NCBI GenBank assembly: GCA_027483645.1 | Contig: JAIXUD010000021.1 | Coordinates: 186,001-250,000 of the forward strand | Length of the DNA stretch: 64,000 nt | Source: Sphingobacteriales bacterium | Lineage (GTDB): Bacteria > Bacteroidota > Bacteroidia > Chitinophagales > CAIOSU01 | Direction: 5' to 3' | In this document: one piece after another, positions 1 to 64,000 of the stretch | How the letters are laid out: the number at the start of each line of letters is the position of its first letter | Position numbering within the stretch: position 1 is the first letter of the stretch | Program-made: the position numbers and the translations under genes | Notes under the pieces: model-generated | What the model was told of the DNA's origin: nothing | The model's input: the letters and a program-made list of their open reading frames with translations, nothing else | The model's database searches: none

Positions 1-1957
1 AATTGGTACTTTGGGAACTGTTGAAGTTTCCGCCTTGAACTACCTGCACACCATCAGCATTTGTGACGGTGTACGAGCCATTGCCATAACTGCAACAAAT
101 ACCATCTCCTTCGCTATCCAATATGGTAAAGGTATAGCAGCCAACAGCCAAGCATGGGTTCAAGGTATAATTGGTATTGCTAGAAAATCCCGTCTCTTCC
201 CAAACAACCAAACCATTGTTGTTGACTATACGCAATGTGGTTTCGCCGCCATAAAAATCTGTTCGCAAGCCTACCGTAATGCTCCTACCAGCCACTACGG
301 TAAAGGCGAAATCAGCATTATCGTTACTATTATCTAAATCTGTTTGGCCATTTACCAGCAGCACCTCTGCCTCCATAGTGTAAGCGCCAGCAGGCAAGGT
401 GGTGGTAGGTAGGGCGATGCTTCCAGCGTTGCCAAAAGCGATATTACCCGTCCAAGTTAGGGTATCCCATGGCCCAGGGTTTGCCCGGTAGCGGTAAGTA
501 AAGCTGGTAAGCGCATCACCACCGCGGTTCAGAAAGCGCAGCGTAGCGCTAACGGTGCCATTGCAGCTATATGCGTCTATACCAGCTATATCAGTCAATT
601 GCACATCGCGCGTGGTGGTAGGTACATTAAACGTCGCACCATCTAGTACCGTAGCACCAGTATTATCTGGGTCTAACCAATCCTTTAACCGGTTGGAGGC
701 TGAAGAACCATTCCAGCTAATGGCAAATTTGCCGTAACTATCCTCCAAGCTATTGCCACAAGCGGCACCACCGCCATGTAACTGACCTACTACACGCTTA
801 TTTTGATCAAAAAGTGGCGAGCCCGAGCTTCCACCTTCCGTGGTACCCGAATCCCAATCACCAACTTCCCAGTGGCTATTAGCCGGCGCACCGCCGAAAG
901 TCGAGGCGGTAGCAGGGTCGTTGTCCACGCTAAACTTCTTTACGTCCAAGGCAGGGTGGTGTATGCCTACCGAAGAAGTAGGTGCCGTATTCACATTACT
1001 CCATCCAGCATAATATACGTTGTAAGAAAGTGGTGGGGTGGTGCTCAACTCATAAAGGGCAAAATCGGAGTTAGCACTACGTGCCCTCAATATGCTACCC
1101 GATACGGTTTGAGTTAAAGGTCCATTCTGGTTCGGTGTGCAAGTAGGGCTTTGATAATTGAAACGGAATATCCAAGTAGCGTAATCGCCGCTGTAGCAAT
1201 GGTTAGCGCTAAGGAAATAGGGTGTTCCATCGCCCCTTACGTTATTCACCATAGCACCACTGCATATTTCATCATTGGTGCCCGAAAGATACATAAGGCT
1301 GGAATTAACCTGATTTTCCCAGCCAGCAGAGATGGGGCACACCACATTGTTGTTGCATGAGCCCGACTGACCAAAGCTGCGGCCATCGCCCTCCTCCCTA
1401 AAGAAGATGTTATAATAGGCGTGTATCACTTTATTTACCGCTATGCGGCCTTGCCCGCGCACGGCGGCAGGCTCGTAGTATTCAATAATGGTATGGTCGC
1501 CCTTTACCACATCGGTGGAGAACTTACCGTGGTCTTTATTATTGAAGGGTGTAAAGGCACCCAGTACCATACTCTTATCGGCACTGTACACAAACATGCT
1601 GGCCCCTTGAGGCATGTAGAATTGGCTATAAATCAGGTTGATAGAATACGCCCCGCTAGACTTGATGCCCATGCGCCAAATACGGTCGCCATTCTTTAAC
1701 GTGTGCCATTGGCCGCTGTTGGCAAGGTTGAAATCAACATCCATAGCTTTGCCAAAGCGGAACGCATTTCCCTTTACGTTTCGGGTTTCGTCTTCGGCCA
1801 TCAAGGTCGCCACATCTACAGGGGGCATGGTTGCCACTGGCATGTCATCACCTATATATACCTTGCCAAAACTTGCCGGTGTGCCGCCTGCACTAACTTG
1901 TGCCTGTGTGCTAACTGCAACCGACACCAATACCAATAGCCAAAAAATGTGTTTCAT
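1..1957 (-). CDS. Secreted lysyl-endopeptidase-like serine protease (3' end beyond window)
   Basis: The frame is open from ATG at 1957 leftwards to the window edge, about 652 codons, so the C-terminus is missing. A Sec signal peptide (residues 1-20, ending QAQ) leads into a region of about 180 residues of propeptide type. The trypsin-fold domain follows: His253 in SANHC, Asp298 in NSDFA and Ser378 in EGGSSGSP form a full catalytic triad, and the many Cys resemble Achromobacter protease I-type lysyl endopeptidases. After about residue 450 come Ig/CARDB-like beta domains and a GDGICCSYGNG stretch. Proteases of this build in Bacteroidota are usually T9SS cargo. The expected C-terminal sorting domain would lie outside the window, so that part is inference. 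The likely role is extracellular protein degradation; Lys specificity is assumed from the family and cannot be read here. Confidence 0.88.
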   Translation of the reverse strand, partial: MKHIFWLLVLVSVAVSTQAQVSAGGTPASFGKVYIGDDMPVATMPPVDVATLMAEDETRNVKGNAFRFGKAMDVDFNLANSGQWHTLKNGDRIWRMGIKSSGAYSINLIYSQFYMPQGASMFVYSADKSMVLGAFTPFNNKDHGKFSTDVVKGDHTIIEYYEPAAVRGQGRIAVNKVIHAYYNIFFREEGDGRSFGQSGSCNNNVVCPISAGWENQVNSSLMYLSGTNDEICSGAMVNNVRGDGTPYFLSANHCYSGDYATWIFRFNYQSPTCTPNQNGPLTQTVSGSILRARSANSDFALYELSTTPPLSYNVYYAGWSNVNTAPTSSVGIHHPALDVKKFSVDNDPATASTFGGAPANSHWEVGDWDSGTTEGGSSGSPLFDQNKRVVGQLHGGGAACGNSLEDSYGKFAISWNGSSASNRLKDWLDPDNTGATVLDGATFNVPTTTRDVQLTDIAGIDAYSCNGTVSATLRFLNRGGDALTSFTYRYRANPGPWDTLTWTGNIAFGNAGSIALPTTTLPAGAYTMEAEVLLVNGQTDLDNSNDNADFAFTVVAGRSITVGLRTDFYGGETTLRIVNNNGLVVWEETGFSSNTNYTLNPCLAVGCYTFTILDSEGDGICCSYGNGSYTVTNADGVQVVQGGNFNSSQSTN

Positions 1958-2120
1958 AAGTAACCGTTAAACAACTTAGACGCGCTAAAGTTACCAAACC
2001 TGCGCCTTGGGAGGAAATATTTTTCTACCTTGAAACACTTAGTGGCTACATATTCATTTTCATCATTAGTTGGTGGCGTGGTTATTGGTTATGGGTGGGT
2101 GATGTTAGGGTAATTGACAC

Positions 2121-2160
2121 ACGCCCCTTCGGATATTCACATCAAAATGACTGAGCATGC
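2121..2160 (+). repeat. Degenerate copy of REP-like hairpin 1
   Basis: This spacer (1958-2238) separates the protease from the lipoprotein gene. It carries a decayed copy of the CCCCTTCGGAT-TTCACAT motif found intact at 2740, 3742 and 22771; the second arm has lost its pairing. No gene is seen in the spacer. Confidence 0.5.
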
Positions 2161-2238
2161 GAGGGGGAGTTGGAGGGATAAATATTAGTGATTGGAACAT
2201 ACACTAAGTTATTGTATTATAAATTAAATCCATTACCG

Positions 2239-2709
2239 CTAATTTACCACATCGTTAGTTAACTCATTTATCAGTTCCTGATTTCTATCATAATCAAATA
2301 AACCCTTGCTACACCATAGCGATAGCTGGTCCGATTCAAGGTACATCTTCAGCAGTTTGTTTTTGTCATCTCGCTTAAAGCGGATATAGTAAGTACCAGC
2401 AAAAACCTCATTCTTAGATTGAATGATTAATTGGTTAGTTTTTGCACCATTATGTATTAGTTTCCATTCTCCTTTCTCCGACAATGCCTCTGGGAGACCT
2501 GCACAGTAACCTGGTAGTTCAGGAAGGCTACAGGTTCCATCAGAATGAAACCGCAATGAGTTCATTGCTAGGCACATGGTAATATCTTGCTGCTTAAAAA
2601 AAATAGCATACTGATCGATGGACCACCATCCAGTCACGGTCTTTTCTACAGGACTACCGCATGAGGATAGAGCCAATAATAAAACGACCAGTTTACTTAT
2701 CTTTCTCAT
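2239..2709 (-). CDS. Hypothetical lipoprotein, 156 aa
   Basis: The start is the ATG at 2709. Residues 1-17 form a signal peptide with a lipobox-like LALSSC, so Cys17 is probably the lipidated residue. The remainder is about 140 residues, mixed alpha/beta, with several Trp and aromatic positions (TGWWSIDQYA, GEWKLI, YYIRFKR). This resembles small lipocalin-like lipoproteins that report a stored quantity, but I do not recognise a named family. It stands alone, with spacers on both sides that hold REP-like repeats. Likely location: inner leaflet of the outer membrane, facing the periplasm. Confidence 0.72.
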   Translation of the reverse strand: MRKISKLVVLLLALSSCGSPVEKTVTGWWSIDQYAIFFKQQDITMCLAMNSLRFHSDGTCSLPELPGYCAGLPEALSEKGEWKLIHNGAKTNQLIIQSKNEVFAGTYYIRFKRDDKNKLLKMYLESDQLSLWCSKGLFDYDRNQELINELTNDVVN

Positions 2710-2739
2710 CCTCTTGAGTTATAGTAGTTTCCCCCTGCC

Positions 2740-2803
2740 ACCCGCCCCTTCGGATGTCCACATCCGAATGACCGAGCTGCGGATTTGCAATCCGCCACGT
2801 AAC
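2740..2803 (+). repeat. REP-like element, two hairpins (copy R2)
   Basis: Hairpin 1 is TTCGGATGT-CC-ACATCCGAA. Hairpin 2 is GCGGATT-TGC-AATCCGC, followed by CACGTAAC. The same order recurs at 22771-22835, with a compensatory G-to-A and C-to-T change in hairpin 2. It lies in the 306-bp spacer 2710-3015, which otherwise holds only a second related element. Confidence 0.7.
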
Positions 2804-2915
2804 ACCAATCAAACCAGCCCCTAGCCCAAGCCTTCAATTCCGACAGCAATACATAAATTTATAACAAAAACACGATGGGGCAAAAGCGGCCAATAGCTAA
2901 CCGTGTTGCGTGACC

Positions 2916-2980
2916 GTGTTACGTGTCGGATTGCAAATCCGCATGCTCTGTAGCGACGGATTAAAAATCCGTCGCGGCGC
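2916..2980 (+). repeat. REP-like element, rearranged (copy R3)
   Basis: This copy holds GGATT-GCA-AATCC, then a third hairpin GCGACGGATT-AAA-AATCCGTCGC. The latter's 3' arm (AATCCGTCGCGGCGCTT) is shared with the element at 3742-3795. It sits just downstream of the deiodinase-like gene. Confidence 0.6.
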
Positions 2981-3015
2981 TTTAGGAACTTCCGCAAGGG
3001 CGAGGTGGTAATCCC

Positions 3016-3678
3016 TCAATAAAACACCGCCACCTCATCCAAACCTTTACGCTTAATGTCAGGCACTTGGGCGTTGGGGGCTGGGTAGCCAACGGGTATT
3101 AATAGAAACGGCTTTTCGTTGCTGGGGCGTCGCAATATATCGCTAAGGAAATTCATAGGGCTGGGCGTATGCGTAAGTGCCACCAAACCCGCTTGGTGTA
3201 TGGCGGTAAGCAAAAAGCCACAGGCCAGCCCCACTGACTCCTGCACATAATAGTTGTTGCGCTTGCCCTCATCGGTAAGGTCGTAGCTTTTACGGAAGAC
3301 GATAATGAGCCACGGCGCTATCTCCAGAAAAGGCTTATTGGCATCGGTGCCAAATTGAGCTAGGTCTGCCAGCCATTCATCGCTCATACGGCCAGCGTAG
3401 TTGCGGCGCTCCTCTTCTTCGGCTGCTTCGCGTATTTTCCGTTTTATATCGGCATCGCCCACCACACAAAACGTCCAAGGCTGCTTGTGCGCGCCCGATG
3501 GGGCAGATGATGCCGCGAGTATGAGTTGCTCTATCACTTCCTTGGGTACGGGTGTATCGGCAAACTCTCGAACCGTCCGCCGCGTATCAAGCTCTTGATA
3601 ATACCGCTTTGCCCGCTCCAACATCTCGGTTGAGGCATACATTGGGCGATTATAAGGGATATGGTTGGGCAACGACAT
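3016..3678 (-). CDS. Iodotyrosine-deiodinase-like nitroreductase-fold flavoprotein
   Basis: An NADPH-nitroreductase-fold FMN enzyme of 220 aa from the ATG at 3678 (an upstream TTG would add 4 residues). FMN-binding motifs are RRTVR (33-37) and SGAHKQPW (61-68). The C-terminal part has THTPSPMN and LIPVGYP. The active-site lid of vertebrate iodotyrosine deiodinase, with Glu and Tyr four residues apart and Lys 21 residues after Tyr, is present without gaps as Glu90, Tyr94 and Lys115. This triad holds the halotyrosine zwitterion in the known enzymes and is lacking in general nitroreductases. The predicted activity is therefore reductive dehalogenation of halotyrosines, or of related halophenols, rather than nitro reduction. 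Bacterial homologues of this type are known, including one from Haliscomenobacter. No signal peptide, so cytoplasmic. REP-like elements flank it on both sides. Confidence 0.85.
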   Translation of the reverse strand: MSLPNHIPYNRPMYASTEMLERAKRYYQELDTRRTVREFADTPVPKEVIEQLILAASSAPSGAHKQPWTFCVVGDADIKRKIREAAEEEERRNYAGRMSDEWLADLAQFGTDANKPFLEIAPWLIIVFRKSYDLTDEGKRNNYYVQESVGLACGFLLTAIHQAGLVALTHTPSPMNFLSDILRRPSNEKPFLLIPVGYPAPNAQVPDIKRKGLDEVAVFY

Positions 3679-3741
3679 TGCGAAAAGCAAAAATAGTACT
3701 CGATGAAATTAGGTAAAAGTTACTTTCAGAGGTAATCAAAT

Positions 3742-3795
3742 CCCCGCCTCTTCGGATGTTCACATCCGAATGACCAACGAAATCCGTCGCGGCGC
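3742..3795 (+). repeat. REP-like element (copy R4)
   Basis: CCTCTTCGGATGT-TC-ACATCCGAATGACC repeats hairpin 1 exactly. It then joins AAATCCGTCGCGGCGCTT, the 3' arm of the third hairpin seen at 2940-2980. It looks like a deletion product or composite of the units around 2.9 kb. Confidence 0.65.
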
Positions 3796-3901
3796 TTATC
3801 AAATATCCGCAACGTCATTGATAGTTACAATCCTTTTCGCTGAAGTTATACAAAACCCAGATAGAACTTATAGTTTCATAAATTGTTAAGAAAAACAGCA
3901 C

Positions 3902-3930
3902 ACCAATAACCAATAACTAATCAACAACCA
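3902..3930 (+). repeat. 7-bp tandem array upstream of small membrane gene
   Basis: The sequence iterates AACCAAT/AACTAAT with a 7-bp period, ending 3 bp before the ATG at 3934. The same unit recurs before or after several other genes (35346, 35736, 49110, 52655, 59632). Confidence 0.6.
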
Positions 3931-3933
3931 ACC

Positions 3934-4230
3934 ATGCTTGCACACTTGGTAAAAATAAGCGGACTGCTGCAGATATTGTGCAACCTCTCCATCAACCTTG
4001 TGTACATTATCTATTTAGTTATAGAAGAGGCCATACCTAGCGGAAACATACCACGGTATTTGGCACTTAATATCCTTATCTTGCTATGCATTATACCCGG
4101 CTATATTTCCATGCAAGCCATTAACGATAAGCCATTGAAGATTATACTGCTCATCGTTAACTTAATCATTACCAGCGTATTGTTTGTTATGTACTACAAC
4201 GTTTTCAAAAACTTTGGGCCCCATGCTTAG
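3934..4230 (+). CDS. Small three-helix membrane protein overlapping menC
   Basis: 98 aa from ATG at 3934. Three hydrophobic stretches (about residues 8-30, 42-60 and 68-90) separated by short charged loops predict three membrane spans. I do not recognise a family. Its stop codon (4228-4230) lies inside the start of menC (ATG 4223 or 4232), so the two are probably co-transcribed and translationally coupled. A link to menaquinone synthesis is inferred from position only. Confidence 0.68.
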   Translation: MLAHLVKISGLLQILCNLSINLVYIIYLVIEEAIPSGNIPRYLALNILILLCIIPGYISMQAINDKPLKIILLIVNLIITSVLFVMYYNVFKNFGPHA

Positions 4231-5305
4231 TATGCTACATACCTTAATTGATAGCAAACTATCGGCTCGCTTTGTTTTGCGCCCTTTAGTATTCAATAAG
4301 CCCAGCGGTACTAGTCGCGGTGTGCTTACCGAAAAAGCCTGCTGGTATCTGATAGTGGAAAATGAACACGGACAAAGCGGCATTGGCGAGTGCAGCCCCA
4401 TTTGGGGCCTAAGCCCAGAAAACCCCGATGATTACGAGCCAGAACTGCAGCGGGTGGTAACAATGATAAACGACTTCCCGCTGCTGTTTGAAGATGGTAC
4501 CTTGGATGCCTACCCTTCCATTAAGTTTGGCTTGGAAACCGCACTACTCGACTTGTCCACAGGCGGTAGGCGTACCCCCTACCCTTCCCCCCTTACCGAA
4601 GGAGCCGACGGTATAAGGATAAATGGATTGATATGGATGGGTAGCCGGGAGTATATGCTTGGGCAAATAATGGATAAACTGAAAGCTGGAAATACGTGCT
4701 TAAAGCTCAAAATTGGGGCGATTGATTGGCAAACCGAAATGCAGATACTAGAGGGCATCCGGCAGCAATTTTCCTCAAATCAATTGGAACTGCGGGTGGA
4801 TGCCAACGGTGCCTTCTCTACGGAAACCGCCGCTAAAAAGCTACAACAGCTTGCCTCATTACAAATACACAGTATTGAACAGCCCATACAGGCGGGCAAT
4901 TGGGAGGCCATGGCAGCACTCTGCAAATCTTCTCGCGTGCCAATTGCTTTGGATGAGGAGTTGATAGGCGTGCATGGCAGCCACCGAGAGGAATTGCTGG
5001 ATATCATTCACCCGCATTACATCATCTTGAAGCCGAGCCTTTTGGGTGGTATTGAAGCATGCGAACAATGGATAAAGCTTGCCGAGGAGCGCAATATTGG
5101 CTGGTGGGTAACATCGATGTTGGAAAGTAACCTGGGGCTAAACACCATCGCGCAATGGACTTATACGCTCAACAACCCATTGCCACAAGGTTTGGGTACT
5201 GGGCAGCTATTTACCAATAATCCCAATAGCCCCCTATACCTTGATGGTGAGCATCTAAAGGTAGACCCTACCGCAGCTTGGGATTTAGATGTAATTTTAG
5301 GGTAA
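4223..5305 (+). CDS. menC: o-Succinylbenzoate synthase
   Basis: An enolase-superfamily enzyme of 360 aa that dehydrates SHCHC to o-succinylbenzoate in menaquinone synthesis. The superfamily active site is complete: Lys161 and Lys163 (KLK), metal ligands Asp193 (RVDAN), Glu219 (SIEQP) and Asp244 (LDEE), and Lys270 (ILKPS). I took the ATG at 4223 because the frame upstream lies within the membrane-protein gene and encodes nothing like MenC. ATG 4232 is nearly as good. menE follows 15 bp downstream, which supports the assignment over other enolase-family activities such as N-acylamino acid racemase. Cytoplasmic. Confidence 0.92.
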   Translation: MLSMLHTLIDSKLSARFVLRPLVFNKPSGTSRGVLTEKACWYLIVENEHGQSGIGECSPIWGLSPENPDDYEPELQRVVTMINDFPLLFEDGTLDAYPSIKFGLETALLDLSTGGRRTPYPSPLTEGADGIRINGLIWMGSREYMLGQIMDKLKAGNTCLKLKIGAIDWQTEMQILEGIRQQFSSNQLELRVDANGAFSTETAAKKLQQLASLQIHSIEQPIQAGNWEAMAALCKSSRVPIALDEELIGVHGSHREELLDIIHPHYIILKPSLLGGIEACEQWIKLAEERNIGWWVTSMLESNLGLNTIAQWTYTLNNPLPQGLGTGQLFTNNPNSPLYLDGEHLKVDPTAAWDLDVILG

Positions 5306-5320
5306 ATTCCCCGCGAGTTT

Positions 5321-6415
5321 ATGCCATTCCACTTCAACGGACAACCATTTACCAAACCCCAGCTGCGGCAATATGCAACAGAACAATTGCGCCAAAACTT
5401 ACAAGTTTGGGAAGCAGACGTTTGGAAGTTTGTTGGCGAATGGCTGAATGACGAAACACATATTACCGTTCATACTTCGGGCTCAACCGGTACGCCCAAA
5501 GCCATACAACTACCCAAGGATAAGGTACGCAATAGTGCATTAATGACGGCCAATTATTTGGGCTTGGGCGAGGGAAGTAATGCGCTACTAAGCCTATCTG
5601 CTAATTACATTGCAGGGAAAATGATGATAGTGCGGGCCATTGAAAACCGATGGCATCTGTGGGCAACGGAACCCAGCAACCAACCACTTAAGGATGTTCC
5701 CGATACGCTAACTATTGACCTGGTAGCTTGGGTGCCCAGCCAGTTGCAGGCCATGCTGGATTTGAACGATGCCCCCCTCAACCAACGGATACATGCCATC
5801 TGCAATATCATTTTAGGGGGCAGCCCTGTATTGCCAGCATTAGCGAGTACTTTAAAAGATTTCCCGAACCGCGTTTTCGAAACGTTCGGCATGACGGAAA
5901 CCATCAGCCACATCGCCATGAAACGCTTGAGCGGTGCCAATGCCACTGATGTTTTTGAAACCACCGATGAAAACATCATCCTCGGGCAAGATGATAGGGA
6001 TTGCCTGGTTATCATTGCACATCACCTGGCTGACCAGCCAGTTGTGACCAACGATATTGTTGAGTTTATTGATGAGCGCCATTTCCGCTGGCTGGGCAGG
6101 GTGGATAATGTGGTAAACTCTGGCGGCATCAAGCTCTTCCCCGAAGCACTCGAGCAAAAGGTGCAGCACCTACTTTCGCAAAGGTTCTTTATGGCTGGTG
6201 TGCCCGATGTGCAACTTGGCCAAAAACTCATTATGGTGATAGAAGGCCCTGCCCTCAACCACCCGCAACTGGAGCAACTGCGCAATCATCTTCAAACCAT
6301 CCTCACCCGCTACGAGTTACCCCGCAACATCTACTCGGTAACCCGCTTGGAAGAAACCGCCACCCATAAGGTAAATAGACTGGCTACTTTGAAAAAGTTG
6401 GCCTTGGCACAATAA
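5321..6415 (+). CDS. menE: o-Succinylbenzoate-CoA ligase
   Basis: An ANL-superfamily acyl-CoA synthetase that activates o-succinylbenzoate with ATP and CoA. The AMP-binding P-loop is HTSGSTGTPK (51-60). FGMTETISHIA is the A5-type motif, WLGRVDNVVNSGGIK the hinge and A8 region, and HKVNRL near the end carries the expected catalytic Lys. At 364 aa it is shorter than E. coli MenE (about 450), but the motifs run in full order; the difference is mostly a reduced N-terminal region, common in this phylum. The 15-bp spacing to menC makes the pathway assignment strong. The product is the substrate of MenB. Confidence 0.9.
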   Translation: MPFHFNGQPFTKPQLRQYATEQLRQNLQVWEADVWKFVGEWLNDETHITVHTSGSTGTPKAIQLPKDKVRNSALMTANYLGLGEGSNALLSLSANYIAGKMMIVRAIENRWHLWATEPSNQPLKDVPDTLTIDLVAWVPSQLQAMLDLNDAPLNQRIHAICNIILGGSPVLPALASTLKDFPNRVFETFGMTETISHIAMKRLSGANATDVFETTDENIILGQDDRDCLVIIAHHLADQPVVTNDIVEFIDERHFRWLGRVDNVVNSGGIKLFPEALEQKVQHLLSQRFFMAGVPDVQLGQKLIMVIEGPALNHPQLEQLRNHLQTILTRYELPRNIYSVTRLEETATHKVNRLATLKKLALAQ

Positions 6416-6490
6416 CGGGTTTTCGACAAACGATACAATACGCAAACCCCGATAGCGTTTTTCTAGCAAATCTGAAAAACCCTACTCGTT

Positions 6491-6685
6491 ATGACCAAAG
6501 TATTGAGCATGGCCGCACTGGCCACTACCCTATTGCTTACCAGCACATCTTGCACCAAAAAGCATTGTATCACCTTCACCGATGCCAATGGCGTGGACTG
6601 TTGCGAAAAGTGCTTCGCCACCCAAAAACGCTTGAATGATTTTGTGGCAACCAATACCAAAATGTGCCCTGAAGTGTGTGATTGA
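6491..6685 (+). CDS. Tiny Cys-rich lipoprotein, 64 aa
   Basis: From ATG at 6491 there is a signal sequence of about 20 residues ending TSTSC, a plausible lipobox with Cys21 lipidated. The mature part is only about 44 residues and has five further Cys (KHC, DCCEKC, MCPEVC would include C26, C37, C38, C41 and later ones), which could form disulfides or bind metal. No family recognised. It follows menE by 75 bp. The opposite strand is also open here (6463-6798), but that product has no recognisable features. Confidence 0.6.
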   Translation: MTKVLSMAALATTLLLTSTSCTKKHCITFTDANGVDCCEKCFATQKRLNDFVATNTKMCPEVCD

Positions 6686-6731
6686 AGTATTAAATAACTC
6701 ATTAGAAGCACGTCATCGCAACAAAAATGGA

Positions 6732-7197
6732 CGTCATTGCGAATATTAATCGCGGCGCGGCACGTCCGGAAAAGGAGATGACATTTTTGCGGAAGCAAGC
6801 TGTCATCCTGAGCTTTTTGTCGAAGGGTGCCAGCGATTGCTAAGCGAGCCGAAGTTTTTCACGAAGGCAAGCCACGGACGAGCACTGCACTTGCAATTAG
6901 CCTAATATTCTTCGAAGCTAATAACCTCATCGTTACTCACTTTTGTTCTCTCACAAGATTTATGTCATAGGTAGGCCTACTTGCTCTTGCGGCTACCCAG
7001 TAAACTTCAATGGCCTGTGGCTACTTTTTCACTGCTTTTGCAGTAATCCCCTGCCAAAAGGAGTGGATTTAACCTTCCGATGAAATAGCCTTATTATATA
7101 CTTTTGAGTATTGGTCAGCGTACATCATTCTTCTTAGCATGGGATTGCTTCGTCATTTCACTTCGCGAAAAGCTCCGTTTCATTCCTCGCAATGACG
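6732..7197. repeat. Palindrome-ended intergenic repeat (long copy)
   Basis: The spacer 6686-7307 has no gene. It begins with CGTCATTGCGAA and ends with the inverse, CCTCGCAATGACG. Its right part (7046-7197) matches 27371-27521: CAATCCCCTGC..AGGAGT, then CATCATTCTT, GGGATTGCTTCG and the terminal CCTCGCAATGACG. The left part also holds CATCCTGAGC..GTCGAAGG, a motif of other intergenic repeats. It looks like a non-autonomous palindromic element. Confidence 0.6.
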
Positions 7198-7211
7198 TTC
7201 ATTTTGTTAAT

Positions 7212-7252
7212 AACATAAAAACAAGCAAGCCTCAACTTTCGTTGAGGCTTGC
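7212..7252 (-). terminator. Rho-independent terminator of the adhesin operon
   Basis: A perfect 12-bp stem GCAAGCCTCAAC/GTTGAGGCTTGC (7225-7236 with 7241-7252) with a 4-nt loop. On the minus strand it is followed by TTGTTTTTATG. It lies 55 bp beyond the stop of the PorP/SprF gene. Confidence 0.85.
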
Positions 7253-7307
7253 CATATAAACCTTACATTGTACTTTGTACTTCGTACATTGTATATCGTT
7301 GAATTCC

Positions 7308-8216
7308 TCAAAAATACCTCGGGCTCTTCTGCACAAGCACTTTCTCTACAAAGCCTGGGAATTTGGCGATGATGGTGAGCTCGTGGGAGCCGCTGTTATT
7401 GGTGCGCAATGCGCCAAAGTCGAAATCGAAGGAGTAGCTGGCCAAAACGTTTTTCACGATATAGACACCCAATAAAGCAGCCATATCATCAGTGTTGCGG
7501 TAGCTGGCACCTACCACCACGCGTTTGTTCCAAGTGGCACTCAAGTTTAAATCAACCTGCGAAATAAAGCCCGCACTACGGAAAAATACTGCTGGGCTCA
7601 ATTGCCACTTATCGGTCAATTTCCAATCATATTTAGCATGGGCGTAGTAGTGGCGAGGTGTTTTCCAAACATCGGAATTCCCTATTGATTGTTGCAAATG
7701 CGTAAACGACACACCCACAGTCAAGCCCTTACCGCTAAATTCCACCCCCAAACCGATATCAGGTTTCACCTGTCCATCGCCCACCATTAGCTGGCTTTGG
7801 TCGCCAGTTTGCTGGTAGCGCAGCTCGCTACCTTTCACATAGTTGTTGGCAATACCGAAGTTCAAGCCTGCGGAGATGTACATCCTGTCGCCCACGCGCT
7901 GGCGGTACGCATAGCCTAAGCGAACGCTAGTAGTGCGCTGCTTGCCCAGCATATCGTTTACCACGGTAAGGCCTACACCGCCACGCAGCTTAGGTATATA
8001 GCCATAAGCATTGAGTAATTGGGTTGATGGTGCCTCCTCGAAACCCACCCATTGTTGGCGGGCCAAAAGACCCACAGTAATACCATCGCTGTTGCCCGCG
8101 GTTGCTGGGTTGTACAGGTTGGTATGGTACATAAAGTGCGTAAACAACGCATCGTTTTGGGCAAAGCCAATAAACGGTAATAATGTTAGTATGGTAAGCA
8201 GTATCCTGGTCTTCAT
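7308..8216 (-). CDS. PorP/SprF family T9SS outer-membrane protein
   Basis: 302 aa with a signal peptide (1-19, GFAQ). The N-terminal FTHFMYHTNLYNPATAGN and later ARQQWVGFEEAP are hallmarks of the PorP/SprF family, followed by alternating beta strands of a 12-14-stranded barrel. In Flavobacterium johnsoniae, SprF is needed for SprB to reach the surface, and PorP/SprF paralogues often accompany type B cargo. This gene is last in an operon with two type B adhesins (5-bp gap from the PorE-like gene), so it probably serves their export or anchoring. It ends at a strong terminator. Confidence 0.9.
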   Translation of the reverse strand: MKTRILLTILTLLPFIGFAQNDALFTHFMYHTNLYNPATAGNSDGITVGLLARQQWVGFEEAPSTQLLNAYGYIPKLRGGVGLTVVNDMLGKQRTTSVRLGYAYRQRVGDRMYISAGLNFGIANNYVKGSELRYQQTGDQSQLMVGDGQVKPDIGLGVEFSGKGLTVGVSFTHLQQSIGNSDVWKTPRHYYAHAKYDWKLTDKWQLSPAVFFRSAGFISQVDLNLSATWNKRVVVGASYRNTDDMAALLGVYIVKNVLASYSFDFDFGALRTNNSGSHELTIIAKFPGFVEKVLVQKSPRYF

Positions 8217-8221
8217 GGCTC

Positions 8222-10105
8222 TTATTGGTTAACTACTTTAAAAGTGGTTCTACGGTTCTGTTGGTGTTCTTCTTCTGTTACGGCTTTCTTTACTAGCAAA
8301 GTGGTTTCGCCCCATCCTTTGCTGGTTAGGCGGGTTGGGTTGATGCCTTTGCTAATCAAATAATCCACTACCGATTTGGCACGCTCTTCTGATAAAGTGA
8401 GGTTGTATTGGTCGTCTCCCCTATCATCACTATGTGAGTTAATCATCACTTGCACCTCTGGCGAATCTTCTAGCAGTTTCGCCAGCTTATCCAAGTTGCC
8501 CAGCGATTCGGGCCTTAGTATCGCGCTATTGTAATCATAATAGATGTCATCAATGGTAATTTCCGTTTTCGGTATGCGCATCAGGGCAAAGTCGAAATCG
8601 TAACCCGTGGACTTAGAGAACTCTTTACTGTACAACTCACCTTGGGTACTCAACGTCCGCGAATCGCCGAAGTACTCTGGCAATATCACGTTGATTTTGT
8701 AATCCAAGTTTTTGTTGAGGGTAAAGCTGTAGTTACCGTTGGCATCGGTTAGGGTACTATCAACCGTGCCATCGCTGGCAGTCAATATTACCTTAACACC
8801 GCTCAATGGAGTCATGCCATCCACATCCTTTACGGTACCCTTTACGGTAATAAAAACGGGTGTCGTATAAAACGAATAGATATCATCCGAACCTTTGCCG
8901 CCATTCCGGTTGGAAGAGAAGTAACCCTCTTCCTTGTTCTTTCCGTGTACCAGCAAGAAGTCATCCGCATTGGAGTTGAACGGGGTGCGCATATTGGTAG
9001 GTTTGCTCCACTGGCCGTTACGTTTAATTGAAACAAACAAATCCAAGCCACCCATACCCACATGCCCGTTGCTGGAAAAGTACAAGGTGGTATCATTGGC
9101 ATAAACCGGGTAAGCTTCATCAAACTCTGTGTTGATGCCCTCCACGTTTACCGGGGCATGCCAGCCAAGGCCTTGGCGCTCTAGCAGCCAAATATCGCTG
9201 CCACCCTTGCCTTCTGCTTTGCGGCTGGTTACCCATAGCCAATTACCATCTTTCGATACGGTTGGGTGAACCATCTCCACCTGGTCGCCCGAAAATTGGA
9301 TAGGCTTTGGCTCGCTCCAAGTTTTAGCACCAGCATCGTAGCGGCTTTCCATCACGCGGCATTTTTCGCCTTTATCGCCGCTGCACTGGGAAAAATACGC
9401 AGTTTTAGTATCAGGGCTAAAGGTAAATACGCCATCGTTAAAAGCACTACTTACGCCACTTAACTGGCTAGGCTTATCCCAAGTTTTGTTTTCATTATTG
9501 TACTTCACCGCATAGAAGTGCGAAAACCCTTGCCCATCTACTTTGTAGGTTTTCGGGTCTCCGCCTTCTTCCATACGTGAAGAAGTGAAAATCACCTTAT
9601 CCTCAAAATAGTAAGCACCATAATCGCTCATCGAGGTGTTGAGCAATTGCTCATTAACCACGGTAAACAATGGCTGTGGGTCGTTCTTTACGCTCAAGGC
9701 AAAGTCTACATTGTTTTTCACCCGCAAGCCATCCTTATCATTAGGTTGCAGCGCTAAAAACTTATCCAACGATTCCTTTGCCTTGGCATACTCGCCCAAG
9801 TTCAACAATACCCTACCTTTTTGAAAATGCAGGTGGGGTAATGCGTATTGTGCGCCCTCGGCTTTGTTGTACCAGTCCAACGCCTCTTTGTATTGAAGCA
9901 AGTTGCGGTGGCTTTCACCCAAATTGAAAAACACTTCTGCATCTTTCTCTGGCTGTTTGCTCTTCTCCAAGTGCTTTTGGTAAAGCTCGATGGCGGTATA
10001 ATACTCTTTATGTTCAAAGGCTTGGTCGGCCAATTCTTTTTTTGATTGTCCCCAAACCGTGCAAACGGTAAGCAGCATCAATATGATGATAATTGTCGAT
10101 TTCAT
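8222..10105 (-). CDS. PorE-like TPR/PD40/OmpA envelope protein
   Basis: 627 aa: signal peptide 1-20; TPR units about 22-125; PD40/WD40-like beta-propeller repeats about 160-430 (FTFSPDTKTAYFSQ, YPVYANDTTLYFSSNG, GYFSSNRNGGKGSDDIY); a carboxypeptidase-regulatory-like domain about 437-500; and an OmpA-type peptidoglycan-binding domain about 530-627 (NSHSDDRGDDQYNLTLSEERAKSV). This is the domain order of PorE of Porphyromonas gingivalis, a periplasmic T9SS component. Bacteroidota carry several paralogues, so it need not be the core PorE. Between adhesin and PorP/SprF genes it probably ties the export or anchoring complex to peptidoglycan. Confidence 0.88.
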   Translation of the reverse strand: MKSTIIIILMLLTVCTVWGQSKKELADQAFEHKEYYTAIELYQKHLEKSKQPEKDAEVFFNLGESHRNLLQYKEALDWYNKAEGAQYALPHLHFQKGRVLLNLGEYAKAKESLDKFLALQPNDKDGLRVKNNVDFALSVKNDPQPLFTVVNEQLLNTSMSDYGAYYFEDKVIFTSSRMEEGGDPKTYKVDGQGFSHFYAVKYNNENKTWDKPSQLSGVSSAFNDGVFTFSPDTKTAYFSQCSGDKGEKCRVMESRYDAGAKTWSEPKPIQFSGDQVEMVHPTVSKDGNWLWVTSRKAEGKGGSDIWLLERQGLGWHAPVNVEGINTEFDEAYPVYANDTTLYFSSNGHVGMGGLDLFVSIKRNGQWSKPTNMRTPFNSNADDFLLVHGKNKEEGYFSSNRNGGKGSDDIYSFYTTPVFITVKGTVKDVDGMTPLSGVKVILTASDGTVDSTLTDANGNYSFTLNKNLDYKINVILPEYFGDSRTLSTQGELYSKEFSKSTGYDFDFALMRIPKTEITIDDIYYDYNSAILRPESLGNLDKLAKLLEDSPEVQVMINSHSDDRGDDQYNLTLSEERAKSVVDYLISKGINPTRLTSKGWGETTLLVKKAVTEEEHQQNRRTTFKVVNQ

Positions 10106-10124
10106 AGCTAGCTAGTTGAGGAGA

Positions 10125-10400
10125 TTAATAGTGAACCATTACTGAACCCTTCAAAACCTTGTCGGTGTCAGTAATATCCGGCACGCGCACAATGTAGAAG
10201 TAGGTACCCGGCGAAACCCTGTCGCCATTGAAGGTACCGTCCCAGCCATCTTTACCAGTGTACAGCTCTTGTCCCCAACGATTAACAATCACCAGTTCAA
10301 AGCCTTCCAAAAACAACTCGTTCCTGCCATCGCCGTTAGGGGTAAAGGCGTTCGGGTAATCAGTGACAACAACCGTAAGCTCCGTTTCCTCGCCAACGCA
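10125..10400 (-). other. Type B T9SS sorting domain of the 2103-aa adhesin
   Basis: This is the C-terminal segment of the adhesin, from about TPNGDGRNE to VLKGSVMVHY. The order FTPNGDG, NRWG, GWDGT, G.YFY.V is the CHU_C/type B signature. In F. johnsoniae, proteins of this type need a PorP/SprF partner, which is encoded downstream here. Confidence 0.85.
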
Positions 10401-13400
10401 ACTGCCATCAGTAGCAATCACCGAAATCACATCGCCATCGTTCAGCGAGCTGGAGCGCCAAGTGTTGATGCTATCAATCTGCACCGATACACCATTCAAG
10501 AACCATTCGTAAGACGAATAATCATCTGGCTCAGCAGTAGCTATCAATGCTTGGTTGATGAAGATGGTGTTATTGAGTGCATCACTAGTGAGTAACACAG
10601 TTGGCTGCTCGGCCACCTCAACGGTTACCGGTACACGGCCGGTAAGGCTACCGCAACCATTACTACTGGTTGCTTGCGCAAAGAAGGTGGTAGTGCTGGT
10701 AAGGTTGCCCGTTACTAGCGAGTTGCCCGTACCTACTTGGGTACCGCCGGTTGCCGCGTTCCACCAGGTAATGTTGCCACCATTGCTTGATGTTGCCGTA
10801 AGCGTAGTGCTTTCATTGAAACACACCGCGGGGTCGGTACCTTGTATAACTGGTGCCGAAGGAGCAGGCGATACCGTTACAGTTACCGGCAAGCGGCCAC
10901 CACTGTAGCGGCAACCATCGCTGTTAATTACCTCCACATAATAAGTGGTGGTAACCGCAGGCGCTACCGTAAGCGGCGAAACACCCAGTAAACTTCCACC
11001 AGTTTGGCTATCGAAAATGTTGTAGGTAATGTTGCTGCCACCGGTAGAGTTGCTGGCGGTTATCTCCGCATCGTCTCCTTCGCAAATAGTATCGCCACCT
11101 GTTACAATAATGGTTGGGGCGGTTGGGCTAGGATTTACGGTTACATTAAGGGTCTGCGCTGTTGAGCTGCCGCATGTATTAGTGGCAACTACGCTTACCA
11201 AGTAAGGGCCGCCACTGGTAGTCCAGTTTACGGTTACGGCATTGGTGCCTTGGCCGGTGGCAATAGTGCCGCCACCGCTTAGGGTCCAAGTATAACCGGT
11301 AGCATTGGCTACGGCAGGCACGCTGTAATTTTCGATACCTGGGCACACATTACCGTCGCCAGTAATGTTGCTAGGTTGCGCAGGCGCACCTGGGGTAATG
11401 GTAACGTTGATGGTGGATGCCGTGCTGGTACCGCAAGCATTGCCAGCAGTTACCGAAACGGTATAGTTGCCGGGGCCCGCAGTCCAATCAATCGTAACTG
11501 AGGTAGTACCTTGACCACCCGAAACAGCCCCACCAGAACTGACCGACCATGTATAGGTAGTAGCATCAGTAACGGCATTGATGCTATATGCCAAACCAGT
11601 ACCTTCACCTTCGCATATGCTATTTGGGCCATTTATTGCACCAGGTATAGCAGGTGGGCCAGGCTCTACGTTTACAGTATAAGTAGTTGGGCTGCTAGAG
11701 CCACAAGCATTATTCGCAACTACGCTCAAAATATATGGCCCGCCCGCGGTGGTCCAGTTTACGGTTAAGGTAGCAGTGCCTTGGCCGCCAGTGATGGTGC
11801 CGCCGCCGCTCAAGGTCCAAGTGTAACCTGTTGAATTAGGAACGGTGCTTACAGTGTAGCTTTGTGAGCCAGGGCAAGGGGTATCGTCTCCAGTGATGGT
11901 TGCCGCGCCAATTACTGGTGGGCCATCTACGGTTACATCAAGGGTAGCCACTGTGCCGTTTCCGCACAAGTTAGAAGGGGTTACTTCCAATGTGTAAGGT
12001 CCACCAGTGGTAGTCCAGTCAACAGTGATGCTGGCTGTGCCTTGGCCGGTTTGAATAGTACCGCCACCGGTTAAAGTCCAAGCATAGCTTGTGGCGCCAG
12101 TTACACCGCTTATCGTATAGGTTTGCGCCCCTGGACAAGGAGTAGCGCTGCCCACTATAGCTGGCGTGCCAGTTGGTGGGCCGGGGGTTACCGTAACTTG
12201 TATGCTCGATTGTGGGCTGCTTCCGCATTGGTTGTCGGCTGTTACGGCAACGGTATAGGTGCCGCTTACCGATGCCCAATCAACATCAATGCTGGTGGTG
12301 CCTTGGCCACTCACTATGGTGCCGCCTACGCCTACCGTCCAAGTATAGCCTGATGTAGCTGGAACTGCAGGGATGCTAAAAGTTTCAGTTCCTGGACAAA
12401 CCGCAGTGGTACCGCTGATATTGCCTGGAGTAGCTGGATTGGCTGGCAATACTACTACTGTGAGGGTGGTAGCGGTGCTGCTTCCGCACTGGTTTTGTGC
12501 AGTTACTGATACGGTCCAAGTGCCTTGGGTAGTCCAGTTGATGCCTGCCGTTGCAGTGCCTTGGCCAGTGGCAATAGTGCCACCACCGCTTACGCTCCAA
12601 GTATACCCTGTAGCGCCTGGTACTGCATCGGCAGTATAGCTTTCAGTGCCGTTACACACGGGGGTGTTACCTGTAATGCTGGCCGGTGCTGGTGGATTTA
12701 GCGGCAATACTGTTACACTCAACGTAGCTGCACCGCCGTTACCGCACTGGTTGCTTGGCACCACGGAAATTGTATATGGTCCGCCTGCTGCTGTCCAGTC
12801 GATAGTGATACCGGCAGTTCCCTGGCCTGCGGTGATGGTTCCACCACCGGTTACGGTCCAAGCATAGTTTGTTGCAGCGGGTAAGGTAGTAATGCTATAG
12901 TTTTCTGAGCCTGGGCAAGCACTGGTAGTACCTACAATAGTACCTGCATTGCCTGGGTTAGCTGGCAATACAGTCACCGTGCGGGTTGATGCTGCGCTGG
13001 CACCGCAAATGTTGCTAGCGGTTACTGATATCGTCCAAGTTCCGGCAGTGGTCCAGTCAATGTCCACACCGGTAGTGCCTTGGCCAGCGCTGATGCTGCC
13101 ACCACTGCTGATACTCCAAGTGTAGCTGCTAGCACCACTTACTGCAGTTATGCTGTAGGCTTCGGTGCCTGGGCAAGCAGGGCTGGTGCCTGCAATGGCA
13201 CCTGGTACTGGCGGGTTTGCTGGCAAAACTTGTACACTCAATGTAGTTGGGGTGCTGCTGCCGCAAATATTGTTCGCAGTAACTGATACGGTCCAGGTAC
13301 CTGCGGTAGTCCAATTGATACCCGCTGTTGCAGTACCTTGCCCGCTGGCAATGGCTCCGCCACCGCTTACGCTCCAAGTATAGCTGCTGGCACCGGCAAC

Positions 13401-16400
13401 GGTAGCGGCAGTGTAGCTTTGGGTGCTGATACAAACCGGATCAGGACCTACAATGTTAGCAGGGGGTAATATGGTACCTGCCAATACGGTTACTTGCAAA
13501 TCCGAAGAAGTACCGTTTCCGCATACGTTGGTAGGGATAACTGATACGGTGTAGGGTCCGCCTGGGGTGGCCCAAGTTACGGTTACGTTGCTAGTGCCTT
13601 GGCCAGTGGTAATAGTACCACCGCCGCTCACGCTCCAAGTATACCCGGTTGCACCTGCTACAGCGCCTACGCTATATGCTTGGGCGCCCGCGCATGCCGT
13701 GGTTTGGCCGGTTATTGGGCCAGGTACTGGTGGTACGGTGGTGCTTACGGTAACTTGTGTAGTTGCTGGGCTGCTGGTTCCGCAAGCGTTGGTAGCTGTT
13801 ACCGATACGGTATGCGTTCCGGCCGCAGTCCAGTTTACGGTGAAACTGGTGCTATTAGCGCCCGATACAGGTGTACCGCCACCACTAATGCTCCAAGTGT
13901 AGCTGGCTGCATTTGCCACTGGGCTAATGGTATAGGTTTGGTTGCCCAAAGTAGAACATGCCGTTGTGCTGCCAGTAATGGCGCCCGGCGTTGCCGGAGC
14001 TGCACCCAAAACGGTTACAGTGATAGGTGTGGCGCTCACGTTGCCGCAACCGTTTGATGCGGTTACTGATATGGTATGGGTACCGGCTGTGCTCCAGTTA
14101 ATGCTGATGTTGGCATTGCCTTGGCCGGTAATGCTTCCGCCGCCGCTCACGCTCCAAGTATAAGTGGTTGCACCTGCTACTGTTGGTACGCTATATGGTT
14201 GACTACCTAAGCATACGTTGGTTTGTCCGTTAATGGCTCCGATGGTGGTTGGTGGGCCTGGCTGCACGTTTACAGTAAGTGTACGCGCGGTGCTGGTGCC
14301 GCAACTATTGGTTGCCGTTACCGATATGGTGTAAGGTCCGCCACTGGTGCTCCATACCACGCTAGCGGTGGTGCCGCTGCCGGTTATGGTTCCGCCGCCG
14401 CTTATGCTCCAATTGTAACTAGTGGCATTGGTTACCGCAGCTATGCTGTAGCCTTCGGTACCGGGGCAGGGGTTAATTAAGCCAGTGATTGCTCCTGGCT
14501 GTGCTGGGGCTGGTGGGTCTACCACCACCGAAAGGGTACGTGCCGTGCTGGTGCCACAAGTATTGGTTGCAGTTACCGAAACGGTATAGGTACCTGGGGT
14601 GGTCCAATTGATGTTAATGGAAGTTCCACTACCAGTAATAGCACCGCCACCGCTTACGCTCCAAGTGTAGCTGGTTGCGTTGGCAACTGCGGATATGCTG
14701 TAGCCTTGGCTGCCAAGGCAAGTAGGTGTAGCGCCTGTAATAGCTCCCGGTTGCAGGGGTGCACCTGGGAATACGGTAATGGTAATGGGCGTGCGGGTAG
14801 TGCTACGGCAAGAAGAGTAATCCGTTTCGAAGGTTTCGACATAGTAGGTAGTGGTAGTGGCTGGGCTTACTAATCTAGGAGTGTTGCCCAATGTGGTACC
14901 GCCGCTGCTTTGGGTATATACTGCATAGGTACTACCCGGTGTTGGGCCACTTGCATTGATGGTGGTTGATGCCCCAGCGCAGAAATTATTGTTGGTAGCG
15001 GTTACGTTAGTAGCGGCCGCGGGCGGTATACAAACTTTACAGGTAATGTACCTATCGGTACTAGGGGTAGTAATTACCACAGTTATTGGTGATGAAACGA
15101 GGCTGGAAACCACCAACGGCGTAAACGAAACCAGCGCGGGATTATAGCTACTACGGCTCAATGAAATGGAACCTTCAGGACACACCACGTTATTTAGTTG
15201 GCCATTTTTATTGGTTTTGATGAGCTCATAATCAAAAGCGTTTCCACCTGTAAGATCTCCCGTACCCATGGTGATAATATAATAAGCCGAATCAGCAACA
15301 CCTTGATAGCCTTTAGGTAATAGGCTGGCCGGTAATGTATTAGGTGGTGGTGGGTAAGACCGCTGAAAAGTGATTGCACCGTTTGTTGGATTAATCTTTA
15401 ACAAAGCAGTAGACAATGAAAATGATGGAGGGAAAATACTGATGTTTAAGTAGTTACCCAAAAGACCATATTGCCCGTCATTTGTAAAAAATAGCTCAGT
15501 TCCAAAAGCCTCATTTATACTAAAACCTCCTTGTGCGTACCTATTACCTGTGGTAATGGCGCCTGCCGCGGTCATCTGTACATAGCTCATGCCAGTACCA
15601 TCGGCCCCTACTATCAACACGTTGGTAGCGTTCAGTCGCTTCACGGCTTCTGCCCCTTGACTACTAGTGGGGAACCTAAATGTCCACTGGCGTGTACCTG
15701 TTAAATTGGTTTTTAAAGCAATTGCATCCGTTGGTGCATCCTCTCCGGCACTTTCACTTACTGAGCCTACAAAAATGTATCCATCAGATACCTCTGCAAC
15801 ATCAGTAAAAAAGTGGTTGTTTTGAAAAGCGGTAGTAGTAAAGAAAACATTACCCCACTCCAGCGTACCTGCGGAGTTTACTTTCACACAGAACATATTG
15901 GTAGAGTCTTGCCTTACTAAGGCCCCTGCTCCATCAGGGTCTACCCTACTGATCGAACCAGCTACTACAAAACCCCCATCCGAAGTTTCCAGTATCCTGT
16001 TGCCCGAGCTGGTACCACCTGTTACGTTATAGGTTTGAGCCCAGGTTACGTTACCTAAGGCGTCCATCCTCATAATCATCAAGTTAGAGCCGTTAGAGCC
16101 TGTCACCACATACCCCCCAGCGGTTACCCTCTTAAGGTCATTGAAGTTAGTAGCTAACGAGAGTGCATTGTATCGCCTGCTCCACTGTATAAAACCAGCA
16201 GTATCCACCTCTGTCAATGTGCCCGATATAGGAAAGAAGTTGGTATTGGTTCCGGCAAATACCGGGTTACCTGTGGCGGAAGGTACCAAGCCGCCTGGCA
16301 AATCCAAGACGGAAATGTCATAATTAATCCGGAAAGGACTTGGTGATTGCTGGGCGTGTAACGCAAATGTGCATAACAACAGCACTGGCAATGCCATGGC

Positions 16401-16436
16401 GGCAATGCCTCTTCTTAAATAATGGGCCATTCTCAT
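10125..16436 (-). CDS. Giant T9SS type B surface adhesin with 14 PKD/Ig-like repeats
   Basis: 2103 aa. Signal peptide about 1-28. Residues about 35-450 are propeller-like repeats (GYVVTGSNGSNLMIMRMDALGNVTW, DGGFVVAGS), then one CHU-type Ig domain. Fourteen tandem repeats of about 86 aa follow: each starts PGxITG, has Cys, a GATxYTWSVSGGG core, GQGT..W and a second Cys in NxCG. Two more Ig-like domains precede the C-terminal type B sorting domain (YPNAFTPNGDGRNELF...IVNRWGQELYTG..GWDG), the 'gliding motility-associated' domain. Export is through T9SS. Role: a long surface filament for adhesion or movement. The repeats are similar at DNA level (about 258 bp period), so copy number may vary. Start M1 or M3. 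Confidence 0.92.
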   Translation of the reverse strand: MRMAHYLRRGIAAMALPVLLLCTFALHAQQSPSPFRINYDISVLDLPGGLVPSATGNPVFAGTNTNFFPISGTLTEVDTAGFIQWSRRYNALSLATNFNDLKRVTAGGYVVTGSNGSNLMIMRMDALGNVTWAQTYNVTGGTSSGNRILETSDGGFVVAGSISRVDPDGAGALVRQDSTNMFCVKVNSAGTLEWGNVFFTTTAFQNNHFFTDVAEVSDGYIFVGSVSESAGEDAPTDAIALKTNLTGTRQWTFRFPTSSQGAEAVKRLNATNVLIVGADGTGMSYVQMTAAGAITTGNRYAQGGFSINEAFGTELFFTNDGQYGLLGNYLNISIFPPSFSLSTALLKINPTNGAITFQRSYPPPPNTLPASLLPKGYQGVADSAYYIITMGTGDLTGGNAFDYELIKTNKNGQLNNVVCPEGSISLSRSSYNPALVSFTPLVVSSLVSSPITVVITTPSTDRYITCKVCIPPAAATNVTATNNNFCAGASTTINASGPTPGSTYAVYTQSSGGTTLGNTPRLVSPATTTTYYVETFETDYSSCRSTTRTPITITVFPGAPLQPGAITGATPTCLGSQGYSISAVANATSYTWSVSGGGAITGSGTSININWTTPGTYTVSVTATNTCGTSTARTLSVVVDPPAPAQPGAITGLINPCPGTEGYSIAAVTNATSYNWSISGGGTITGSGTTASVVWSTSGGPYTISVTATNSCGTSTARTLTVNVQPGPPTTIGAINGQTNVCLGSQPYSVPTVAGATTYTWSVSGGGSITGQGNANISINWSTAGTHTISVTASNGCGNVSATPITVTVLGAAPATPGAITGSTTACSTLGNQTYTISPVANAASYTWSISGGGTPVSGANSTSFTVNWTAAGTHTVSVTATNACGTSSPATTQVTVSTTVPPVPGPITGQTTACAGAQAYSVGAVAGATGYTWSVSGGGTITTGQGTSNVTVTWATPGGPYTVSVIPTNVCGNGTSSDLQVTVLAGTILPPANIVGPDPVCISTQSYTAATVAGASSYTWSVSGGGAIASGQGTATAGINWTTAGTWTVSVTANNICGSSTPTTLSVQVLPANPPVPGAIAGTSPACPGTEAYSITAVSGASSYTWSISSGGSISAGQGTTGVDIDWTTAGTWTISVTASNICGASAASTRTVTVLPANPGNAGTIVGTTSACPGSENYSITTLPAATNYAWTVTGGGTITAGQGTAGITIDWTAAGGPYTISVVPSNQCGNGGAATLSVTVLPLNPPAPASITGNTPVCNGTESYTADAVPGATGYTWSVSGGGTIATGQGTATAGINWTTQGTWTVSVTAQNQCGSSTATTLTVVVLPANPATPGNISGTTAVCPGTETFSIPAVPATSGYTWTVGVGGTIVSGQGTTSIDVDWASVSGTYTVAVTADNQCGSSPQSSIQVTVTPGPPTGTPAIVGSATPCPGAQTYTISGVTGATSYAWTLTGGGTIQTGQGTASITVDWTTTGGPYTLEVTPSNLCGNGTVATLDVTVDGPPVIGAATITGDDTPCPGSQSYTVSTVPNSTGYTWTLSGGGTITGGQGTATLTVNWTTAGGPYILSVVANNACGSSSPTTYTVNVEPGPPAIPGAINGPNSICEGEGTGLAYSINAVTDATTYTWSVSSGGAVSGGQGTTSVTIDWTAGPGNYTVSVTAGNACGTSTASTINVTITPGAPAQPSNITGDGNVCPGIENYSVPAVANATGYTWTLSGGGTIATGQGTNAVTVNWTTSGGPYLVSVVATNTCGSSTAQTLNVTVNPSPTAPTIIVTGGDTICEGDDAEITASNSTGGSNITYNIFDSQTGGSLLGVSPLTVAPAVTTTYYVEVINSDGCRYSGGRLPVTVTVSPAPSAPVIQGTDPAVCFNESTTLTATSSNGGNITWWNAATGGTQVGTGNSLVTGNLTSTTTFFAQATSSNGCGSLTGRVPVTVEVAEQPTVLLTSDALNNTIFINQALIATAEPDDYSSYEWFLNGVSVQIDSINTWRSSSLNDGDVISVIATDGSCVGEETELTVVVTDYPNAFTPNGDGRNELFLEGFELVIVNRWGQELYTGKDGWDGTFNGDRVSPGTYFYIVRVPDITDTDKVLKGSVMVHY
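11130..14760 (-). repeat. 14 tandem ~258-bp repeats coding PKD/Ig-like units
   Basis: Each unit carries, on the minus strand, codons for GATxYTWSVSGGG about 258 bp apart; on the plus strand, phrases such as GTGCCTTGGCC and CCACCGCTTACGCTCC recur at this period. Frame is kept throughout, so the array expands or shrinks by whole domains. Overlapping open frames on the other strand are repeat shadows. Confidence 0.85.
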
Positions 16437-16588
16437 AACCTGGTCTGGGGATTCTGGTTGGTTAGTTTAGTTGTTTCTCTCGGTTGTTATGTGCTCAATC
16501 TGTAAAGCAACGGTAGGGTGCGTTTTAGAAAACACCTTACCATTTTCTTCATATTATAGGGTCAGGTCATTGAAAGCGTTAAATTAAA

Positions 16589-19500
16589 TTATTTCAGTAA
16601 TAATACACTGCCTTTTTTGCGCTGTGCAGGAATTTTTGTGTTTAAAAACTCCACATACATATCCCATACGTAAACTCCGTCTTGCGCAGCTACGCCTTTG
16701 TACGTACCATCCCAGTATCCATCCTTATCATCGCTCTCAAACACCTTCTCTCCCCAGCGGTTGTGCACCCTAAATACTAGGCGCTTCACCCCAGCATAGT
16801 ACACCCGGAAAACCTCGTTGGTACCGTCGCCATTAGGGCTGAATGCATTGGGCAATATCGCAAAATATTCCCCTGGCAATACCGTAACCGTTACCGTATC
16901 ATTGGCAGAGCATCCTAGTGCTGTAGTATAAGTAAGCACATAAATAGTGGTGCTATCTGGCGACAAACTTGGGTTGGCACAATCATCACATGTCAAGAAA
17001 TCCGTCGGGGTCCAAGTAAAGGCTCCTCCGCTGGCACCGTTCACCGAACCGTTGAGCTGTATAATGCTCTCGTATTGAATGATAGTAGTATCCACGCCAG
17101 CATCAACGGTAAAGATTGGGGTTACATCCACCAGTACCTCATCGGTAGCAGTACAGCCACCAGCATTAGTAACTGTTACACTATAAGTACCACTTGTAAG
17201 TGCCGAAATGGTTTGAGTTGTATCGCCCGTGCTCCATACATAATTATCGGCTGCACCAGCATCCAGCACTGCATCTTGGCCTTCGCAAAGCTCCCAATCG
17301 GCACCCAAATCCACCGCTAGAGGTGCAGGGTCAGTTAGGGTTATGGTGCCAAATGCTCTGCAATTGGTTTGATCGGTCACCGTTACGCCATAGGTACCTG
17401 CTATTAAATTGGTAATGCTAGTTGTAGTTGCTCCATTCGACCAAACACAGATCACTGGAGCTGTCCCGCCAGAAATAATGGCTTCGGCAGCACCGTCGCT
17501 TAATCCAGTACAGGTAGGGTCAGTGCCGACGGTTGACAACAAAATGGTATTGTTAGCTTCCGAAACCACTACTTGCAACGTAGTATCGCAGCCATTTACG
17601 TCTCTGGCCGTTACACTGTAGTTACCGCCAGCAACCGTAAAGGTATTGCTAGGGCCAAATACACCACTGTTGAGGCTATACTCAAATGGCGCAGTACCCG
17701 AGGCAGCAACTACCGTAACGGTAATGTTGCCATCAGCAGCGCCACAACTAGCGGCACTGGTAGTTGCAGAAGCATCGAGGCTACAGCATTGCGGGCCTGC
17801 TGCTATTACTATAAAGCTAGTAACTGCACAACCTAGGTCATCAGTCACGGTCACGGTATAGTTGCCCGGTGCTAGGTCGGTTAGGTCCTCGGTGGTTTCG
17901 GCATTGCTCCATACGATAGTATACGGTGGGGTACCACCACTAATGGTCATGTTTGCCGCGCCATCCTCATCGCCCAAGCAGGTTTCAGCAGTAGCAACTA
18001 TGGTGTCAATTACTGGAGCATTGGGGTTGCTTAGGTTGATGGTGCTATCGCGCTCGCAGTTAGGGTAAGCAAGGTCGGTAACGGTTACGGTATATGTACC
18101 CGCTGGTATCGCACCATTCAATGCCGTACTAGGCGAATTGCTCCAGGCATAGGTATAAGGGCCAGTACCGGTAACGTTTACCACCTCAGCCGAGCCATTG
18201 TTTGCCCCGCAGCTTGGGTTTACTAATGCAATCCCAAAATTCACATTGCAACAGTTTGGCCCAGCAGGTACTACTATAGCACCTGTTACTTGGCAACCGT
18301 TGTCGTCGGTTACGGTTACCGTGTAGTTGCCTGGTGCTAATCCTGATGGGTCTTCCACGTTCTGTCCGTTACTCCAAATAGGGTCATAAGGTGCAGTTCC
18401 TCCGCTTATAGTTAAATCTATGGAGCCATCGTTATCGCCTAAGCAGGTTTCGGCAGTAGCAGTTATGTTGTTAATTATTGGGGCATTAGGGTTCACCAAA
18501 GTTATGGTGGTATCGCGTTGGCAGTTTGGATATCGGGCATCGGTAATGGTAACGGTGTAGATACCGGCTGGCTGGCTAGTTATGCTTTGCGAGGTTTGGC
18601 TACCACCCCACAAGAAGGTGTAGCCAGGGTGACCGATATTGGAAATGGTAACTGCACCGTTGCTTTGTGCGCAAGCCGGGTTGGTACCCACAATATCGTA
18701 CGTAATATTGCAGCAATTAGGGCCTGCAGCCACGTTCACGTTGCCCACAGCCTCGCAGCCCAATGCATCGGTTACGGTTACCGAATAATTTCCAGGGGTA
18801 AGACCCGCAACACTAGCGGTAGTTTGGGTAGGATTCGTGTTCCATTCATAACTCAATAAACCAGAACCACCACTAGCGGTAACTGTTGCCGTGCCATCAT
18901 CATCACCTAAGCAGGTTTCGTTCGTGGCTGCAATGTTAGTTATTGTCGGTGCATTAGCACTACTTATTGATATGGTAGTATCGCGGTCGCAACCTTGGGT
19001 AATATCAGTAACGGTAACACTGTAAGTACCTGCTCCTAAGCCCGATGCAGTATTGGTGGTACTGCTACTTCCCGTCCATGCATAAGTATAATTGCCCGCA
19101 CCCGATGTTACGGTTATGGTAATGGAACCGTTGGTGCCGCCACAAGTTGGGGCTATGCTGCTGGCGGTAAAGGCAAGAGTACAACAGACTGGCCCAGCAT
19201 TGAGCGTGGTATTGCTGGTTGCACTGCAACCGTTAGCATCAGTTACGGTAACTGAATAAGGGCCGGGAGTCAAATTGGTTCGTGTGGCGCCGCTGCCAGC
19301 AGGTGTCCAATTATAGGTTAGTGAGCCGGTTCCGCCACTTGCGTTTACGGCAATGCTACCACTGTTTTGCCCTGCACACAACTCTGGTGTCGGGGTAATG
19401 CTATTGATTATCGGGTTGCTAGTAGTAGTAAGTACTATTGTAGTATCGCGCTGGCAGTTAGGCTGGCCATTGTCGCGTATAGTTATGGTATAGCTACCTG

Positions 19501-21229
19501 CTTGTAATCCGGTTCTAGATGCACCCAACACCCCACCTGGCGCCCAAGTATAGGTATACGGCCCCACGCCTGCGGTAGGGGTTATAGTAATGCTACCATT
19601 ACTTTGGCCACAAGTTGGATTGGTGCGTGCGCCTGTAAAGGCCAAGTTGCAGCAGCTAGGCAGTACGGTAACAGCTACTTGATCAGTAACAGTTACGCAG
19701 CCTGCCGTATCGGTAGCAGAAAGAGTGTAGATAGTTGTACCCGCTGATGGGCATACTTGTGGGGTAAGCGTAGTGGAACCCGTCATATTTGTAGTAGGGC
19801 TCCAGGTAATGTCGGCTGGGTAGCTTATCTCGGGGTCGTTAAAAGTAATATTCCAGTTAAAGAAAAAACCTGTTCCGAAAGCTAACGTAGGAGCTAGCCT
19901 CACCCTAAGCGACCATACCCCGTTGGAAGAACACCCATTAAGGTTTGTAAATGGTTGATTGGGCGAAAAGCTACCGGTATATGGGGTTGCCCCCGTAGTG
20001 ATGCTCGGCCCTGCCAGCACAAAGCAAGTATTGGTGATGGTATTATTAGCACTAATAGTGTTTTCAGGCAATAAAAGCAAAACTGTGCCATCAGGACATA
20101 TTAACTCAAACCGCAGGTTACGGGTAGTAAAGTTGGTTGGGGTAAACGGTGGAACGATACCAAAGCCAAAGTAAGTAAGAGAGCCTATACATACCCTTTC
20201 AATTACTACCGGATTAATGGTAAGGTTGTTAAGTCCAGCTACATTAATGTTAATTACCGCTGGTGTACCAGGCTCCAATACTTGAAACTCGTTGTTAGAG
20301 TAAGTGCGGGTTTGCTGAGCGCTTTTAATAACCTTCGCAGTACCGTTTAGGTTAGCGCAGGTACCTGGGCAAATAGAAGTATCGTTGCCAGCATTAACCT
20401 GTATGGTAGGGTTTGCTACCGTCAATCTTACAGTATCTCTGCAAACAGTAGTGCCATTAGTCATTACCACTACATAGTCAGTAGTAACTTGTGGGCACAC
20501 TCGGTTTGGGCTAGCGCCACCAGAGCTACCTTGCGGGTATGAGTACCCATCATGGGGGTAAGATATTACATAAGTTGGGTCATTGTAATAAATGGCAACG
20601 TTATCAATACCCCAGTGGTCATAATCAGCACCCGAATCGGCATCTTGAAACCAACGTATCTTAGTATTTGGGCCAATAGCACCCGGGGGCAATTGAAAGC
20701 ACCAGTTGCGCCAGTTTACCAAATCTGGGTCGTTACCCCCATTGGGGTCGAAGTAGTTAATAGTAATCCAAGTGGCGCCGTTGTTAGTTGAATATTGCAA
20801 AAATACACCCTCTTGCGGTTCATCAGGGCCTTCGCAGGGTGCGGCATCCCCTTGTTCTGCGAAAAGCATATCGAAACAAACCGTTACGCCGGAAGTAGCC
20901 GTGGAGAAATTGTAAGCATTGGTTTCTAATGCCCGTGGAACTGCCGATGCGCTACCCATCCATAAGTGTGGCGTGCCATTTACCCCCCCAGGGCTGCAAG
21001 GGTTGGTATAAGTGGCCTGTTGGGTAAAGGCCCAACCTGATGGCGAGCCACTATTAAAATTTTCGCTAAACACCTGTTGACCTTGGCCTTGGCCAAAAGC
21101 CGTAAGCGTAACGCAATCGCCGCAAACACTGCTCTGTGGCGAGGCTGATACGGATACATTACATTGCCCAAACGCTTGTGCAGCAACAAACAGCAGTGAG
21201 CAGGCTAGTAGTAGTGATTTGTGAGCCAT
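16589..21229 (-). CDS. Large T9SS type B adhesin with SprB repeats
   Basis: 1546 aa. Signal peptide 1-21 (QAFGQ). Residues about 50-230 look like a reelin/lectin-type jelly roll (FSENFNSGSPSGW..QQATYTNPC..WGIDNVAIYYND). About 310-470 resembles a proprotein-convertase P domain (LRFELICPDGT..NGVWSLRV). Ten SprB-type half repeats follow in five A/B pairs; every A unit starts with a vicinal CC and every B unit has ETCLGDxDG or a variant. An Ig-like part precedes the type B sorting domain (LPNAFSPNGDGTNEVF..HNRWGEKVFES..YWDGTYKG). It is transcribed 15 bp after the small secreted protein. SprB-like proteins are mobile surface adhesins in gliding species; gliding itself cannot be read from this window. 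Confidence 0.92.
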   Translation of the reverse strand: MAHKSLLLACSLLFVAAQAFGQCNVSVSASPQSSVCGDCVTLTAFGQGQGQQVFSENFNSGSPSGWAFTQQATYTNPCSPGGVNGTPHLWMGSASAVPRALETNAYNFSTATSGVTVCFDMLFAEQGDAAPCEGPDEPQEGVFLQYSTNNGATWITINYFDPNGGNDPDLVNWRNWCFQLPPGAIGPNTKIRWFQDADSGADYDHWGIDNVAIYYNDPTYVISYPHDGYSYPQGSSGGASPNRVCPQVTTDYVVVMTNGTTVCRDTVRLTVANPTIQVNAGNDTSICPGTCANLNGTAKVIKSAQQTRTYSNNEFQVLEPGTPAVININVAGLNNLTINPVVIERVCIGSLTYFGFGIVPPFTPTNFTTRNLRFELICPDGTVLLLLPENTISANNTITNTCFVLAGPSITTGATPYTGSFSPNQPFTNLNGCSSNGVWSLRVRLAPTLAFGTGFFFNWNITFNDPEISYPADITWSPTTNMTGSTTLTPQVCPSAGTTIYTLSATDTAGCVTVTDQVAVTVLPSCCNLAFTGARTNPTCGQSNGSITITPTAGVGPYTYTWAPGGVLGASRTGLQAGSYTITIRDNGQPNCQRDTTIVLTTTSNPIINSITPTPELCAGQNSGSIAVNASGGTGSLTYNWTPAGSGATRTNLTPGPYSVTVTDANGCSATSNTTLNAGPVCCTLAFTASSIAPTCGGTNGSITITVTSGAGNYTYAWTGSSSTTNTASGLGAGTYSVTVTDITQGCDRDTTISISSANAPTITNIAATNETCLGDDDGTATVTASGGSGLLSYEWNTNPTQTTASVAGLTPGNYSVTVTDALGCEAVGNVNVAAGPNCCNITYDIVGTNPACAQSNGAVTISNIGHPGYTFLWGGSQTSQSITSQPAGIYTVTITDARYPNCQRDTTITLVNPNAPIINNITATAETCLGDNDGSIDLTISGGTAPYDPIWSNGQNVEDPSGLAPGNYTVTVTDDNGCQVTGAIVVPAGPNCCNVNFGIALVNPSCGANNGSAEVVNVTGTGPYTYAWSNSPSTALNGAIPAGTYTVTVTDLAYPNCERDSTINLSNPNAPVIDTIVATAETCLGDEDGAANMTISGGTPPYTIVWSNAETTEDLTDLAPGNYTVTVTDDLGCAVTSFIVIAAGPQCCSLDASATTSAASCGAADGNITVTVVAASGTAPFEYSLNSGVFGPSNTFTVAGGNYSVTARDVNGCDTTLQVVVSEANNTILLSTVGTDPTCTGLSDGAAEAIISGGTAPVICVWSNGATTTSITNLIAGTYGVTVTDQTNCRAFGTITLTDPAPLAVDLGADWELCEGQDAVLDAGAADNYVWSTGDTTQTISALTSGTYSVTVTNAGGCTATDEVLVDVTPIFTVDAGVDTTIIQYESIIQLNGSVNGASGGAFTWTPTDFLTCDDCANPSLSPDSTTIYVLTYTTALGCSANDTVTVTVLPGEYFAILPNAFSPNGDGTNEVFRVYYAGVKRLVFRVHNRWGEKVFESDDKDGYWDGTYKGVAAQDGVYVWDMYVEFLNTKIPAQRKKGSVLLLK

Positions 21230-21244
21230 GGGGAGAAGATTTTT

Positions 21245-21667
21245 TTAGTTCTGGGTCACTTTAATGTTCACCAAATCAAATGCAGTCAATACGGATTGTG
21301 AGGTGCCGTCAAGCATCTTCACGAAAATGTATAGCCTTTTGTCTTTGAGGCCGCAACTGCCTTCTAGTACTTCTCCGGGCTTGAGGGTAACTACAAAGGT
21401 ATTCTCCGCGCTTGGCGCGTTAGCAGGTTTATTATTATAAGCTATTTGCTTATGATAGCTTATCGTAATGGTAGCTTGGGTGTGGTTGGTAAAGCGCAGA
21501 TAAATATCCTGCGTGTGGATGCCCACCTCGGGGCGGTGGCAATCAAAATAGCGGTACTCAATAGTGGCTATTTGGTCATCGTAATAATTCTTCCAGTTCG
21601 TTTGTGCTAACGAATGGAACGATGTAAGCAGTGCCCCTATGAGCACTGTAAACAGCAGTTTCAGCAT
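21245..21667 (-). CDS. Small secreted protein, first gene of adhesin operon
   Basis: 140 aa from ATG at 21667. Signal peptide 1-21 (SLAQ), then a beta-rich domain of about 118 residues with two Cys (FDCHRPE and EGSCGLK) that could pair. No family recognised. A 15-bp gap to the 1546-aa adhesin gene makes co-transcription very likely, and it would be the first gene of the operon ending at 7308. It could be a periplasmic or surface accessory of the adhesins, but that is positional inference. Confidence 0.75.
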   Translation of the reverse strand: MLKLLFTVLIGALLTSFHSLAQTNWKNYYDDQIATIEYRYFDCHRPEVGIHTQDIYLRFTNHTQATITISYHKQIAYNNKPANAPSAENTFVVTLKPGEVLEGSCGLKDKRLYIFVKMLDGTSQSVLTAFDLVNIKVTQN

Positions 21668-22272
21668 GGTAGTTGTTGGTTCTTGCGTTAATTAACCTGT
21701 TTCTAATGTTAAGCAATTAGACGGGCAGTGCTAATTTTGCGATAAGTTAATGCATATTACTAAATTAACCTAATGACTGTTAGGCGCAATTGTGTATTAA
21801 TAGTTCACTATACTCCTAAAACCTTGGTACTTATTAGCATTTGGTTATCATAAGCGTGTGCAAAAATATTTTATGAATAACTGCATATTTGAAAGCTTAG
21901 GGGGTGGATTGTGTACCAGAAGGGAAATTAGGACTGGCTTGCAATCGCAAAGCAGGGTAACACGCCTTATTTGCAATTATTGGCTATTTCTATCCCATAC
22001 TATTTTTTTATTAATTCATGACGGTATAAAAGCCTTGCCAATGTTTGGACTTGATAGGTGGTATGTAAGGAATGCAAATCCGCAGGCTCGGTCATTCGGT
22101 TGTGAACATCGGAAGGGGCGGGTAATAACGCCATCAATTTACTTACAGCTAAACTGGCTTGATTCACTTAAAAAACTTACAGCATCTTTGTAAATGATAT
22201 TGCCTGAGCAGTGGGTAAGCATGTTGAATTTCGCAAGGGAGGAAAGGCTGAATAACTATTAATCGAATTTTA
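21668..22272. other. Non-coding spacer between adhesin operon and orphan gene
   Basis: The 605-bp spacer must hold the promoter of the leftward adhesin operon. It is AT-rich near 21700-21860. An inverted REP-like copy lies at 22070-22124. A 111-codon open frame (21858-22193) runs through that repeat and is not believed. Confidence 0.55.
22070..22124 (-). repeat. REP-like element, inverted copy (R5)
   Basis: Read on the minus strand it gives CGCCCCTTCCGATGTTCACA, then CCGAATGACCGAGCC and GCGGATTTGCATTCC: hairpin 1 plus the first arm of hairpin 2, slightly decayed. It faces the plus-strand copy at 22771-22835, and the pair brackets the orphan gene 22273-22704. Confidence 0.6.
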
Positions 22273-22704
22273 ATGGATATATTTATAGATGATCTAATTA
22301 CAAAATCTTCCTTTCTCCATTTTGAGATAGGCACCAAGCTTAATATAGGCGACTATACTTTCGAGATAGATTATACTATCATAAATAATAATTGTTACTA
22401 CTTCTATAATCAAGGAATAGATGTTGAAGTATCCTTACTGAACGGAGTGATTCATTCTTTTGATGTATTGCCAAAGAATCAAGAAAATCGCCTTTTCTTA
22501 GGTTCTATAGCTGGGGAAAGCTTGAATTTAGCTCAGTTTTTTCTTGATGATTTTTTAAGGTTCCTAAATGCCACTAAATTGGAATGGCAAGTCGAAAAAA
22601 TCGACAACAACAATGTATGCTATATCCTGTATGGTGTGCTTACAATGAGGATATACGTTGACCTTAATGGTGTTCCTTCTGTTGCATTACTAAATTTATC
22701 ATAA
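22273..22704 (+). CDS. AT-rich orphan protein, 143 aa
   Basis: From ATG at 22273. No signal peptide, no membrane span; acidic and rich in Asn, Ile and Tyr (IINNNCYYFYN), with a C-terminal beta-rich part. Codon use is clearly more AT-rich than in neighbouring genes, and inverted REP-like copies sit on both sides. No family recognised; the size and composition recall cytoplasmic immunity proteins of contact toxins, but no toxin gene is nearby and no motif supports it. Probably acquired. Confidence 0.6.
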   Translation: MDIFIDDLITKSSFLHFEIGTKLNIGDYTFEIDYTIINNNCYYFYNQGIDVEVSLLNGVIHSFDVLPKNQENRLFLGSIAGESLNLAQFFLDDFLRFLNATKLEWQVEKIDNNNVCYILYGVLTMRIYVDLNGVPSVALLNLS

Positions 22705-22770
22705 GTGCCGGGTGGATTTTATTTCAATATAACAGGGCTGGAGCCTTTCCATTATAACATCACCACATAC

Positions 22771-22835
22771 CCCTGCCCCTTCGGATGTTCACATCCGAAT
22801 GGCTGAGCTGCGAATTTGCAATTCGCTACGCAACA
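22771..22835 (+). repeat. REP-like element, intact copy with compensatory change (R6)
   Basis: Hairpin 1 is TTCGGATGT-TC-ACATCCGAA. Hairpin 2 is GCGAATT-TGC-AATTCGC, whereas copy R2 has GCGGATT..AATCCGC: both arms changed together and pairing is kept. The tail TACGCAACAC parallels CACGTAACAC of R2. Confidence 0.72.
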
Positions 22836-23093
22836 CTCATCAACCCCCACATACAAGGCCAGAGGCTCACTAGGCAACGATATACGTAGTGCTTCCCATT
22901 TATGATATTGCTTGTTTGCCATTCTGTGGCGTTTGCACTAAAGCTCTCACAAAAAAATATCATTAAAACTTATAACACTCAAAATCAGTTGTTTGTAGGA
23001 AATCTAAAAATAAACGAAATTTATATTTTGCGGAAATGAAACCGGGTATTAACTTAGTATTTATCAATACCGAAGTAGTGGCGGCAATAGTGG

Positions 23094-23145
23094 TGGCCTA
23101 CGTGGGGGTGCAATGCCCCGAGCGGTGAACCAGAGGTTCAAGCCA
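23094..23145 (+). ncRNA. Predicted three-way-junction RNA motif, copy 1
   Basis: Outer stem TGGC/GCCA encloses two hairpins: GGGGU-GCAAU-GCCCC and GAACC-AGA-GGTTC. Joining strands are CTACGT(G), GAGCGGT and AA. The copy at 23219 has identical joining strands, while the first hairpin changes from a U-G to a C-G closing pair and its loop differs in length. Conserved junctions with variable loop are typical of structured RNA. Family unknown to me. Confidence 0.5.
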
Positions 23146-23218
23146 AGTCTTCCCTTTTGCAGTGATACCCATTGCAATTAAACATTTCTAATTTTTTACT
23201 TGCTTACAAAGGTATTTA

Positions 23219-23270
23219 ATGGCCTACGTGGGGGCATAGCCCCGAGCGGTGAACCAGAGGTTCAAGCCAT
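23219..23270 (+). ncRNA. Predicted three-way-junction RNA motif, copy 2
   Basis: Outer stem ATGGC/GCCAT, hairpins GGGGC-ATA-GCCCC and GAACC-AGA-GGTTC, same joining strands as copy 1 (125 bp upstream). The sequence between the copies is AT-rich and not conserved. Tandem arrangement is seen in some riboswitches, but the nearest downstream gene starts 600 bp away. Confidence 0.5.
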
Positions 23271-23411
23271 GAGCATTTATTGGTAAAAATTCGCCAATAT
23301 GGAGAAGGTCCTCGACCGGATGTCTTTGCAAGCGCTATTAAGCATCCAATAGCCGTAAGGTAGGTACATGCTGGAAAAAAAATACCCATACAGCCATAAA
23401 TTAGGTTTCCG

Positions 23412-23440
23412 AAAAAACCTCTAAAAATCAGGATTAGAGG
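23412..23440 (-). terminator. Candidate leftward terminator without a known gene
   Basis: On the minus strand CCTCTAA-loop-TTAGAGG is followed directly by TTTTTT (23417-23412). This is a good intrinsic terminator for something transcribed leftwards from 23.4-23.8 kb, where no gene is seen; an antisense or divergent small RNA is possible. Confidence 0.45.
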
Positions 23441-23870
23441 AGCTGCTGGAGTTTTGTAATCCCGTTGTCTCCGTGGAGAATCGATAACCGAAGCTACCGA
23501 GCCGGGCCCGCCATTACTCTAACAAACCGACCTCGTTGTGATAAAATGTTAAGTTTTCGAAACAAAATATTTATGACCGTATGGGCCGACGCAAGCGTCT
23601 GTATTTTTGGAAAAGAACGTTCGTTTTGGTAATTCTAAGGTACGGAATCAATAAGTGAGGCGCAACCCAAAACCGAAATATTTTGCTTGCTGTGGATAAC
23701 TTTTGGCATAAACGGGTGTTAAAGAAAATAGTCAAACCCCGCTTATCCATATACCAGATGTCTTACATTCCATACATTTCTACCCAAAATTAAGTGCCTC
23801 TGTGGGTTGCGGGACATTAATTGCTTGTGAAGATTTTGCTATTTTGTGCATACAAGGCGAAGTACGATTT

Positions 23871-25211
23871 ATGAAGTTAACATTAAAAGAAGTAAGCAGG
23901 TTTTTTTTAGGCCTTTCATTGGTGCTATTTGTCTGTATAAATAGCCAAGCACAGCAGCTGGAAGGGGAAGACGACGACACGGTGGTGGTTGCTACCTCGC
24001 AAGTGGATGTATCGCCCATTTTGCAACAGGCCAAAACCTTTTACGAGGCGGCCAACTATACCAGCGCCATCTCGTTTTTAGATTCGGCGGTTACTTTGCT
24101 CAATGGCACTACCCTCGATATACAATACTGGCTGGCAAAGAGCAACAATGCCCTAACCAGGTTCAAGCAAGCCCAGGTGGATGTAGAGAAATTCCTGGCC
24201 CTGCCCGATGCCAATGTACACCTAGGCTACAATGAAATGCTAGAGCTAAAGGCTACCCTCGACAAGAACCTTGGCGTGGCCGATACTACCGAGCGTGATG
24301 TATCGAAGCTAGTAGGCGGTGGCTTTACCGAAAGCGAAACTTGGGATTATGCCCGTAAAACCGGTAGCCTCAATGCCTACCGAAACTACCTGAAGTTTTA
24401 CCCCAACGGACCCCATGCGGCAGAGGCTAAGCAAGTAGTTGAATATCAAGAAAAGCTGACGCAAGAGCCCAGCAAGCTATTGGTAGAAGCCGTGAAACGC
24501 GGCGATATGAACCTGGTACGCGACCTGCTGAACCGTGGGGCTGACGTAAACTATGCCGATAGCTACACCCGCGTTTTCGAGCGATCGGAAGGGAAGGCTT
24601 ATGAAGTGAGCTACGAGATGCCGCTATACGCCGCGCTGATGAAGATGGACTATGCCATGACCAAGTTTCTGCTGGAGAACGGTGCCGACCCTAACCGGTT
24701 TGTATACCGTAAAGTATATACCTACCGGGGAGGTGGCAAAACCAAGACCATACTGGAGAGCTTGATAATTGTAACTTCACAAAATGGGCGCTACCCCAAT
24801 AGCGACGACCGATTGATTGAATTTATTGACTTGCTACTGCAGCACGGGCTAGAGATAAACTTCTACAACGGCTCGCCCCTAAGTGCTGCCGTGTACTATC
24901 ACGATGCCAAGAAGTACAAGCGTACCAAGCTTATACGCTACCTATTGCGTAAGGGCGCCGACCCCAAACTACCCGGTTGGAACGATGGCGAGCGCAGCGC
25001 GGTTGATATTGCCAAAGAACGTAAAGACAAGCGCCTACTAGAAACCCTGAATGAAAAGCGATATAAAACGGTAAGAAAAGAGCTGGCCAAAAAACGCCAA
25101 CAAGAGCTAAAAGATTATCGCAAGGCAGAAAAAGAAAAGGCCAAGCAAGAAAAGCTGGAACAAAAGAACAGCACTACCACAACTGAGCCTACTGATGCAC
25201 CTAAAAAATAG
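23871..25211 (+). CDS. Exported TPR and ankyrin-repeat protein
   Basis: I place the start at ATG 23871, giving 446 aa with a good signal peptide (LGLSLVLFVCINSQAQQ). A start 69 bp upstream would bury it behind 23 unlikely residues. TPR-like helices span about 45-130 (YEAANYTSAISFLDSAV, QAQVDVEKFLAL). Ankyrin repeats lie about 200-390 (VKRGDMNLVRDLLNRGADVNYAD, DYAMTKFLLENGADPNR, LIRYLLRKGADPKLPG). The last 50 residues are a highly charged Lys/Glu coil. Both repeat types bind proteins, so a periplasmic scaffold is likely. Followed after 49 bp by the Rof-like gene on the same strand. Confidence 0.82.
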   Translation: MKLTLKEVSRFFLGLSLVLFVCINSQAQQLEGEDDDTVVVATSQVDVSPILQQAKTFYEAANYTSAISFLDSAVTLLNGTTLDIQYWLAKSNNALTRFKQAQVDVEKFLALPDANVHLGYNEMLELKATLDKNLGVADTTERDVSKLVGGGFTESETWDYARKTGSLNAYRNYLKFYPNGPHAAEAKQVVEYQEKLTQEPSKLLVEAVKRGDMNLVRDLLNRGADVNYADSYTRVFERSEGKAYEVSYEMPLYAALMKMDYAMTKFLLENGADPNRFVYRKVYTYRGGGKTKTILESLIIVTSQNGRYPNSDDRLIEFIDLLLQHGLEINFYNGSPLSAAVYYHDAKKYKRTKLIRYLLRKGADPKLPGWNDGERSAVDIAKERKDKRLLETLNEKRYKTVRKELAKKRQQELKDYRKAEKEKAKQEKLEQKNSTTTTEPTDAPKK

Positions 25212-25260
25212 ATAGTGGTACACGGTTTGCTGCTGTTCGTTTTAATTAAAACCTAATGCA

Positions 25261-25512
25261 ATGAGCCAACAGTACACCCCCATTAACTGCGACTTATACG
25301 ACCGCCTAGAAGCGCAAGCTACCCTGTGCAAAGCCGTACACCTTACGCTGCTGGAAGATGATGGCAGTACCTATGAAGAAATCGGCCTTATCAAAACATT
25401 CCAAGCGCACAATGGCGTAGAGCACTTGATTATGGAAAATGGCAAAAGGATACGGTTAGACAAAATTACGCACCTGAACGGGGAGCTCTTCTCCACCGAC
25501 AATATCTGCTAG
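25261..25512 (+). CDS. rof: Rof-like Rho-binding antiterminator
   Basis: 83 aa. It matches the ROF/YaeO family along its length: YTPINCDLYDRLEAQA at the N-terminus (E. coli Rof has YQPINCDDYDNLE), LTLLEDDG in the middle and IRLDKIT near the C-terminus. Rof folds as an Sm-like barrel that binds Rho and blocks RNA loading, reducing Rho-dependent termination. Cytoplasmic. The neighbouring ankyrin gene has no obvious connection. Family assignment is strong; activity on the Bacteroidota Rho, which carries large insertions, is inference. Confidence 0.82.
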   Translation: MSQQYTPINCDLYDRLEAQATLCKAVHLTLLEDDGSTYEEIGLIKTFQAHNGVEHLIMENGKRIRLDKITHLNGELFSTDNIC

Positions 25513-25529
25513 TATTACCTGCTTTCCGT

Positions 25530-26438
25530 TTACAGATTAAGCAGCCAATACCACAAGGCCAGTGTAACAAATGAGAGTGGTATGCCCACCCCTACCAACA
25601 AATTGGCCAAACGTGGGTTAAGCCCGTGTTGTGCTGCTAAAATAGCGCCTGTTATCATGGGTGCCATCGCGGCTTCCATCACACTTACCTGCGCGGGGAT
25701 GCCCGTAAGGCCGAAACCCAATATCAATATCGCAAAGATGGCGGCAGGCGCTAAGAGTAGCTTGTAAGCCAAACCGGCACCGAGGGAACTGCCCAAGCCA
25801 TTTAAGGGCTCGAAACGCAGTTGTAAGCCCACGGACACCAAAGCCACCAGCGTAATGGTTTGCCCGAGTGGTTTTAAGATGGCGGTGGTAAGCTCGGTAT
25901 GGTGAAAGTCGAAAGCCATTAACAGTAAGGCCGCAATAAAGGCCAGCATGGGCGGAAAGGTAAGCAGTTTGCGTGCCATAGCCGATGTGGATGGCTTGCC
26001 CGAACTGTACCATACTGCCACCCAAATACCCAGCGTGCTCAATACTAAAAACGACCCTGGCTGATCAACCAACAGGGCCTGTTGCAAACCTTCTTCGCCA
26101 TAGAGGGCCGTTATAACCGGAAAGCCCACAAACGATGAGTTGAACAAACCGCAACATAGTATGATGCAGCCAATGGTAGCCCTATCAAAACCCATCCACC
26201 GGCCACCAATACCGAAAATGACCCAAGCCAGTATAAATACTATCCACGCTGTGGAGATGGATGCTAGGCTGGCAAGGCTCAATTCCATCTCGGGCAAGTA
26301 AAGCAAGGTCAATGCCGGCAAAGATATGCCTAGCACAAACTGGTTGAGTGCCACGTGTGCATCTGCCCCAAACCAACCCGTGCGCCGCAAAATGATGCCG
26401 AGCGATAGGCTAATGAAGATAAGGAGCAAATTGTGCAT
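25530..26438 (-). CDS. AEC-family permease (auxin efflux carrier fold)
   Basis: 302 aa with ten hydrophobic spans in two groups of five, the AEC/malate-permease layout. Typical segments are LGIILRRTGWFG after the first helix, NQFVLGISLPALTLLYLP, CGLFNSSFVGFPVITALYGEEGL, with the conserved NxxFxGxP crossover, and MAPMITGAILAAQHGLNPRLA in the second half. Bacterial members export or exchange organic anions such as malate; the substrate cannot be read. The plus-strand Rof gene ends 17 bp away (convergent). Confidence 0.85.
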   Translation of the reverse strand: MHNLLLIFISLSLGIILRRTGWFGADAHVALNQFVLGISLPALTLLYLPEMELSLASLASISTAWIVFILAWVIFGIGGRWMGFDRATIGCIILCCGLFNSSFVGFPVITALYGEEGLQQALLVDQPGSFLVLSTLGIWVAVWYSSGKPSTSAMARKLLTFPPMLAFIAALLLMAFDFHHTELTTAILKPLGQTITLVALVSVGLQLRFEPLNGLGSSLGAGLAYKLLLAPAAIFAILILGFGLTGIPAQVSVMEAAMAPMITGAILAAQHGLNPRLANLLVGVGIPLSFVTLALWYWLLNL

Positions 26439-26444
26439 TGCTTT

Positions 26445-26610
26445 GGTTAATCAGTTAATCGGTTGATTGGTTAATCGGTACACTTTGCCCAAAATTACCG
26501 AAAGCATATTAGTTAACGTACTTCTACGGTATTTACCTGTTGATAGATAACAAATCACACCCAATCAACCCATCAACCGATTAACTGATCAACCGATTAA
26601 CCAATCAACC
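26445..26610. repeat. Imperfect palindrome of 8-bp repeats
   Basis: The left arm (26445-26480) iterates GGTTAATC/AGTTAATC/GGTTGATT. The right arm (26561-26610) iterates the reverse complement AACCGATT/AACTGATC/AACCAATC. They flank an 80-bp AT-rich centre between the divergent AEC gene and the secreted orphan, so any promoters for the two genes must lie in or beside it. Confidence 0.7.
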
Positions 26611-26698
26611 AAAACAAAAAGTGGTTTTACTGAAAATAATCTTGAATCTTTGGTTGCCACCAACTATATTACAGATGCAACAAGAGCCAAACTATAAG

Positions 26699-27319
26699 AT
26701 GAGGAGCATCCTGAAATCTACTTTTCTATTTACTGTGCTTATTTCTTTCTGTGCATTTGTAGATGTTTCGGCACCTGCCATCAATAGGCAAGAGCTTACT
26801 GCGCCTAGCATGATGCCTAAGAAGCCTAGCTTTGTGCTCAACAAACAAGAACCATTGCACCCGCTGCTAATAGAAGTACTGTTGCCTGCTAAGGGGGGCT
26901 TAATACGCGGCATTGATTTCGGGATGACGCGCCAAGGCATTGCTTCGGTTGAAGAGGCCTGTGCCACCGAAGATGCCGATTTCCGCACCCGCTATTCCAT
27001 TAACTGTTCCATACCCGAAATGGATGCCTTTGCCGATGTGGTGTACGATTTTCAGCCCGATGGACAGATGGATATGGTTACTATCGACTACTTTCTGCAA
27101 GACCCTTACATTACCAAAGCCATTTACCACGACTTGCTACAATATTACGCCAAGCAATTCGGCTCTAAGTATTATACCGATACCGATGGCTATGTAATAT
27201 GGGAAACCGAGCGCGTAACCAAAGACGGTAGCCGCCACAATATGTCAGTCTATCTAAAGAAAATGGGCCGTGGCGAAGATTCTGGAATCAGCATCCAGTT
27301 TGTGAAGAATGGTATTTAG
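26699..27319 (+). CDS. Secreted hypothetical protein, 206 aa
   Basis: The start at ATG 26699 gives a signal peptide (MRSILKSTFLFTVLISFCAFVDVSA). The longer frame from 26621 begins in unlikely sequence just past an 8-bp repeat array. The mature part has a Pro/Met-rich linker and a globular domain from about residue 60 (GLIRGIDFGMTRQGIASVEEAC..DGQMDMVTIDYFLQD..YYAKQFGSKYYTD). The pattern 'G..FGMT..v...e' followed by beta strands is found in secreted proteins of this phylum, but I do not recognise a named family. Confidence 0.65.
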   Translation: MRSILKSTFLFTVLISFCAFVDVSAPAINRQELTAPSMMPKKPSFVLNKQEPLHPLLIEVLLPAKGGLIRGIDFGMTRQGIASVEEACATEDADFRTRYSINCSIPEMDAFADVVYDFQPDGQMDMVTIDYFLQDPYITKAIYHDLLQYYAKQFGSKYYTDTDGYVIWETERVTKDGSRHNMSVYLKKMGRGEDSGISIQFVKNGI

Positions 27320-27320
27320 T

Positions 27321-27521
27321 CGTCATTGCGAGGAACGACTTTCGAGCTTTTCGCGAGATTGGAGTGACGCGGCAATCCCCTGCAAAGAGGAGTAAATTAC
27401 CTATACCACTATTTAATAATTATTTATTTATTTGTCACCGAACATCATTCTTTGCTGTTAGGGATTGCTTCGTTGCTCCAATGCCGATGAAAAATCGGCA
27501 AAGTCGCTCCTCGCAATGACG
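27321..27521. repeat. 201-bp MITE-like element with 14-bp terminal inverted repeats
   Basis: It starts CGTCATTGCGAGGA and ends TCCTCGCAATGACG, a perfect 14-bp inverted repeat. A second nested pair GGCAATCCC/GGGATTGC lies inside. Its right 150 bp match 7046-7197. No open frame; it fills the spacer between convergent genes. Confidence 0.7.
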
Positions 27522-27531
27522 CACATTTATC

Positions 27532-29994
27532 CTACTGCTGCCCGAATTCGAAGCCCACCCTTGCCCCAAATTGTCGTAAATCTTTGCCGAAACCGCTTAC
27601 AAAGTCAATACGCAGCACACGGAAGATGTTCTCAATACCCACGTTAATTTCTCCATAGTTGCCATACTCTGGGGTATATACAAAATGGCCACCAGTTACC
27701 AATTGCCACTTTAGCTTGCGGATGCCCGGTATCTTGTTGAAAATAAACCCATCGAAGTGATGTACATAGTGTGCCTCGGCAAACCAATTATTGGTGCTGT
27801 TTACATAATAATTAAGCAGTAAGAAACCATCTAAATAGTTTTTGCCGAAAATAGTACGGTCGCCTACGAAGTGCCTGTAATCTTGAAACGGCACCAGCTT
27901 ATTGTTAAGGAAACCACCTGCTTTAAAAATGTACCTGGAAGTACCTGCTAGGCCCAACCGGATGTCATGCGATATCTGCCCTTCTAAGTAATCGAAGTTA
28001 GTAATACTGCCACCCACGTTGGGTATCCCTTTCCGGTAGGATAAGTAGAATGTAGGCCATTTACTACCCAATACTATCTTTTGGTCGGGCCTGGAGATGT
28101 ACTTGCTACCAGGAGTCCACCGTAGTCGTATATTAAAGGAGAAAGACCGATGATCATCGAAATTAGACCGCTCGTACTCTTTACTATTCGGCGTATTTGC
28201 TTCAAATTCGCGACTCTTGATAGGTAGAATTGAAAGTAAGTGGGTGTTTTTTAGGTTGTAGCGCTCCGCAAAATCAGTCCCTGCCCAAAGCATCAACCCG
28301 TTGGCTATCTCAATACGGTGCCCTACCCTAACAAAGCGTTCCTCGTAGGCTTTCAAAAAATTGCGTTTAATAAACAGCGTGTAAAACGTATTCATCAAAT
28401 CGGTAACCGGCTCATCCCTATTAAACTGGTACACATACTGGCCAATTTCAAAACTGGTATAGGCGTACTTAGCCCTATTGTAATGATACTGAGTAGCCAG
28501 GTAACCGTTCCAATGTTGGTTGGTAAAACCATACCTTACGGCAGGGGTTATCACCAGCAACCTTCGCTTCTCAAACTCTTTGGTAAGGGTAGGCCTTATG
28601 CGCAAGTTCCAACCCTCCATGGTATTAAAGTGGATTAAATCCTCGGCAATTGAATTGGTTTGAAAGTTAAACTTTTTATAAAAGTTGTTCCAGTTGTAAC
28701 CCAATAGAATAGACAATGGCTTAAACTTATTCGACTTTCGGCTAAGCGAATCCAGATAGGGCTTGCTATTCATCAGCACCTCCAGGCTATCTTTCCGCAC
28801 ATAGTCGGCTACCTCGGTTTCCGTAAGGGGTATCGGGCGGTTCTCATCCCAATACGTGCTGTCCTTTTCATTTGATTCTTCAGTAACCAACAGAATCTCA
28901 TTACTAAAGTCTTTTTTGGTTACGGGCGGGTTCAGCACATAATCACGATATACTGCTACAAAATATCCCTCCCCATTGATGCCTAATATGCCAAACGTAA
29001 AATCGATGTATTGCGAAACCGGCATCCACACGCTATCGTTTACAGGCACATAGGTATAGGTAAAATTGAGCGTATCCAGATAGTTTATTTGCGATTCCTT
29101 TACCAAAGTAAGCTCAGTACTATGTATGCGCCATTCACCTTCTACAATATATATGTGCCCACGGAAAGCCGGATCACCAAGGCGCTTGGGTATCACTGCA
29201 ATCTTGTTTACCAATCTGCCATCCTCTAAAAAAGCGCCTTCCAGCTTAAATTTGTAGAACATAAAAGCATTATCGGACAGCGGGGAGATAAAGATTCGCT
29301 CACTCAAAAAATCGATACGCAAGCTAGATTGGTAAAAGTCGAATTCTGCCAAATCACTAGCGCGGTTCCAACTAAAGGTGCGGCTGTCGCCACTTACCTT
29401 GCTGCTTATCATCACTTCTTTTACCAGGTCGGGCTTCATTACCGTTAGCTCCGAGATTGATTCGGAAAGGTAAACGATACCTGCATTGTTGCTATCTAGG
29501 GTTCCATCAAAGTTCACCTCGAATCCAAAAACCTTATCGGGCGCGCTGGTAAGGCGCTGCATGCCTTTTACATAAGCCTGGCATTGAAAAGCCTTTACCA
29601 TATTGTAATACCGGTCTCGCTCGGCAATGGCATTGCGCATAATGGCATAGGCAGGGTCTTCACCCGTAGCGTCAACCACTACTTCTTCTAATCGTATTTC
29701 TTCGGCTTCTAGCACCATATCTTGGCGAAGGGTTCCCTCTCCTACTACCAGCTCCAGGGTTTTCTTTTTGTAGCCGATATATTGGTAAACGATTTGGTAG
29801 GTGCCAGCCTTAAGCTCCAAGCGGTAGTTGCCCTCACCATTGGTGGTGGTTCCTAGCGTGGTACCTTGTATATACACGTTGGCAAACGGCAATGGCTCGC
29901 CGCCTATGCTGGTTACAATACCGGTAACTACACCCGCATGTAAACCACCCACAGCACAAAGCAATAAACATAAAAATAAAAGCTGCCTTTTCAT
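27532..29994 (-). CDS. DUF5686/carboxypeptidase-regulatory-like outer-membrane protein
   Basis: 820 aa from ATG at 29994 (a TTG one codon earlier is less likely). Signal peptide 1-20. A carboxypeptidase-regulatory-like domain spans about 22-105 (TGIVTSIGGEPLPFANVYIQGTTLGTTTNGEGNYRLEL), as in SusC/TonB-dependent proteins but without a TonB plug. Then comes the DUF5686 region (DPAYAIMRNAIAERDRYY), and from about 400 on a long series of amphipathic strands ending in F-G-Q-Q, consistent with a beta-barrel. DUF5686 proteins are common in Bacteroidota; their function is not established. Convergent with the secreted orphan; alone in its transcript. Confidence 0.85.
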   Translation of the reverse strand: MKRQLLFLCLLLCAVGGLHAGVVTGIVTSIGGEPLPFANVYIQGTTLGTTTNGEGNYRLELKAGTYQIVYQYIGYKKKTLELVVGEGTLRQDMVLEAEEIRLEEVVVDATGEDPAYAIMRNAIAERDRYYNMVKAFQCQAYVKGMQRLTSAPDKVFGFEVNFDGTLDSNNAGIVYLSESISELTVMKPDLVKEVMISSKVSGDSRTFSWNRASDLAEFDFYQSSLRIDFLSERIFISPLSDNAFMFYKFKLEGAFLEDGRLVNKIAVIPKRLGDPAFRGHIYIVEGEWRIHSTELTLVKESQINYLDTLNFTYTYVPVNDSVWMPVSQYIDFTFGILGINGEGYFVAVYRDYVLNPPVTKKDFSNEILLVTEESNEKDSTYWDENRPIPLTETEVADYVRKDSLEVLMNSKPYLDSLSRKSNKFKPLSILLGYNWNNFYKKFNFQTNSIAEDLIHFNTMEGWNLRIRPTLTKEFEKRRLLVITPAVRYGFTNQHWNGYLATQYHYNRAKYAYTSFEIGQYVYQFNRDEPVTDLMNTFYTLFIKRNFLKAYEERFVRVGHRIEIANGLMLWAGTDFAERYNLKNTHLLSILPIKSREFEANTPNSKEYERSNFDDHRSFSFNIRLRWTPGSKYISRPDQKIVLGSKWPTFYLSYRKGIPNVGGSITNFDYLEGQISHDIRLGLAGTSRYIFKAGGFLNNKLVPFQDYRHFVGDRTIFGKNYLDGFLLLNYYVNSTNNWFAEAHYVHHFDGFIFNKIPGIRKLKWQLVTGGHFVYTPEYGNYGEINVGIENIFRVLRIDFVSGFGKDLRQFGARVGFEFGQQ

Positions 29995-30175
29995 CAAGTG
30001 GGTTTAATAACGCAGGTACGTGGTATAAAGTTATGAAAAGGGCTTAATATAATACGCTGCGCACAATTCTAAATGTAATGGATTTACTTAGCAAAGCGAA
30101 TGCCAGAATGTTTGTTGGGGGGGTAATTCCATGACTATTGACATTTCAAGCATTATTCAGGTCGCTGTATATAAA

Positions 30176-31114
30176 CTACGCCCGCTTGCCTTGCTCGGCT
30201 AGCAAGTACAGCACCGCCATGCGAATGGCCACACCGTTCTCTACCTGTTGTAGTATGATGGATTGGTCGCTATCGGCAGCGTCGCTGCTCAACTCCACAC
30301 CGCGGTTGATGGGCCCTGGGTGCATTATTACAATTTTTTTGTTGAGGCTGTCCAGTAACTCTTTGTTTACGCCGTAGTACAGGCTATACTCCCGCAAGCT
30401 GGGGAAGTATTTAATATCCTGCCGCTCCAATTGTATACGCAGCACGTTGGCAACGTCGCACCAGTTTAGGGCTTCCTTTACGTTGTGGGTTACCCGCACG
30501 CCGAGGGCTTCAATGTGCTTGGGTATCAAAGTAGGCGGGCCGCAAAGCAATACTTCGGCACCCAGTTTCTTTAAGCAGAAGATGTTGGAAAGCGCCACAC
30601 GGCTATGGGTTATGTCGCCCAGGATGGCTACGCGAAGGCCTTTAAAATCTGTTAAGCCAAGTTTCTCGCGCATACTGAAGGCATCCAGCAGCGCCTGCGT
30701 GGGGTGCTCGTGCGTGCCGTCACCTGCATTTACTATCTGTGCTTTGATGTGCTTGCTGAGGAACACGCAGGCACCAGGGCTAGCGTGGCGCATTACCACC
30801 ATATCCACCTTCATTGCCAATATGTTGTTCACGGTATCTATCAGCGTCTCGCCTTTTTTGGTAGATGAGTTGGAGGCGGAGAAGTTAATGGTATCGGCAC
30901 TTAGGCGTTTTTCAGCCAGCTCGAAAGATATGCGGGTACGGGTAGAGTTCTCGAAAAAGAGGTTGGCAATGGTAACGTCTCGCAACGAGGGGACTTTCTT
31001 TATCGGACGGTTTAATACGTCCTTAAATTGGTCGGCAGTTTTAAAAATAAGGTCAATGTCTTCGTTGTTGAGGTACTGTATACCGAGCAGGTGGTTGACA
31101 CTGAGGGCTGCCAT
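30176..31114 (-). CDS. pyrB: Aspartate carbamoyltransferase catalytic subunit
   Basis: 312 aa. Carbamoyl-phosphate site STRTR (57-61), RHASPGA, the HPTQALLDAFSMRE aspartate-domain motif and MHPGPINRG near the end are all present, as needed to make carbamoyl aspartate in de novo pyrimidine synthesis. No pyrI regulatory gene is in the window, so the enzyme may be the trimer-only class. Its ATG overlaps the pyrR stop codon by one base (TAATG), so translation is coupled. Confidence 0.95.
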   Translation of the reverse strand: MAALSVNHLLGIQYLNNEDIDLIFKTADQFKDVLNRPIKKVPSLRDVTIANLFFENSTRTRISFELAEKRLSADTINFSASNSSTKKGETLIDTVNNILAMKVDMVVMRHASPGACVFLSKHIKAQIVNAGDGTHEHPTQALLDAFSMREKLGLTDFKGLRVAILGDITHSRVALSNIFCLKKLGAEVLLCGPPTLIPKHIEALGVRVTHNVKEALNWCDVANVLRIQLERQDIKYFPSLREYSLYYGVNKELLDSLNKKIVIMHPGPINRGVELSSDAADSDQSIILQQVENGVAIRMAVLYLLAEQGKRA

Positions 31115-31668
31115 TAATTTTCTTTATTTGTGGTGAGTATCCAAACTTTATCGGCGCCATCCTGGTCGTGCCACTCCACGCGCACAAGTTCAGAGGCAAT
31201 AGAATCAACTTTTTTGCCCACGTAATTAGCCTCAATCGGCAAGTGGCGGGTGTAGCGGCGGTCAATAAGCACCAGTAGTTCTACTTGTTTCGGCCTGCCA
31301 AAATCGAGCAGTGCATCCATTGCCGAACGTATGGTACGGCCAGTGTACAGCACATCATCAACCAGTATCACTTTCTTGCCTTCAATCTGCACAAAGTCTA
31401 GTTCGGTCGTGCTAGCCTCTAGCGGCTTTTCGCGGCGGCGAAAATCGTCGCGGTAAAAGGTAATATCGAGTTTACCGTATTGAAACTGCGAATCGGGGCG
31501 TAATACCTTTAGCCGCTCATTGATGCGGTTTGACAGGTAGATGCCCCTCGGCTGTATGCCAATGAGCACCGTATCTTTAAAATCGTTGTGGTTTTCAATT
31601 AATTGATAGCAAAGCCTATCGATGGTAAGGGCAAACTGGGGTGTATTGAGTATTACACGTGGTTGCAT
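31114..31668 (-). CDS. pyrR: PyrR regulator/uracil phosphoribosyltransferase-like protein
   Basis: 184 aa with the PRPP-binding loop VILVDDVLYTGRTIR (100-114) and the PyrR-type LIGIQPRGIYLSNRI and RRYTRHLPIEANYVGK. In Bacillus, PyrR binds pyr mRNA to cause attenuation and has weak UPRT activity. A PyrR anti-antiterminator hairpin is not obvious before pyrR here, so RNA regulation is only inferred. Co-transcribed with pyrB. Confidence 0.92.
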   Translation of the reverse strand: MQPRVILNTPQFALTIDRLCYQLIENHNDFKDTVLIGIQPRGIYLSNRINERLKVLRPDSQFQYGKLDITFYRDDFRRREKPLEASTTELDFVQIEGKKVILVDDVLYTGRTIRSAMDALLDFGRPKQVELLVLIDRRYTRHLPIEANYVGKKVDSIASELVRVEWHDQDGADKVWILTTNKEN

Positions 31669-31709
31669 GGGCTAGCGGCTATCGGAGGTAAAGATAGTAA
31701 AACTTGCTT

Positions 31710-31849
31710 TGTCTGAAACAGAATTTACAGAATTATAGAATTTCCGAATTCTAATGTCATTAATTGAACGATGTATCTGTGGCTTTTATATAGTAATACA
31801 CTAATAGTAATTCTATAATCCTAAAATTCTGTGAATTCTGATTCAGACA
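31710..31849. repeat. 140-bp imperfect palindrome in the pyrR-pyrE spacer
   Basis: The left arm starts TGTCTGAAACAGAATTTACA (31710 on) and the right arm ends with the reverse complement (TGTGAATTCTGATTCAGACA to 31849). Each arm is made of 8-9 bp units ending AGAATT. About 57 bp separate the arms. It fills almost the whole spacer (31669-31850), so read-through RNA from pyrE to pyrR would carry a long hairpin. Confidence 0.72.
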
Positions 31850-31850
31850 A

Positions 31851-32492
31851 TCATTTCCCCCACACCTCTGGTGCCTTGCGCCACTCTTGCAACAGCGCCA
31901 GTTGGCTCTCCTGTATCAAGCCTTCTTTTATAGCGGCTGGCAGCAAGCTTTCATAATTGCTTAGGGTGTAGTATGGTATGCCGGCCTCTTCAAAAGCCTT
32001 TACCGCGGTCTCAAAACCGTAATCGAATATGGCAATTACGCCCAGTACCTCCAGCCCCGCATCGCGCAAAGCTTTGGCTGCTTTTAAGGAACTACCACCT
32101 GTGGAAATCAAATCTTCTACCAGTACTACCTTTTGCCCAGCCTCTGCACGCCCTTCAATCTGTTGGCCGGTGCCATGGCTTTTAGGCTCAGGGCGCACAT
32201 ATGCGTATGGCAGTCGCATACCATCTGCTACCATTGCTCCTTGGGCAATACCCGCAGTAGCTACACCTGCTATGAGCTGCACGCTAGAGAAGTGCTGTAC
32301 TACCAATTCAGCTAGGCTCTCCTTAATATAAGTGCGGATACCGGGGTCTGATAAAGTTACACGGTTGTCGCAGTAAATGGGCGATTTCCAGCCGCTAGAC
32401 CAAGTGAAGGGGTTTTGCGGTTGTAGTTTGATTGCCTTAATTTGCAGTAACCGGGCCGCTACTTCGGCGGCAATAGCTTTATTGATGACCAT
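31851..32492 (-). CDS. pyrE: Orotate phosphoribosyltransferase
   Basis: 213 aa. The N-terminal LQPQNPFTWSSGWKSPIYCDNR is the OPRTase signature and VVLVEDLISTGGSS (122-135) the PRPP loop; RPEPKSHGTGQQIEG is the flexible catalytic loop with Lys and His. It makes OMP from orotate and PRPP. ATG 32492 fits the family N-terminus exactly. The start overlaps that of the divergent Nudix gene. pyrR and pyrB follow downstream. Confidence 0.95.
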   Translation of the reverse strand: MVINKAIAAEVAARLLQIKAIKLQPQNPFTWSSGWKSPIYCDNRVTLSDPGIRTYIKESLAELVVQHFSSVQLIAGVATAGIAQGAMVADGMRLPYAYVRPEPKSHGTGQQIEGRAEAGQKVVLVEDLISTGGSSLKAAKALRDAGLEVLGVIAIFDYGFETAVKAFEEAGIPYYTLSNYESLLPAAIKEGLIQESQLALLQEWRKAPEVWGK

Positions 32493-33072
32493 GATACAAA
32501 ACTATACAATCTTTAGCAATACGAGTAAGCTGGTGCTAGGGCACAATGCCAAGTACGCGTTTTTTAATGGCGACCTGCCCGATACGGTTCTTGAATTTGA
32601 AGAGGGCTTGGAAGATGAAATTATCCTCAACTGTGAAGACCTAGAGGCTGGGCTGGAACAGGTAAAAGCCTGCTACCACCAAGTAATACTGGCTGCAGGC
32701 GGATTGGTAAAAACCCCCGAGGGCAAAACCCTGTTCATCAACCGCCTCGGCAAGTGGGACCTACCCAAAGGCAAAGTAGAACACGGCGAAACCATGGATA
32801 CCGCCGCCCTGCGCGAAGTGGAAGAGGAAACAGGCCTACAAAACATCACCCTTGGCCCACTACTGCTCAAAACCTACCATACCTATGGCTACCATGGCCA
32901 CCAAGTAATAAAAGAAACGTGGTGGTACGCCATGACCGCCCCCGAACAACGCCTTACAGCCCAATCCGAAGAAGACATTACGCAAGCGCTGTGGATAGCC
33001 CCTGCGGAATTAGATAACACGCTGGCCGATACTTATGGGAATATATTGCTGGTGGTGGAAGCGGGGCGTTAA
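32491..33072 (+). CDS. Nudix hydrolase divergent from pyrE
   Basis: 193 aa from ATG 32491 (ATG 32485 is in frame two codons earlier). An N-terminal domain of about 65 residues (YTIFSNTSKLVLGH..) precedes a Nudix domain with a canonical box G-x5-E-x7-REVEEETGL (GKVEHGETMDTAALREVEEETGL, split around residue 90-112). It should cleave a nucleoside diphosphate-linked substrate with a divalent metal; the substrate is unknown. Its ATG shares bases with that of pyrE on the other strand (CATG). A longer upstream frame lies inside pyrE and has no family support. Confidence 0.88.
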   Translation: MIQNYTIFSNTSKLVLGHNAKYAFFNGDLPDTVLEFEEGLEDEIILNCEDLEAGLEQVKACYHQVILAAGGLVKTPEGKTLFINRLGKWDLPKGKVEHGETMDTAALREVEEETGLQNITLGPLLLKTYHTYGYHGHQVIKETWWYAMTAPEQRLTAQSEEDITQALWIAPAELDNTLADTYGNILLVVEAGR

Positions 33073-33090
33073 ACTGCGTAAATAAAGGGC

Positions 33091-33558
33091 ATGAAAAAAA
33101 TTTTATTCTATACTATAATACTGTTGCTTGCAGCGACCGTTCTAGTATTAAGGTATTTTGACTTTTGTTCTTATTGCGCTGATGATTGGGGCGAGGAAGC
33201 AAAGACTGCCTTGGCAGATTTCAAGAAAGTAGACAGCGAACTTCGGGCCAATGGTCTTGTACCTAGTGACTTTTATTTCTTACATGCGCGAGACTCATCA
33301 ACGCATGAAGGTCTACCCAATACTATGCATTGGTTAAGAACATACCCTGGCTATATCTCTTATAATGGGGATTTAGTTACGATTAGTTACGCCACTTGTA
33401 GAGTTGGCGATAACACAGGTCACGCACACCTTTATCACTCCCCTACTGGCATCCAGCCATCTTTTACGAAAAACCTAATTGCAGAGATAAATGATAGCTT
33501 TAATGTAGAGGGTAATTGGTACTTTATTGCCACTAGTTGTTTGGGTTGTGGCGATTGA
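33091..33558 (+). CDS. Hypothetical membrane-anchored protein, 155 aa
   Basis: ATG 33091, 18 bp after the Nudix stop. One N-terminal hydrophobic stretch (5-24) could be an uncleaved anchor. The exported part has six Cys (FCSYC, ATCRVG, TSCLGCGD), four of them in CxxC-like pairs, suggesting disulfides or a metal site. No family recognised. It converges with the next gene, with stops 3 bp apart. Confidence 0.65.
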   Translation: MKKILFYTIILLLAATVLVLRYFDFCSYCADDWGEEAKTALADFKKVDSELRANGLVPSDFYFLHARDSSTHEGLPNTMHWLRTYPGYISYNGDLVTISYATCRVGDNTGHAHLYHSPTGIQPSFTKNLIAEINDSFNVEGNWYFIATSCLGCGD

Positions 33559-33561
33559 GGG

Positions 33562-34515
33562 CTAAAAATACTCAATAGTCCGCTCCAATATAAAGGTAGG
33601 CTCTCCTTCTAGGTATACATATTGTTGCACCCAGTTGCCGTGTTGGTCGTAAACGAACTGGTAGGTATAAGTAGCCTGTACTTTGCCCTCCCCATCAACC
33701 TGAATAAATTTTACCACGTCGTGCTTAGTGTTATACTCCCTAACTATCTTGGTAATGGGCTTACAATCGCTATCGCAAATAATCCATTCAATGGTGTTGC
33801 CGTGGCTATCTCTTTTATATTGGTTGCAATCGCGCAGGGTATCATCGGCTCTATAGGTTGTTTCCTTGCGTTCAGCTATATACCCATTTTTATCATAGCT
33901 CAATTGTTCCAGCACCATTAAGTGACCAGTACTGTCGTACATATAGCTCTCCGCCAATTGGCCTTGCTTGTTATAGGTATAACTATGGTAATAGCCATAC
34001 TGCCCCCCGGTTTGCTTTATCTTCTGGTTGGCGGCATTGTATTCGGAATTGAAAGCGTAGCTTAATTCTTTACCGGTTTCTAAGTCTCGGTAGTGGTGTA
34101 TGGCCTCGCCCGTTTTGTTACCTTTTTCATCGTATGATATTGTTACATGCGATACCAAAAAAGTATCATTCATATCATAGTAAAACACTTCCAATTCCCT
34201 GCCCGCGCTATCGCGGGTGGTTATGGTTTTGTTGCCTATAGTGCCATCTGCAGTATAGTTGTGCTCTTCCACAACATATCCTTGTCTATTATAAACAAGC
34301 AATTTGTTGTAAGTGCCCCACTCTTCCCACCTAGGTAAGCCCTTCAAAATCTCTTTGCCTTGCTTTTTGGCAACAAAAGATGTGAGATACACCGATTTAA
34401 CCGGTCCGATTAAATGCTCCTCTTGCAAATCGGTTGGCTGTGCAGTTACGGTTAGGTCACCAACCATTGACAAAAGCAACCAGATGAAAGTGTGGGTGAA
34501 GAGCCTTTTTTTCAT
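33562..34515 (-). CDS. Secreted YD-repeat-like protein, 317 aa
   Basis: Signal peptide 1-25 (TVTAQ). The mature protein is made of about twelve short repeats of the type Y.xxGxLxxExxYxxDGxxxxxxxxxY (VYNRQGYVVEEHNYTADGTIGNK, SYDEKGNKTGEAIHHY, TYNKQGQLAESYMYDSTGHL), which are YD/RHS-like or MORN-like antiparallel strands. It lacks an RHS core or toxin domain. Probably a periplasmic or surface carbohydrate- or protein-binding solenoid; function unknown. 12 bp upstream of fabI on the same strand. Confidence 0.75.
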   Translation of the reverse strand: MKKRLFTHTFIWLLLSMVGDLTVTAQPTDLQEEHLIGPVKSVYLTSFVAKKQGKEILKGLPRWEEWGTYNKLLVYNRQGYVVEEHNYTADGTIGNKTITTRDSAGRELEVFYYDMNDTFLVSHVTISYDEKGNKTGEAIHHYRDLETGKELSYAFNSEYNAANQKIKQTGGQYGYYHSYTYNKQGQLAESYMYDSTGHLMVLEQLSYDKNGYIAERKETTYRADDTLRDCNQYKRDSHGNTIEWIICDSDCKPITKIVREYNTKHDVVKFIQVDGEGKVQATYTYQFVYDQHGNWVQQYVYLEGEPTFILERTIEYF

Positions 34516-34527
34516 AGGAATGATATG

Positions 34528-35340
34528 TTATTCCTCCTTCAACCCATCCATCAACTGCTGGCTAACACCCGTGGTGCTGAAACCGCCATCGTGGTATAGG
34601 TTTTGCATGGTTACCATGCGGGTAAGGTCGCTAAACATGGCTACTACAAAGTTCGCGCAGTCGGTTGAGCTGGCGTTGCCGAGTGGCGATATTTTGTCGG
34701 CATAGGTAAAGAACCCATCAAAACCCTTCACACCAGAGCCCGCCGTAGTATAGGTGGGGCTCTGCGAAATGGTATTGATGCGCACCTTCTTCTCGAAGCC
34801 ATAGTAATAGCCAAAGCTGCGGGCTATGCTTTCCAACAGCGCCTTGGCATCGGCCATATCGTTGTAGCCAGGGAAGGCGCGCTGGGCGGCAATGTAGGTA
34901 AGCGCCACTACCGATGCCCATTCGTTCAAGGCATCGTGTTTGCGACAGGTTTGCAATACTTTATGGAAACTGCCTGCGGAAATATCCAAAGTCTTTTGAT
35001 AGAACTCATAGTTAATCTCTGGGTAATCCTTACCCTTGCGCACGTTTAGCGACATACCGATGGAGTGCAATACAAAATCAAGTTTACCACCCAATATCTC
35101 CACGCTTTTGGTAACCAGGTTATCCAAATCCTCCAAGCTGGTAGCATCGGCCATAATTACTTCGCTGCCAGTAATAGCCGCTAACTCATTTATCTTGCCG
35201 AAGCGTAAGGCCACTGGAGCGTTGCTCAGTACAAAGGTTGCGCCTTCTTCATGTGCCTTCAAGGCCACTTTCCAAGCAATCGAGTTCTCATCCAGTGCGC
35301 CGAAAATGATACCACGCTTTCCTTTTAGTAAGTTGTACAT
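34528..35340 (-). CDS. fabI: Enoyl-[acyl-carrier-protein] reductase (NADH)
   Basis: 270 aa from ATG 35340. SDR-fold enzyme reducing enoyl-ACP in type II fatty acid synthesis. Catalytic Tyr149 and Tyr159 with Lys166 (YNDMADAK) match the FabI Y-x6-K pattern, and LHSIGMS and RINTISQSPTYTTAG are family motifs. A longer frame to 35388 would add PITNQPITNKR, which is only the translation of a 7-bp intergenic array, so I reject it. Confidence 0.93.
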   Translation of the reverse strand: MYNLLKGKRGIIFGALDENSIAWKVALKAHEEGATFVLSNAPVALRFGKINELAAITGSEVIMADATSLEDLDNLVTKSVEILGGKLDFVLHSIGMSLNVRKGKDYPEINYEFYQKTLDISAGSFHKVLQTCRKHDALNEWASVVALTYIAAQRAFPGYNDMADAKALLESIARSFGYYYGFEKKVRINTISQSPTYTTAGSGVKGFDGFFTYADKISPLGNASSTDCANFVVAMFSDLTRMVTMQNLYHDGGFSTTGVSQQLMDGLKEE

Positions 35341-35345
35341 TCGTT

Positions 35346-35410
35346 TATTGGTTATTGGTTGATTGGTTATTGGTTTTTTGGACCACAAACCGCAGACAAC
35401 AGACCACAGG
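35346..35410 (-). repeat. Two 7-bp tandem arrays upstream of fabI
   Basis: 35346-35374 iterates TTGGTTA/TTGGTTG. 35381-35410 iterates GACCACA/AACCGCA/GACAACA. The first is the inverse of the array at 35736-35774, and the pair brackets a 73-aa orphan gene. Confidence 0.65.
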
Positions 35411-35499
35411 TGCTGCCTCTATTCAATACAAAGAAGGCAAAGTTTTTTCAGAAAGCGAACACAAAGGATGCTTTGTGTTTTTCAATAGCTATTTCAATC

Positions 35500-35721
35500 T
35501 CAATAAATCCTGCCTAGTTTACTGTATATTCTAAAAGCAATCTTGATAGCTCCTTGGTCTTGAAGCGCGTCCAGCATCAGGCCCTCCGGAAAACCGTATT
35601 GAGGCCCAGTCTCAATATTAGAACAAATGGCCTCAATAAATTTTATAGTCTTAGCATCTTCACAATGCCAAACTCCATATTTGTATTTAGCCCTCACGCC
35701 ATTCAGTTCTACCTCTAGCAT
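35500..35721 (-). CDS. Small orphan protein, 73 aa
   Basis: I start it at ATG 35721; the frame could be extended only to a TTG at the edge of a 7-bp array. The protein is soluble and mixed alpha/beta (MLEVELNGVRAKYKYGVWHCEDAKTIKF), with no signal peptide and no recognised family. It lies between inverted 7-bp arrays (35346-35374 and 35736-35774). Confidence 0.5.
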   Translation of the reverse strand: MLEVELNGVRAKYKYGVWHCEDAKTIKFIEAICSNIETGPQYGFPEGLMLDALQDQGAIKIAFRIYSKLGRIY

Positions 35722-35735
35722 TACATACCTTATCA

Positions 35736-35774
35736 CCAATCAACCAATAACCAATAACTAATAACCAATAACTA
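35736..35774 (+). repeat. 7-bp tandem array (AACCAAT/AACTAAT)
   Basis: CAACCAATAACCAATAACT and similar, period 7. It separates the 73-aa orphan from the SDR gene and is inverted relative to 35346-35374. Confidence 0.65.
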
Positions 35775-36485
35775 GCCCCTCAGCCAAAGGAAATCGGGTA
35801 TGCTCTTAATCAATTGGGCCACTATCCACCAGCGCTTGGTTATGTAGGCTACCCTTTTCTTGTTTTTAATGGCAAGGTATATTTGTTCCGCAGCCTTGGT
35901 AGATGGGGCTACCCAAAACATGCCTTTGTTCGCTTGGGTCATAGGTGTGGCCACAAATCCTGGGCGAATGTCGGTAATGGTAATGCCTTGCCTCTTTTTA
36001 TTACTGCGCTGTTGCAAACCTTCCATATAGCTGCTTATATAGGCTTTACTTGCCGAGTAAACCGTGGCTATATGTGTGCCCCTAATACTTGCTACCGAAG
36101 ATACGCCCGCTATCTGCCCGCCGCCCTTGGCCTCAAAGTAGGCCACTGCCCAGTTGCCCAAAGCAGTAAAACCGGCAATATTTACATTAATTATCTGTAT
36201 TTCCAGCTCCCAACTAGGCTTGCTGTCGCCAATGCCAGCGTTCAGAATCAATATGTCCATACCGCCCATTTCTTCTACTAGTTCAGCCAGTACCTGGCGG
36301 GCAGCATAGGGGTCGGCCACATCCATCTTTTTAATGTAGCACTTATTGGGGAGCTCCTTTTGCAGGTTTTCGAGGAAATCATATCTACGGGCGGTAATGC
36401 CTACTTCATATCCGCGCTGGGAATATACTTTGGCAAGGTCCCAGCCGATACCGGAAGAAGCGCCAACTATTACTACTTTTTTCAT
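35772..36485 (-). CDS. Short-chain dehydrogenase/reductase
   Basis: 237 aa. Classical SDR with cofactor motif GASSGIG (8-14), LILNAGIG after beta-4 and the catalytic YSASK. ITARRYDFL after beta-2 hints at NADP. A C-terminal hydrophobic helix (RWWIVAQLIKSIPDFLWLRG) suggests membrane association, as in SDRs that act on lipids. Substrate unknown. The start ATG at 36485 is the only good one. Confidence 0.88.
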   Translation of the reverse strand: MKKVVIVGASSGIGWDLAKVYSQRGYEVGITARRYDFLENLQKELPNKCYIKKMDVADPYAARQVLAELVEEMGGMDILILNAGIGDSKPSWELEIQIINVNIAGFTALGNWAVAYFEAKGGGQIAGVSSVASIRGTHIATVYSASKAYISSYMEGLQQRSNKKRQGITITDIRPGFVATPMTQANKGMFWVAPSTKAAEQIYLAIKNKKRVAYITKRWWIVAQLIKSIPDFLWLRG

Positions 36486-36822
36486 GCTAGAAATTTACTA
36501 AATATAGGTGAAGGTGAGTAGAAAAATGGGCAATTAATAAATGTTTCACTAAAATGGACATTTTTTAAAAAATTATCATACTGATAATGAAGCAATTACA
36601 CTTCAAATACGGATAATTGATTAAGTTTTGCAAAAAAATAATTGACAAAAGGATTCGCTAAGGCTACATTACTTCTCGGTTAATTGTAAATAATTGTAAG
36701 ATGTGGTATTGCGATGTAATATAGTTTGTTGTACCTTCATCGTCCCTTCTGACCAAAGGAAGATAGTTTTCTTTTACCAGATATAAATTTTACCAAACTC
36801 GTTAACTAATAAACCAAACTAA
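36486..36822. other. 337-bp divergent spacer, promoter region
   Basis: AT-rich spacer between the SDR gene and the 1927-aa surface protein. TATAGTTTG near 36719-36728 resembles a Bacteroidota -7 box with one extra base and would leave a leader of about 90 nt for the rightward gene. No repeat or gene seen. Confidence 0.4.
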
Positions 36823-39800
36823 ATGAAACTTAACCGTCTGCTATTGGCAGCGTGTCTATTGGCATGTTGTCTATTCTCATGGCGTGAGGCAAGTGCGTCT
36901 CACGCGGCAGGGGCCGATCTTACGTACACCTGTTTAGGAAACAACCAGTACCGGATTCGCCTTAGCTTTTATCGTGACTGCGCAGGTATTGATGCCCCAG
37001 CAAATGCCAGTGTTACTATCGCAAACGGATGTACCGGGGGCACTGTAAATCTTAACTTGGCCCGCCAAGGTTTTACAGAGGTAACCCAACTTTGTCCATC
37101 GCAAATTGCTAATAGCACTTGCAATGGCGGTAACCTACCAGGCATACAGGAGTACACCTATGAAGGAACTTACACGTTTCCTACCAGTTGTACTAATTAC
37201 ACCATACGGTACGGTCTCAATGCCCGCAACGATGCAATTACAAACTTAACCAACCCTGGTTTTGTTGACTTGTATGTTGAGGCGAACTTGTTTGGCATTA
37301 ATCCGAACGTTTGCAACAACTCGTCTTTCTTCACCTCATTGCCGGTGCCGTTTATTTGCGTAGGCAATCAATTTTTTTATAATCATGGCGCTGTAGATAT
37401 CGATGGTGACTCATTGGTTTATACCCTCATTCAGCCATTGCAAGACCCAGGTACAGTAGTTCCTTGGGCACCTGGCTTCAGCGTAGCCAATCCGATGGCA
37501 ACTACCGGTGGTTTCTCTTTCAATAACAATACTGGTCAAATATCTGCTACCCCTAGCGTAGCTCAAAATGCTGCCATCGCAGTTCGTGTTGACGAGTATC
37601 GCAACGGTGTTTTAATTGGTTCTACCATCCGCGATATGCAGTTCATTGCTGTAGCTTGCCCTAACAATACCGCCCCTACCGCATCTGGAGTTAATGGTAG
37701 CAGCAACTACAGCATCAATGTTTGTGCAGGAAACAACTTCTGCTTCGATATTGCAACCGCCGATGCTAACGCGGGAGATAGCACAACAATTACCTGGAAC
37801 TCTGGCATCAATGGTGCTACCTTCACTACTAACGTAGCCCGCAATCAAATTGGTACTTTCTGCTGGACACCAACTATCAGCCAAGCTCGCCCAGCACCTT
37901 ATGTATTTACCGTAACTGTGCTGGATAACGCTTGCCCAAGCGTAGCCAGCCAAGTTTACTCATTCGAAATATTTGTTGGTGGCTTGGATGTTGATCTAGG
38001 CAATGACACCACGCTTTGCGCTTCTAGTTTCACCATTGTACCTACTTTACCTCCTAGCCCCATTCCATATACCTACATTTGGAGCAACGGCAGCAGCGAC
38101 CCTGCAATATTGGTTACCCAGTCGGGCACTTATTCGGTTACGGTATTTGATGGTTTGCAGTGCCGTGGTACCGACCAAGTAACAGTTACTCTTAACCCTA
38201 ACGGAAATCGTGATTTAATATCTTATACTGATACTTCGGTATGCCCAGGCGCAAGCGTAACATTGGATGCCGGCCCGGGTTTTGCCACCTATGAGTGGAG
38301 TAATGGTGCTACTAGCCAATCAATCACTACCAACACTGCTGGTACTTTTACTGTAATTGCTACTGACGCTAGCGGCTGTTTTTCAGTTGATACCGTTACT
38401 ATCAATACTTCCAACGGCCCAGCCCTAAGCCTAGGCCCAGATGTAGAGATTTGCGCTGGCAACTCTTTTACTTTTGAGGCAACCACTGGTTTCGCTCAAT
38501 ACCTATGGAATACCGGTGCTACTACACAAACGCTTACGGTTAACACTTCTGGAACTTACTCGGTAGTTGCTACTGATGCCGGTGGTTGTTTTGCTACCGA
38601 TACGGTAGAATTTACCGTTAAGGCTTTGCCTCCATTTAGCTTAGGCCCTGATGTAGTTACCTGTAACAATCCATACAACATCTCCCTGCGTATAGCTGGT
38701 ACTTTTACCTTGCTATGGAATACTGGTGTTACCATGCCTAGAATAAGTATTACCCAAACTGGCTTGTACACACTTACCGTTACCGATACCTTTAGCCGTT
38801 GCTCTCGTACCGATAGCATTTTTGTGACCATCAGCGATTTGAGCAATACCAACATCATCCCTGATGCATCAATCTCGGTTTGTGGTGGCGGTGCGGCAAC
38901 TCTGAACGCCATTACTGGTTTGGCTAGTTATACTTGGAGCACTGGCGAAACAACTTCCTCCATTACTGTTAACCAGTCAGGCATTTATACTTTGACGGTA
39001 ACTGATAGCATTGGTTGTACTAAGAGCGACACTATAGAAGTATTCAATAGCGCCCCAATCACACTTTCTGAAACCAGTTTAAGCCCTTGCATACCAGCAT
39101 TTGCCTCTATCGACCTTACGGTAGCGGGTGGTATTGCACCTTATACATATGCTTGGAGTGGCCCGAATGGCTATACTGCATCGTCAGAAGACATATTTAA
39201 CCTTAACATAGGTACTTATGAAGTAACTGTAACTGATGCCGCAGGCTGTATTGCCACACGCAGCGTAACACTGGCATTGCCAAGCATCACTGTTGATGCT
39301 GGTGCCGATACCGTGAATATTTGTGCTGGTAGCAGTGCTACTTTAACTGCCAATGGAGCCACCTTCTATACTTGGAATGGCGGCGCATTAGTAAACGAAA
39401 CAGGCGCAACGGTAACCGTTTCTCCTACCCAAACCACTACTTATACTGTGGTAGGCCAACAGCCGGGTCAAGAATTGGTAGCCAATGGTGATTTCGAATC
39501 TGGAAACACAGGGTTTACTACCAACTACCAATATACTACTACCGACCTAGTTCCTGAGGGCAGGTATGCAGTGGTAACCGACCCGAACCCATTGCACCCA
39601 GCATTTGTTGGTAGCGACCATACAACTGGTACTACCAACTTTATGGCCATCAATGGTTCTATCAACCCAGGTTTCCGTGTATGGTGCCAAACGGTAGCAG
39701 TTATTCCTAATACTGACTACAACTTCTCTACTTGGATAAGCACACTGGTTGTAAGCAGCCCTGCCCAATTGGAATTCTCTATTGATGGTCAATTGTTGGG

Positions 39801-42606
39801 TACCCCAATTACCGCGCCATCAACATTGAATGATTGGACCCAGTTCTTCTCAACCTGGAATTCAGGAAACGCAACATCGGTAGAAATCTGTATCGTAAAT
39901 GCTAATACCGCTGCTGGTGGTAATGACTTTGGCTTAGATGACATCTCATTTACCCCAATATGTACCGGCATTGACCAAGTTACTGTAGTGGTTAACCCTG
40001 CCCCAGTAGTTAATTTGGGCCCTGATGATAGCCTATGCCTAGGTTCTAGCACTGTGCTAGATGCTGGCCCAGGTTTTACCCGATATGTATGGAGCGATGG
40101 CTCAACTGGCCAAACTTTGTTGGTATCTGCAGCAGGTACCTATACCGTATTGGTTAGTGATTCAGCTGGTTGTTCCAATACTGATACCATTGTATTGGCA
40201 TCTAAATTGTGTTGTTTCCCTGCCAACTTTGGTAGCCTGTTTACTTTGATAGATGCTAGCAATAACAATATTACCAGTGACCAGGTTTGGGATGGTAAAT
40301 ATTATGCAACGGTTGACATTAATGTAAGTGGCAGTGCAACGCTAGACTTAACTAATGTTGACATTGTATTCTTGCCTGGTACCGGCATCACCTTTAATGA
40401 CGACAGCCGTATACGAGCAAACAACTCAGTATTCCGCACTTGCGAACTTGACCAGTATTGGGATGGCTTTACCTTCTTGGATAACAGCACCGGTACTTTC
40501 AATGAGAACATAGTAAAGAATGCCGAAATTGGTTTGAACATTCAATCGACCAGCACTTTGAATGTAACCAACAGCGAGTTTTACAACAACGCCACTGGCA
40601 TCCGTTTTGATGGCGCTACTACTGCCGATGGTGGTGTAACTGGTAACACTTTTGTAAGCAACGAAGACCGTCCTGATTACTTGGATGCTGCCGGTGCCTC
40701 TGTTACCGATTTCTTTGGCATAAAAGTTAACAACTCTCAGTTGAGCGGCATCGTTTCGCAAAACGACTTTGTGAACAGTGTAGCCAACGGAACCATCAGT
40801 AACTTGTACTATGGTGTATATGTTAATACCTCCTCTGTATCAATAAGTGGTAACAAGTTCACGAATATGTACCGTGCATTCGATCTTACTGGCAATGGCG
40901 GAACAGTAACCTTTGAGAACAACACTGTTGAATATACCCGTCGTTCATACTTCGATGTGTACCCACTGCGTGTAACCGACCTTAACGGCCCAGCATTGAT
41001 TGAGGGTAATACCATAACTTATAGCTTCTTGGCCGATAACAATAACAACCAAGTAGCTTTGTATGTGGACAACGTGCGCAACTTAATAGTATCCAATAAT
41101 ACTGTTAAGGGCTTTAACACTGGTATCCGCATCGGTGGAAACTCTGAGATTGTATACATCTTAGGCAACACCATTAGCGATGCTGATGAGTTTGGTGTAT
41201 ACATTGATGGTGGTAGCAACTATGCTCTAGTAGAGAATAGCATTACCAAAATAGGTACTACAGGTTTTTACTTTAACGATGTGCTTGAACAGTTAGTTGT
41301 AGCGGCAAACCAAATTGAGATTGGAACTTATGCCGGCACTTTTGGTATCCGTTATGTTGTTGGTAACAATGCTATCGATGCCAACTCTGTTAGATTTGCT
41401 GATAACTGCATAAAAAACAGCTTTACTGCCATCCAATTGCAAACTGCCGTTGCAAACACAGTCCCTATTATCAACAACAACTATCTGTATAACTATGCTG
41501 GGCATGGATTGTGGAGCGATGGTTTTACAGGTAGCATAGGTTCTTGCTTGTCTTACCCAGCCAATGCTGGTAGTAACTCATTTATCAGCAACTACTTAGC
41601 GCCATTCGGCACTGCGCTTGACGTACGTAGCGATAATGCTACCCTTATTTTGCAAGGCAACTCGGCCAACTTGGTTATCAACTTCCCGAATGTATTGGTA
41701 AACACTAGCTGCAACACTACAAGTAACACTGCTTGTGGCAACCAAATCGGTAACAACGAAGGTGGTGGCCGTGGTGCTGGCTTGTTGACCCAAATGCTGA
41801 TGTTCCAACAGTTGATTGAAGGTAACTACCCAATGACCTTGAACGTTGATGAGTATGTATTGAATGCTGACTTTATGAGCAAAGTTGAGGCTATGGTAGC
41901 TGACACTCGCATGGAAGAGGTATTGAGCATGATTGACATTCTTGCGGAGAACGGCAATACTGCCGAGATGACTGCCTTGTACAATGCAGTTAACGCTAGC
42001 ACTGTACTTACCGCTAATGAGCAAGAGTGGCTGAACTACCACTACAGCATACTTACAGGCAACTATAATGCTGCCGCTGCTGCTTTGGTACGTTTCCAAG
42101 CTCAAACTGTTGACCAAGCTGATTTGAAATCCATCGAGACCATCCGCACCCAGTTGTTGATTGACGGCCGCACTGGCTTGCAATTGACCACAAGCGAAGT
42201 GGCCATCTTGAAGGGTATCGATGATGCCCGTCGAGTGAACGCTGCTATTGCTCGTGACTTGGTTCACACCGGTATCAGCAACCACGATTACTTCTTCGCA
42301 AGCTTGAAAGTAGCTGACAGTGATGCAAGCATCATCAGCGGAAGCGAGCTTAACGAGAACTTTGTAGATGTATACCCTAACCCAGCCAATGGCGAAATAA
42401 CCATACAGTACAATGCTACTGAAGGTGCCGAAGACGTGAAAATCCGTATGATTGACATGTTGGGCCAAGTGATTTATGAAACCCCAGTAACGTTTACCAA
42501 CGGCGAAGTTCGCCTGAATGTAAACAGTTTCGCTAGCGGTGCATACATCATTACCATTACTGGTAGCAAAGATGTTTTGGCTCACACCAAATTCATTAAG
42601 TACTAA
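36823..42606 (+). CDS. Giant T9SS type A surface protein: PKD/Ig repeats plus beta-helix
   Basis: 1927 aa. Signal peptide 1-25 (REASA). Residues about 26-390 form a Cys-rich N-terminal domain (HAAGADLTYTCLGNNQYRIRL), then Ig/PKD-like units (about 390-880) of the form DLGPD..xCxG..LDAGxGFxxYxWSxGxTxQxI. A carbohydrate-binding-type jelly roll follows (about 890-1060), another Ig unit, and a right-handed parallel beta-helix from about 1140 to 1640 (NNTVKGFNTGIRIGGNSE, LGNTISDADEFGVYIDG). A helical segment (about 1650-1840) links to the type A sorting domain (VDVYPNPANGEITIQYN...HTKFIKY). Export by T9SS. The beta-helix could bind or cleave polysaccharide; no catalytic residues identified. A strong terminator follows. 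Confidence 0.9.
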   Translation: MKLNRLLLAACLLACCLFSWREASASHAAGADLTYTCLGNNQYRIRLSFYRDCAGIDAPANASVTIANGCTGGTVNLNLARQGFTEVTQLCPSQIANSTCNGGNLPGIQEYTYEGTYTFPTSCTNYTIRYGLNARNDAITNLTNPGFVDLYVEANLFGINPNVCNNSSFFTSLPVPFICVGNQFFYNHGAVDIDGDSLVYTLIQPLQDPGTVVPWAPGFSVANPMATTGGFSFNNNTGQISATPSVAQNAAIAVRVDEYRNGVLIGSTIRDMQFIAVACPNNTAPTASGVNGSSNYSINVCAGNNFCFDIATADANAGDSTTITWNSGINGATFTTNVARNQIGTFCWTPTISQARPAPYVFTVTVLDNACPSVASQVYSFEIFVGGLDVDLGNDTTLCASSFTIVPTLPPSPIPYTYIWSNGSSDPAILVTQSGTYSVTVFDGLQCRGTDQVTVTLNPNGNRDLISYTDTSVCPGASVTLDAGPGFATYEWSNGATSQSITTNTAGTFTVIATDASGCFSVDTVTINTSNGPALSLGPDVEICAGNSFTFEATTGFAQYLWNTGATTQTLTVNTSGTYSVVATDAGGCFATDTVEFTVKALPPFSLGPDVVTCNNPYNISLRIAGTFTLLWNTGVTMPRISITQTGLYTLTVTDTFSRCSRTDSIFVTISDLSNTNIIPDASISVCGGGAATLNAITGLASYTWSTGETTSSITVNQSGIYTLTVTDSIGCTKSDTIEVFNSAPITLSETSLSPCIPAFASIDLTVAGGIAPYTYAWSGPNGYTASSEDIFNLNIGTYEVTVTDAAGCIATRSVTLALPSITVDAGADTVNICAGSSATLTANGATFYTWNGGALVNETGATVTVSPTQTTTYTVVGQQPGQELVANGDFESGNTGFTTNYQYTTTDLVPEGRYAVVTDPNPLHPAFVGSDHTTGTTNFMAINGSINPGFRVWCQTVAVIPNTDYNFSTWISTLVVSSPAQLEFSIDGQLLGTPITAPSTLNDWTQFFSTWNSGNATSVEICIVNANTAAGGNDFGLDDISFTPICTGIDQVTVVVNPAPVVNLGPDDSLCLGSSTVLDAGPGFTRYVWSDGSTGQTLLVSAAGTYTVLVSDSAGCSNTDTIVLASKLCCFPANFGSLFTLIDASNNNITSDQVWDGKYYATVDINVSGSATLDLTNVDIVFLPGTGITFNDDSRIRANNSVFRTCELDQYWDGFTFLDNSTGTFNENIVKNAEIGLNIQSTSTLNVTNSEFYNNATGIRFDGATTADGGVTGNTFVSNEDRPDYLDAAGASVTDFFGIKVNNSQLSGIVSQNDFVNSVANGTISNLYYGVYVNTSSVSISGNKFTNMYRAFDLTGNGGTVTFENNTVEYTRRSYFDVYPLRVTDLNGPALIEGNTITYSFLADNNNNQVALYVDNVRNLIVSNNTVKGFNTGIRIGGNSEIVYILGNTISDADEFGVYIDGGSNYALVENSITKIGTTGFYFNDVLEQLVVAANQIEIGTYAGTFGIRYVVGNNAIDANSVRFADNCIKNSFTAIQLQTAVANTVPIINNNYLYNYAGHGLWSDGFTGSIGSCLSYPANAGSNSFISNYLAPFGTALDVRSDNATLILQGNSANLVINFPNVLVNTSCNTTSNTACGNQIGNNEGGGRGAGLLTQMLMFQQLIEGNYPMTLNVDEYVLNADFMSKVEAMVADTRMEEVLSMIDILAENGNTAEMTALYNAVNASTVLTANEQEWLNYHYSILTGNYNAAAAALVRFQAQTVDQADLKSIETIRTQLLIDGRTGLQLTTSEVAILKGIDDARRVNAAIARDLVHTGISNHDYFFASLKVADSDASIISGSELNENFVDVYPNPANGEITIQYNATEGAEDVKIRMIDMLGQVIYETPVTFTNGEVRLNVNSFASGAYIITITGSKDVLAHTKFIKY

Positions 42607-42635
42607 TAGTAAAGCTTTAACCCGCTTTATTATGG

Positions 42636-42672
42636 TCCCCCACCGGTGCAAACTGGAGGGGGATTTTTTTTG
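42636..42672 (+). terminator. Rho-independent terminator of the 1927-aa gene
   Basis: TCCCCC-A-CCGGT/ACTGG-A-GGGGGA with a GCAA loop (42636-42663), then eight T. It is 30 bp after the stop codon. Confidence 0.88.
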
Positions 42673-42718
42673 TTTTGGGTGTAAGATTATGTTAGGGAAT
42701 CACCCCTTGCAATTGACA

Positions 42719-42813
42719 TTTTTTTCCGTGTTTTTCCGTGCCTACTCCGTGCCCTCCGTGGTTTGTTTTTTTACAACGGTGAAAACGGAAAAAACCAGGT
42801 AGAACCACGGAAG
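42719..42813. repeat. Array of ~10-bp CTCCGTG units with inverted partner
   Basis: 42719-42761 iterates TTTTTCCGTG, TTTTTCCGTG, CCTACTCCGTG, CCCTCCGTGG. After a short centre, ACGGTGAAAACGGAAAAAAC and ACCACGGAAG (42776-42813) run the other way. It lies in the 309-bp spacer 42607-42915, which has no gene. Confidence 0.6.
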
Positions 42814-42887
42814 AAGAATTATGTAAACTGACACCCCTTTAACATCTCTTCACCATTCCACCCACAACAATCAATACTAAAAACCGT

Positions 42888-42895
42888 TATCTTTG
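42888..42895 (+). promoter_or_regulatory. Candidate -7 box, 20 bp before the 222-aa gene
   Basis: TATCTTTG fits the Bacteroidota -7 consensus TAnnTTTG. No clear TTG is seen at the -33 distance. Transcription would start near 42902 with a leader of about 15 nt. Confidence 0.4.
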
Positions 42896-42915
42896 CTAAC
42901 ATTACCGTAAAGCGT

Positions 42916-43584
42916 ATGAGAAAGCTTTTACTTCTTTTAATGATGATGGCCAGTGTTGTGGTTTTGCAGGCACAAAGCAAAAGCTACGAGGAAAATGATA
43001 CCATCAGCTATCCTGAGGGTTTCCAACAGAAGCCGTCGGTTAGAGACCGCCTGCATTTTGGCGTAAGCCTAGGTACCAGTGTAAGTTTTGCCCGTGGACA
43101 AGATGCAGTGATGGGTCATTTTATTGCCCCTACCCTTTCATTTCAGGTTACCCCAAAGTTCAGGCTTAGCGGTGGTGTAAGCTTGCAATATAATAGCCTC
43201 AACAACCCATGGACCTATGGCAGCGGCGAAAGCGGCAGTAACATTATGCTACAGCGCCCTAAAGTGCAAACCTTTATGTTTGCCCGTGGCGAGTATGCCA
43301 TAAACCAAAAGCTTACCCTAACCGGTAGCATGTTTGCCAACACTGCTACCCTCAATATTCCTGGCCTAAACCCCCAAACTTATAACCTGAATAGCTACGG
43401 TGCCAGTGCCGGATTTTGGTATAAAATTAATGATAAGGCCTCTTTCGGTGCCGAGGTGCAGCTTATACGCAGCAACGACCCATACCAACGCTACAACGGC
43501 GGCATGTATAACGATGGCAGCATGATGGGCGGTGGTTTCGGCAACGGGTTGCGCCATCCTTACAGCCCTGCTGGTAATTGGTAA
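42916..43584 (+). CDS. Exported, probably outer-membrane protein, 222 aa
   Basis: Signal peptide 1-19 (VVVLQAQ). The mature part has alternating amphipathic strands (LHFGVSLGTSVSFARG, FIAPTLSFQVTPKFRLSGGVSLQYNSL, QTFMFARGEYAINQKLTLTGSMFA, YGASAGFWYKINDKASFGAEVQLIR), as in a small eight-stranded barrel. The C-terminus is Gly/Met/Asn-rich and does not end in an aromatic barrel signal, apart from a terminal Trp. No named family. Followed by the PPIase gene after 42 bp, so probably one transcript. Confidence 0.75.
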   Translation: MRKLLLLLMMMASVVVLQAQSKSYEENDTISYPEGFQQKPSVRDRLHFGVSLGTSVSFARGQDAVMGHFIAPTLSFQVTPKFRLSGGVSLQYNSLNNPWTYGSGESGSNIMLQRPKVQTFMFARGEYAINQKLTLTGSMFANTATLNIPGLNPQTYNLNSYGASAGFWYKINDKASFGAEVQLIRSNDPYQRYNGGMYNDGSMMGGGFGNGLRHPYSPAGNW

Positions 43585-43626
43585 TTGCTTCTTATCTTTA
43601 ACCCTATAAAAATTAAATTACTCAAC

Positions 43627-44238
43627 ATGAAAAACACGATGCGTGTATTCAGCTTAACCCTAATGGTACTTATGACCCTTTCATCTATTGCACAAACTGA
43701 CCCCAAAGACTTGGCCGACGGCCTATATGCCGAAGTAACTACCAACAAAGGCGTAATACTGCTACAACTAGAATACAAAGCCACCCCGCTAACAGTAGCA
43801 AACTTTGTAGGTTTATCAGAAGGTGTGATTAAAAACGACGCAAAACCACTTGGCACCCCATTCTATGATGGTATCGTTTTCCACCGGGTGATACCTAACT
43901 TTATGATACAAGGCGGCGACCCACAAGGCAGCGGCCAAGGTGGCCCTGGATATAGGTTTAAAGATGAATTTGTAGATACATTGAAACATACCGGCCCCGG
44001 TATACTATCAATGGCCAACGCCGGACCCCGTACCAATGGCAGCCAGTTTTTCATTACCCACGTACAGACCTCGTGGTTGGATGGTAAACATACCGTGTTT
44101 GGCCATGTAGTTACCGGTCAAGATGTGGTGAACGCAATTGCACAAGGCGATAAAATAGAAAAAGTAACCATCATACGTGTCGGCAAGGATGCCAAGAAAT
44201 TTGATGCTGCTAAAACATTTGCGGAGCTAAATAAGTAA
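43627..44238 (+). CDS. Periplasmic cyclophilin-type peptidyl-prolyl isomerase
   Basis: 203 aa from ATG 43627; signal peptide to SIAQ (about 23). Cyclophilin motifs are [25 protein letters not shown] (with the catalytic Arg), [18 protein letters not shown] and [11 protein letters not shown]. It speeds cis-trans isomerisation of Xaa-Pro bonds during folding of exported proteins. Fits the surrounding secretion genes. The terminator at 44286 follows. Confidence 0.93.
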
Positions 44239-44240
44239 AA

Positions 44241-44382
44241 TGGACGATGGACCAAGGACGAAAGACCAAGGACCAATAATAACAGAAAGCCATCCCAACT
44301 TTTGGGGTGGCTTTTTTATTGGAACGTTGAAGATTTGTAGCCCTGAAGCAAACGATGGTACATTGTCCATTGTCCATCGTCT
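44241..44382. repeat. Palindromic pair of 7-bp arrays around a terminator
   Basis: 44241-44277 iterates GGACGAT/GGACCAA/GGACGAA/AGACCAA. 44351-44382 carries the inverse, CATTGTC/CATTGTC/CATCGTC. The PPIase terminator lies between them, so the arrays surround a pre-existing functional site. Confidence 0.68.
44286..44318 (+). terminator. Rho-independent terminator after the PPIase gene
   Basis: AAAGCCATCCC/GGGGTGGCTTT stem (44286-44296 with 44304-44314), loop AACTTTT, then TTTTTT. Confidence 0.85.
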
Positions 44383-44420
44383 AATCTTTCTTAACTTTAC
44401 CCTAACTTAACATTTAGCCA

Positions 44421-47400
44421 TTGAAAGCTTTAATTACCTTCCTACTACTTAGTATTAGCCTTGCCGCCTTCCCGCAACGAAACATGACGCTGTTAGGCAA
44501 CTTTGATTACCAAGATGACTTAAGCGACTTATGGGGCTATGCGGCCAACGGGCGTGAGTATGCTATTGTAGGTATTGAGAGCGGTGTATCTATTGTTGAT
44601 ATTACCGACCCTACCAACCCAGATGAAATACATTTTATACCTGGTGTCAATACGATTTGGCGGGATGTTTTCACTTTTGGGCAATATGCCTATGTAACTA
44701 ATGAGGGCGGCGGCGGCTTGCTAATTATTGATCTTTCTGGCTTGCCTGCAACCATCAACAGCGTAAACAGGGCACCTAATGGCCTTACCACCGCACACGA
44801 TGTGTTTATTGATGAGAACGGGATAGCCTATGTAGTAGGTGGGAATGGCAACAATAGAGGTGCCCTAATGCTTGACCTGAATGTAGACCCTTGGAACCCA
44901 CCCGTGGTAGGCAATTACACCGCCCGCTACGTGCATGACACCTACGTGCGCAACGATACCATGTGGAGCGCAGAAATTAACGACGGTATTTTCTCGGTGG
45001 TTGATGTGCGCAATAAGAGCAATCCAGTGGTGATAACTACCCAAAGCACCACCGGCGATTTCACGCACAACACTTGGCTGAGCGATGATGGCCAATACTT
45101 ATTTACTACCGATGAGGTAAGCAATGCCAATATTGATGCTTACGATATAAGCGACTTGAGCAATATCCGCCTAGTGGGCACCTTCCAAAGTAATGCAGGT
45201 AGCAACGTAATACCACACAACGTTTTTATCAAAGGCAACTTTGGCATTATCTCTTACTATAGGGATGGTGTAGTAATATTTGATGCTACCCAGCCCAACA
45301 ACATGATTGAGGTTGGCAACTACGATACTTCTCCCCTAGCAGGCAATGGCTTTAATGGTGATTGGGGCGTGTACCCTTACCTGCCATCGGGCAACGTTAT
45401 AGCCTCGGATATCGAAAGTGGACTGTTTATACTGGGAGTGGAGTACGTACAGGCAGCATACCTTACTGGCTTGGTAACCGATAGCAACACTACCGCGGCC
45501 CTTAGCGCTGTGAACGTAACTATACAGCAAACCAATACCAACCGTACCACATCGGCCACTGGGCGCTATAACAGCGGTGTGGCCGATAGCGGGCTGTATA
45601 CCATCATCTTCTCCAAAACGGGCTACATAAGCAAGGTGGTAAATAATGTGCTGTTGCGAAATGGCCTTACCACTATCCTAAATGTGCAGTTGATACCGCA
45701 GTTTACCATCCCAACCCTTAGCGGTACGGTGGTTGATAGCATTACTAACATAGGTATACCGAATGCCAATGTGCGTTTTGAAAGCCTTAGCGGCCAAGTG
45801 TATACCGCTACCACCAATGCCCAGGGCGATTTCAGTATTGCCAATTTCCCTGCAGGATATTATGATGCCAATGCGGGCAAATGGGGCTATGTAACCACTG
45901 GGCAAAGCGCCACCATCATAACCAACAACATCACTTTCAAAGTACAGCCAGGTTGGTACGATGACTTTATTTTCAGCTTTGGCTGGACCCAAACAGCCAC
46001 CGCTACCGTTGGCACTTGGACCCGCGGCGTGCCCAACGGTACCGACTACAACGGCAGCCCTGCTAACGCGGATATAGATGCGCAAAATGATTATGGCAAA
46101 TTTGCCGTAGTTACGGGCAATGCGGCCAATGCCGCCGCTGGCGATGATGATATTGATGGCGGCTATACCCGATTGGTATCGCCCATTTTTGATATTAGCA
46201 CTTATACCGACCCATACCTTACTTACCAGCGTTGGTATTTTAACGATGGTGGTTCAGGCACGCCAAACGACTACATGCGTGTGCGTATAACCAACGGCAC
46301 CGATACAGTGCTGCTGGAAGACCTAACCACTACCGCCAATAACTGGACGACCAAACAATACAGAATAACCGATTATGTAACACCGAGCGCTACCATGAAA
46401 TTGATAGTAGAAGCGGCCGACCTTACCCCTGGCCATTTGGTTGAGGGCGGGTTAGATGCTTTCCGGGCTTGGGATTCTATCGTGCCTCCATCAGCGCCGG
46501 TGGCCAACTTTAGTGCCGATGTGCAAACCATCTGCCCTGGCGAAATCATCACGTTTAGTGACCTATCAACTGACGACCCAGCTACTTGGGAGTGGACTTT
46601 TGCAGGCGGCATACCTGCATCATCAACAGCACAGAACCCACAGATTACCTACCTTACTGCTGGAACCTATGAAGTAACCTTGGTAACTAGAAACGGCGTG
46701 GGTGCTGATACAATTACCTTTACAAATTATATTACTGTTAGGGAAGCGCCAACAGCTACTGCCACTGCATCATCGCCAACCTGTGTTGGTGGCAATGATG
46801 GTACTTCCAGCATAACTGCATCGGGCAACTTTGCCCCTTTCAATGTTTTGTGGAGCACTGGCGATACTATCTTCTCTATCAGCAACCTAAATGCGGGTAG
46901 CTATACCGCCACAGTAACTGACGATAATGGCTGTATTACCGATGTATTAGTAGATGTTACAGAGCCTTCCCCATTGGCGATTAATATTGATGCCACGCCG
47001 CTTTCAGCTTCTGCAGCAAATGATGGTTCTGCAACTGTGAGCCTTGCCAATGGTCTTGCCCCTTATACCTATGAGTGGAGCACTGGTGAAACTACGGACA
47101 GCATCGGTGGCCTTGCATTAGGGCAATACCAAATAACGGTAACTGATGCCAATGGCTGCACCGGCACAGCAACCTTTATCATTGACATTAGCAACGGCAT
47201 CAGCAATGCTTTGGCACAGTCCGTTAAACTATATCCGAACCCGTTTTCGAACAACTTTACTATTGATGTGCCGGCACTAAGCAACCGCAGCACCGAAATA
47301 CGTATCTATCACATTACTGGGCAGCTAGTAGAGAGCCACAGCCAAATGGCCCCTTTTAAATTAAACGCGGGCACTGCCCTACCCGCTGGCATTTATTTTG

Positions 47401-47459
47401 TTGAAATAGTGCAAGGCATGGAGAAGGCTGTGCTTCGCGTCATCAAAACAAACCATTGA
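44421..47459 (+). CDS. Choice-of-anchor-B T9SS protein with PKD and SprB repeats (TTG start)
   Basis: 1012 aa. It must start at TTG 44421: that codon begins a good signal peptide (KALITFLLLSISLAAFPQ), while the first ATG lies after it. LVIVD-type repeats of the choice-of-anchor-B domain fill about 20-340 (GVSIVDITDPTNPDEIHFIPG, DTWRDV-like, AYVTNEGGGGLLIIDLS, PYLPSGNVIASDIESGLFIL). Two carboxypeptidase-regulatory-like domains follow (345-510), then a jelly roll (510-690), a PKD domain (about 693-775), SprB-type repeats (775-940) and a type A sorting domain (VKLYPNPFSNNFTID..). Extracellular; partner unknown. Tandem with a shorter paralogue 13 bp downstream. Confidence 0.87.
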   Translation: MKALITFLLLSISLAAFPQRNMTLLGNFDYQDDLSDLWGYAANGREYAIVGIESGVSIVDITDPTNPDEIHFIPGVNTIWRDVFTFGQYAYVTNEGGGGLLIIDLSGLPATINSVNRAPNGLTTAHDVFIDENGIAYVVGGNGNNRGALMLDLNVDPWNPPVVGNYTARYVHDTYVRNDTMWSAEINDGIFSVVDVRNKSNPVVITTQSTTGDFTHNTWLSDDGQYLFTTDEVSNANIDAYDISDLSNIRLVGTFQSNAGSNVIPHNVFIKGNFGIISYYRDGVVIFDATQPNNMIEVGNYDTSPLAGNGFNGDWGVYPYLPSGNVIASDIESGLFILGVEYVQAAYLTGLVTDSNTTAALSAVNVTIQQTNTNRTTSATGRYNSGVADSGLYTIIFSKTGYISKVVNNVLLRNGLTTILNVQLIPQFTIPTLSGTVVDSITNIGIPNANVRFESLSGQVYTATTNAQGDFSIANFPAGYYDANAGKWGYVTTGQSATIITNNITFKVQPGWYDDFIFSFGWTQTATATVGTWTRGVPNGTDYNGSPANADIDAQNDYGKFAVVTGNAANAAAGDDDIDGGYTRLVSPIFDISTYTDPYLTYQRWYFNDGGSGTPNDYMRVRITNGTDTVLLEDLTTTANNWTTKQYRITDYVTPSATMKLIVEAADLTPGHLVEGGLDAFRAWDSIVPPSAPVANFSADVQTICPGEIITFSDLSTDDPATWEWTFAGGIPASSTAQNPQITYLTAGTYEVTLVTRNGVGADTITFTNYITVREAPTATATASSPTCVGGNDGTSSITASGNFAPFNVLWSTGDTIFSISNLNAGSYTATVTDDNGCITDVLVDVTEPSPLAINIDATPLSASAANDGSATVSLANGLAPYTYEWSTGETTDSIGGLALGQYQITVTDANGCTGTATFIIDISNGISNALAQSVKLYPNPFSNNFTIDVPALSNRSTEIRIYHITGQLVESHSQMAPFKLNAGTALPAGIYFVEIVQGMEKAVLRVIKTNH

Positions 47460-47472
47460 TCAACCAGATTTT

Positions 47473-49068
47473 ATGAAGAAATATTTATGCCTGGCTGTAC
47501 TGTTCTGCTTTTCAGTTAATGCCATGGCGCAGTTCAATATCGATTTTCGTAGCCTGGTACAGTATAATAAAAGGGCTAGCAACCTATGGGGATATGCCGA
47601 CTCTGCTGGAAGGGAATATGCGCTTATTGGCCTTACCGATGAGCTGAGCATAGTAGACATTACCAACCCTGATAGCCCCGCCGTAGTGCAATCTATACCA
47701 GGCCCATCATCCACCTGGCGAGAAGTAAGAACTTGGGGCCAATATGCTTATGTGACCAACGAAACCGGTAATGGGCTATTGATTATAGACTTAAGGAACT
47801 TACCCAACAGCGCGCCATATAAGTATGAAACATTTGGAGGCGAGCTTTTTACCGCACACACCGTATTTGCTGATGAACAAGGCTTTGCTTACCTCTTTGG
47901 TTACAACGATTCGCTGCGCTCCATCGGAACCGACCAACGTGGTGCCTACATAATAGACCTACGCACCGACCCGTGGAACCCTACCTACGCGGGCAAATAC
48001 TCCACCGCCTATGTGCACGATGGTTTTGTAAGAAACGATACCTTGTGGTCTTCGCAGATATATGCTGGTAACTTTGCCGTGGTAGATGTAAGCACCAAAG
48101 CCAGCCCCACAGCGCTCTATCAACAAGAAACACCCAGTCGCTTTACACACAATAGCTGGCTTACCGATGATGGCCAAACCTTGCTAACAACTGATGAAGT
48201 ATCAGGTGCATTTATTACCTTTTATGATGTGAGCGACTTGGAAAACATTACTGAAACGGATAGATACCAATTGAAGCCTGGCTCTGGCCTGATACCGCAC
48301 AATGCCTATTGGGTGGGCGATTATGTAGTAGCATCTTACTATAAGGAGGGCGTTATTATATTGGATGCAACCAAAAAGAACAACGTCATAGCCGTGGGCC
48401 AATTCGATACCTCGCCGTTTATTGCTAGCGATGGGTTTAATGGCTGCTGGGGGGTGGCTCCTTACCTACCATCGGGCAATTTGATAGCCAGCGATATTGA
48501 GGAGGGACTTTTTGTACTTACCCCCACCTACCAGCGTGCTTGCTATGTAGAGGGCAATATTACCCAAAGCGGCAACAGCAGCAACTTGGGTAATGTAAAG
48601 GTGGATGTATTGGGTACTGAGAATTTCAGTATCACCAATTTTGATGGCAACTATTACACAGGCGTAGGCACTGCCGGCAATTATGATGTACGTTTCACCC
48701 GTGCGGGTTGTGGTACGCGCATTTTCTCAGATGTGGCATTAACCCAAGGCCAAACCCTGATACTAGATGCTGCGCTGGAGTGCCAAAACCTAACGGGTAT
48801 TGACGATGCTAACTTGCCACAACCTTACTTAACTGCCAAGCCATCCGTTTTCAATGGGCAGACTTCCTTGAACTTCTTTACCGGCGAAGCTGGTATAGCC
48901 CTGTCCTACCTATCTATATATGACATGAATGGCCGCTTGGTAAGCCAATGGGATTTTGAAACCCCTATGGGCGAAGTAGTAATTGGCGACAACCTACCAT
49001 CGGGTGTTTACCTAGTTACGCTCAGCAACCCTAGCTACAGCCACAGCATTAAAATCGTGAAAAATTAG
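47473..49068 (+). CDS. Choice-of-anchor-B T9SS protein, short paralogue
   Basis: 531 aa; signal peptide 1-19 (AMAQ). Residues 20-360 are LVIVD-type repeats matching those of the upstream gene (LSIVDITNPDSPAVVQSIPGPSSTWREV; YAYVTNETGNGLLIIDLRNLP; APYLPSGNLIASDIEEGLFVL). One regulatory-like domain and a type A sorting domain (LTAKPSVFNGQTSLNF..SHSIKIVKN) complete it. A 13-bp gap makes co-transcription almost certain. It arose by tandem duplication with gain or loss of the PKD/SprB modules. Confidence 0.88.
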   Translation: MKKYLCLAVLFCFSVNAMAQFNIDFRSLVQYNKRASNLWGYADSAGREYALIGLTDELSIVDITNPDSPAVVQSIPGPSSTWREVRTWGQYAYVTNETGNGLLIIDLRNLPNSAPYKYETFGGELFTAHTVFADEQGFAYLFGYNDSLRSIGTDQRGAYIIDLRTDPWNPTYAGKYSTAYVHDGFVRNDTLWSSQIYAGNFAVVDVSTKASPTALYQQETPSRFTHNSWLTDDGQTLLTTDEVSGAFITFYDVSDLENITETDRYQLKPGSGLIPHNAYWVGDYVVASYYKEGVIILDATKKNNVIAVGQFDTSPFIASDGFNGCWGVAPYLPSGNLIASDIEEGLFVLTPTYQRACYVEGNITQSGNSSNLGNVKVDVLGTENFSITNFDGNYYTGVGTAGNYDVRFTRAGCGTRIFSDVALTQGQTLILDAALECQNLTGIDDANLPQPYLTAKPSVFNGQTSLNFFTGEAGIALSYLSIYDMNGRLVSQWDFETPMGEVVIGDNLPSGVYLVTLSNPSYSHSIKIVKN

Positions 49069-49070
49069 TT

Positions 49071-49280
49071 TTGGACCAAGGACCAAAGACGAAAGACCAT
49101 AGATGCTTCAAATTGGGTTATTAGTTATTAATTAAATGGTTACTGGTAAACTACAGTATGTAATAGTAGTAATGGTCGTTTATACCCCTAACTAATACCC
49201 CCTAATTAGTAATCAATAACCTATAACTAGTAAACAATGAAGCAAACCATGGTCCATGGTCCTTCGTCCTTCGTCCAATA
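49071..49280. repeat. 210-bp nested palindrome of 7-bp arrays
   Basis: The outer arms, TTGGACCAAGGACC..ATGCTTC (49071-49109) and GAAGCAAACC..CGTCCAA (49239-49280), are inverse and about 40 bp long. Inside, TTATTAGTTATTAATT and AATCAATAACCTATAACTAG form a second inverse pair of another 7-bp unit. It fills most of the 311-bp spacer before secDF. Confidence 0.75.
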
Positions 49281-49300
49281 AACAACAATCAACAATTACC

Positions 49301-49345
49301 TGTGGAATTATACATGACTATTCCACAATTATTTGCTTATATTTG
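49301..49345 (+). promoter_or_regulatory. Candidate operator and -7 box before secDF
   Basis: TGTGGAAT and ATTCCACA (49301-49308, 49320-49327) form an 8-bp perfect inverted repeat with an 11-bp gap, the geometry of a dimeric repressor site. TATATTTG at 49338-49345 matches TAnnTTTG. A -33 TTG is not clear, because the inverted repeat occupies that position. Confidence 0.45.
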
Positions 49346-49379
49346 CCCCAAAATCAAGAACCCCCATTAACTACAATCA

Positions 49380-52300
49380 ATGCAAGCAAAAGGATTAATT
49401 AGAGTATTTGTCATCGTACTTTTACTAGTTTGCCTCTACCACCTGTCTTTCTCCTTCTTTACCTACAGGATTGAACAACGTGCTGCGGAATATGCGGAAG
49501 AGCAAGTAAAGTTGCCCATGTATGCGGGACTTTCAGAGGATTCACTCAGCAATTTAAAGCCGGAGCTGGAAGTTCGTTATCTAGATTCAGTGTACAATAC
49601 ACCGGTGCTAGACCTACTAGTAGTAAGCTACACTTATGAGGACTTAAAGAAATCGCAGTTGGGCCTTGGCCTTGACTTGAACGGTGGTATGAGTATCACC
49701 TTGCAAGTTAGGTTGGATGAATTGATGGTTGCCATGAGTGACAAGAGCAAAGATCCAGCTTTTAATGCCGCCCTTGCCGAAGCTCGCGAAAAGCAAAAAA
49801 CCGCAAACAACGACTTCATCACCTTGTTTGAAGAAGCTTATGAAAAGCAACCGAACAAAAAGCCACTGGCTAGTATCTTCGCCACCCCATCAAACGATGG
49901 CAAGATTAAGTATACCGACTCGGATGCTTCCGTAATTGCGGTAATTCGTGAGGAAGCCAATGCTGCTTTCAACAAAACTGTTGAAATTGTGCGCGCCCGT
50001 GTGGATGGATTGGGTGTTGCCAACCCTAACATTACGGCCGCTGCCCTTACTCAACGCATCGAGATAGAGCTACCAGGTATTAAAAACCCTGAGCGTGCCC
50101 GTAAATTGTTGCAATCAACTGCTGAGCTGGAGTTCTGGGAAACTTTGGACAACCTAGAAGTAGCACAAGACTTTTTCAGCGCGAACGAAGTTGTAAAAGA
50201 ATCGTTGGGATACGGTACCGATAGCACCGAAACTATTACTGACAGCACTGCTTTAAATGCAGATACTACTACTATTGAAAATGTTGCTGCTACCACCCCT
50301 GATACTACGACCATCGCCTCAACCGGCGTAACCGATAGCCTAAATACTGACGACAGCTTGGTTGGCTCATTGACAACCCCTGATACAGGTGCTGCTCTGG
50401 GTGGCGACACCACCGCTATGAATGCTGATGAGATTGCGCAAGCCCGCAAGGACTTCCCATTATACGGTTCGGCGTACTCATTATTGATTTATAGCATTGG
50501 CCAAGATGCCCAAGGCAAACAAGGCCTAGCAGGTGGCCCAGTAGTAGGCTATGCATACGGCAACAACCGCCAAAAAGTTGACGACTACTTGAATAAGCCG
50601 CAAGTAAGGTCTACCCTACCTAAGAATGCCAAATTCCTTTGGGGAGCAAAACCAAATGCTAATGGCCTATATGAATTGTATGCTATTGAATTGCAGAACA
50701 ACACCGATGAAGCCCGAATGGGTGGCGGTGATGTTGCTACCGCAAGCCGCGAAACCGATCCTACGACTGGCCAGCCCCATGTAAAAATGGTAATGACCAG
50801 CGCAGGTGCACAAAAATGGAAAAAACTAACTACGGACAATAAAGGCCAGAACGTAGCGATTGTAATGGACGACAAGGTTTACACCGCACCTACCGTACAA
50901 GAGATTATGACCTACGAGTCTCAGATTACTGGCAATTTCACTTTCCGTGAAGCAGAGGATTTGGCGAGTATCATCCGTTCTGGTAAACTTCCTGCACCTG
51001 CAGTAATTGTGGAAGAAGCCGTAGTGGGTTCTACCTTGGGTGCTGAGTCCATCAAATCTGGCCTTACCGCCATGTTGGTAGCCTTTGGTTTAGTATTGGC
51101 TATTATGTTGTTCTTCTACAACAAAGCAGGTTGGATTACCGACTTGGCCTTGTTTATGAACTTGATATTTACCTTGGGTACCATGGCATCTTTGGGTGCT
51201 ACCCTTACCATGCCAGGTATTGCTGGTTTGGTGCTCTCCATCGGTATGGCCGTGGATGCGAACGTTATTATCTTTGAGCGTATTAAGGAAGAATTGGCGA
51301 AGGGCAAAACTTTGCTCACCTCCATATCAGAGGGCTTTAGCAAATCCTACTCATCTATTATTGATGCGAACATAACCACGTTGCTTACCGGTATCGTACT
51401 CTATTCTTTCGGTGTAGGTCCAGTTCGCGGTTTCGCTTTAATCTTGGTTATCGGTATCATTTCTTCATTCGTTACCGCAGTATTGGTATCTCGTTTGATT
51501 ATCGACCGCATTTTGGCCGGTGGTGGTAATATGACTTTCTTCAACACTGCTACCCGCACGTTCCTTACCAATACCAATTTCCAGTTCATCGAGAAGCGCA
51601 AGATTGCTTATGTGATTTCTGCCATCATCATCGGTGCAGGTATCGTTTCATTCGCTACCCGTGGCTTTGAAATGGGCGTGGATCTGCAAGGTGGCCGTAG
51701 CTACCAAATCCGTTTCGATCAACCAGTTGACCTTAATAACGTGCGTGAGTCATTGAATGCTACTTTGACAGATGCATCTACCCAAGTGAAAACCATTGGT
51801 GACGAGAGCAAGAACCAATTGAAAATCGTTACTTCATACCGTGTTACTGAAACCGGTGCTGATGTAGATAGCCTAGTAGACTTGAAAGTGTACGAAGCAT
51901 TAAAAGGCTTTTACAGCAAAGATATAACCTATGCTGAGTTTACCGATCCGCAGTACAAAGTAGCCGCTTCAAAAACAGGCCCTACCATTGCTGACGACAT
52001 CAGGATTTCATCTGTATATGCTACCCTATTCTCTTTCTTAATTATCTTCTTGTATGTACTTCTCCGTTTCAAGCGCCGCGAGTTTGCGATTGCTTCGTTG
52101 ATTTGTACTATACACGATATCTTGTTGATGTTGAGCGTGTTTACTTTGTTGAAAGGCTTGCTGCCGTTCTCTTTGGAAATCGACCAGAACTTCATCGCGG
52201 CACTATTGACCATTGTAGGTTACTCAATTAACGATACGGTAATCGTATTTGACCGTATGCGTGAGTTCTTAACCGAACATCCAAGCAAGAAAGTTGCTGA

Positions 52301-52559
52301 TGTAACCAACGCCGCTATCAACGGTACTTTGAGCCGTACTTCAATGACCTCTGGTACCTTATTGTTAGTAGTATTAATCCTGTTCATCTTTGGTGGCGAA
52401 GTTATCCGTGGTTTCTCTTTCGCATTGTTGGTTGGTATCGCTTTCGGTACTTACTCTTCGGTGTTCATAGCCGCCCCTTTAGTTGTGGATATCGAAAGTT
52501 TCCGCAGCAAAAGAGCTTTGAAAGCCGGTAATACTGCTGCCCCTGTTGCTACTAAGTAA
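49380..52559 (+). CDS. secDF: Fused protein translocase subunit SecDF
   Basis: 1059 aa, SecD and SecF in one chain, as usual in Bacteroidota. It has an N-terminal span, the SecD motif LGLDLNGGMSITLQV, a long periplasmic domain, VGSTLGAESIKSGLTAM and GMAVDANVIIFERIKEEL in the first membrane block. The SecF part starts near residue 740 with FEMGVDLQGGRSYQIRFDQP and ends with VGYSINDTVIVFDRMREFL. A Thr/Ala/Asp-rich stretch of about 80 residues (280-350) is an insertion unlike canonical SecD. It uses the proton motive force to pull exported proteins through SecYEG. An intrinsic terminator follows. Confidence 0.96.
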   Translation: MQAKGLIRVFVIVLLLVCLYHLSFSFFTYRIEQRAAEYAEEQVKLPMYAGLSEDSLSNLKPELEVRYLDSVYNTPVLDLLVVSYTYEDLKKSQLGLGLDLNGGMSITLQVRLDELMVAMSDKSKDPAFNAALAEAREKQKTANNDFITLFEEAYEKQPNKKPLASIFATPSNDGKIKYTDSDASVIAVIREEANAAFNKTVEIVRARVDGLGVANPNITAAALTQRIEIELPGIKNPERARKLLQSTAELEFWETLDNLEVAQDFFSANEVVKESLGYGTDSTETITDSTALNADTTTIENVAATTPDTTTIASTGVTDSLNTDDSLVGSLTTPDTGAALGGDTTAMNADEIAQARKDFPLYGSAYSLLIYSIGQDAQGKQGLAGGPVVGYAYGNNRQKVDDYLNKPQVRSTLPKNAKFLWGAKPNANGLYELYAIELQNNTDEARMGGGDVATASRETDPTTGQPHVKMVMTSAGAQKWKKLTTDNKGQNVAIVMDDKVYTAPTVQEIMTYESQITGNFTFREAEDLASIIRSGKLPAPAVIVEEAVVGSTLGAESIKSGLTAMLVAFGLVLAIMLFFYNKAGWITDLALFMNLIFTLGTMASLGATLTMPGIAGLVLSIGMAVDANVIIFERIKEELAKGKTLLTSISEGFSKSYSSIIDANITTLLTGIVLYSFGVGPVRGFALILVIGIISSFVTAVLVSRLIIDRILAGGGNMTFFNTATRTFLTNTNFQFIEKRKIAYVISAIIIGAGIVSFATRGFEMGVDLQGGRSYQIRFDQPVDLNNVRESLNATLTDASTQVKTIGDESKNQLKIVTSYRVTETGADVDSLVDLKVYEALKGFYSKDITYAEFTDPQYKVAASKTGPTIADDIRISSVYATLFSFLIIFLYVLLRFKRREFAIASLICTIHDILLMLSVFTLLKGLLPFSLEIDQNFIAALLTIVGYSINDTVIVFDRMREFLTEHPSKKVADVTNAAINGTLSRTSMTSGTLLLVVLILFIFGGEVIRGFSFALLVGIAFGTYSSVFIAAPLVVDIESFRSKRALKAGNTAAPVATK

Positions 52560-52579
52560 TAGATACTTATAAAACTTGG

Positions 52580-52617
52580 AACGGGCTGCAGCTAACACTG
52601 CGGCCCGTTTTGTTTTT
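52580..52617 (+). terminator. Rho-independent terminator of secDF
   Basis: AACGGGC-TGCAG/CTGCG-GCCCGTT (12 pairs, one G-U, loop CTAACA), then TTGTTTTT. Confidence 0.87.
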
Positions 52618-52669
52618 ATAAATTTACAAGACAGCACACGATACGATATCAAGCTAATAACCAATAACC

Positions 52670-53362
52670 ATGAAAAACTTAGTAGTACTTACAGGCGCGG
52701 GCGTGAGCGCCGAAAGTGGCATACGCACCTTTCGCGATAGCGGTGGCCTTTGGGAAGGATATAGGGTGGAAGACGTGGCCACGCCCCAAGCTTGGCACAA
52801 AGACCCTAACACCGTGCTACGCTTCTATAACGAGCGCCGCAAGAACGTACTAGAGGCCCAACCCAATGCGGGCCACTTGGGCTTGTTGGAACTGGAAAAA
52901 TACTTCAATGTGCAAATCATTACCCAGAATGTAGATGACCTACATGAGCGCGCCGGAAGCCACCACGTACTGCACCTGCACGGCGAACTGTTGAAGGTAC
53001 GCAGCACCATAAAGGAAGACCTGATATACGATTGCACGGGAGACATTAACCTAGGTGACAACTGTAGCGAAGGACATCAACTGCGGCCACATATAGTATG
53101 GTTTGGCGAGGCGGTACCAATGATGGATGACGCTATTGCCCTTACGGATAAGGCCGACATTTTCGTAGTAGTCGGCACTTCATTGGTGGTGTACCCGGCG
53201 GCTAGCTTGTTGCACTATGTACCTAGACACAAACCAGTGTACATAGTTGACCCGAAACGCCCTGATATAGCCACTTCGCCCAATATGCATTTTATAGAAA
53301 AAACGGCCACGGAAGGGGTAACTGAATTAATAAGCATACTTTTGCAGCATGAGCAAAACTGA
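52670..53362 (+). CDS. cobB: Class III (SIRT5/CobB-like) NAD-dependent deacylase lacking zinc cysteines
   Basis: 230 aa. The NAD site has GAGVSAESGI (9-18) and QNVDD (86-90), with catalytic His104 in HLHGE. Tyr53 and Arg56 (FYNERR) match the residues that bind succinyl/malonyl groups in SIRT5 and E. coli CobB, so desuccinylase activity is likely besides deacetylation. The usual four zinc Cys are not there: only Cys122 and Cys132 remain in the small-domain loop (YDCTGDINLGDNCSEG). Overlaps the next gene by 14 bp, so the two are coupled. Confidence 0.92.
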   Translation: MKNLVVLTGAGVSAESGIRTFRDSGGLWEGYRVEDVATPQAWHKDPNTVLRFYNERRKNVLEAQPNAGHLGLLELEKYFNVQIITQNVDDLHERAGSHHVLHLHGELLKVRSTIKEDLIYDCTGDINLGDNCSEGHQLRPHIVWFGEAVPMMDDAIALTDKADIFVVVGTSLVVYPAASLLHYVPRHKPVYIVDPKRPDIATSPNMHFIEKTATEGVTELISILLQHEQN

Positions 53363-53921
53363 ACTAAAGGACGAAGGTAACCCATGGACACTGTTGGGTA
53401 GCAATGTGATGTACGACAACCCTTGGATACACGTGCGGCAGGATGATGTGCTGGACCCAAGCGGCAAAAAAACCATTTACGGCGTAGTATCGGCCAAGCA
53501 CTTGGCTATTGGCATACTACCGCTAGATGATGAATATAACACCTGGCTAGTGGGCCAATACCGCTACCCACTGGGCAAGTATAGCTGGGAGATAGTGGAA
53601 GGCGGCGGCAAATTTGACGTGGACCCCATAGAAAGCGGCAAGCGCGAACTGTTGGAAGAAACCGGCATAACCGCTACCGACTGGCAGCACCTTATGACCA
53701 TACATACCAGCAACTGCATAGCCGACGAAACCGCACACTTATATGTTGCCAAGGGCCTCACCTTCGGCGAATCTCAACCAGATAGCAACGAGAAACTGCA
53801 AGTAGCCAAGGTGCCCTTTAAAGAAGTATACGAAATGGTGCTGGACGGCCGCATTACCGATAGCATGTCGGTAGTAACCATTTTAAGGGCACATGCGCTG
53901 ATGCAGGAAGGGAAGCTTTGA
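53349..53921 (+). CDS. Nudix hydrolase, ADP-ribose-pyrophosphatase-like
   Basis: 190 aa from ATG 53349, inside the end of the sirtuin gene. RELLEETG is the core of the Nudix box, preceded by WEIVEGGGKFDVDPIESG; the first Glu of the classical box (E of Gx5E) is not in its usual place, as in the GGGxxxxDP subgroup. YRYPLGKYSWEI is typical for ADP-ribose/ADP-sugar pyrophosphatases. The sirtuin product O-acyl-ADP-ribose is a plausible substrate. Soluble, cytoplasmic. Confidence 0.87.
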   Translation: MSKTELKDEGNPWTLLGSNVMYDNPWIHVRQDDVLDPSGKKTIYGVVSAKHLAIGILPLDDEYNTWLVGQYRYPLGKYSWEIVEGGGKFDVDPIESGKRELLEETGITATDWQHLMTIHTSNCIADETAHLYVAKGLTFGESQPDSNEKLQVAKVPFKEVYEMVLDGRITDSMSVVTILRAHALMQEGKL

Positions 53922-53958
53922 AAAGTATCAAGACGCAAGTATCAAGTATCAAGTACTG
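53922..53958 (+). repeat. 7-bp tandem array (AAGTATC)
   Basis: AAAGTATC AAGACGC AAGTATC AAGTATC AAGTACT, period 7, directly after the Nudix stop codon. No inverted partner in the spacer. Confidence 0.6.
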
Positions 53959-54028
53959 CTTCAATTACTTTTCGTTTAGGGATTATTTTGGTCATGGCGG
54001 CCACCATAAACACCCAACGTAATGGTTT

Positions 54029-54082
54029 CCCCTCCTTCGCTTGGCCTTTTTGAGCATTTGGCCAAGGAGGGGCTAGGGGTGG
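54029..54082. repeat. Palindromic CCCCTCCTT repeat between convergent genes
   Basis: CCCCTCCTT (54029-54037) with GGCC, and GGCC AAGGAGGGG (to 54072), pair around a T-rich loop and are followed by CTAGGGGTGG. This lies between the stops of the convergent Nudix and DUF2304 genes and may act as a transcription stop for either, though a T-run is short. Confidence 0.5.
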
Positions 54083-54424
54083 TTAATCCTTCCTTTCCAA
54101 CTTCTCCCTCAGCAACGCCAACTCTTGGCTGAGGGTTTTTGTTTGCTGGTGCAGACGAGAAGCAACTTTGGATAAGTGCAACAGATACACCAGCATCACG
54201 AAAATAGCCGCCGTGAATACCAAGTTAGGTGCTTCGTATACACCAAGTGCATTGGCTACAATCTCCAATCCATCTCGCCAGAATGAGAATATCAGCAACA
54301 CCACGGTACTGAAAATCCAAACAAACGAGTACTCCTCGCGCAACTTACCTTTAATGATTTGCCGGCTGATGTATAACAAAAATAACAAGCTGGCAACGAT
54401 GGCGAGTATCTGGATGGGTGGCAT
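54083..54424 (-). CDS. DUF2304 membrane protein
   Basis: 113 aa with three hydrophobic spans (about 5-23, 33-53, 67-90) and a charged C-terminal coil (LHQQTKTLSQELALLREKLERKD). The motif REEYSFVWIF is typical of DUF2304. Members are usually next to GT2 glycosyltransferases, as here (11-bp gap), and probably help membrane-bound glycosylation. Confidence 0.83.
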   Translation of the reverse strand: MPPIQILAIVASLLFLLYISRQIIKGKLREEYSFVWIFSTVVLLIFSFWRDGLEIVANALGVYEAPNLVFTAAIFVMLVYLLHLSKVASRLHQQTKTLSQELALLREKLERKD

Positions 54425-54435
54425 CGGTATTGGTT

Positions 54436-55149
54436 TTAGCGAAACGTTAAACGGATGTAGGTATACAGGATAGCAATGGTAACCTTGGCCATATAATACA
54501 CTGAGCGCACCCCGTCAATTGATGATACGCCGCCCTGTCGTTCGCGCATCTCCACCTGCACCTCCCCTATTTTCAGACCGTTCTTTACATACAGTATTAC
54601 CGCTTCGGGCTCTGGGTATTCATCGGGGTAATCCTTGCTCACCACCTTCAGTGCATTTTGGTTGAGCATCCGTAGCCCTGAAGTGCTATCATTAATGGTA
54701 ACCCCTACCAGCAACTTGTTAAGCCTCATAAAGTACTTGATGCCGAAGCGTCGCATGGCAGAAGATTGGAAACCCTTCCCTTCCAAAAACCGGGAGCCGA
54801 TAACCACATCATTGCCAGAAGCATTCATGTAGTTATACATTTTGAGCAACTCTACCGGCGGGTGCTGTCCATCGCCATCAACCTGCACCGCATGGGTATA
54901 GCCATTAAGCAAGGCGAACTTAAAGCCAGTTTGCACCGCGCCACCAATGCCGAGGTTAATAGGCAATTGCAGGGCCGTACACGGCAGCTCGCTAATGATT
55001 TGGCCAGTGCGGTCTTTACTGCAATCGTTCACCACCACGGGCCAGTAATGCACGCCCGCCTCTTTTGAGGCCTGATGCACGTCCGCCACCACCGCAGCGA
55101 TGGAGGCTTCTTCATTGTAAGCGGGAATGATTACTGCGATTTTATCCAT
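54436..55149 (-). CDS. Family 2 glycosyltransferase (polyprenyl-phosphate type)
   Basis: 237 aa, GT-A fold. VIIPAYNEEASIAAVV opens the nucleotide-binding domain; VNDCSKDRT, VQVDGDGQHPP (the DxD-type metal site) and SGLRMLN follow. No C-terminal spans, so membrane contact may come through the DUF2304 partner. It most resembles dolichyl/polyprenyl-phosphate mannose or glucose synthases. Sugar and target unknown. Confidence 0.9.
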   Translation of the reverse strand: MDKIAVIIPAYNEEASIAAVVADVHQASKEAGVHYWPVVVNDCSKDRTGQIISELPCTALQLPINLGIGGAVQTGFKFALLNGYTHAVQVDGDGQHPPVELLKMYNYMNASGNDVVIGSRFLEGKGFQSSAMRRFGIKYFMRLNKLLVGVTINDSTSGLRMLNQNALKVVSKDYPDEYPEPEAVILYVKNGLKIGEVQVEMRERQGGVSSIDGVRSVYYMAKVTIAILYTYIRLTFR

Positions 55150-55157
55150 TTCTCTTT

Positions 55158-55250
55158 AGACACAAGATATGAGACACAAGACACAAGACATAAAAATAAT
55201 AACACCTACAAAGGTAAAACTCGCAACCCGTAACTCGTAACCCGTAACTA
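55158..55250 (-). repeat. Two 7-bp tandem arrays between GT2 and lgt-like genes
   Basis: 55158-55192 iterates ACACAAG/ATATGAG/ACACAAG. 55222-55250 iterates GCAACCC/GTAACTC/GTAACCC. Both have period 7 but unrelated units and are side by side, not inverted. Confidence 0.65.
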
Positions 55251-56429
55251 TTTTGCAGTGAGGCCTTTCTTGTACCGCCTAGTAAACACTAGCAACCCCA
55301 CAATACCCGCTATTATAAAGCACACGGCGATTATCTCGGCTTGTTTGATGCCAATGCCTAGTTTTTCGGTAATCCGCACCTGCTCAATGGCGAAACGCTC
55401 TAGCCCGTTTACGATTAGATAAAGCGAGAGGATAACGCCAGGTATCTTGATGCGCTTGCGTATACTCCAAAGAATAGCAAAAAGCCCTACCAACATAGCG
55501 AACTCGTACAACGGTGTAGGAAACACCGGTGTGGCTAATACATTGCAATAATCTTCAGTACAACCAGGGATAAATACTTCCCTATCCCAGCGGTTTACAT
55601 TGTGGGCATAATCAAACGACCACCAGCGATCGGGCAACCAACTAAGCCAATCGGGCTTGGGCGAAGTGTTGGGTCCACCCCAATCACCGTCACCGGCTAC
55701 GTGGCAACCAATACGGCCAATACCACCCGCTAAAAGCAAAGTGGGCGTTGCAGAGTCGGCCAATTGTATAATATCCAATCCCCGCTTACGGGCAAACCAT
55801 ATTACCAATATAGCACCACAAATCAAGCCACCGTAGATGGTCAATCCTCCAAAGAAAGAGCCTAATGGGTCTTTCAAAAACTCGGTTAAATTACCTGGCG
55901 ATTCAAACAAATAAAACAGCTTAGCACCCAAAATGCCCCCAATGGCAGCCATCATTACAATGTCGCCTATCTGTTTTTGGGGAAGTACTTCTACCCGTAA
56001 TTTTTGGGGTTTATCAAGCTTTTCTTTATTCTTTTCGTACCAGCGTTGGGCGCCCATCAATACAGCACCCACCAAGCCACCAATCCACGAACCCGTGGCA
56101 GATAGCAACCAGGCTTGCGGGTTGCTAGTAACCTCATCCATATTACCAAACAAATAAAACACCTTGAAGCCGATTACAAAACCTAGTAAGGCATTTACGG
56201 CCAGCTCCCAGGGGGTGGCGGGTGCACCTACCTCTACTTCGGTAATGTAACTTTTCAGCAAGCCAAGCTCATACTTACGCTTTAGGTCGCGGTATAGGAA
56301 GAATGCAGCAGCCAAAAAGGCCATCGCCATAATAAAACCAAAACTCTGTACGAGTTTCAGTAAAGGTATTTCAATGCCAAACAGGTCTGAAAAAAGGTAG
56401 TATAAGTTGGCATAACTCCGCTCGAACAT
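55248..56429 (-). CDS. Divergent prolipoprotein diacylglyceryl transferase-like protein
   Basis: 393 aa, about 100 more than E. coli Lgt. The Lgt part is in the second half: GGILGAKLFYLFESP, GGLTIYGGLICGAIL, GGIGRIGCHVAGDGDWG (Arg239), PTPLYE and GLERFAIEQ (Arg345). The residue equivalent to essential His103 of E. coli is Tyr199. Residues 82-126 look like a degenerate duplicate of the 162-208 segment. It may be the housekeeping Lgt of this lineage or a paralogue. Multi-span inner membrane. mtaB lies 12 bp upstream on the same strand. Confidence 0.83.
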   Translation of the reverse strand: MFERSYANLYYLFSDLFGIEIPLLKLVQSFGFIMAMAFLAAAFFLYRDLKRKYELGLLKSYITEVEVGAPATPWELAVNALLGFVIGFKVFYLFGNMDEVTSNPQAWLLSATGSWIGGLVGAVLMGAQRWYEKNKEKLDKPQKLRVEVLPQKQIGDIVMMAAIGGILGAKLFYLFESPGNLTEFLKDPLGSFFGGLTIYGGLICGAILVIWFARKRGLDIIQLADSATPTLLLAGGIGRIGCHVAGDGDWGGPNTSPKPDWLSWLPDRWWSFDYAHNVNRWDREVFIPGCTEDYCNVLATPVFPTPLYEFAMLVGLFAILWSIRKRIKIPGVILSLYLIVNGLERFAIEQVRITEKLGIGIKQAEIIAVCFIIAGIVGLLVFTRRYKKGLTAK

Positions 56430-56441
56430 AAGTGGTGGTTC

Positions 56442-57779
56442 TTATAGTGTGATTTGGTGGTTCTCGGTGAAGCTCTTCAGGAGCACATCGCCGCTATCAT
56501 CAATGGTGGTAAGGTTGACAGTTTCAATAGCATTAGCCCTTTTCGGGTCGTACGGGCGTTTTACCTTTACGTAGTTGTCGGTAAAACCTTGCATATGCAT
56601 GCCGTCGGCTTCACTCTCCCAAAGTACGCTTCGGGTGCTGCCCAAATGCTGTGCGTAGAAGGAGCGGCGCTTCTTCTCGCTAAGGATGCGCAGCATCTCA
56701 TTGCGGCGCTTGCGCTCGTTCATCGGTACTACTTCGCCCATTTCGGCGGCTGGCGTGTTTTGGCGCTCGCTATAGGTAAACACGTGGAGGTAGCTCACAT
56801 CCAGCTCGTTCACGAAATTGTATGTCTCTAAAAAGTCTTCCTCCGTTTCGCCAGGGAAGCCCACAATTACATCCACTCCAATGCAGCAATGTGGCATCAA
56901 TTGCTTGATGGTAGCCACCCGCTCAGTATACAGCTCGCGCAAATAACGGCGGCGCATGGCCTTCAATATCTTGTTGCTGCCCGATTGTAGCGGGATATGG
57001 AAGTGTGGCATAAACCGCTTACTACCAGCCACAAAGGCAATAATCTCATCAGTAAGCAAATTGGGCTCGATGGACGAAATGCGGAACCGTTCAATGCCTT
57101 CCACCTGGTCAATCTCCCGTATCAAATCAATAAACGCTTCCTCGCTCTTTTTGGCACCGCTTACGCCTTTGCCAAAGTCGCCAATGTTTACACCAGTAAG
57201 CACCACCTCTTTGGCAGTGCTTTGGGCAATCTCACGGGCTTGCTTCAATACGGCTTCAATACGCGGGCTACGGCTGCGGCCACGGGCCAGCGGTATGGTG
57301 CAAAAGGTACAGCTATAGTCGCAGCCATCTTGCACTTTCAAGAAGGTACGGGTACGGTCGCCAAAGGAATAGGCATCGGTAAAGAAGTCCACTTCCTCAA
57401 TGGCGCAGGCATGCACTTCGGCAGCAGTTTGCTCTGGTGCCAAGGCTAACACGTGCTGTACAACATTGAATTTTTCTTTCGCCCCCAGCACCAAGTCCAC
57501 GCCTTTAAAAGCGGCAATTTCCTCGGGCTTCAATTGGGCGTAGCAACCTACCACAACTATCTTGGCATCTGGTGCTTGGCGGCGGGTTTTGTTTACCAAG
57601 TGGCGACATTTGCGATCGGCAAACTCGGTTACGCTGCAGGTATTGATAACATACACACTTGCATCTTCAGTAAACTCCACCTTCTGATAGCCCGCATCAG
57701 CAAAGCTGCGGCTAAGTGCGGAGGTTTCCGAGTAGTTCAGCTTACAGCCGAACGTGTAAAATGCAACGCTTTTATTCAT
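56442..57779 (-). CDS. mtaB: tRNA t6A37 methylthiotransferase (MtaB)
   Basis: 445 aa from ATG 57779; the longer frame to 57830 translates a 7-bp array and is rejected. N-terminal UPF0004 domain with the auxiliary cluster Cys12 (FGCKLNYSE), Cys48 and Cys79. The radical-SAM cluster CDYSCTFC gives Cys153, Cys157 and Cys160. A TRAM-like C-terminal domain follows. FGCKLNYSET is typical of MtaB rather than MiaB. It adds methylthio to t6A37 of tRNA-Lys. Confidence 0.93.
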   Translation of the reverse strand: MNKSVAFYTFGCKLNYSETSALSRSFADAGYQKVEFTEDASVYVINTCSVTEFADRKCRHLVNKTRRQAPDAKIVVVGCYAQLKPEEIAAFKGVDLVLGAKEKFNVVQHVLALAPEQTAAEVHACAIEEVDFFTDAYSFGDRTRTFLKVQDGCDYSCTFCTIPLARGRSRSPRIEAVLKQAREIAQSTAKEVVLTGVNIGDFGKGVSGAKKSEEAFIDLIREIDQVEGIERFRISSIEPNLLTDEIIAFVAGSKRFMPHFHIPLQSGSNKILKAMRRRYLRELYTERVATIKQLMPHCCIGVDVIVGFPGETEEDFLETYNFVNELDVSYLHVFTYSERQNTPAAEMGEVVPMNERKRRNEMLRILSEKKRRSFYAQHLGSTRSVLWESEADGMHMQGFTDNYVKVKRPYDPKRANAIETVNLTTIDDSGDVLLKSFTENHQITL

Positions 57780-57801
57780 TGGTGCAAAGATAACGGTTTT
57801 T

Positions 57802-57957
57802 TGGACGACAGACCACGGACAACAGACCACCTAAAGTTATGGGTTACGAATTACGAGTTATTCTTTTGGAGTAATGTGTGGTCGGACCAATATGGTGGCT
57901 GTGGGTGGTGAATTAGTTATTTTAACTTCCGGTGCTTAATCTGTTGGTCTGACCACT
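57802..57957. repeat. Nested, decayed palindrome of 7-bp arrays
   Basis: 57802-57830 iterates GACGACA/GACCACG/GACAACA. 57839-57864 has GGGTTAC/GAATTAC/GAGTTAT. Weak inverse partners are GAATTAGTTATTTT near 57910 and CTGTTGGTCTGACCAC near 57940. Same outer/inner order as at 49071-49280. Confidence 0.55.
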
Positions 57958-57981
57958 AAACGTAATGTGGGAATTTAGATA

Positions 57982-58482
57982 CTACTGGCGAAGGTACACA
58001 TGCTTGATATCCCATACTTTTTTTCCATCAATTTCTAGCTCACAGCTATCATCTATTACCATTTTATTGTCACTCAATTCTACCAGATAGTCATCCTTAT
58101 ATCGATTGCCATAAAATTGAAGGGAAATTCTGCTTATCACATCCCGCGCCACAGGATAGTAAGTGTCAATTACCTTACAACTATCCTCGAAAGCCTGAAC
58201 CTTAACATTCTTCAATATGTTCGTTTTACGCATATGCACCACCGAGAGTGGCATTGACTTCAATTCCTTGACATCATTACATGCGCTATATACAAGCTTA
58301 TACGGTCGTCTAAACTTATCAAAGGACATCTGCTTTATTTCGCCTTCCACAATTGAGTGATCATACAGCCAAGTACCCATAATGCGGGTAGGTAATTCGT
58401 TAAAATCCAAATGTTGGCCAAGCATATTTATGCTGAAAGCAAAGAAGATAATTATGCTAAAGAGAGTTATTCTGGCTAACAT
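57982..58482 (-). CDS. Secreted hypothetical protein, 166 aa
   Basis: Signal peptide 1-22 (NMLGQ). The rest is beta-rich (LPTRIMGTWLYDHSIVEGEIKQMSF, KMVIDDSCELEIDGKKVWDIKHVYL). The 'GTW' start and strand pattern resemble lipocalin-like small exported proteins. Three Cys. No named family. Confidence 0.65.
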   Translation of the reverse strand: MLARITLFSIIIFFAFSINMLGQHLDFNELPTRIMGTWLYDHSIVEGEIKQMSFDKFRRPYKLVYSACNDVKELKSMPLSVVHMRKTNILKNVKVQAFEDSCKVIDTYYPVARDVISRISLQFYGNRYKDDYLVELSDNKMVIDDSCELEIDGKKVWDIKHVYLRQ

Positions 58483-58603
58483 AATTTATAAATTGTATTC
58501 TTACTATTTCCTTCCACCAGCATAAGAAGCTACTAAACGTGTCAGTAGAGAAAATAATTATCTATATTTAACGAATTTAAAAGCTTTAACATACAAGCCT
58601 CAC

Positions 58604-58873
58604 TCAATTGGCCATAGTACCTGGAATCCAAAAGAAAACCAAGTAGATAGTAACTGGGTTAGTAGTTAAGACGAAAATGATAATAGCAAACTTGTTATCC
58701 AAAAATATACCCTTCCTTAAAGCATAAAGCAACCCTAAGCCCACAATGCTTGCAAGTGATACCATAACGCCAAGAAGCAAACTTGCTACATTGTCATCGT
58801 ATGGAAGGGATGGCGCGCGAACCACCAACATCCAAATCACCACAAACAATATGGACAGCAACCACTTTAGCAT
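58604..58873 (-). CDS. Small membrane protein, 89 aa
   Basis: Three predicted spans (3-19, 30-52, 62-84). No family recognised. It starts 2 bp after the stop of the TPM-domain lipoprotein and is likely co-transcribed with it. Confidence 0.6.
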   Translation of the reverse strand: MLKWLLSILFVVIWMLVVRAPSLPYDDNVASLLLGVMVSLASIVGLGLLYALRKGIFLDNKFAIIIFVLTTNPVTIYLVFFWIPGTMAN

Positions 58874-58875
58874 AG

Positions 58876-59379
58876 TTATTTACCGTTAGGGTATGCCTTT
58901 TCCGCCAAAGCCATAATGACCTCTGTAGCATCCACAATGCCTTTATAGTAATCTCCGCCCTTAAAGGCAGGAATAAGCTGATTATCGACTATCCGTTTAG
59001 CAAGGGTGTCAGGCAGCCAGACTTCGGTGCCAGTGCCCGTTGCGATGTACGTTTGACGCTCTTGTGGGTCGATAAACAAAAGCACGCCATTGTCTCTATC
59101 GGCTTGCCCGATGCCCCACGTTTGGGCAATGTTGGTGCAGTACTTATTCAGGTCTTCCTTGATGCCGTTTTGGGTGAGCACTACTATTTGGGTACCGTTG
59201 GTATTGCTGAAATCTGCTAGTGTTTTTTCTAAGTCGGTGCGTTGGGATAGGGACAGTATTTGGGCTTCGTCGTTAACCAATCTGTCGGGAACGGGTGCCT
59301 TGCGGATGGATTGTGCACAAGAAGTAACCAGCACTAATAATAACGATAATAGTAGCAGGTGGTATTTACGATTGATCAT
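58876..59379 (-). CDS. TPM-domain lipoprotein
   Basis: 167 aa. Lipoprotein signal with LVTSC (Cys21). The TPM domain spans about 35-160: VNDEAQILSLSQRTDLEKTLADFSNTNGTQIVVLT at the start and GIGQADRDNGVLLFIDPQERQTYIATGTGTE, the conserved W-G-I-G..D.GVLL segment. TPM domains have acid-phosphatase activity in a plant thylakoid homologue, and bacterial ones are membrane-anchored with unclear roles. Periplasmic side of the membrane. Confidence 0.87.
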   Translation of the reverse strand: MINRKYHLLLLSLLLVLVTSCAQSIRKAPVPDRLVNDEAQILSLSQRTDLEKTLADFSNTNGTQIVVLTQNGIKEDLNKYCTNIAQTWGIGQADRDNGVLLFIDPQERQTYIATGTGTEVWLPDTLAKRIVDNQLIPAFKGGDYYKGIVDATEVIMALAEKAYPNGK

Positions 59380-59678
59380 TGGAAAGATGCCCTTTGGTGA
59401 TATGCCAAATTACAGAAAGTGTTTGACAATATCGTATGGCGCCTGCTGGATACAATTTTGCATAGAGTGTAGCCTTTTTCCCACATGGCGATTTGTGGTA
59501 CAGACGAGGGCTATGGGTAGCTTCTTTCAGAATCGTAAAACCCTGGCTCACAACGAAGTACTCGTCCGACCACTCACTACGGCAAACATTAAACGTGTGC
59601 GCATAGTGTCGGTAGTAAGCACTTCACACCAGTAACCAATAACTAATAACTAATAACTAATAACCAGAATCAACCAAA
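59380..59678. other. Spacer with 7-bp array, no gene
   Basis: 299 bp. 59632-59676 iterates AACCAAT/AACTAAT with period 7, ending just beyond the PhoX-like stop. The rest has no repeat shared with the window and no plausible frame. Confidence 0.5.
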
Positions 59679-61154
59679 CTAGAATCCTTTAATCGCAATT
59701 ACCACCGACTTATTGAACGGCGCGGGGTTGTTTTTGTTTGGCATGTGTATGCTCAAGAACATGGTTTTGCCATCAGGAGTAAAATAAGCTCCAGTGGTTT
59801 CACAACCTTCTGGGCCGATTACGAAACGCTTCAAATCATTAAGCGTAGGATTGGGATTGCTCAAATCTAAAAAGTAGACCTCGTTATAGACTTCCTCTTT
59901 GCTAACACCCGGTTCGCCTACTCGGTTTTCGGTAATACCAATCAAATCTTCGCTAATGATGAGGTAGTTTTTACCATTTATCTGCTTCAAAGTAAGCCCA
60001 TCAGGGTTAGAAAAGTTACCAGCTAGCGTACCAGTTATATCTCCACCCGGCACCAGGGGGCGCATCTTCAAGGTGTTCAAATCCAATTCCAACAGCCTGC
60101 CATAAGGGTCGTGGTATTTGTTGCCGCCTTCGCTACAGCAATCTACTAAGTATTTTACTTGCTTGCCTCCAAGGCCCACATGGTAATCTAAATTATAATG
60201 GTCTTTTCCTGTTTCGGTTATGTAAATTTTGTCGCCGATGCCGTCCACCCATTCATGTCTTACAAAAAGCGTTGCGCCCATACGAGCAGCCACATCGCGA
60301 ATGATAATCAATGAATCCATCTCACGGGGCAAAGTAAGCCACTCGCCACTTTCTCCATCAGCCGATTGCTTGTATGCGTACAATTGGCCAGCGGTATATA
60401 CCCCAGCCGTATCAGCTACAAACTTGAAGAACACTGCCGGGGTATTATCGTCAGTTAAATAGATGGTTTTGTTGTCGGGCATCACATGTGCATCCTCATG
60501 CTGGAACCGGCCCATGGCATATATTTTATGCATGGCCTGGCCAGTCATTGGATTTACCTCAACCATCCAACCGAAATTCTCGTACCGTTTACGGCCATTA
60601 AAGTTAGTGGTATCGCGGTATTGATCATTGAGTTCGGCATTGTTAACCGGCTCGGTTTCTTCAGCGGTAAGGATGGTGTTTTGTGGGGTTAGGGTGCCTC
60701 CGCAGTTGCGCAGGGTTCCGCCCACATTGCTGAAATCGACGTGTTTGCGGCTCAAGGTTTTCCAAGTGCCATTTTCCATTTTCACCTCTAGTACTGTAGC
60801 CCCACCGCCATCGCCTAGGTTGTCGTTTAGGGCTTTGCTTTCATGGTTCACAAATAAGTAACCATGCTCGCTACTGCCCTCAATAGGTATATAGGCGGTA
60901 AAGTCCGCATGATCTTTTGCAGGAAATTTCTTTCCATCAGCCCGCTCTACAGAGTCAATAAATGCACTAAATATGGTATCGTAAGTAAACCCTTCCGGCA
61001 ATATCACCGTGCGGTTATCAAAGTTGGACGCTATTGGGTTAAATAGCGAAAAGCTATCCACCGTCTCAGTAGCTACCGGTGCTGGTTGGTCGGTGTTACC
61101 ACTGCAAGAATACAAAAGGGGAAGGGCAAGTAGGCAAGAATAGGCAAAGCGCAT
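59679..61154 (-). CDS. PhoX/DUF839-family lipoprotein, putative alkaline phosphatase
   Basis: 491 aa from ATG 61154, which places a lipoprotein signal at the N-terminus (LALPLLYSC, Cys17); the longer frame spoils it. The PhoX-type propeller has FVNHESKALNDN, DVSF-like strands, AEETEPVN (the Glu pair that binds Ca/Fe in PhoX), GRFQHEDAHVMPD and YLTDDNTPAVFFKFV. The fold and acidic ligands support a phosphatase of the PhoX type. Membrane-anchored and periplasmic or surface-exposed. -7-like TATTTTTG at 61181-61174 upstream. Confidence 0.85.
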   Translation of the reverse strand: MRFAYSCLLALPLLYSCSGNTDQPAPVATETVDSFSLFNPIASNFDNRTVILPEGFTYDTIFSAFIDSVERADGKKFPAKDHADFTAYIPIEGSSEHGYLFVNHESKALNDNLGDGGGATVLEVKMENGTWKTLSRKHVDFSNVGGTLRNCGGTLTPQNTILTAEETEPVNNAELNDQYRDTTNFNGRKRYENFGWMVEVNPMTGQAMHKIYAMGRFQHEDAHVMPDNKTIYLTDDNTPAVFFKFVADTAGVYTAGQLYAYKQSADGESGEWLTLPREMDSLIIIRDVAARMGATLFVRHEWVDGIGDKIYITETGKDHYNLDYHVGLGGKQVKYLVDCCSEGGNKYHDPYGRLLELDLNTLKMRPLVPGGDITGTLAGNFSNPDGLTLKQINGKNYLIISEDLIGITENRVGEPGVSKEEVYNEVYFLDLSNPNPTLNDLKRFVIGPEGCETTGAYFTPDGKTMFLSIHMPNKNNPAPFNKSVVIAIKGF

Positions 61155-61173
61155 CGAGGTAAAATGTTTGGCA

Positions 61174-61181
61174 CAAAAATA
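61174..61181 (-). promoter_or_regulatory. Candidate -7 box of the PhoX-like gene
   Basis: TATTTTTG on the minus strand fits TAnnTTTG, 20 bp before ATG 61154. No TTG at the -33 distance. Confidence 0.4.
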
Positions 61182-61216
61182 CACTATCGTTACTTTCTAG
61201 GTACATTAACGTTGTG

Positions 61217-61516
61217 TTAAGCATATTGTTCGATGACCTTTTTAATCTGCTGGCCAGGCACCACGCCCGATTGCTGCCAGAGGATTTTACCGTTTTTGAA
61301 AAGCATGAGCGTAGGTACGCCGCGTATTTGGTATTGGGCAGCTACTTGCGGGTTTTTATCCACGTCAATTTTAATAATTCGGGCATGTTCGCCGACTTCG
61401 GTGGCGACTTCATCAAGTATTGGGGCCATAGTTTTGCACGGGCCGCACCATGTGGCAAAAAAGTCTACTAATACAAGGGTGTCGCTATTAACAATATCGT
61501 TGAAATTGCCCTTCAT
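61217..61516 (-). CDS. trxA: Thioredoxin
   Basis: 99 aa from ATG 61516. Active site WCGPC (23-27), cis-Pro in RGVPTLMLF and DVDKNPQVAAQY are standard. It reduces disulfides in the cytoplasm. A start 11 codons upstream is open but adds residues not found in thioredoxins. Confidence 0.95.
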   Translation of the reverse strand: MKGNFNDIVNSDTLVLVDFFATWCGPCKTMAPILDEVATEVGEHARIIKIDVDKNPQVAAQYQIRGVPTLMLFKNGKILWQQSGVVPGQQIKKVIEQYA

Positions 61517-61605
61517 ATCGGGTGGTTTTAGGTTATAAATGTAGAACAACAGGTGTTGGGCTAACGTTCCATTGGGCTAGCAGCCACTTGGCTGTAATGC
61601 AATGC

Positions 61606-61613
61606 TACTTTTG
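61606..61613 (+). promoter_or_regulatory. Candidate -7 box before the YoaK-family gene
   Basis: TACTTTTG fits TAnnTTTG; TTG at 61588-61590 is 15 bp upstream, somewhat closer than usual. The leader would be about 55 nt. Confidence 0.35.
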
Positions 61614-61672
61614 TTTTAAATTGTGAAGGACTATTTATATCTAGGCAGGGATACTATAAAAACTAACACATC

Positions 61673-62401
61673 ATGTTTAGGCACCAAGGGCTGAAAAGGA
61701 CCCATGCACACAACTTGAAAATTGCTACCATACTCTCGTTTGTAGCTGGACTAGTAAATGTAGTGGGCTTTATTTCCATTGGGCGATTAACCACCAACGT
61801 AACAGGTCACTTTGCGTTTTTAGTTAACGACTTCCTGAATTTTGATTTCATTGATGGGTTAATACTGTTTCTGTATTTGTTTGCGTTCTTTTTGGGGTCG
61901 TTTGTATCCAGCACCATCATCGAGATTACCAGTAAGAAATCGGACAAAAACATCTTTGTAGTTCCTGTTGCTATAGAGGTACTGATATTACTGTATTTGG
62001 CTTTTGAAGGTACCAATTTAGTATCTACCGCCCCTAACATTATTGCTTTGCTGCTGCTTTTTGCTATGGGGCTGCAAAACTCACTGGTAACTAGAATAAG
62101 CAATGCCGTGGTAAGAACCACCCACCTTACAGGGCTCTTTACTGATTTGGGTATTGAGGTTTCGCAGTTGTTTTTTTACAAGGAAGTTGCACAAAGGGCC
62201 AAGCTATTATCCAACATCCAGTTGAGGTTTTCCATTATTACCTTCTTTTTTATCGGGGGCATCTGCGGTGGGTTGCTTTACAAGCAAGTAGGGTATTATG
62301 TTTTGTTTCTACCTTCTGGGCTTTTGGTGCTTGGTTTAATCTACGACCAGTTAAAGTTGAATGTACTGAAGCTGAGAAGGAAGTTGGGTACCCATGGGTA
62401 G
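61673..62401 (+). CDS. YoaK/DUF1275-family membrane protein
   Basis: 242 aa with about six spans. The family motifs are present: FVAGLVNVVGFISIGRLTTNVTGH near the N-terminus, and MGLQNSLVTRISNAVVRTTHLTGLFTDLGIE in the middle, with the conserved Asn, Thr and His. Function unestablished; a transporter fold is assumed. Monocistronic. Confidence 0.9.
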   Translation: MFRHQGLKRTHAHNLKIATILSFVAGLVNVVGFISIGRLTTNVTGHFAFLVNDFLNFDFIDGLILFLYLFAFFLGSFVSSTIIEITSKKSDKNIFVVPVAIEVLILLYLAFEGTNLVSTAPNIIALLLLFAMGLQNSLVTRISNAVVRTTHLTGLFTDLGIEVSQLFFYKEVAQRAKLLSNIQLRFSIITFFFIGGICGGLLYKQVGYYVLFLPSGLLVLGLIYDQLKLNVLKLRRKLGTHG

Positions 62402-62410
62402 TATCGCAAA

Positions 62411-62446
62411 TAAAAAAGGCACAAAGCCTGTACAGCCTTGTGCCTT
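62411..62446 (-). terminator. Rho-independent terminator of ndk
   Basis: AAGGCACAA/TTGTGCCTT stem (62416-62424 with 62438-62446). On the minus strand a T-run follows at 62416-62411. The stem could also end the convergent YoaK-family transcript. Confidence 0.83.
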
Positions 62447-62476
62447 CAAAAGTATCTCAATTAAAATGTGCCTAGA

Positions 62477-62896
62477 TTAAGGGCGCTCCAATTTGCTAAA
62501 GAAGAAATCGCCTTCGATAGTAGCGTTCTCGTCAGAATCAGAACCATGCATAGCGTTGGCTTCGATGCTCTTGGCAAACAAGTTGCGCAAGGTACCTGGC
62601 TCAGCTTTGGTAGGGTCGGTAGCGCCAATCAATTTGCGGAAATCTTCCACAGCATTATCTTTCTCCAAGATGGCGGCAACGATAGGGCCAGAAGACATAA
62701 AGCCAACCAACTCGCCATAAAAGCCACGCTCTTTGTGTACTTCGTAAAACTTGCCAGCAGTTTCTGCGGTCAGTTTGGTGTATTTAAGGGCAACGATGCG
62801 GAAACCAGCTTCGTTGATTTTTGCCAAAATTGGGCCGATGTAGTTGTTTGCAACAGCATCAGGCTTAATCATTGTAAAGGTATATTTACCAGCCAT
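62477..62896 (-). CDS. ndk: Nucleoside diphosphate kinase
   Basis: 139 aa from ATG 62896. Lys11 (MIKPDAV), catalytic His117 (NAMHGSDS) and EGDFFF are canonical. It transfers phosphate between nucleoside tri- and diphosphates through phospho-His. The longer frame to 62941 adds 15 unrelated residues. Candidate -7 box TATTTTTG at 62927-62920. Confidence 0.97.
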
Positions 62897-62919
62897 AACA
62901 GTTTGTATATTTTGTGGCG

Positions 62920-62927
62920 CAAAAATA
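62920..62927 (-). promoter_or_regulatory. Candidate -7 box of ndk
   Basis: TATTTTTG on the minus strand, 24 bp before ATG 62896, same octamer as before the PhoX-like gene. Confidence 0.42.
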
Positions 62928-63002
62928 GCCATTTGTGGCACATATCCATAATAGGGCTGGCAAAAGTTTTGAGGGTTAACGAAAAATTAGCACATTCGCT
63001 TT

Positions 63003-64000
63003 ATGGCAGTAATGACGAACTTAGAAGAACTGAAGGGATTTTTAGCGGAACCGAGGCGGATAGTTATTACCTCCCACATAAACCCCGATGGCGATGCCAT
63101 GGGCTCTTCGCTGGGCTTATACAATTATCTGCAGCCACTTGGGCACAAGGTAAGCGTGATAGTACCTAGCAATTACCCCGACTTCCTAAAATGGATGCCA
63201 AGCGATAGCAAGGTTTATATCTTCCCGTACCAGCTATCCGAATCGCAGCGTTTGATAGCCGAGGCGGAACTGATATTCTGTTTGGATTATAATGCACTCA
63301 ACCGTATTGGCGATGTGGGCACTGCGGTAGCGGCCAACCCTTGCCCAAAGGTCCTGATTGACCACCACTTGTTCCCAGAGGATTTTGCACGCTATGTGTT
63401 GCATCGGGTAGAGGCGAGCAGCACCGCTGAACTGGTGTATGAGTTCTTTGAGCAACTGGGAGTGACTGATAAAGTAGATGCGGATATTGCTGCGTGTCTT
63501 TATACTGGTATACTTACCGATACCGGTGGCTTCCAATATCCCAACACCAGCAGCAAAGTACACCGCATAGTAGCCAACTTATTGGATACCGGCATTGACC
63601 ACAACAAAATCTACCGCGACGTATTCAATAGCTTTACCGAAATGCGCCTGCGCCTGTTTGGCTATAGCATTACCGAAAAGCTGCGGATATACCCCGAATA
63701 CAAAGCGGCATTAATCAGCTTAAACAAAGAGGAATTGCAGCGCTTTCAAGTACGCTCTGGTGATACAGAAGGCATCGTAAATTATCCGCTCAAGATTCAA
63801 GGCATCAACTTTGCGGCATTTGTGGCAGATAGAAACGAGGTGATAAAGCTTTCTTTCCGCTCGGTGGGTAGTTTTGATGTAAATCAATTCAGCCGCTCGC
63901 ACTTCAATGGTGGAGGACACGTTAACGCTGCCGGTGGGCAAAGCAAAGAGTCGCTGGATAAGGTGATTGCCAGATTTGAAGAGGTGCTGCCACAGTATAA
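63003..64000 (+). CDS. DHH/DHHA1 phosphoesterase (NrnA-like), cut at window end
   Basis: ATG 63003 (63012 is a second choice), open to the window edge, about 332 codons. DHH domain: SHINPDGDAMGSSLGL (24-39) and the DHH triad 120-122 (VLIDHHLFP), with later DTGGF. DHHA1 domain: HFNGGGHVNAAGGQ near the end. This is the layout of NrnA/PAP phosphatases, which degrade nano-RNAs, pApA and 3'-phosphoadenosine 5'-phosphate. The end at about residue 332 suggests only a few codons are missing. Head to head with ndk, 106 bp apart. Confidence 0.93.
   Translation, partial: MAVMTNLEELKGFLAEPRRIVITSHINPDGDAMGSSLGLYNYLQPLGHKVSVIVPSNYPDFLKWMPSDSKVYIFPYQLSESQRLIAEAELIFCLDYNALNRIGDVGTAVAANPCPKVLIDHHLFPEDFARYVLHRVEASSTAELVYEFFEQLGVTDKVDADIAACLYTGILTDTGGFQYPNTSSKVHRIVANLLDTGIDHNKIYRDVFNSFTEMRLRLFGYSITEKLRIYPEYKAALISLNKEELQRFQVRSGDTEGIVNYPLKIQGINFAAFVADRNEVIKLSFRSVGSFDVNQFSRSHFNGGGHVNAAGGQSKESLDKVIARFEEVLPQY

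Follow-up and report, generated by a model that had tools for sequence, protein, structure and literature searches.

The closest described systems are those of P. gingivalis and F. johnsoniae. In P. gingivalis, a PG1035-PorP-PorE complex has been published (PMC9143113). F. johnsoniae encompasses five or six loci that combine PorE-like, SprF-like, and type B genes (PMC12618676), and carrier crosstalk has been described in this bacterium, with one carrier serving three orphan substrates that have non-identical C-terminal domains (CTDs) (PMC12618676). A disulfide between SprF and GldK has been reported as well (PMC12635249). The idea that a PorP/PorE unit ties a type B adhesin to the wall is sound but has already appeared in print (PMC9143113, PMC12618676).

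The locus described here is a run of five open reading frames on the minus strand in a Chitinophagales bacterium, located within a window (the whole stretch of DNA that was analyzed) of 64,000 nucleotides. On sequence evidence, the run is a composite of two adhesin modules, A and B, each of which stands alone elsewhere. We consider it probable that the two modules lie end to end, module B being fixed to the cell wall through its own PorP and PorE-like proteins, and module A being separate, with its adhesin taken up by a PorP of a different group (group II, see below) encoded elsewhere in the genome. The features of the locus are as follows.

21668..21868, minus strand: region upstream of gene 1, a genus-conserved block with CCTAA-N6-TTAGG (alignment of four genus members)
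21245..21667, minus strand: gene 1, module A, small secreted protein of 140 aa (conserved family, no Pfam or NCBIfam match)
16589..21229, minus strand: gene 2, module A, type B adhesin of 1546 aa with SprB repeats (Pfam; CTD on the group II side)
16437..16588, minus strand: module boundary, gap of 152 bp (alignment with genus relatives)
10125..16436, minus strand: gene 3, module B, type B PKD adhesin of 2103 aa (Pfam; CTD in group I)
8222..10105, minus strand: gene 4, module B, PorE-like protein of 627 aa (Pfam, NCBIfam, 6TOP match)
7308..8216, minus strand: gene 5, module B, PorP/SprF carrier barrel of 302 aa (PF11751, TIGR03519)
7253-7224, minus strand: intrinsic terminator, 13-bp stem and T-run (terminator scan and RNA fold)

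Layout and conservation of the five-gene run

The gene coordinates and the intergenic gaps, recomputed as 15, 152, 19, and 5 bp, confirm the initial annotation, which had described five genes on one strand followed by a strong terminator. The terminator folds with z = -5.33 (0 of 200 shuffles were equally stable) and is the strongest of the 16 terminator-like sites in the whole region, a number to be compared with 17.5 in shuffled sequences. The gene assignments were borne out as well. Both adhesins carry a C-terminal CHU_C domain (PF13585; 44.0 and 57.1 bits, cut-off 27) and fall just under the cut-off of 35 for the type B model TIGR04131 (34.2 and 32.6 bits); gene 4 has the domain set of a PorE-like OmpA protein; gene 5 is recognized as PorP/SprF by PF11751 (211 bits, cut-off 22.3) and TIGR03519 (217.1 bits, cut-off 90.55); and the opening gene, annotated as an unknown secreted protein, has a signal-peptide-like start, as judged by eye, and matches no family in Pfam or NCBIfam, including CHU_C. 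The characterization of the operon as self-contained was not supported: the genes for GldK, GldJ, and PorU are located elsewhere in the genome.

The conserved block ahead of gene 1 is likely to be the promoter/operator of the five-gene unit, a putative assignment from alignment; scans for sigma-70-type promoters performed at chance level (27 found vs 23.5 expected). The counterpart of the 152-bp gap spans 87–95 bp in three genus relatives, conservation is confined to the last ~40 nt ahead of the start codon, and neither a terminator nor a conserved promoter was seen at this boundary in the genus alignment and RNA fold. A hairpin in this segment is not convincing (z -1.60; 15 of 200 shuffles equally stable), and the respective segment is missing from the relatives. 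The five genes may be co-transcribed.

All five genes occur together in G002, G003, and G004 (L166-L168), and G001 has the same genes split across contig ends; L050, L052, and L053 were taken to be the G004, G002, and G003 assemblies, and L051 that of G001, and were not counted as extra evidence. In G013, both modules are present but unlinked (C2 and C1). Retention of the five genes together within the genus suggests some joint use and, like the lack of a conserved promoter or terminator seen at the boundary, speaks against the two-module reading. The possibility that the modules have been chance neighbors since the genus ancestor, with no shared function or transcript, appears unlikely: each module is found alone elsewhere, and the boundary gap is the widest in the run and ranges between 87 and 152 bp, but genus members have retained the junction wherever it is readable, the strand is the same, a terminator was seen only at the end, and a long conserved block precedes only gene 1.

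The PKD adhesin module and its proposed tie to peptidoglycan

The gene 3 adhesin contains 14 PKD_6 stretches along with Ig_7 domains and ends with a group I CHU_C domain (Pfam, CTD tree). The order of the Pfam domains in the gene 4 protein, namely TPR, PD40 propeller, CarboxypepD_reg, and C-terminal OmpA, is the same as in PorE; because its score against the PorE model NF052230 (411.3 bits) is below the curated cut-off of 600, “PorE-like” is the correct designation and “PorE” is not. The OmpA domain matches that of PorE (6TOP, E 3e-24), and D560, N568, and R575 align with the side chains by which P. gingivalis PorE grips the peptidoglycan stem peptide (D576, N584, and R591), all three being kept. 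By eye, the protein has no clear lipobox.

The gene 5 PorP matched no solved structure by sequence. It ends with KSPRYF and contains zero cysteines over its entire length, and therefore does not have the Cys-X-Cys of the periplasmic C-terminal tail that marks gliding-type SprF. Devoid of cysteine, it cannot form the disulfide with GldK through which SprF drives gliding adhesins, and accordingly should be static.

The PKD adhesin, PorE-like protein, and PorP are encoded and conserved together in the window, L050-L060, and L199. In L054-L059, where the PorE-like proteins are 46–50% identical, no CHU_C gene was found in the 1.4–4.9 kb examined upstream of the trio; the trio in L199 shows 49% identity. 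PorP-OmpA fusions, found for at least 5 of the 110 scored PorPs in 14 other genomes of the order, none of them adjoining PorE, represent an independent tie of the carrier to the wall, as read from domain content, and simple support for the published idea of a wall-fixed carrier. The scan for fused domains covered PorPs longer than 420 aa and one shorter protein; it also yielded a PorP-SPOR fusion in L028 (22.0 bits, cut-off 21). The earlier proposal of a peptidoglycan-tied anchoring unit is thus supported by the three retained residues, the conservation of the trio on its own, and the fusions, although such a unit had already been proposed in the literature.

This type of unit is not only known but ordinary in this genome and order. 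The comparison with paralogous PorP/OmpA/CHU_C operons that the initial annotation had suggested yielded seven PorP/PorE-like loci in the same genome, one of which (L037) also contains two CHU_C genes, so the combination is not rare. A PorE-like neighbor was detected for 7 of the 21 scored PorP genes in this genome (21 rows from 22 matches; C10:401753 was not scored, and L034 represents the latter half of a broken gene) and for 30 of the 110 scored PorPs in 14 other genomes of the order (113 of 146 matches were taken, leaving out the lowest-scoring ones and two from G028, and 110 passed the filters). A phylum-wide PorP sample was set aside because it included too few PorP-bearing genomes, and a class-wide set because it held best-scoring matches only.

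A rule by which PorE-linked carriers lack a tail cysteine and unlinked ones possess it was rejected in this order. The ratio of carriers with and without a tail cysteine was 5/2 in the presence of PorE vs 7/7 in its absence in this genome (p 0.64) and 15/15 vs 44/36 in the 14 other genomes (p 0.67). PorE linkage is not associated with the absence of a tail cysteine, so “static because PorE-linked” is no general rule. The PorP tails listed for the PorE-seeded loci, a set picked by similarity to gene 4, contain no cysteine.

The SprB-repeat adhesin module, sorting domains, and carriers

The proteins of the gene 1 family share two cysteines that are invariant in nine homologs. The AF2 model of the gene 1 protein is an Ig-like beta-sandwich (pLDDT 86.1), a generic fold for which the PDB searches gave no clear specific relative (best Z 7.2; no Foldseek match at E ≤0.001). 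The gene 2 adhesin consists of a Reelin-like N-terminal region, nine SprB stretches, and a group II CHU_C domain (Pfam, CTD tree); its N-terminal 480 aa are conserved among homologous adhesins, and the model of this region is weak (pLDDT 70.2, pTM 0.46).

Among 198 genomes of the order, all 19 gene 1 hits above 70 bits are immediately followed by the N-terminus of a homologous adhesin, a count that leaves out six weak hits below 40 bits in five genomes. Three of these (L314, L315, and L317) precede a large protein in which no CHU_C was seen, two (L316 and L318) precede none, and the last one (L298) lies where a contig ends. Conversely, gene 1 is located beside 18 of the 22 adhesin N-termini scoring at least 200 bits; it was not detected at second copies in G006 and G085 or in G127 and G109. 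Of the 15 loci outside the genus, three (L164, L308, and L310) are uninformative due to contig or sequence piece ends, and in none of the remaining 12 was a PorP or PorE-like gene found beyond the adhesin (5.6–14 kb examined; one 21-bit OmpA-type match ~12 kb away in L163 was set aside). Hence, outside the genus, the carrier for this adhesin must be encoded elsewhere.

The trees of sorting domains and carriers show congruent splits. Group I CTDs (10 rows) are separated from group II together with the gene-1-linked adhesin CTDs (99/97; 11 of 18 such adhesins with a readable CTD were used), the groups having been given their names once the sequences were known. The PKD adhesin CTD is on the same side as the CTDs of group I PorPs and the SprB-repeat adhesin CTD is not. 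In an extended tree with 19 further CTDs from the same genome (one of them duplicates a row of the first tree), the group I set plus one sequence still stands apart from the SprB-type CTD (97/81): L142 joins group I, L158 is near it with weak support, and the rest are on the other side. The PorP tree mirrors this branch (98/95), and the sides match for 14 of 14 adhesin-PorP pairs in this genome, L043 forming a long branch in both trees. In group II, 9 of the 10 PorP rows have a cysteine near the C-terminus.

Rank correlation (mirror test) with the gene 5 PorP profile gave rho -0.88 for the SprB-repeat adhesin and -0.15, that is, no positive correlation, for the PKD CTD in this genome, and 0.06 and 0.43, respectively, in the wide set. 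The nearest-neighbor test was right for 106 of 118 pairs, and for 61 of 74 after removal of search-biased loci; L050-L053 did not enter the 118-pair tests but were included in the 61 pairs of the mirror test. For the SprB CTD, all five nearest neighbors belong to the cysteine class in the 118-pair and 74-pair tests alike. For the PKD CTD in the own-plus-order set, so do four of five (L235, L179, L278, and L262), with the closest one, L199, cysteine-less. The AU test provided modest evidence against a clade joining group I and the gene-1-linked CTDs (p 0.0255) and did not reject the narrower union of the two CTD types of the window (p 0.288).

These observations bear on the idea, put forward in the initial annotation, that one PorP serves two filaments, so that the operon would be a single unit. 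The five-gene order is kept in the genus, and the published F. johnsoniae crosstalk (PMC12618676) offers a precedent. Yet the two CTDs fall on opposite sides of the strongly supported branch that the PorP tree mirrors, module A has no PorP in its vicinity at any of the 12 informative loci from outside the genus, and module B occurs without module A. Shared collection by the gene 5 PorP is therefore not supported, and we regard it as quite unlikely.

Proposed mechanism and comparison with known systems

Under the end-to-end arrangement of two modules, the PKD adhesin would exit the outer membrane via the common type IX translocon of the cell; the gene 5 PorP/SprF barrel would then take over its group I CTD and remain bound. 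The PorE-like protein would hold this barrel from the periplasmic side and link it to peptidoglycan through the OmpA domain, and the unit would be static, with no cysteine for the SprF-GldK disulfide. The group II CTD of the SprB-repeat adhesin would be picked up by a group II PorP from another locus of the genome, and the small Ig-like protein probably assists or binds the conserved N-terminal region of this adhesin. A bolder extension, which we put forward as speculation of low probability, is that one operon serves two destinations: the PKD adhesin would be bolted to the wall by the cysteine-less PorP and the PorE-like protein, whereas the SprB-repeat adhesin would pass to a cysteine-tailed PorP elsewhere and thence to the moving GldK track, with gene 1 as the dedicated periplasmic partner of an adhesin family that has no adjoining carrier gene of its own. 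If so, gene 1 would be a T9SS accessory factor for which no description was found in the T9SS papers examined.

It is very unlikely that PorP and the PorE-like protein form part of the general T9SS scaffold connecting the PorK/N ring to the cell wall, with the PKD adhesin only a cap, as speculated for P. gingivalis PG1035: gene 5 PorP is the sister of a GldK-adjoining PorP (95/94) and the gene 4 protein and one other score highest in the genome against the PorE model (411 and 412 bits), but a separate PorP is found beside GldK in this genome (L026, L130), a stand-alone PorE-like gene is present at C1:183254-185125 with no PorP in the examined stretch, and in relatives the trio is found together with a large adhesin.

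Neighborhood alone can misassign T9SS carriers: an adhesin may precede a carrier that probably belongs to another substrate. Trees allow sorting domains to be paired with carriers. Gene 1 and its adhesin define a group of type B adhesins without carrier genes, for which carriers and a new periplasmic partner can be sought.

The sprC-sprD-sprB-sprF operon of F. johnsoniae (Rhodes et al. 2011) is reported likewise to combine an SprB-repeat type B adhesin with PorP/SprF and accessory genes; SprF has a Cys-X-Cys tail for GldK, whereas the gene 5 PorP has no cysteine, and, unlike in that operon, no PorP gene directly follows the SprB-repeat adhesin gene here. The PG1035-PorP-PorE complex (PMC9143113) has the same components, that is, a type B protein, a PorP barrel, and a TPR/propeller/CarbReg/OmpA peptidoglycan binder; here, a corresponding complex is predicted from the gene set. 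The closeness extends to the individual proteins, gene 5 being nearest to the GldK-linked PorP and gene 4 among the two nearest to PorE. Unlike the P. gingivalis system, a 2103-aa PKD adhesin is encoded here in one operon with both partners, gene 4 is below the cut-off of the PorE model, and PorE was published as a lipoprotein whereas gene 4 has no clear lipobox. Fjoh_3952-3951-3950 of F. johnsoniae (PMC12618676) comprises the same three kinds of genes in one operon, and a static wall-anchored complex has been proposed for it; the order there is adhesin-PorP-PorE, whereas here it is adhesin-PorE-PorP, with an extra two-gene module in front.

Two gene modules joined in one run

The initial annotation described a run of five genes with short gaps ending in a terminator, and this arrangement was confirmed; the gaps, in gene order, are 15, 152, 19, and 5 bp.

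Features of the five-gene run, 5' to 3'
21245-21667, minus strand: gene 1, 140 aa, first of the run
16589-21229, minus strand: SprB-repeat adhesin, 1546 aa, second gene
10125-16436, minus strand: PKD adhesin, 2103 aa, third gene
8222-10105, minus strand: PorE-like protein, 627 aa, fourth gene
7308-8216, minus strand: PorP/SprF barrel, 302 aa, fifth gene
7253-7224, minus strand: terminator with a 13-bp stem, 3' of the run (RNA fold z -5.33)

Both adhesins pass the Pfam CHU_C model of the C-terminal type B sorting domain (CTD) and fall narrowly below the cut-off of the NCBIfam type B model; the PorE-like protein scores 411 bits against a PorE model cut-off of 600.

The run is a composite of module A (gene 1 and the SprB-repeat adhesin) and module B (the PKD adhesin, the PorE-like protein, and the PorP/SprF carrier). 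The modules are joined and complete in the genome under study (G000) and in the genus relatives G002, G003, and G004; in another relative, G001, the joined run is broken up by contig ends. Genome G013, from elsewhere in the order Chitinophagales, holds both modules on different contigs: module A, whose gene 1 is the only match to that gene in the genome, lies at C2:765590, and module B at C1:151302-156219, with some 150 kb between it and the nearer contig end. Its module B, locus L199, is this adhesin-PorE-PorP trio at about 49% identity, with the adhesin gene truncated where the fetched sequence stops. The trio is also found in loci L054-L059 (PorE-like proteins 46-50% identical to that of the window), with no CHU_C gene within the 1.4-4.9 kb fetched upstream.

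Homologues of gene 1 were detected in 24 of the 198 genomes of the order. All 19 homologues scoring above 70 bits are directly followed by the adhesin N-terminal region, whereas 18 of the 22 strong adhesin N-termini lie beside gene 1 and 4 are without it, so that gene 1 depends on the adhesin more strictly than the adhesin on gene 1. Among the 15 strong gene-1/adhesin loci outside the genus, 12 show at least 5.6 kb past the adhesin, and in none of them does that stretch contain a PorP or PorE-like gene (L163 has a 21-bit OmpA-type match some 12 kb off, left out of this count). The start of gene 1 looks secretory by eye, two cysteines are invariant among nine homologues, and the AF2 model (pLDDT 86.1) is an Ig-like sandwich, for which structure comparison yielded no specific relative. 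The protein contains no CHU_C and, being devoid of a CTD, should stay in the periplasm; given the strict adjacency, our guess is that it is a chaperone or a subunit for the adhesin's N-terminal region. In L310 (1-6364), one gene 1 precedes two tandem copies of its linked adhesin.

The block 5' of gene 1, which includes CCTAA-N6-TTAGG, is kept in the genus, and at the module boundary conservation is limited to the last ~40 nt 5' of the PKD adhesin start; this pattern would favor one main transcription start, before gene 1.

The adhesin that probably fits the carrier

In a tree of 33 CTDs, the PKD CTD groups with those belonging to group I carriers (branch support 99/97), and all 11 gene-1-linked adhesin CTDs included, out of 18 available, fall on the opposite, group II side. 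When 19 further CTDs from the same genome were added, the group I set gained L142 alone (separation 97/81), and the SprB-type CTD remained outside it, its nearest relative in the genome being L157 (C10:240882). A tree of 24 PorPs divides correspondingly (98/95); the window PorP falls into group I, as the sister of the PorP adjoining GldK (95/94). The sides agree between the trees for 14 of 14 adhesin-PorP pairs from this genome (6 and 8 per side), for which the chance is 1 in 3003 given random pairs and blind naming, although the groups were not named blindly.

Distance profiles of CTDs and PorPs also agree (Mantel r 0.80 for 61 pairs, 0.68 for 118 pairs). Against the window PorP, the SprB-adhesin profile runs opposite within the genome (rho -0.88) and shows no relation in the wide set (0.06); the PKD-adhesin profile gives a non-positive -0.15 and a moderately positive 0.43, respectively. 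What speaks for a PKD-PorP pairing is therefore the side of the tree, conservation, and adjacency. Nearest neighbors predict the carrier class correctly for 106 of 118 pairs (61 of 74 without search-biased loci). The SprB-adhesin CTD has all five nearest neighbors in the class with a tail cysteine (Cys class); for the PKD CTD, in the own-plus-order set, four of the five nearest have Cys-class carriers, and the closest, L199, does not.

The suggestion that one PorP/SprF serves two filaments is thus unlikely, the two CTDs being on opposite sides of the 99/97 branch and the PorP tree being split accordingly. A union of group I with the gene-1-linked CTDs was rejected (p 0.0255), and a more restricted one, joining just the two CTD types found in the window, was not (p 0.288); a single F. 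johnsoniae carrier is reported to serve three orphan substrates (PMC12618676).

A separate observation concerns L034:7101-8126 (G000:C2:97157-98065), where a PorP gene broken by an in-frame stop codon adjoins an intact adhesin of 1398 aa with a CTD outside group I.

Putative peptidoglycan contacts and carrier cysteines

The OmpA domain of the PorE-like protein matches 6TOP (E 3e-24), a structure of the PorE domain in complex with a stem peptide of peptidoglycan, and the three contact residues of that domain are kept (D560, N568, and R575); the peptidoglycan contacts of PorE are given in PMC7192894. At least 5 of the 110 PorPs from the order, in four genomes, are single-chain PorP-OmpA fusions.

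PorP-OmpA fusions and extended PorPs
L172:3963-6371, PorP-OmpA fusion
L191:3952-5388, PorP-OmpA fusion
L249:4033-5754, PorP-OmpA fusion
L250:3943-5745, PorP-OmpA fusion
L260:3467-5059, PorP-OmpA fusion
L028:7877-9334, own genome, PorP with C-terminal extension (weak SPOR match, just over cut-off)
L027:8024-9526, own genome, PorP with C-terminal extension

None of the five fusions has a PorE neighbor or a tail cysteine; four of the five adjoin a CHU_C gene, and three of the five also have TSP_3 matches. The PorPs of L027 and L028 are 485-500 aa long. The fusions support a physical PorP-peptidoglycan link, one for which module B would use two proteins. In L061, L062, L063, L065, L066, L068, and L088, PorE-like genes occur in tandem pairs, apparently a conserved gene cluster, with no PorP or CHU_C within the fetched stretch.

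SprF tail cysteines link to GldK (PMC12635249); the window PorP contains no cysteine, so this bond is impossible for it. GldK of the same genome has one cysteine besides that of the lipobox, which we infer to be the invariant one, and GldJ is present, so gliding adhesins may exist in this organism. A rule that PorE-linked carriers lack cysteine failed as a generality among PorPs of this genome and the order. Many PorPs of this genome and the order sample, including 9 of the 10 own-genome group II PorPs in the tree, have tails such as CPRF, with one cysteine four residues from the C-terminus, as opposed to the Cys-X-Cys of SprF; P. gingivalis PorG needs a single cysteine for its function (PMC12635249). 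L031 (G000:C2:253500-272000) encodes, within 6246-12474, a PorP with the tail ECPGVLNF between GldJ and the sortase PorU, and similar CP-tailed PorPs without a CHU_C neighbor recur in the order.

Related gene sets and known systems

The genome (4.27 Mb, 23 contigs) yields 22 matches to PorP and, above cut-off, 37 to CHU_C; the PorE model gives 13 matches, in some cases to pieces of one gene. Comparison with paralogous operons, which the initial annotation proposed, shows that a PorE-like gene adjoins 7 of 21 scored PorPs (the window, L032, L035, L036, L037, L039, and L040) and 30 of the 110 scored from 14 further genomes in the order. The set of two adhesins, PorE, and PorP is not unique to the window, since L037:1273-10718 also has two CHU_C adhesins, in the order PorP-PorE-adhesin-adhesin. 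Usually the genes run adhesin-PorP-PorE; the window shares adhesin-PorE-PorP with L050-L060 and L199.

A PG1035-PorP-PorE complex has been shown in P. gingivalis, six porP-like genes of F. johnsoniae adjoin porE-like genes, and wall anchoring of nonmobile type B proteins via PorP-PorE has been postulated (all PMC9143113). Five F. johnsoniae operons encode a carrier together with its type B substrate and a PorE homologue, and the CTD of Fjoh_3952, from one of these, was found static (PMC12618676). The peptidoglycan-tied unit proposed initially is likely right, though already known at its core. Full-text searches of one open-licence library gave, among the matches listed, nothing relevant to partners resembling gene 1 or to fusions of PorP with OmpA; new here are the composite nature of the run, the gene 1-adhesin module, and these fusions.

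Follow-up and report, generated by a model that had tools for sequence, protein, structure and literature searches.

The paralogous small RNAs described in the Bacteroidota include FopS (family of paralogous sRNAs), a set of multicopy RNAs of about 65–70 nt found in Bacteroides, with 12–15 copies per genome in the Bacteroidaceae (PMC11697453). These RNAs are mostly intergenic, taxon-restricted, spread over scattered loci, and equipped with their own sigma-ABfr type promoters. Multicopy or sibling small RNAs known elsewhere, as listed in the same paper, include LhrC, Qrr, OmrA/B, and the Neisseria siblings, in which paralogous RNAs combine shared and divergent parts. The Rfp small RNAs of Flavobacterium psychrophilum (e.g., Rfp18) are newly described, structured, stand-alone RNAs of one Bacteroidota genus that lie outside known families; the sections of PMC9723704 considered here describe no multicopy family among them. 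Another stand-alone Bacteroidota RNA is Bacteroidales-1, or 6S RNA (RF01693).

The locus analysed here lies in a window of 64,000 nt (the whole stretch of DNA studied) and, according to our best reading of the sequence comparisons, represents a new paralogous, genus-restricted small-RNA family absent from Rfam 15. Compared by organisation and not by sequence, it resembles FopS in being multicopy, mostly intergenic, restricted to one taxon and scattered over the genome, but differs in its length (about 110 nt), its copy number (2–5 per genome) and the presence of a three-way junction (3WJ). With LhrC, Qrr, OmrA/B, and the Neisseria siblings it shares only the combination of shared and divergent parts, a likeness of organisation from which no homology is claimed. 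Compared by description, it resembles the Rfp RNAs as a structured, stand-alone RNA, the multicopy character being the difference from what those sections report. The family is clearly delimited, has a structure supported by covariation and belongs to a lineage with few described small RNAs; if transcribed, it would be the second, structurally distinct, paralogous small-RNA family of the Bacteroidota, with a covariance model ready for use.

In the window, a 3WJ of about 50 nt was observed twice on the forward strand, at 23,094–23,145 (copy 1) and 23,220–23,269 (copy 2), the spacing from start to start being 126 nt at the 5' end and 124 nt at the 3' end. The initial annotation had reported this repeat at the same place, with the copies 125 bp apart, and its description of a TGGC/GCCA closing stem, two hairpins and joining strands (CTA, G, and A) was accurate, as was the U-G pair of copy 1 (23,109–23,115) replaced by C-G in copy 2 (23,235–23,239). 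A 26-nt pattern, GAGCGGTGAACCAGAGGTTCAAGCCA, occurred twice in the window, versus 0.00 times expected from 100 shuffles. Both copies folded as a 3WJ, formed in copy 1 by P1 (23,095–23,097/23,142–23,144), P2 (23,101–23,109/23,115–23,124) and P3 (23,126–23,131/23,135–23,140). The minimum free energy of copy 1 was unremarkable (z = −1.12); since folding energy alone is not exceptional, the case rests on the relatives.

Alignment of the flanks with these relatives revealed a feature missed by the initial annotation: copy 1 forms only the 3' domain of a larger conserved unit, with a promoter-like sequence upstream. The case illustrates that a hairpin repeat of 50 nt may be part of a gene whose promoter can be recognised. 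The unit opens with an A-rich spacer (23,003–23,021), at which close homology to the other copies begins, followed by a −7-like box, TATATTTTG (23,022–23,030), which reads TATATTTG in other copies and resembles the Bacteroidota TAnnTTTG element (consensus as given in the part of PMC9723704 used here). The predicted small RNA, of about 110 nt, extends from 23,034, a 5' end placed according to the −7 box, to 23,145, where homology ends at GCCA. Within it, the strands ACCG (23,041–23,044) and TGGT (23,091–23,094) are paired in the alignment as stem Pa, and enclose a variable 5' domain (23,045–23,090) which, based on identity comparison and constrained folds, contains a hairpin of subfamily-specific sequence. 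Copy 2, by contrast, is a duplicated 3WJ module alone, with neither promoter nor 5' domain (72.3 bits with a 3WJ-only covariance model). The term "tandem", used in the initial annotation, therefore applies to the window, with its two junctions, but not to the other complete loci, which carry one junction each.

The sequence TTTATATTT was conserved in all complete copies of the alignment. TATATTT(T)G was likewise present in all of them, and at the level of sequence the TATATTTG form alone is an exact match to TAnnTTTG. Except in the window copy, the unit of the full copies also includes an upstream box of about 45 nt (CCCTCACAATCAACCACTTGC...), whose strong matches in the genus were all copies of the element, including the two other copies of the window's own genome. 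A search for this box did not recognise it in the window copy, which may be weakly expressed. At the 3' side, a locus-specific hairpin (23,157–23,177), followed 14 nt later by TTTTTT (23,192–23,197), is a possible transcript end; this region is not homologous between loci. No intrinsic terminator was uniform across copies: the hairpins varied by locus, and one copy (G0_C2, see below) had no convincing one. A small protein starting at the ATG at 23,036–23,038 was considered and rejected: the ORF is not conserved, this ATG being missing and stops being present in most other subfamilies.

BLAST and covariance-model searches identified 2–5 copies per genome, at scattered loci, in four of the five genomes of the genus; the fifth, without copies, is 78% complete. 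Covariance model R1 recovered 13 full copies, one truncated copy (G2, contig C39) and the bare window module. The window's own genome (G000, hereafter G0) has two further copies, at C5:207–261 (G0_C5) and C2:121097–121147 (G0_C2). The model found none in the two other genera of the family. Within the order sample of 398 genomes, its one match outside the genus (39 bits, G354) was taken as chance because it overlaps the beginning of a long ORF resembling an outer-membrane efflux gene; a junction-only model gave the same outcome in this sample. When about 85,000 species representatives were scanned with a pattern, the only matches were in metagenome assemblies that seem to correspond to G001–G003. 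Phage and plasmid collections yielded no copy, none of 22 viral pattern matches being confirmed by the covariance model. The restriction to one genus thus holds for the genomes searched. Rfam 15 gave no match in the window at the gathering threshold, none to the motif at E ≤ 10 (22,700–24,000) and none to its relatives at E ≤ 0.5, in agreement with the initial view of an unknown family.

To describe the structure, 14 sequences were aligned over the junction and stem Pa (alignment A3). In these helices, 96.9% of the cells were paired, versus 24–45% when the partners were slid by 1–3 columns, and 19 double-change cells were observed versus 6.5 ± 2.6 in shuffles. Four pairs covaried: columns 12–64 (C-G/U-A) in Pa, 76–90 and 77–89 (both G-C/A-U) in P2, and 97–111 (U-A/A-U) in P3. 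Stem Pa was paired in 92.3% of its cells, with the change from C-G to U-A kept in three copies of one subfamily. At one locus, the hairpin GCUGC-GAAA-GCAGC of G1 was replaced by GUUGC-GAAA-GCAAC in G2 and G3, a fully compensated difference. Covariation of the stems, on which the initial proposal had been staked, was thus found, with the junction pairs kept through compensatory changes in relatives from a single genus. Support from the alignment for helices maintained in this way is good but not overwhelming, since the count of four pairs was not above shuffles (117 of 500 reached four) and each may reflect one or a few evolutionary events. The forward strand was favoured by 27 G-U pairs (14 of them at one invariant position) versus a single A-C.

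Conservation was unevenly distributed. Between subfamilies, identity was 48–70% in the 5' domain versus 66–96% in the 3WJ, and constrained folds of the 5' domain gave subfamily-specific hairpins; the domain also includes a strongly conserved UUAGU segment. Among the most conserved positions were both P3 strands, the AGA loop and parts of the joining strands. Another hairpin of the 5' domain, Pb (GGUAUU/AAUACC), showed some covariation but was about 3–17 kcal/mol worse than the alternative folds when the other stems were retained, and was dropped, which leaves the idea of a two-state switch without support.

The copies of G1–G3 grouped by locus and not by species, and must therefore predate speciation. 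They were located upstream of uvrD (G2 and G3), of a family 2 glycosyltransferase gene (G1, G2, and G3), of a permease gene that precedes a glutamine synthetase-like gene (G1, G2, and G3), and of a B12-dependent mutase gene (G3, with a truncated copy in G2). The three G0 copies clustered with each other. In G0, no copy accompanies the glycosyltransferase, mutase and permease genes, yet these retain similar proximal promoter-like sequences; conversely, relatives have no copy at the sites that correspond to those of G0_C2 and of the window. The RNA usually lies 70–220 nt from the downstream gene and points towards it, and these genes, which the initial annotation had proposed to inspect, are unrelated from locus to locus (UvrD helicase, family 2 glycosyltransferase, B12-dependent mutase, permease, and cyclase). 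Since G0 orthologues lack a copy and sites differ between species, the element does not serve any particular gene as a constant leader.

The immediate neighbour in the window, also missed by the initial annotation, is a divergent 6S-like RNA (RF01693; 23,386–23,578, reverse strand; 42.1 bits for a gathering score of 60), which is convergent with the motif and lies between it and the ankyrin gene. It does not belong to the family described here, from which it differs in strand, sequence and structure. The five genus members contained one copy each, in every case below the gathering score, so that the Rfam threshold misses this genus. The 6S-like RNA is linked to the motif in G0 only: the gene at its 3' side is a lipoprotein-like small protein gene in G1–G4 and the small-RNA element in G0. 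By this comparison, only G0 has the element at the place it occupies in the window, as a gain beside 6S.

Taken together, these data make it probable that the 3WJ is the 3' domain of a paralogous, genus-restricted family of small-RNA genes that act in trans as regulatory RNAs. The existence of the family, its structure and strand, the promoter-like sequence and the independence from neighbouring genes follow from the sequence comparisons, whereas transcription itself is predicted. Each complete copy would be an independent transcription unit, in which a conserved promoter is followed by a variable 5' domain, which a short stem (ACCG/CGGU) closes, and then by the near-invariant junction. We infer a role in trans from this organisation and from the FopS precedent, and on the same grounds the locus-specific 5' domain, including its conserved UUAGU segment, may contact targets, while the 3WJ would serve as a common stabilising or protein-binding module. 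The initial annotation had rightly envisaged a stand-alone RNA but had considered a leader equally likely; the promoter-like sequence of the element, its changing position between species and the intact promoters of its neighbours favour the stand-alone form.

The closest rival, which we consider unlikely, is an RNA that, like 6S or CsrB, binds or sequesters a protein. The junction would then be the binding site, additional copies would raise the dose, and no base-pairing targets would be needed. Conservation of the P3 strands, the AGA loop and parts of the joining strands exceeds structural need, as this role would predict, and the bare junction module was duplicated in the window; however, no partner protein is linked by position, the neighbouring genes differing at every locus, and no known protein-binding RNA family in Rfam was matched.

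A small, non-autonomous mobile repeat, with a promoter and an RNA-like fold that serves mobility, appears less likely. Two sites occupied in G0 only (beside 6S and beside the cyclase gene), sharp unit boundaries between copies, a partial copy in the window and another that breaks off in P2 before an inserted-looking gene are all compatible with mobility, and a selfish repeat could likewise be confined to one genus and vary in position from species to species. What lowers its probability is the lack of terminal inverted repeats (best complementary run of 4–6 nt) and of convincing target-site duplications, together with the loci at which conserved copies are common to three species. Moreover, only 2–5 copies are present per genome, none occurs in phage or plasmid collections, and the compensatory changes and G-U strand bias point to selection on RNA. 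No transposon end was found, an origin that the initial annotation had named among the findings that would refute its proposal.

It is rather improbable that the 3WJ, with its near-invariant joining strands and P3 hairpin, is an autonomous RNA module with a biochemical activity of its own. Such a module might bind a ligand or cleave itself, in line with the ligand-binding or ribozyme-like pattern seen by the initial annotation, or have a dedicated protein partner; it would be used by several stand-alone RNAs and could be duplicated alone, as in copy 2 of the window.

Still more doubtful is a role in cis, as a riboswitch or attenuator in the leader of the gene that follows. The orientation and usual distance of the RNA are those of a leader, but in a divergent gap either orientation faces a gene; furthermore, the downstream genes do not form one pathway, and they keep their own proximal promoter-like sequences, including in G0, where the RNA is missing. 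In the window, the link to the ankyrin gene suggested by the initial annotation fails, because the 6S RNA lies in between on the other strand and the site is not common to relatives. With neighbours keeping their own promoters and the 6S RNA in between, the motif is neither an ankyrin leader nor a visible transposon end. A chance repeat or the end of a known insertion sequence, suggested by the apparent insertion sequence that G0_C5 adjoins at a contig end, is practically excluded, as none was expected by chance, no insertion sequence was seen at most loci, and orthologous copies in three species already refute it.

Several observations were made around the small-RNA loci. An ORF near G0_C5 (L007:3358–3909) may encode a REP-associated (Y1 family) transposase, which it resembles by eye; the copy number of the element is unlike that of REP elements. 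In G002 (L033:4185–4767 and L031:5096–5374), a RelE-type toxin gene and an upstream partner ORF directly follow one RNA copy, and a small ORF, which we take to be BrnT-like from its appearance, begins just past the copy broken off in P2. At the glycosyltransferase locus (L030 versus L028/L029) and at uvrD (L024 versus L026), homology between species broke off sharply where the element begins on its 5' side, with 33–38% identity beyond. Two inverted copies, L024 and L025, are located on one contig of G002 (C28, at 113 kb and 422 kb), and the arrangement of their neighbours relative to L026 of G003 would fit an inversion of about 309 kb through recombination between copies. Finally, the stretch from the junction to the glycosyltransferase gene (L028:4783–4928) contained several more hairpins; three species conserve them, and some of the changes are paired.
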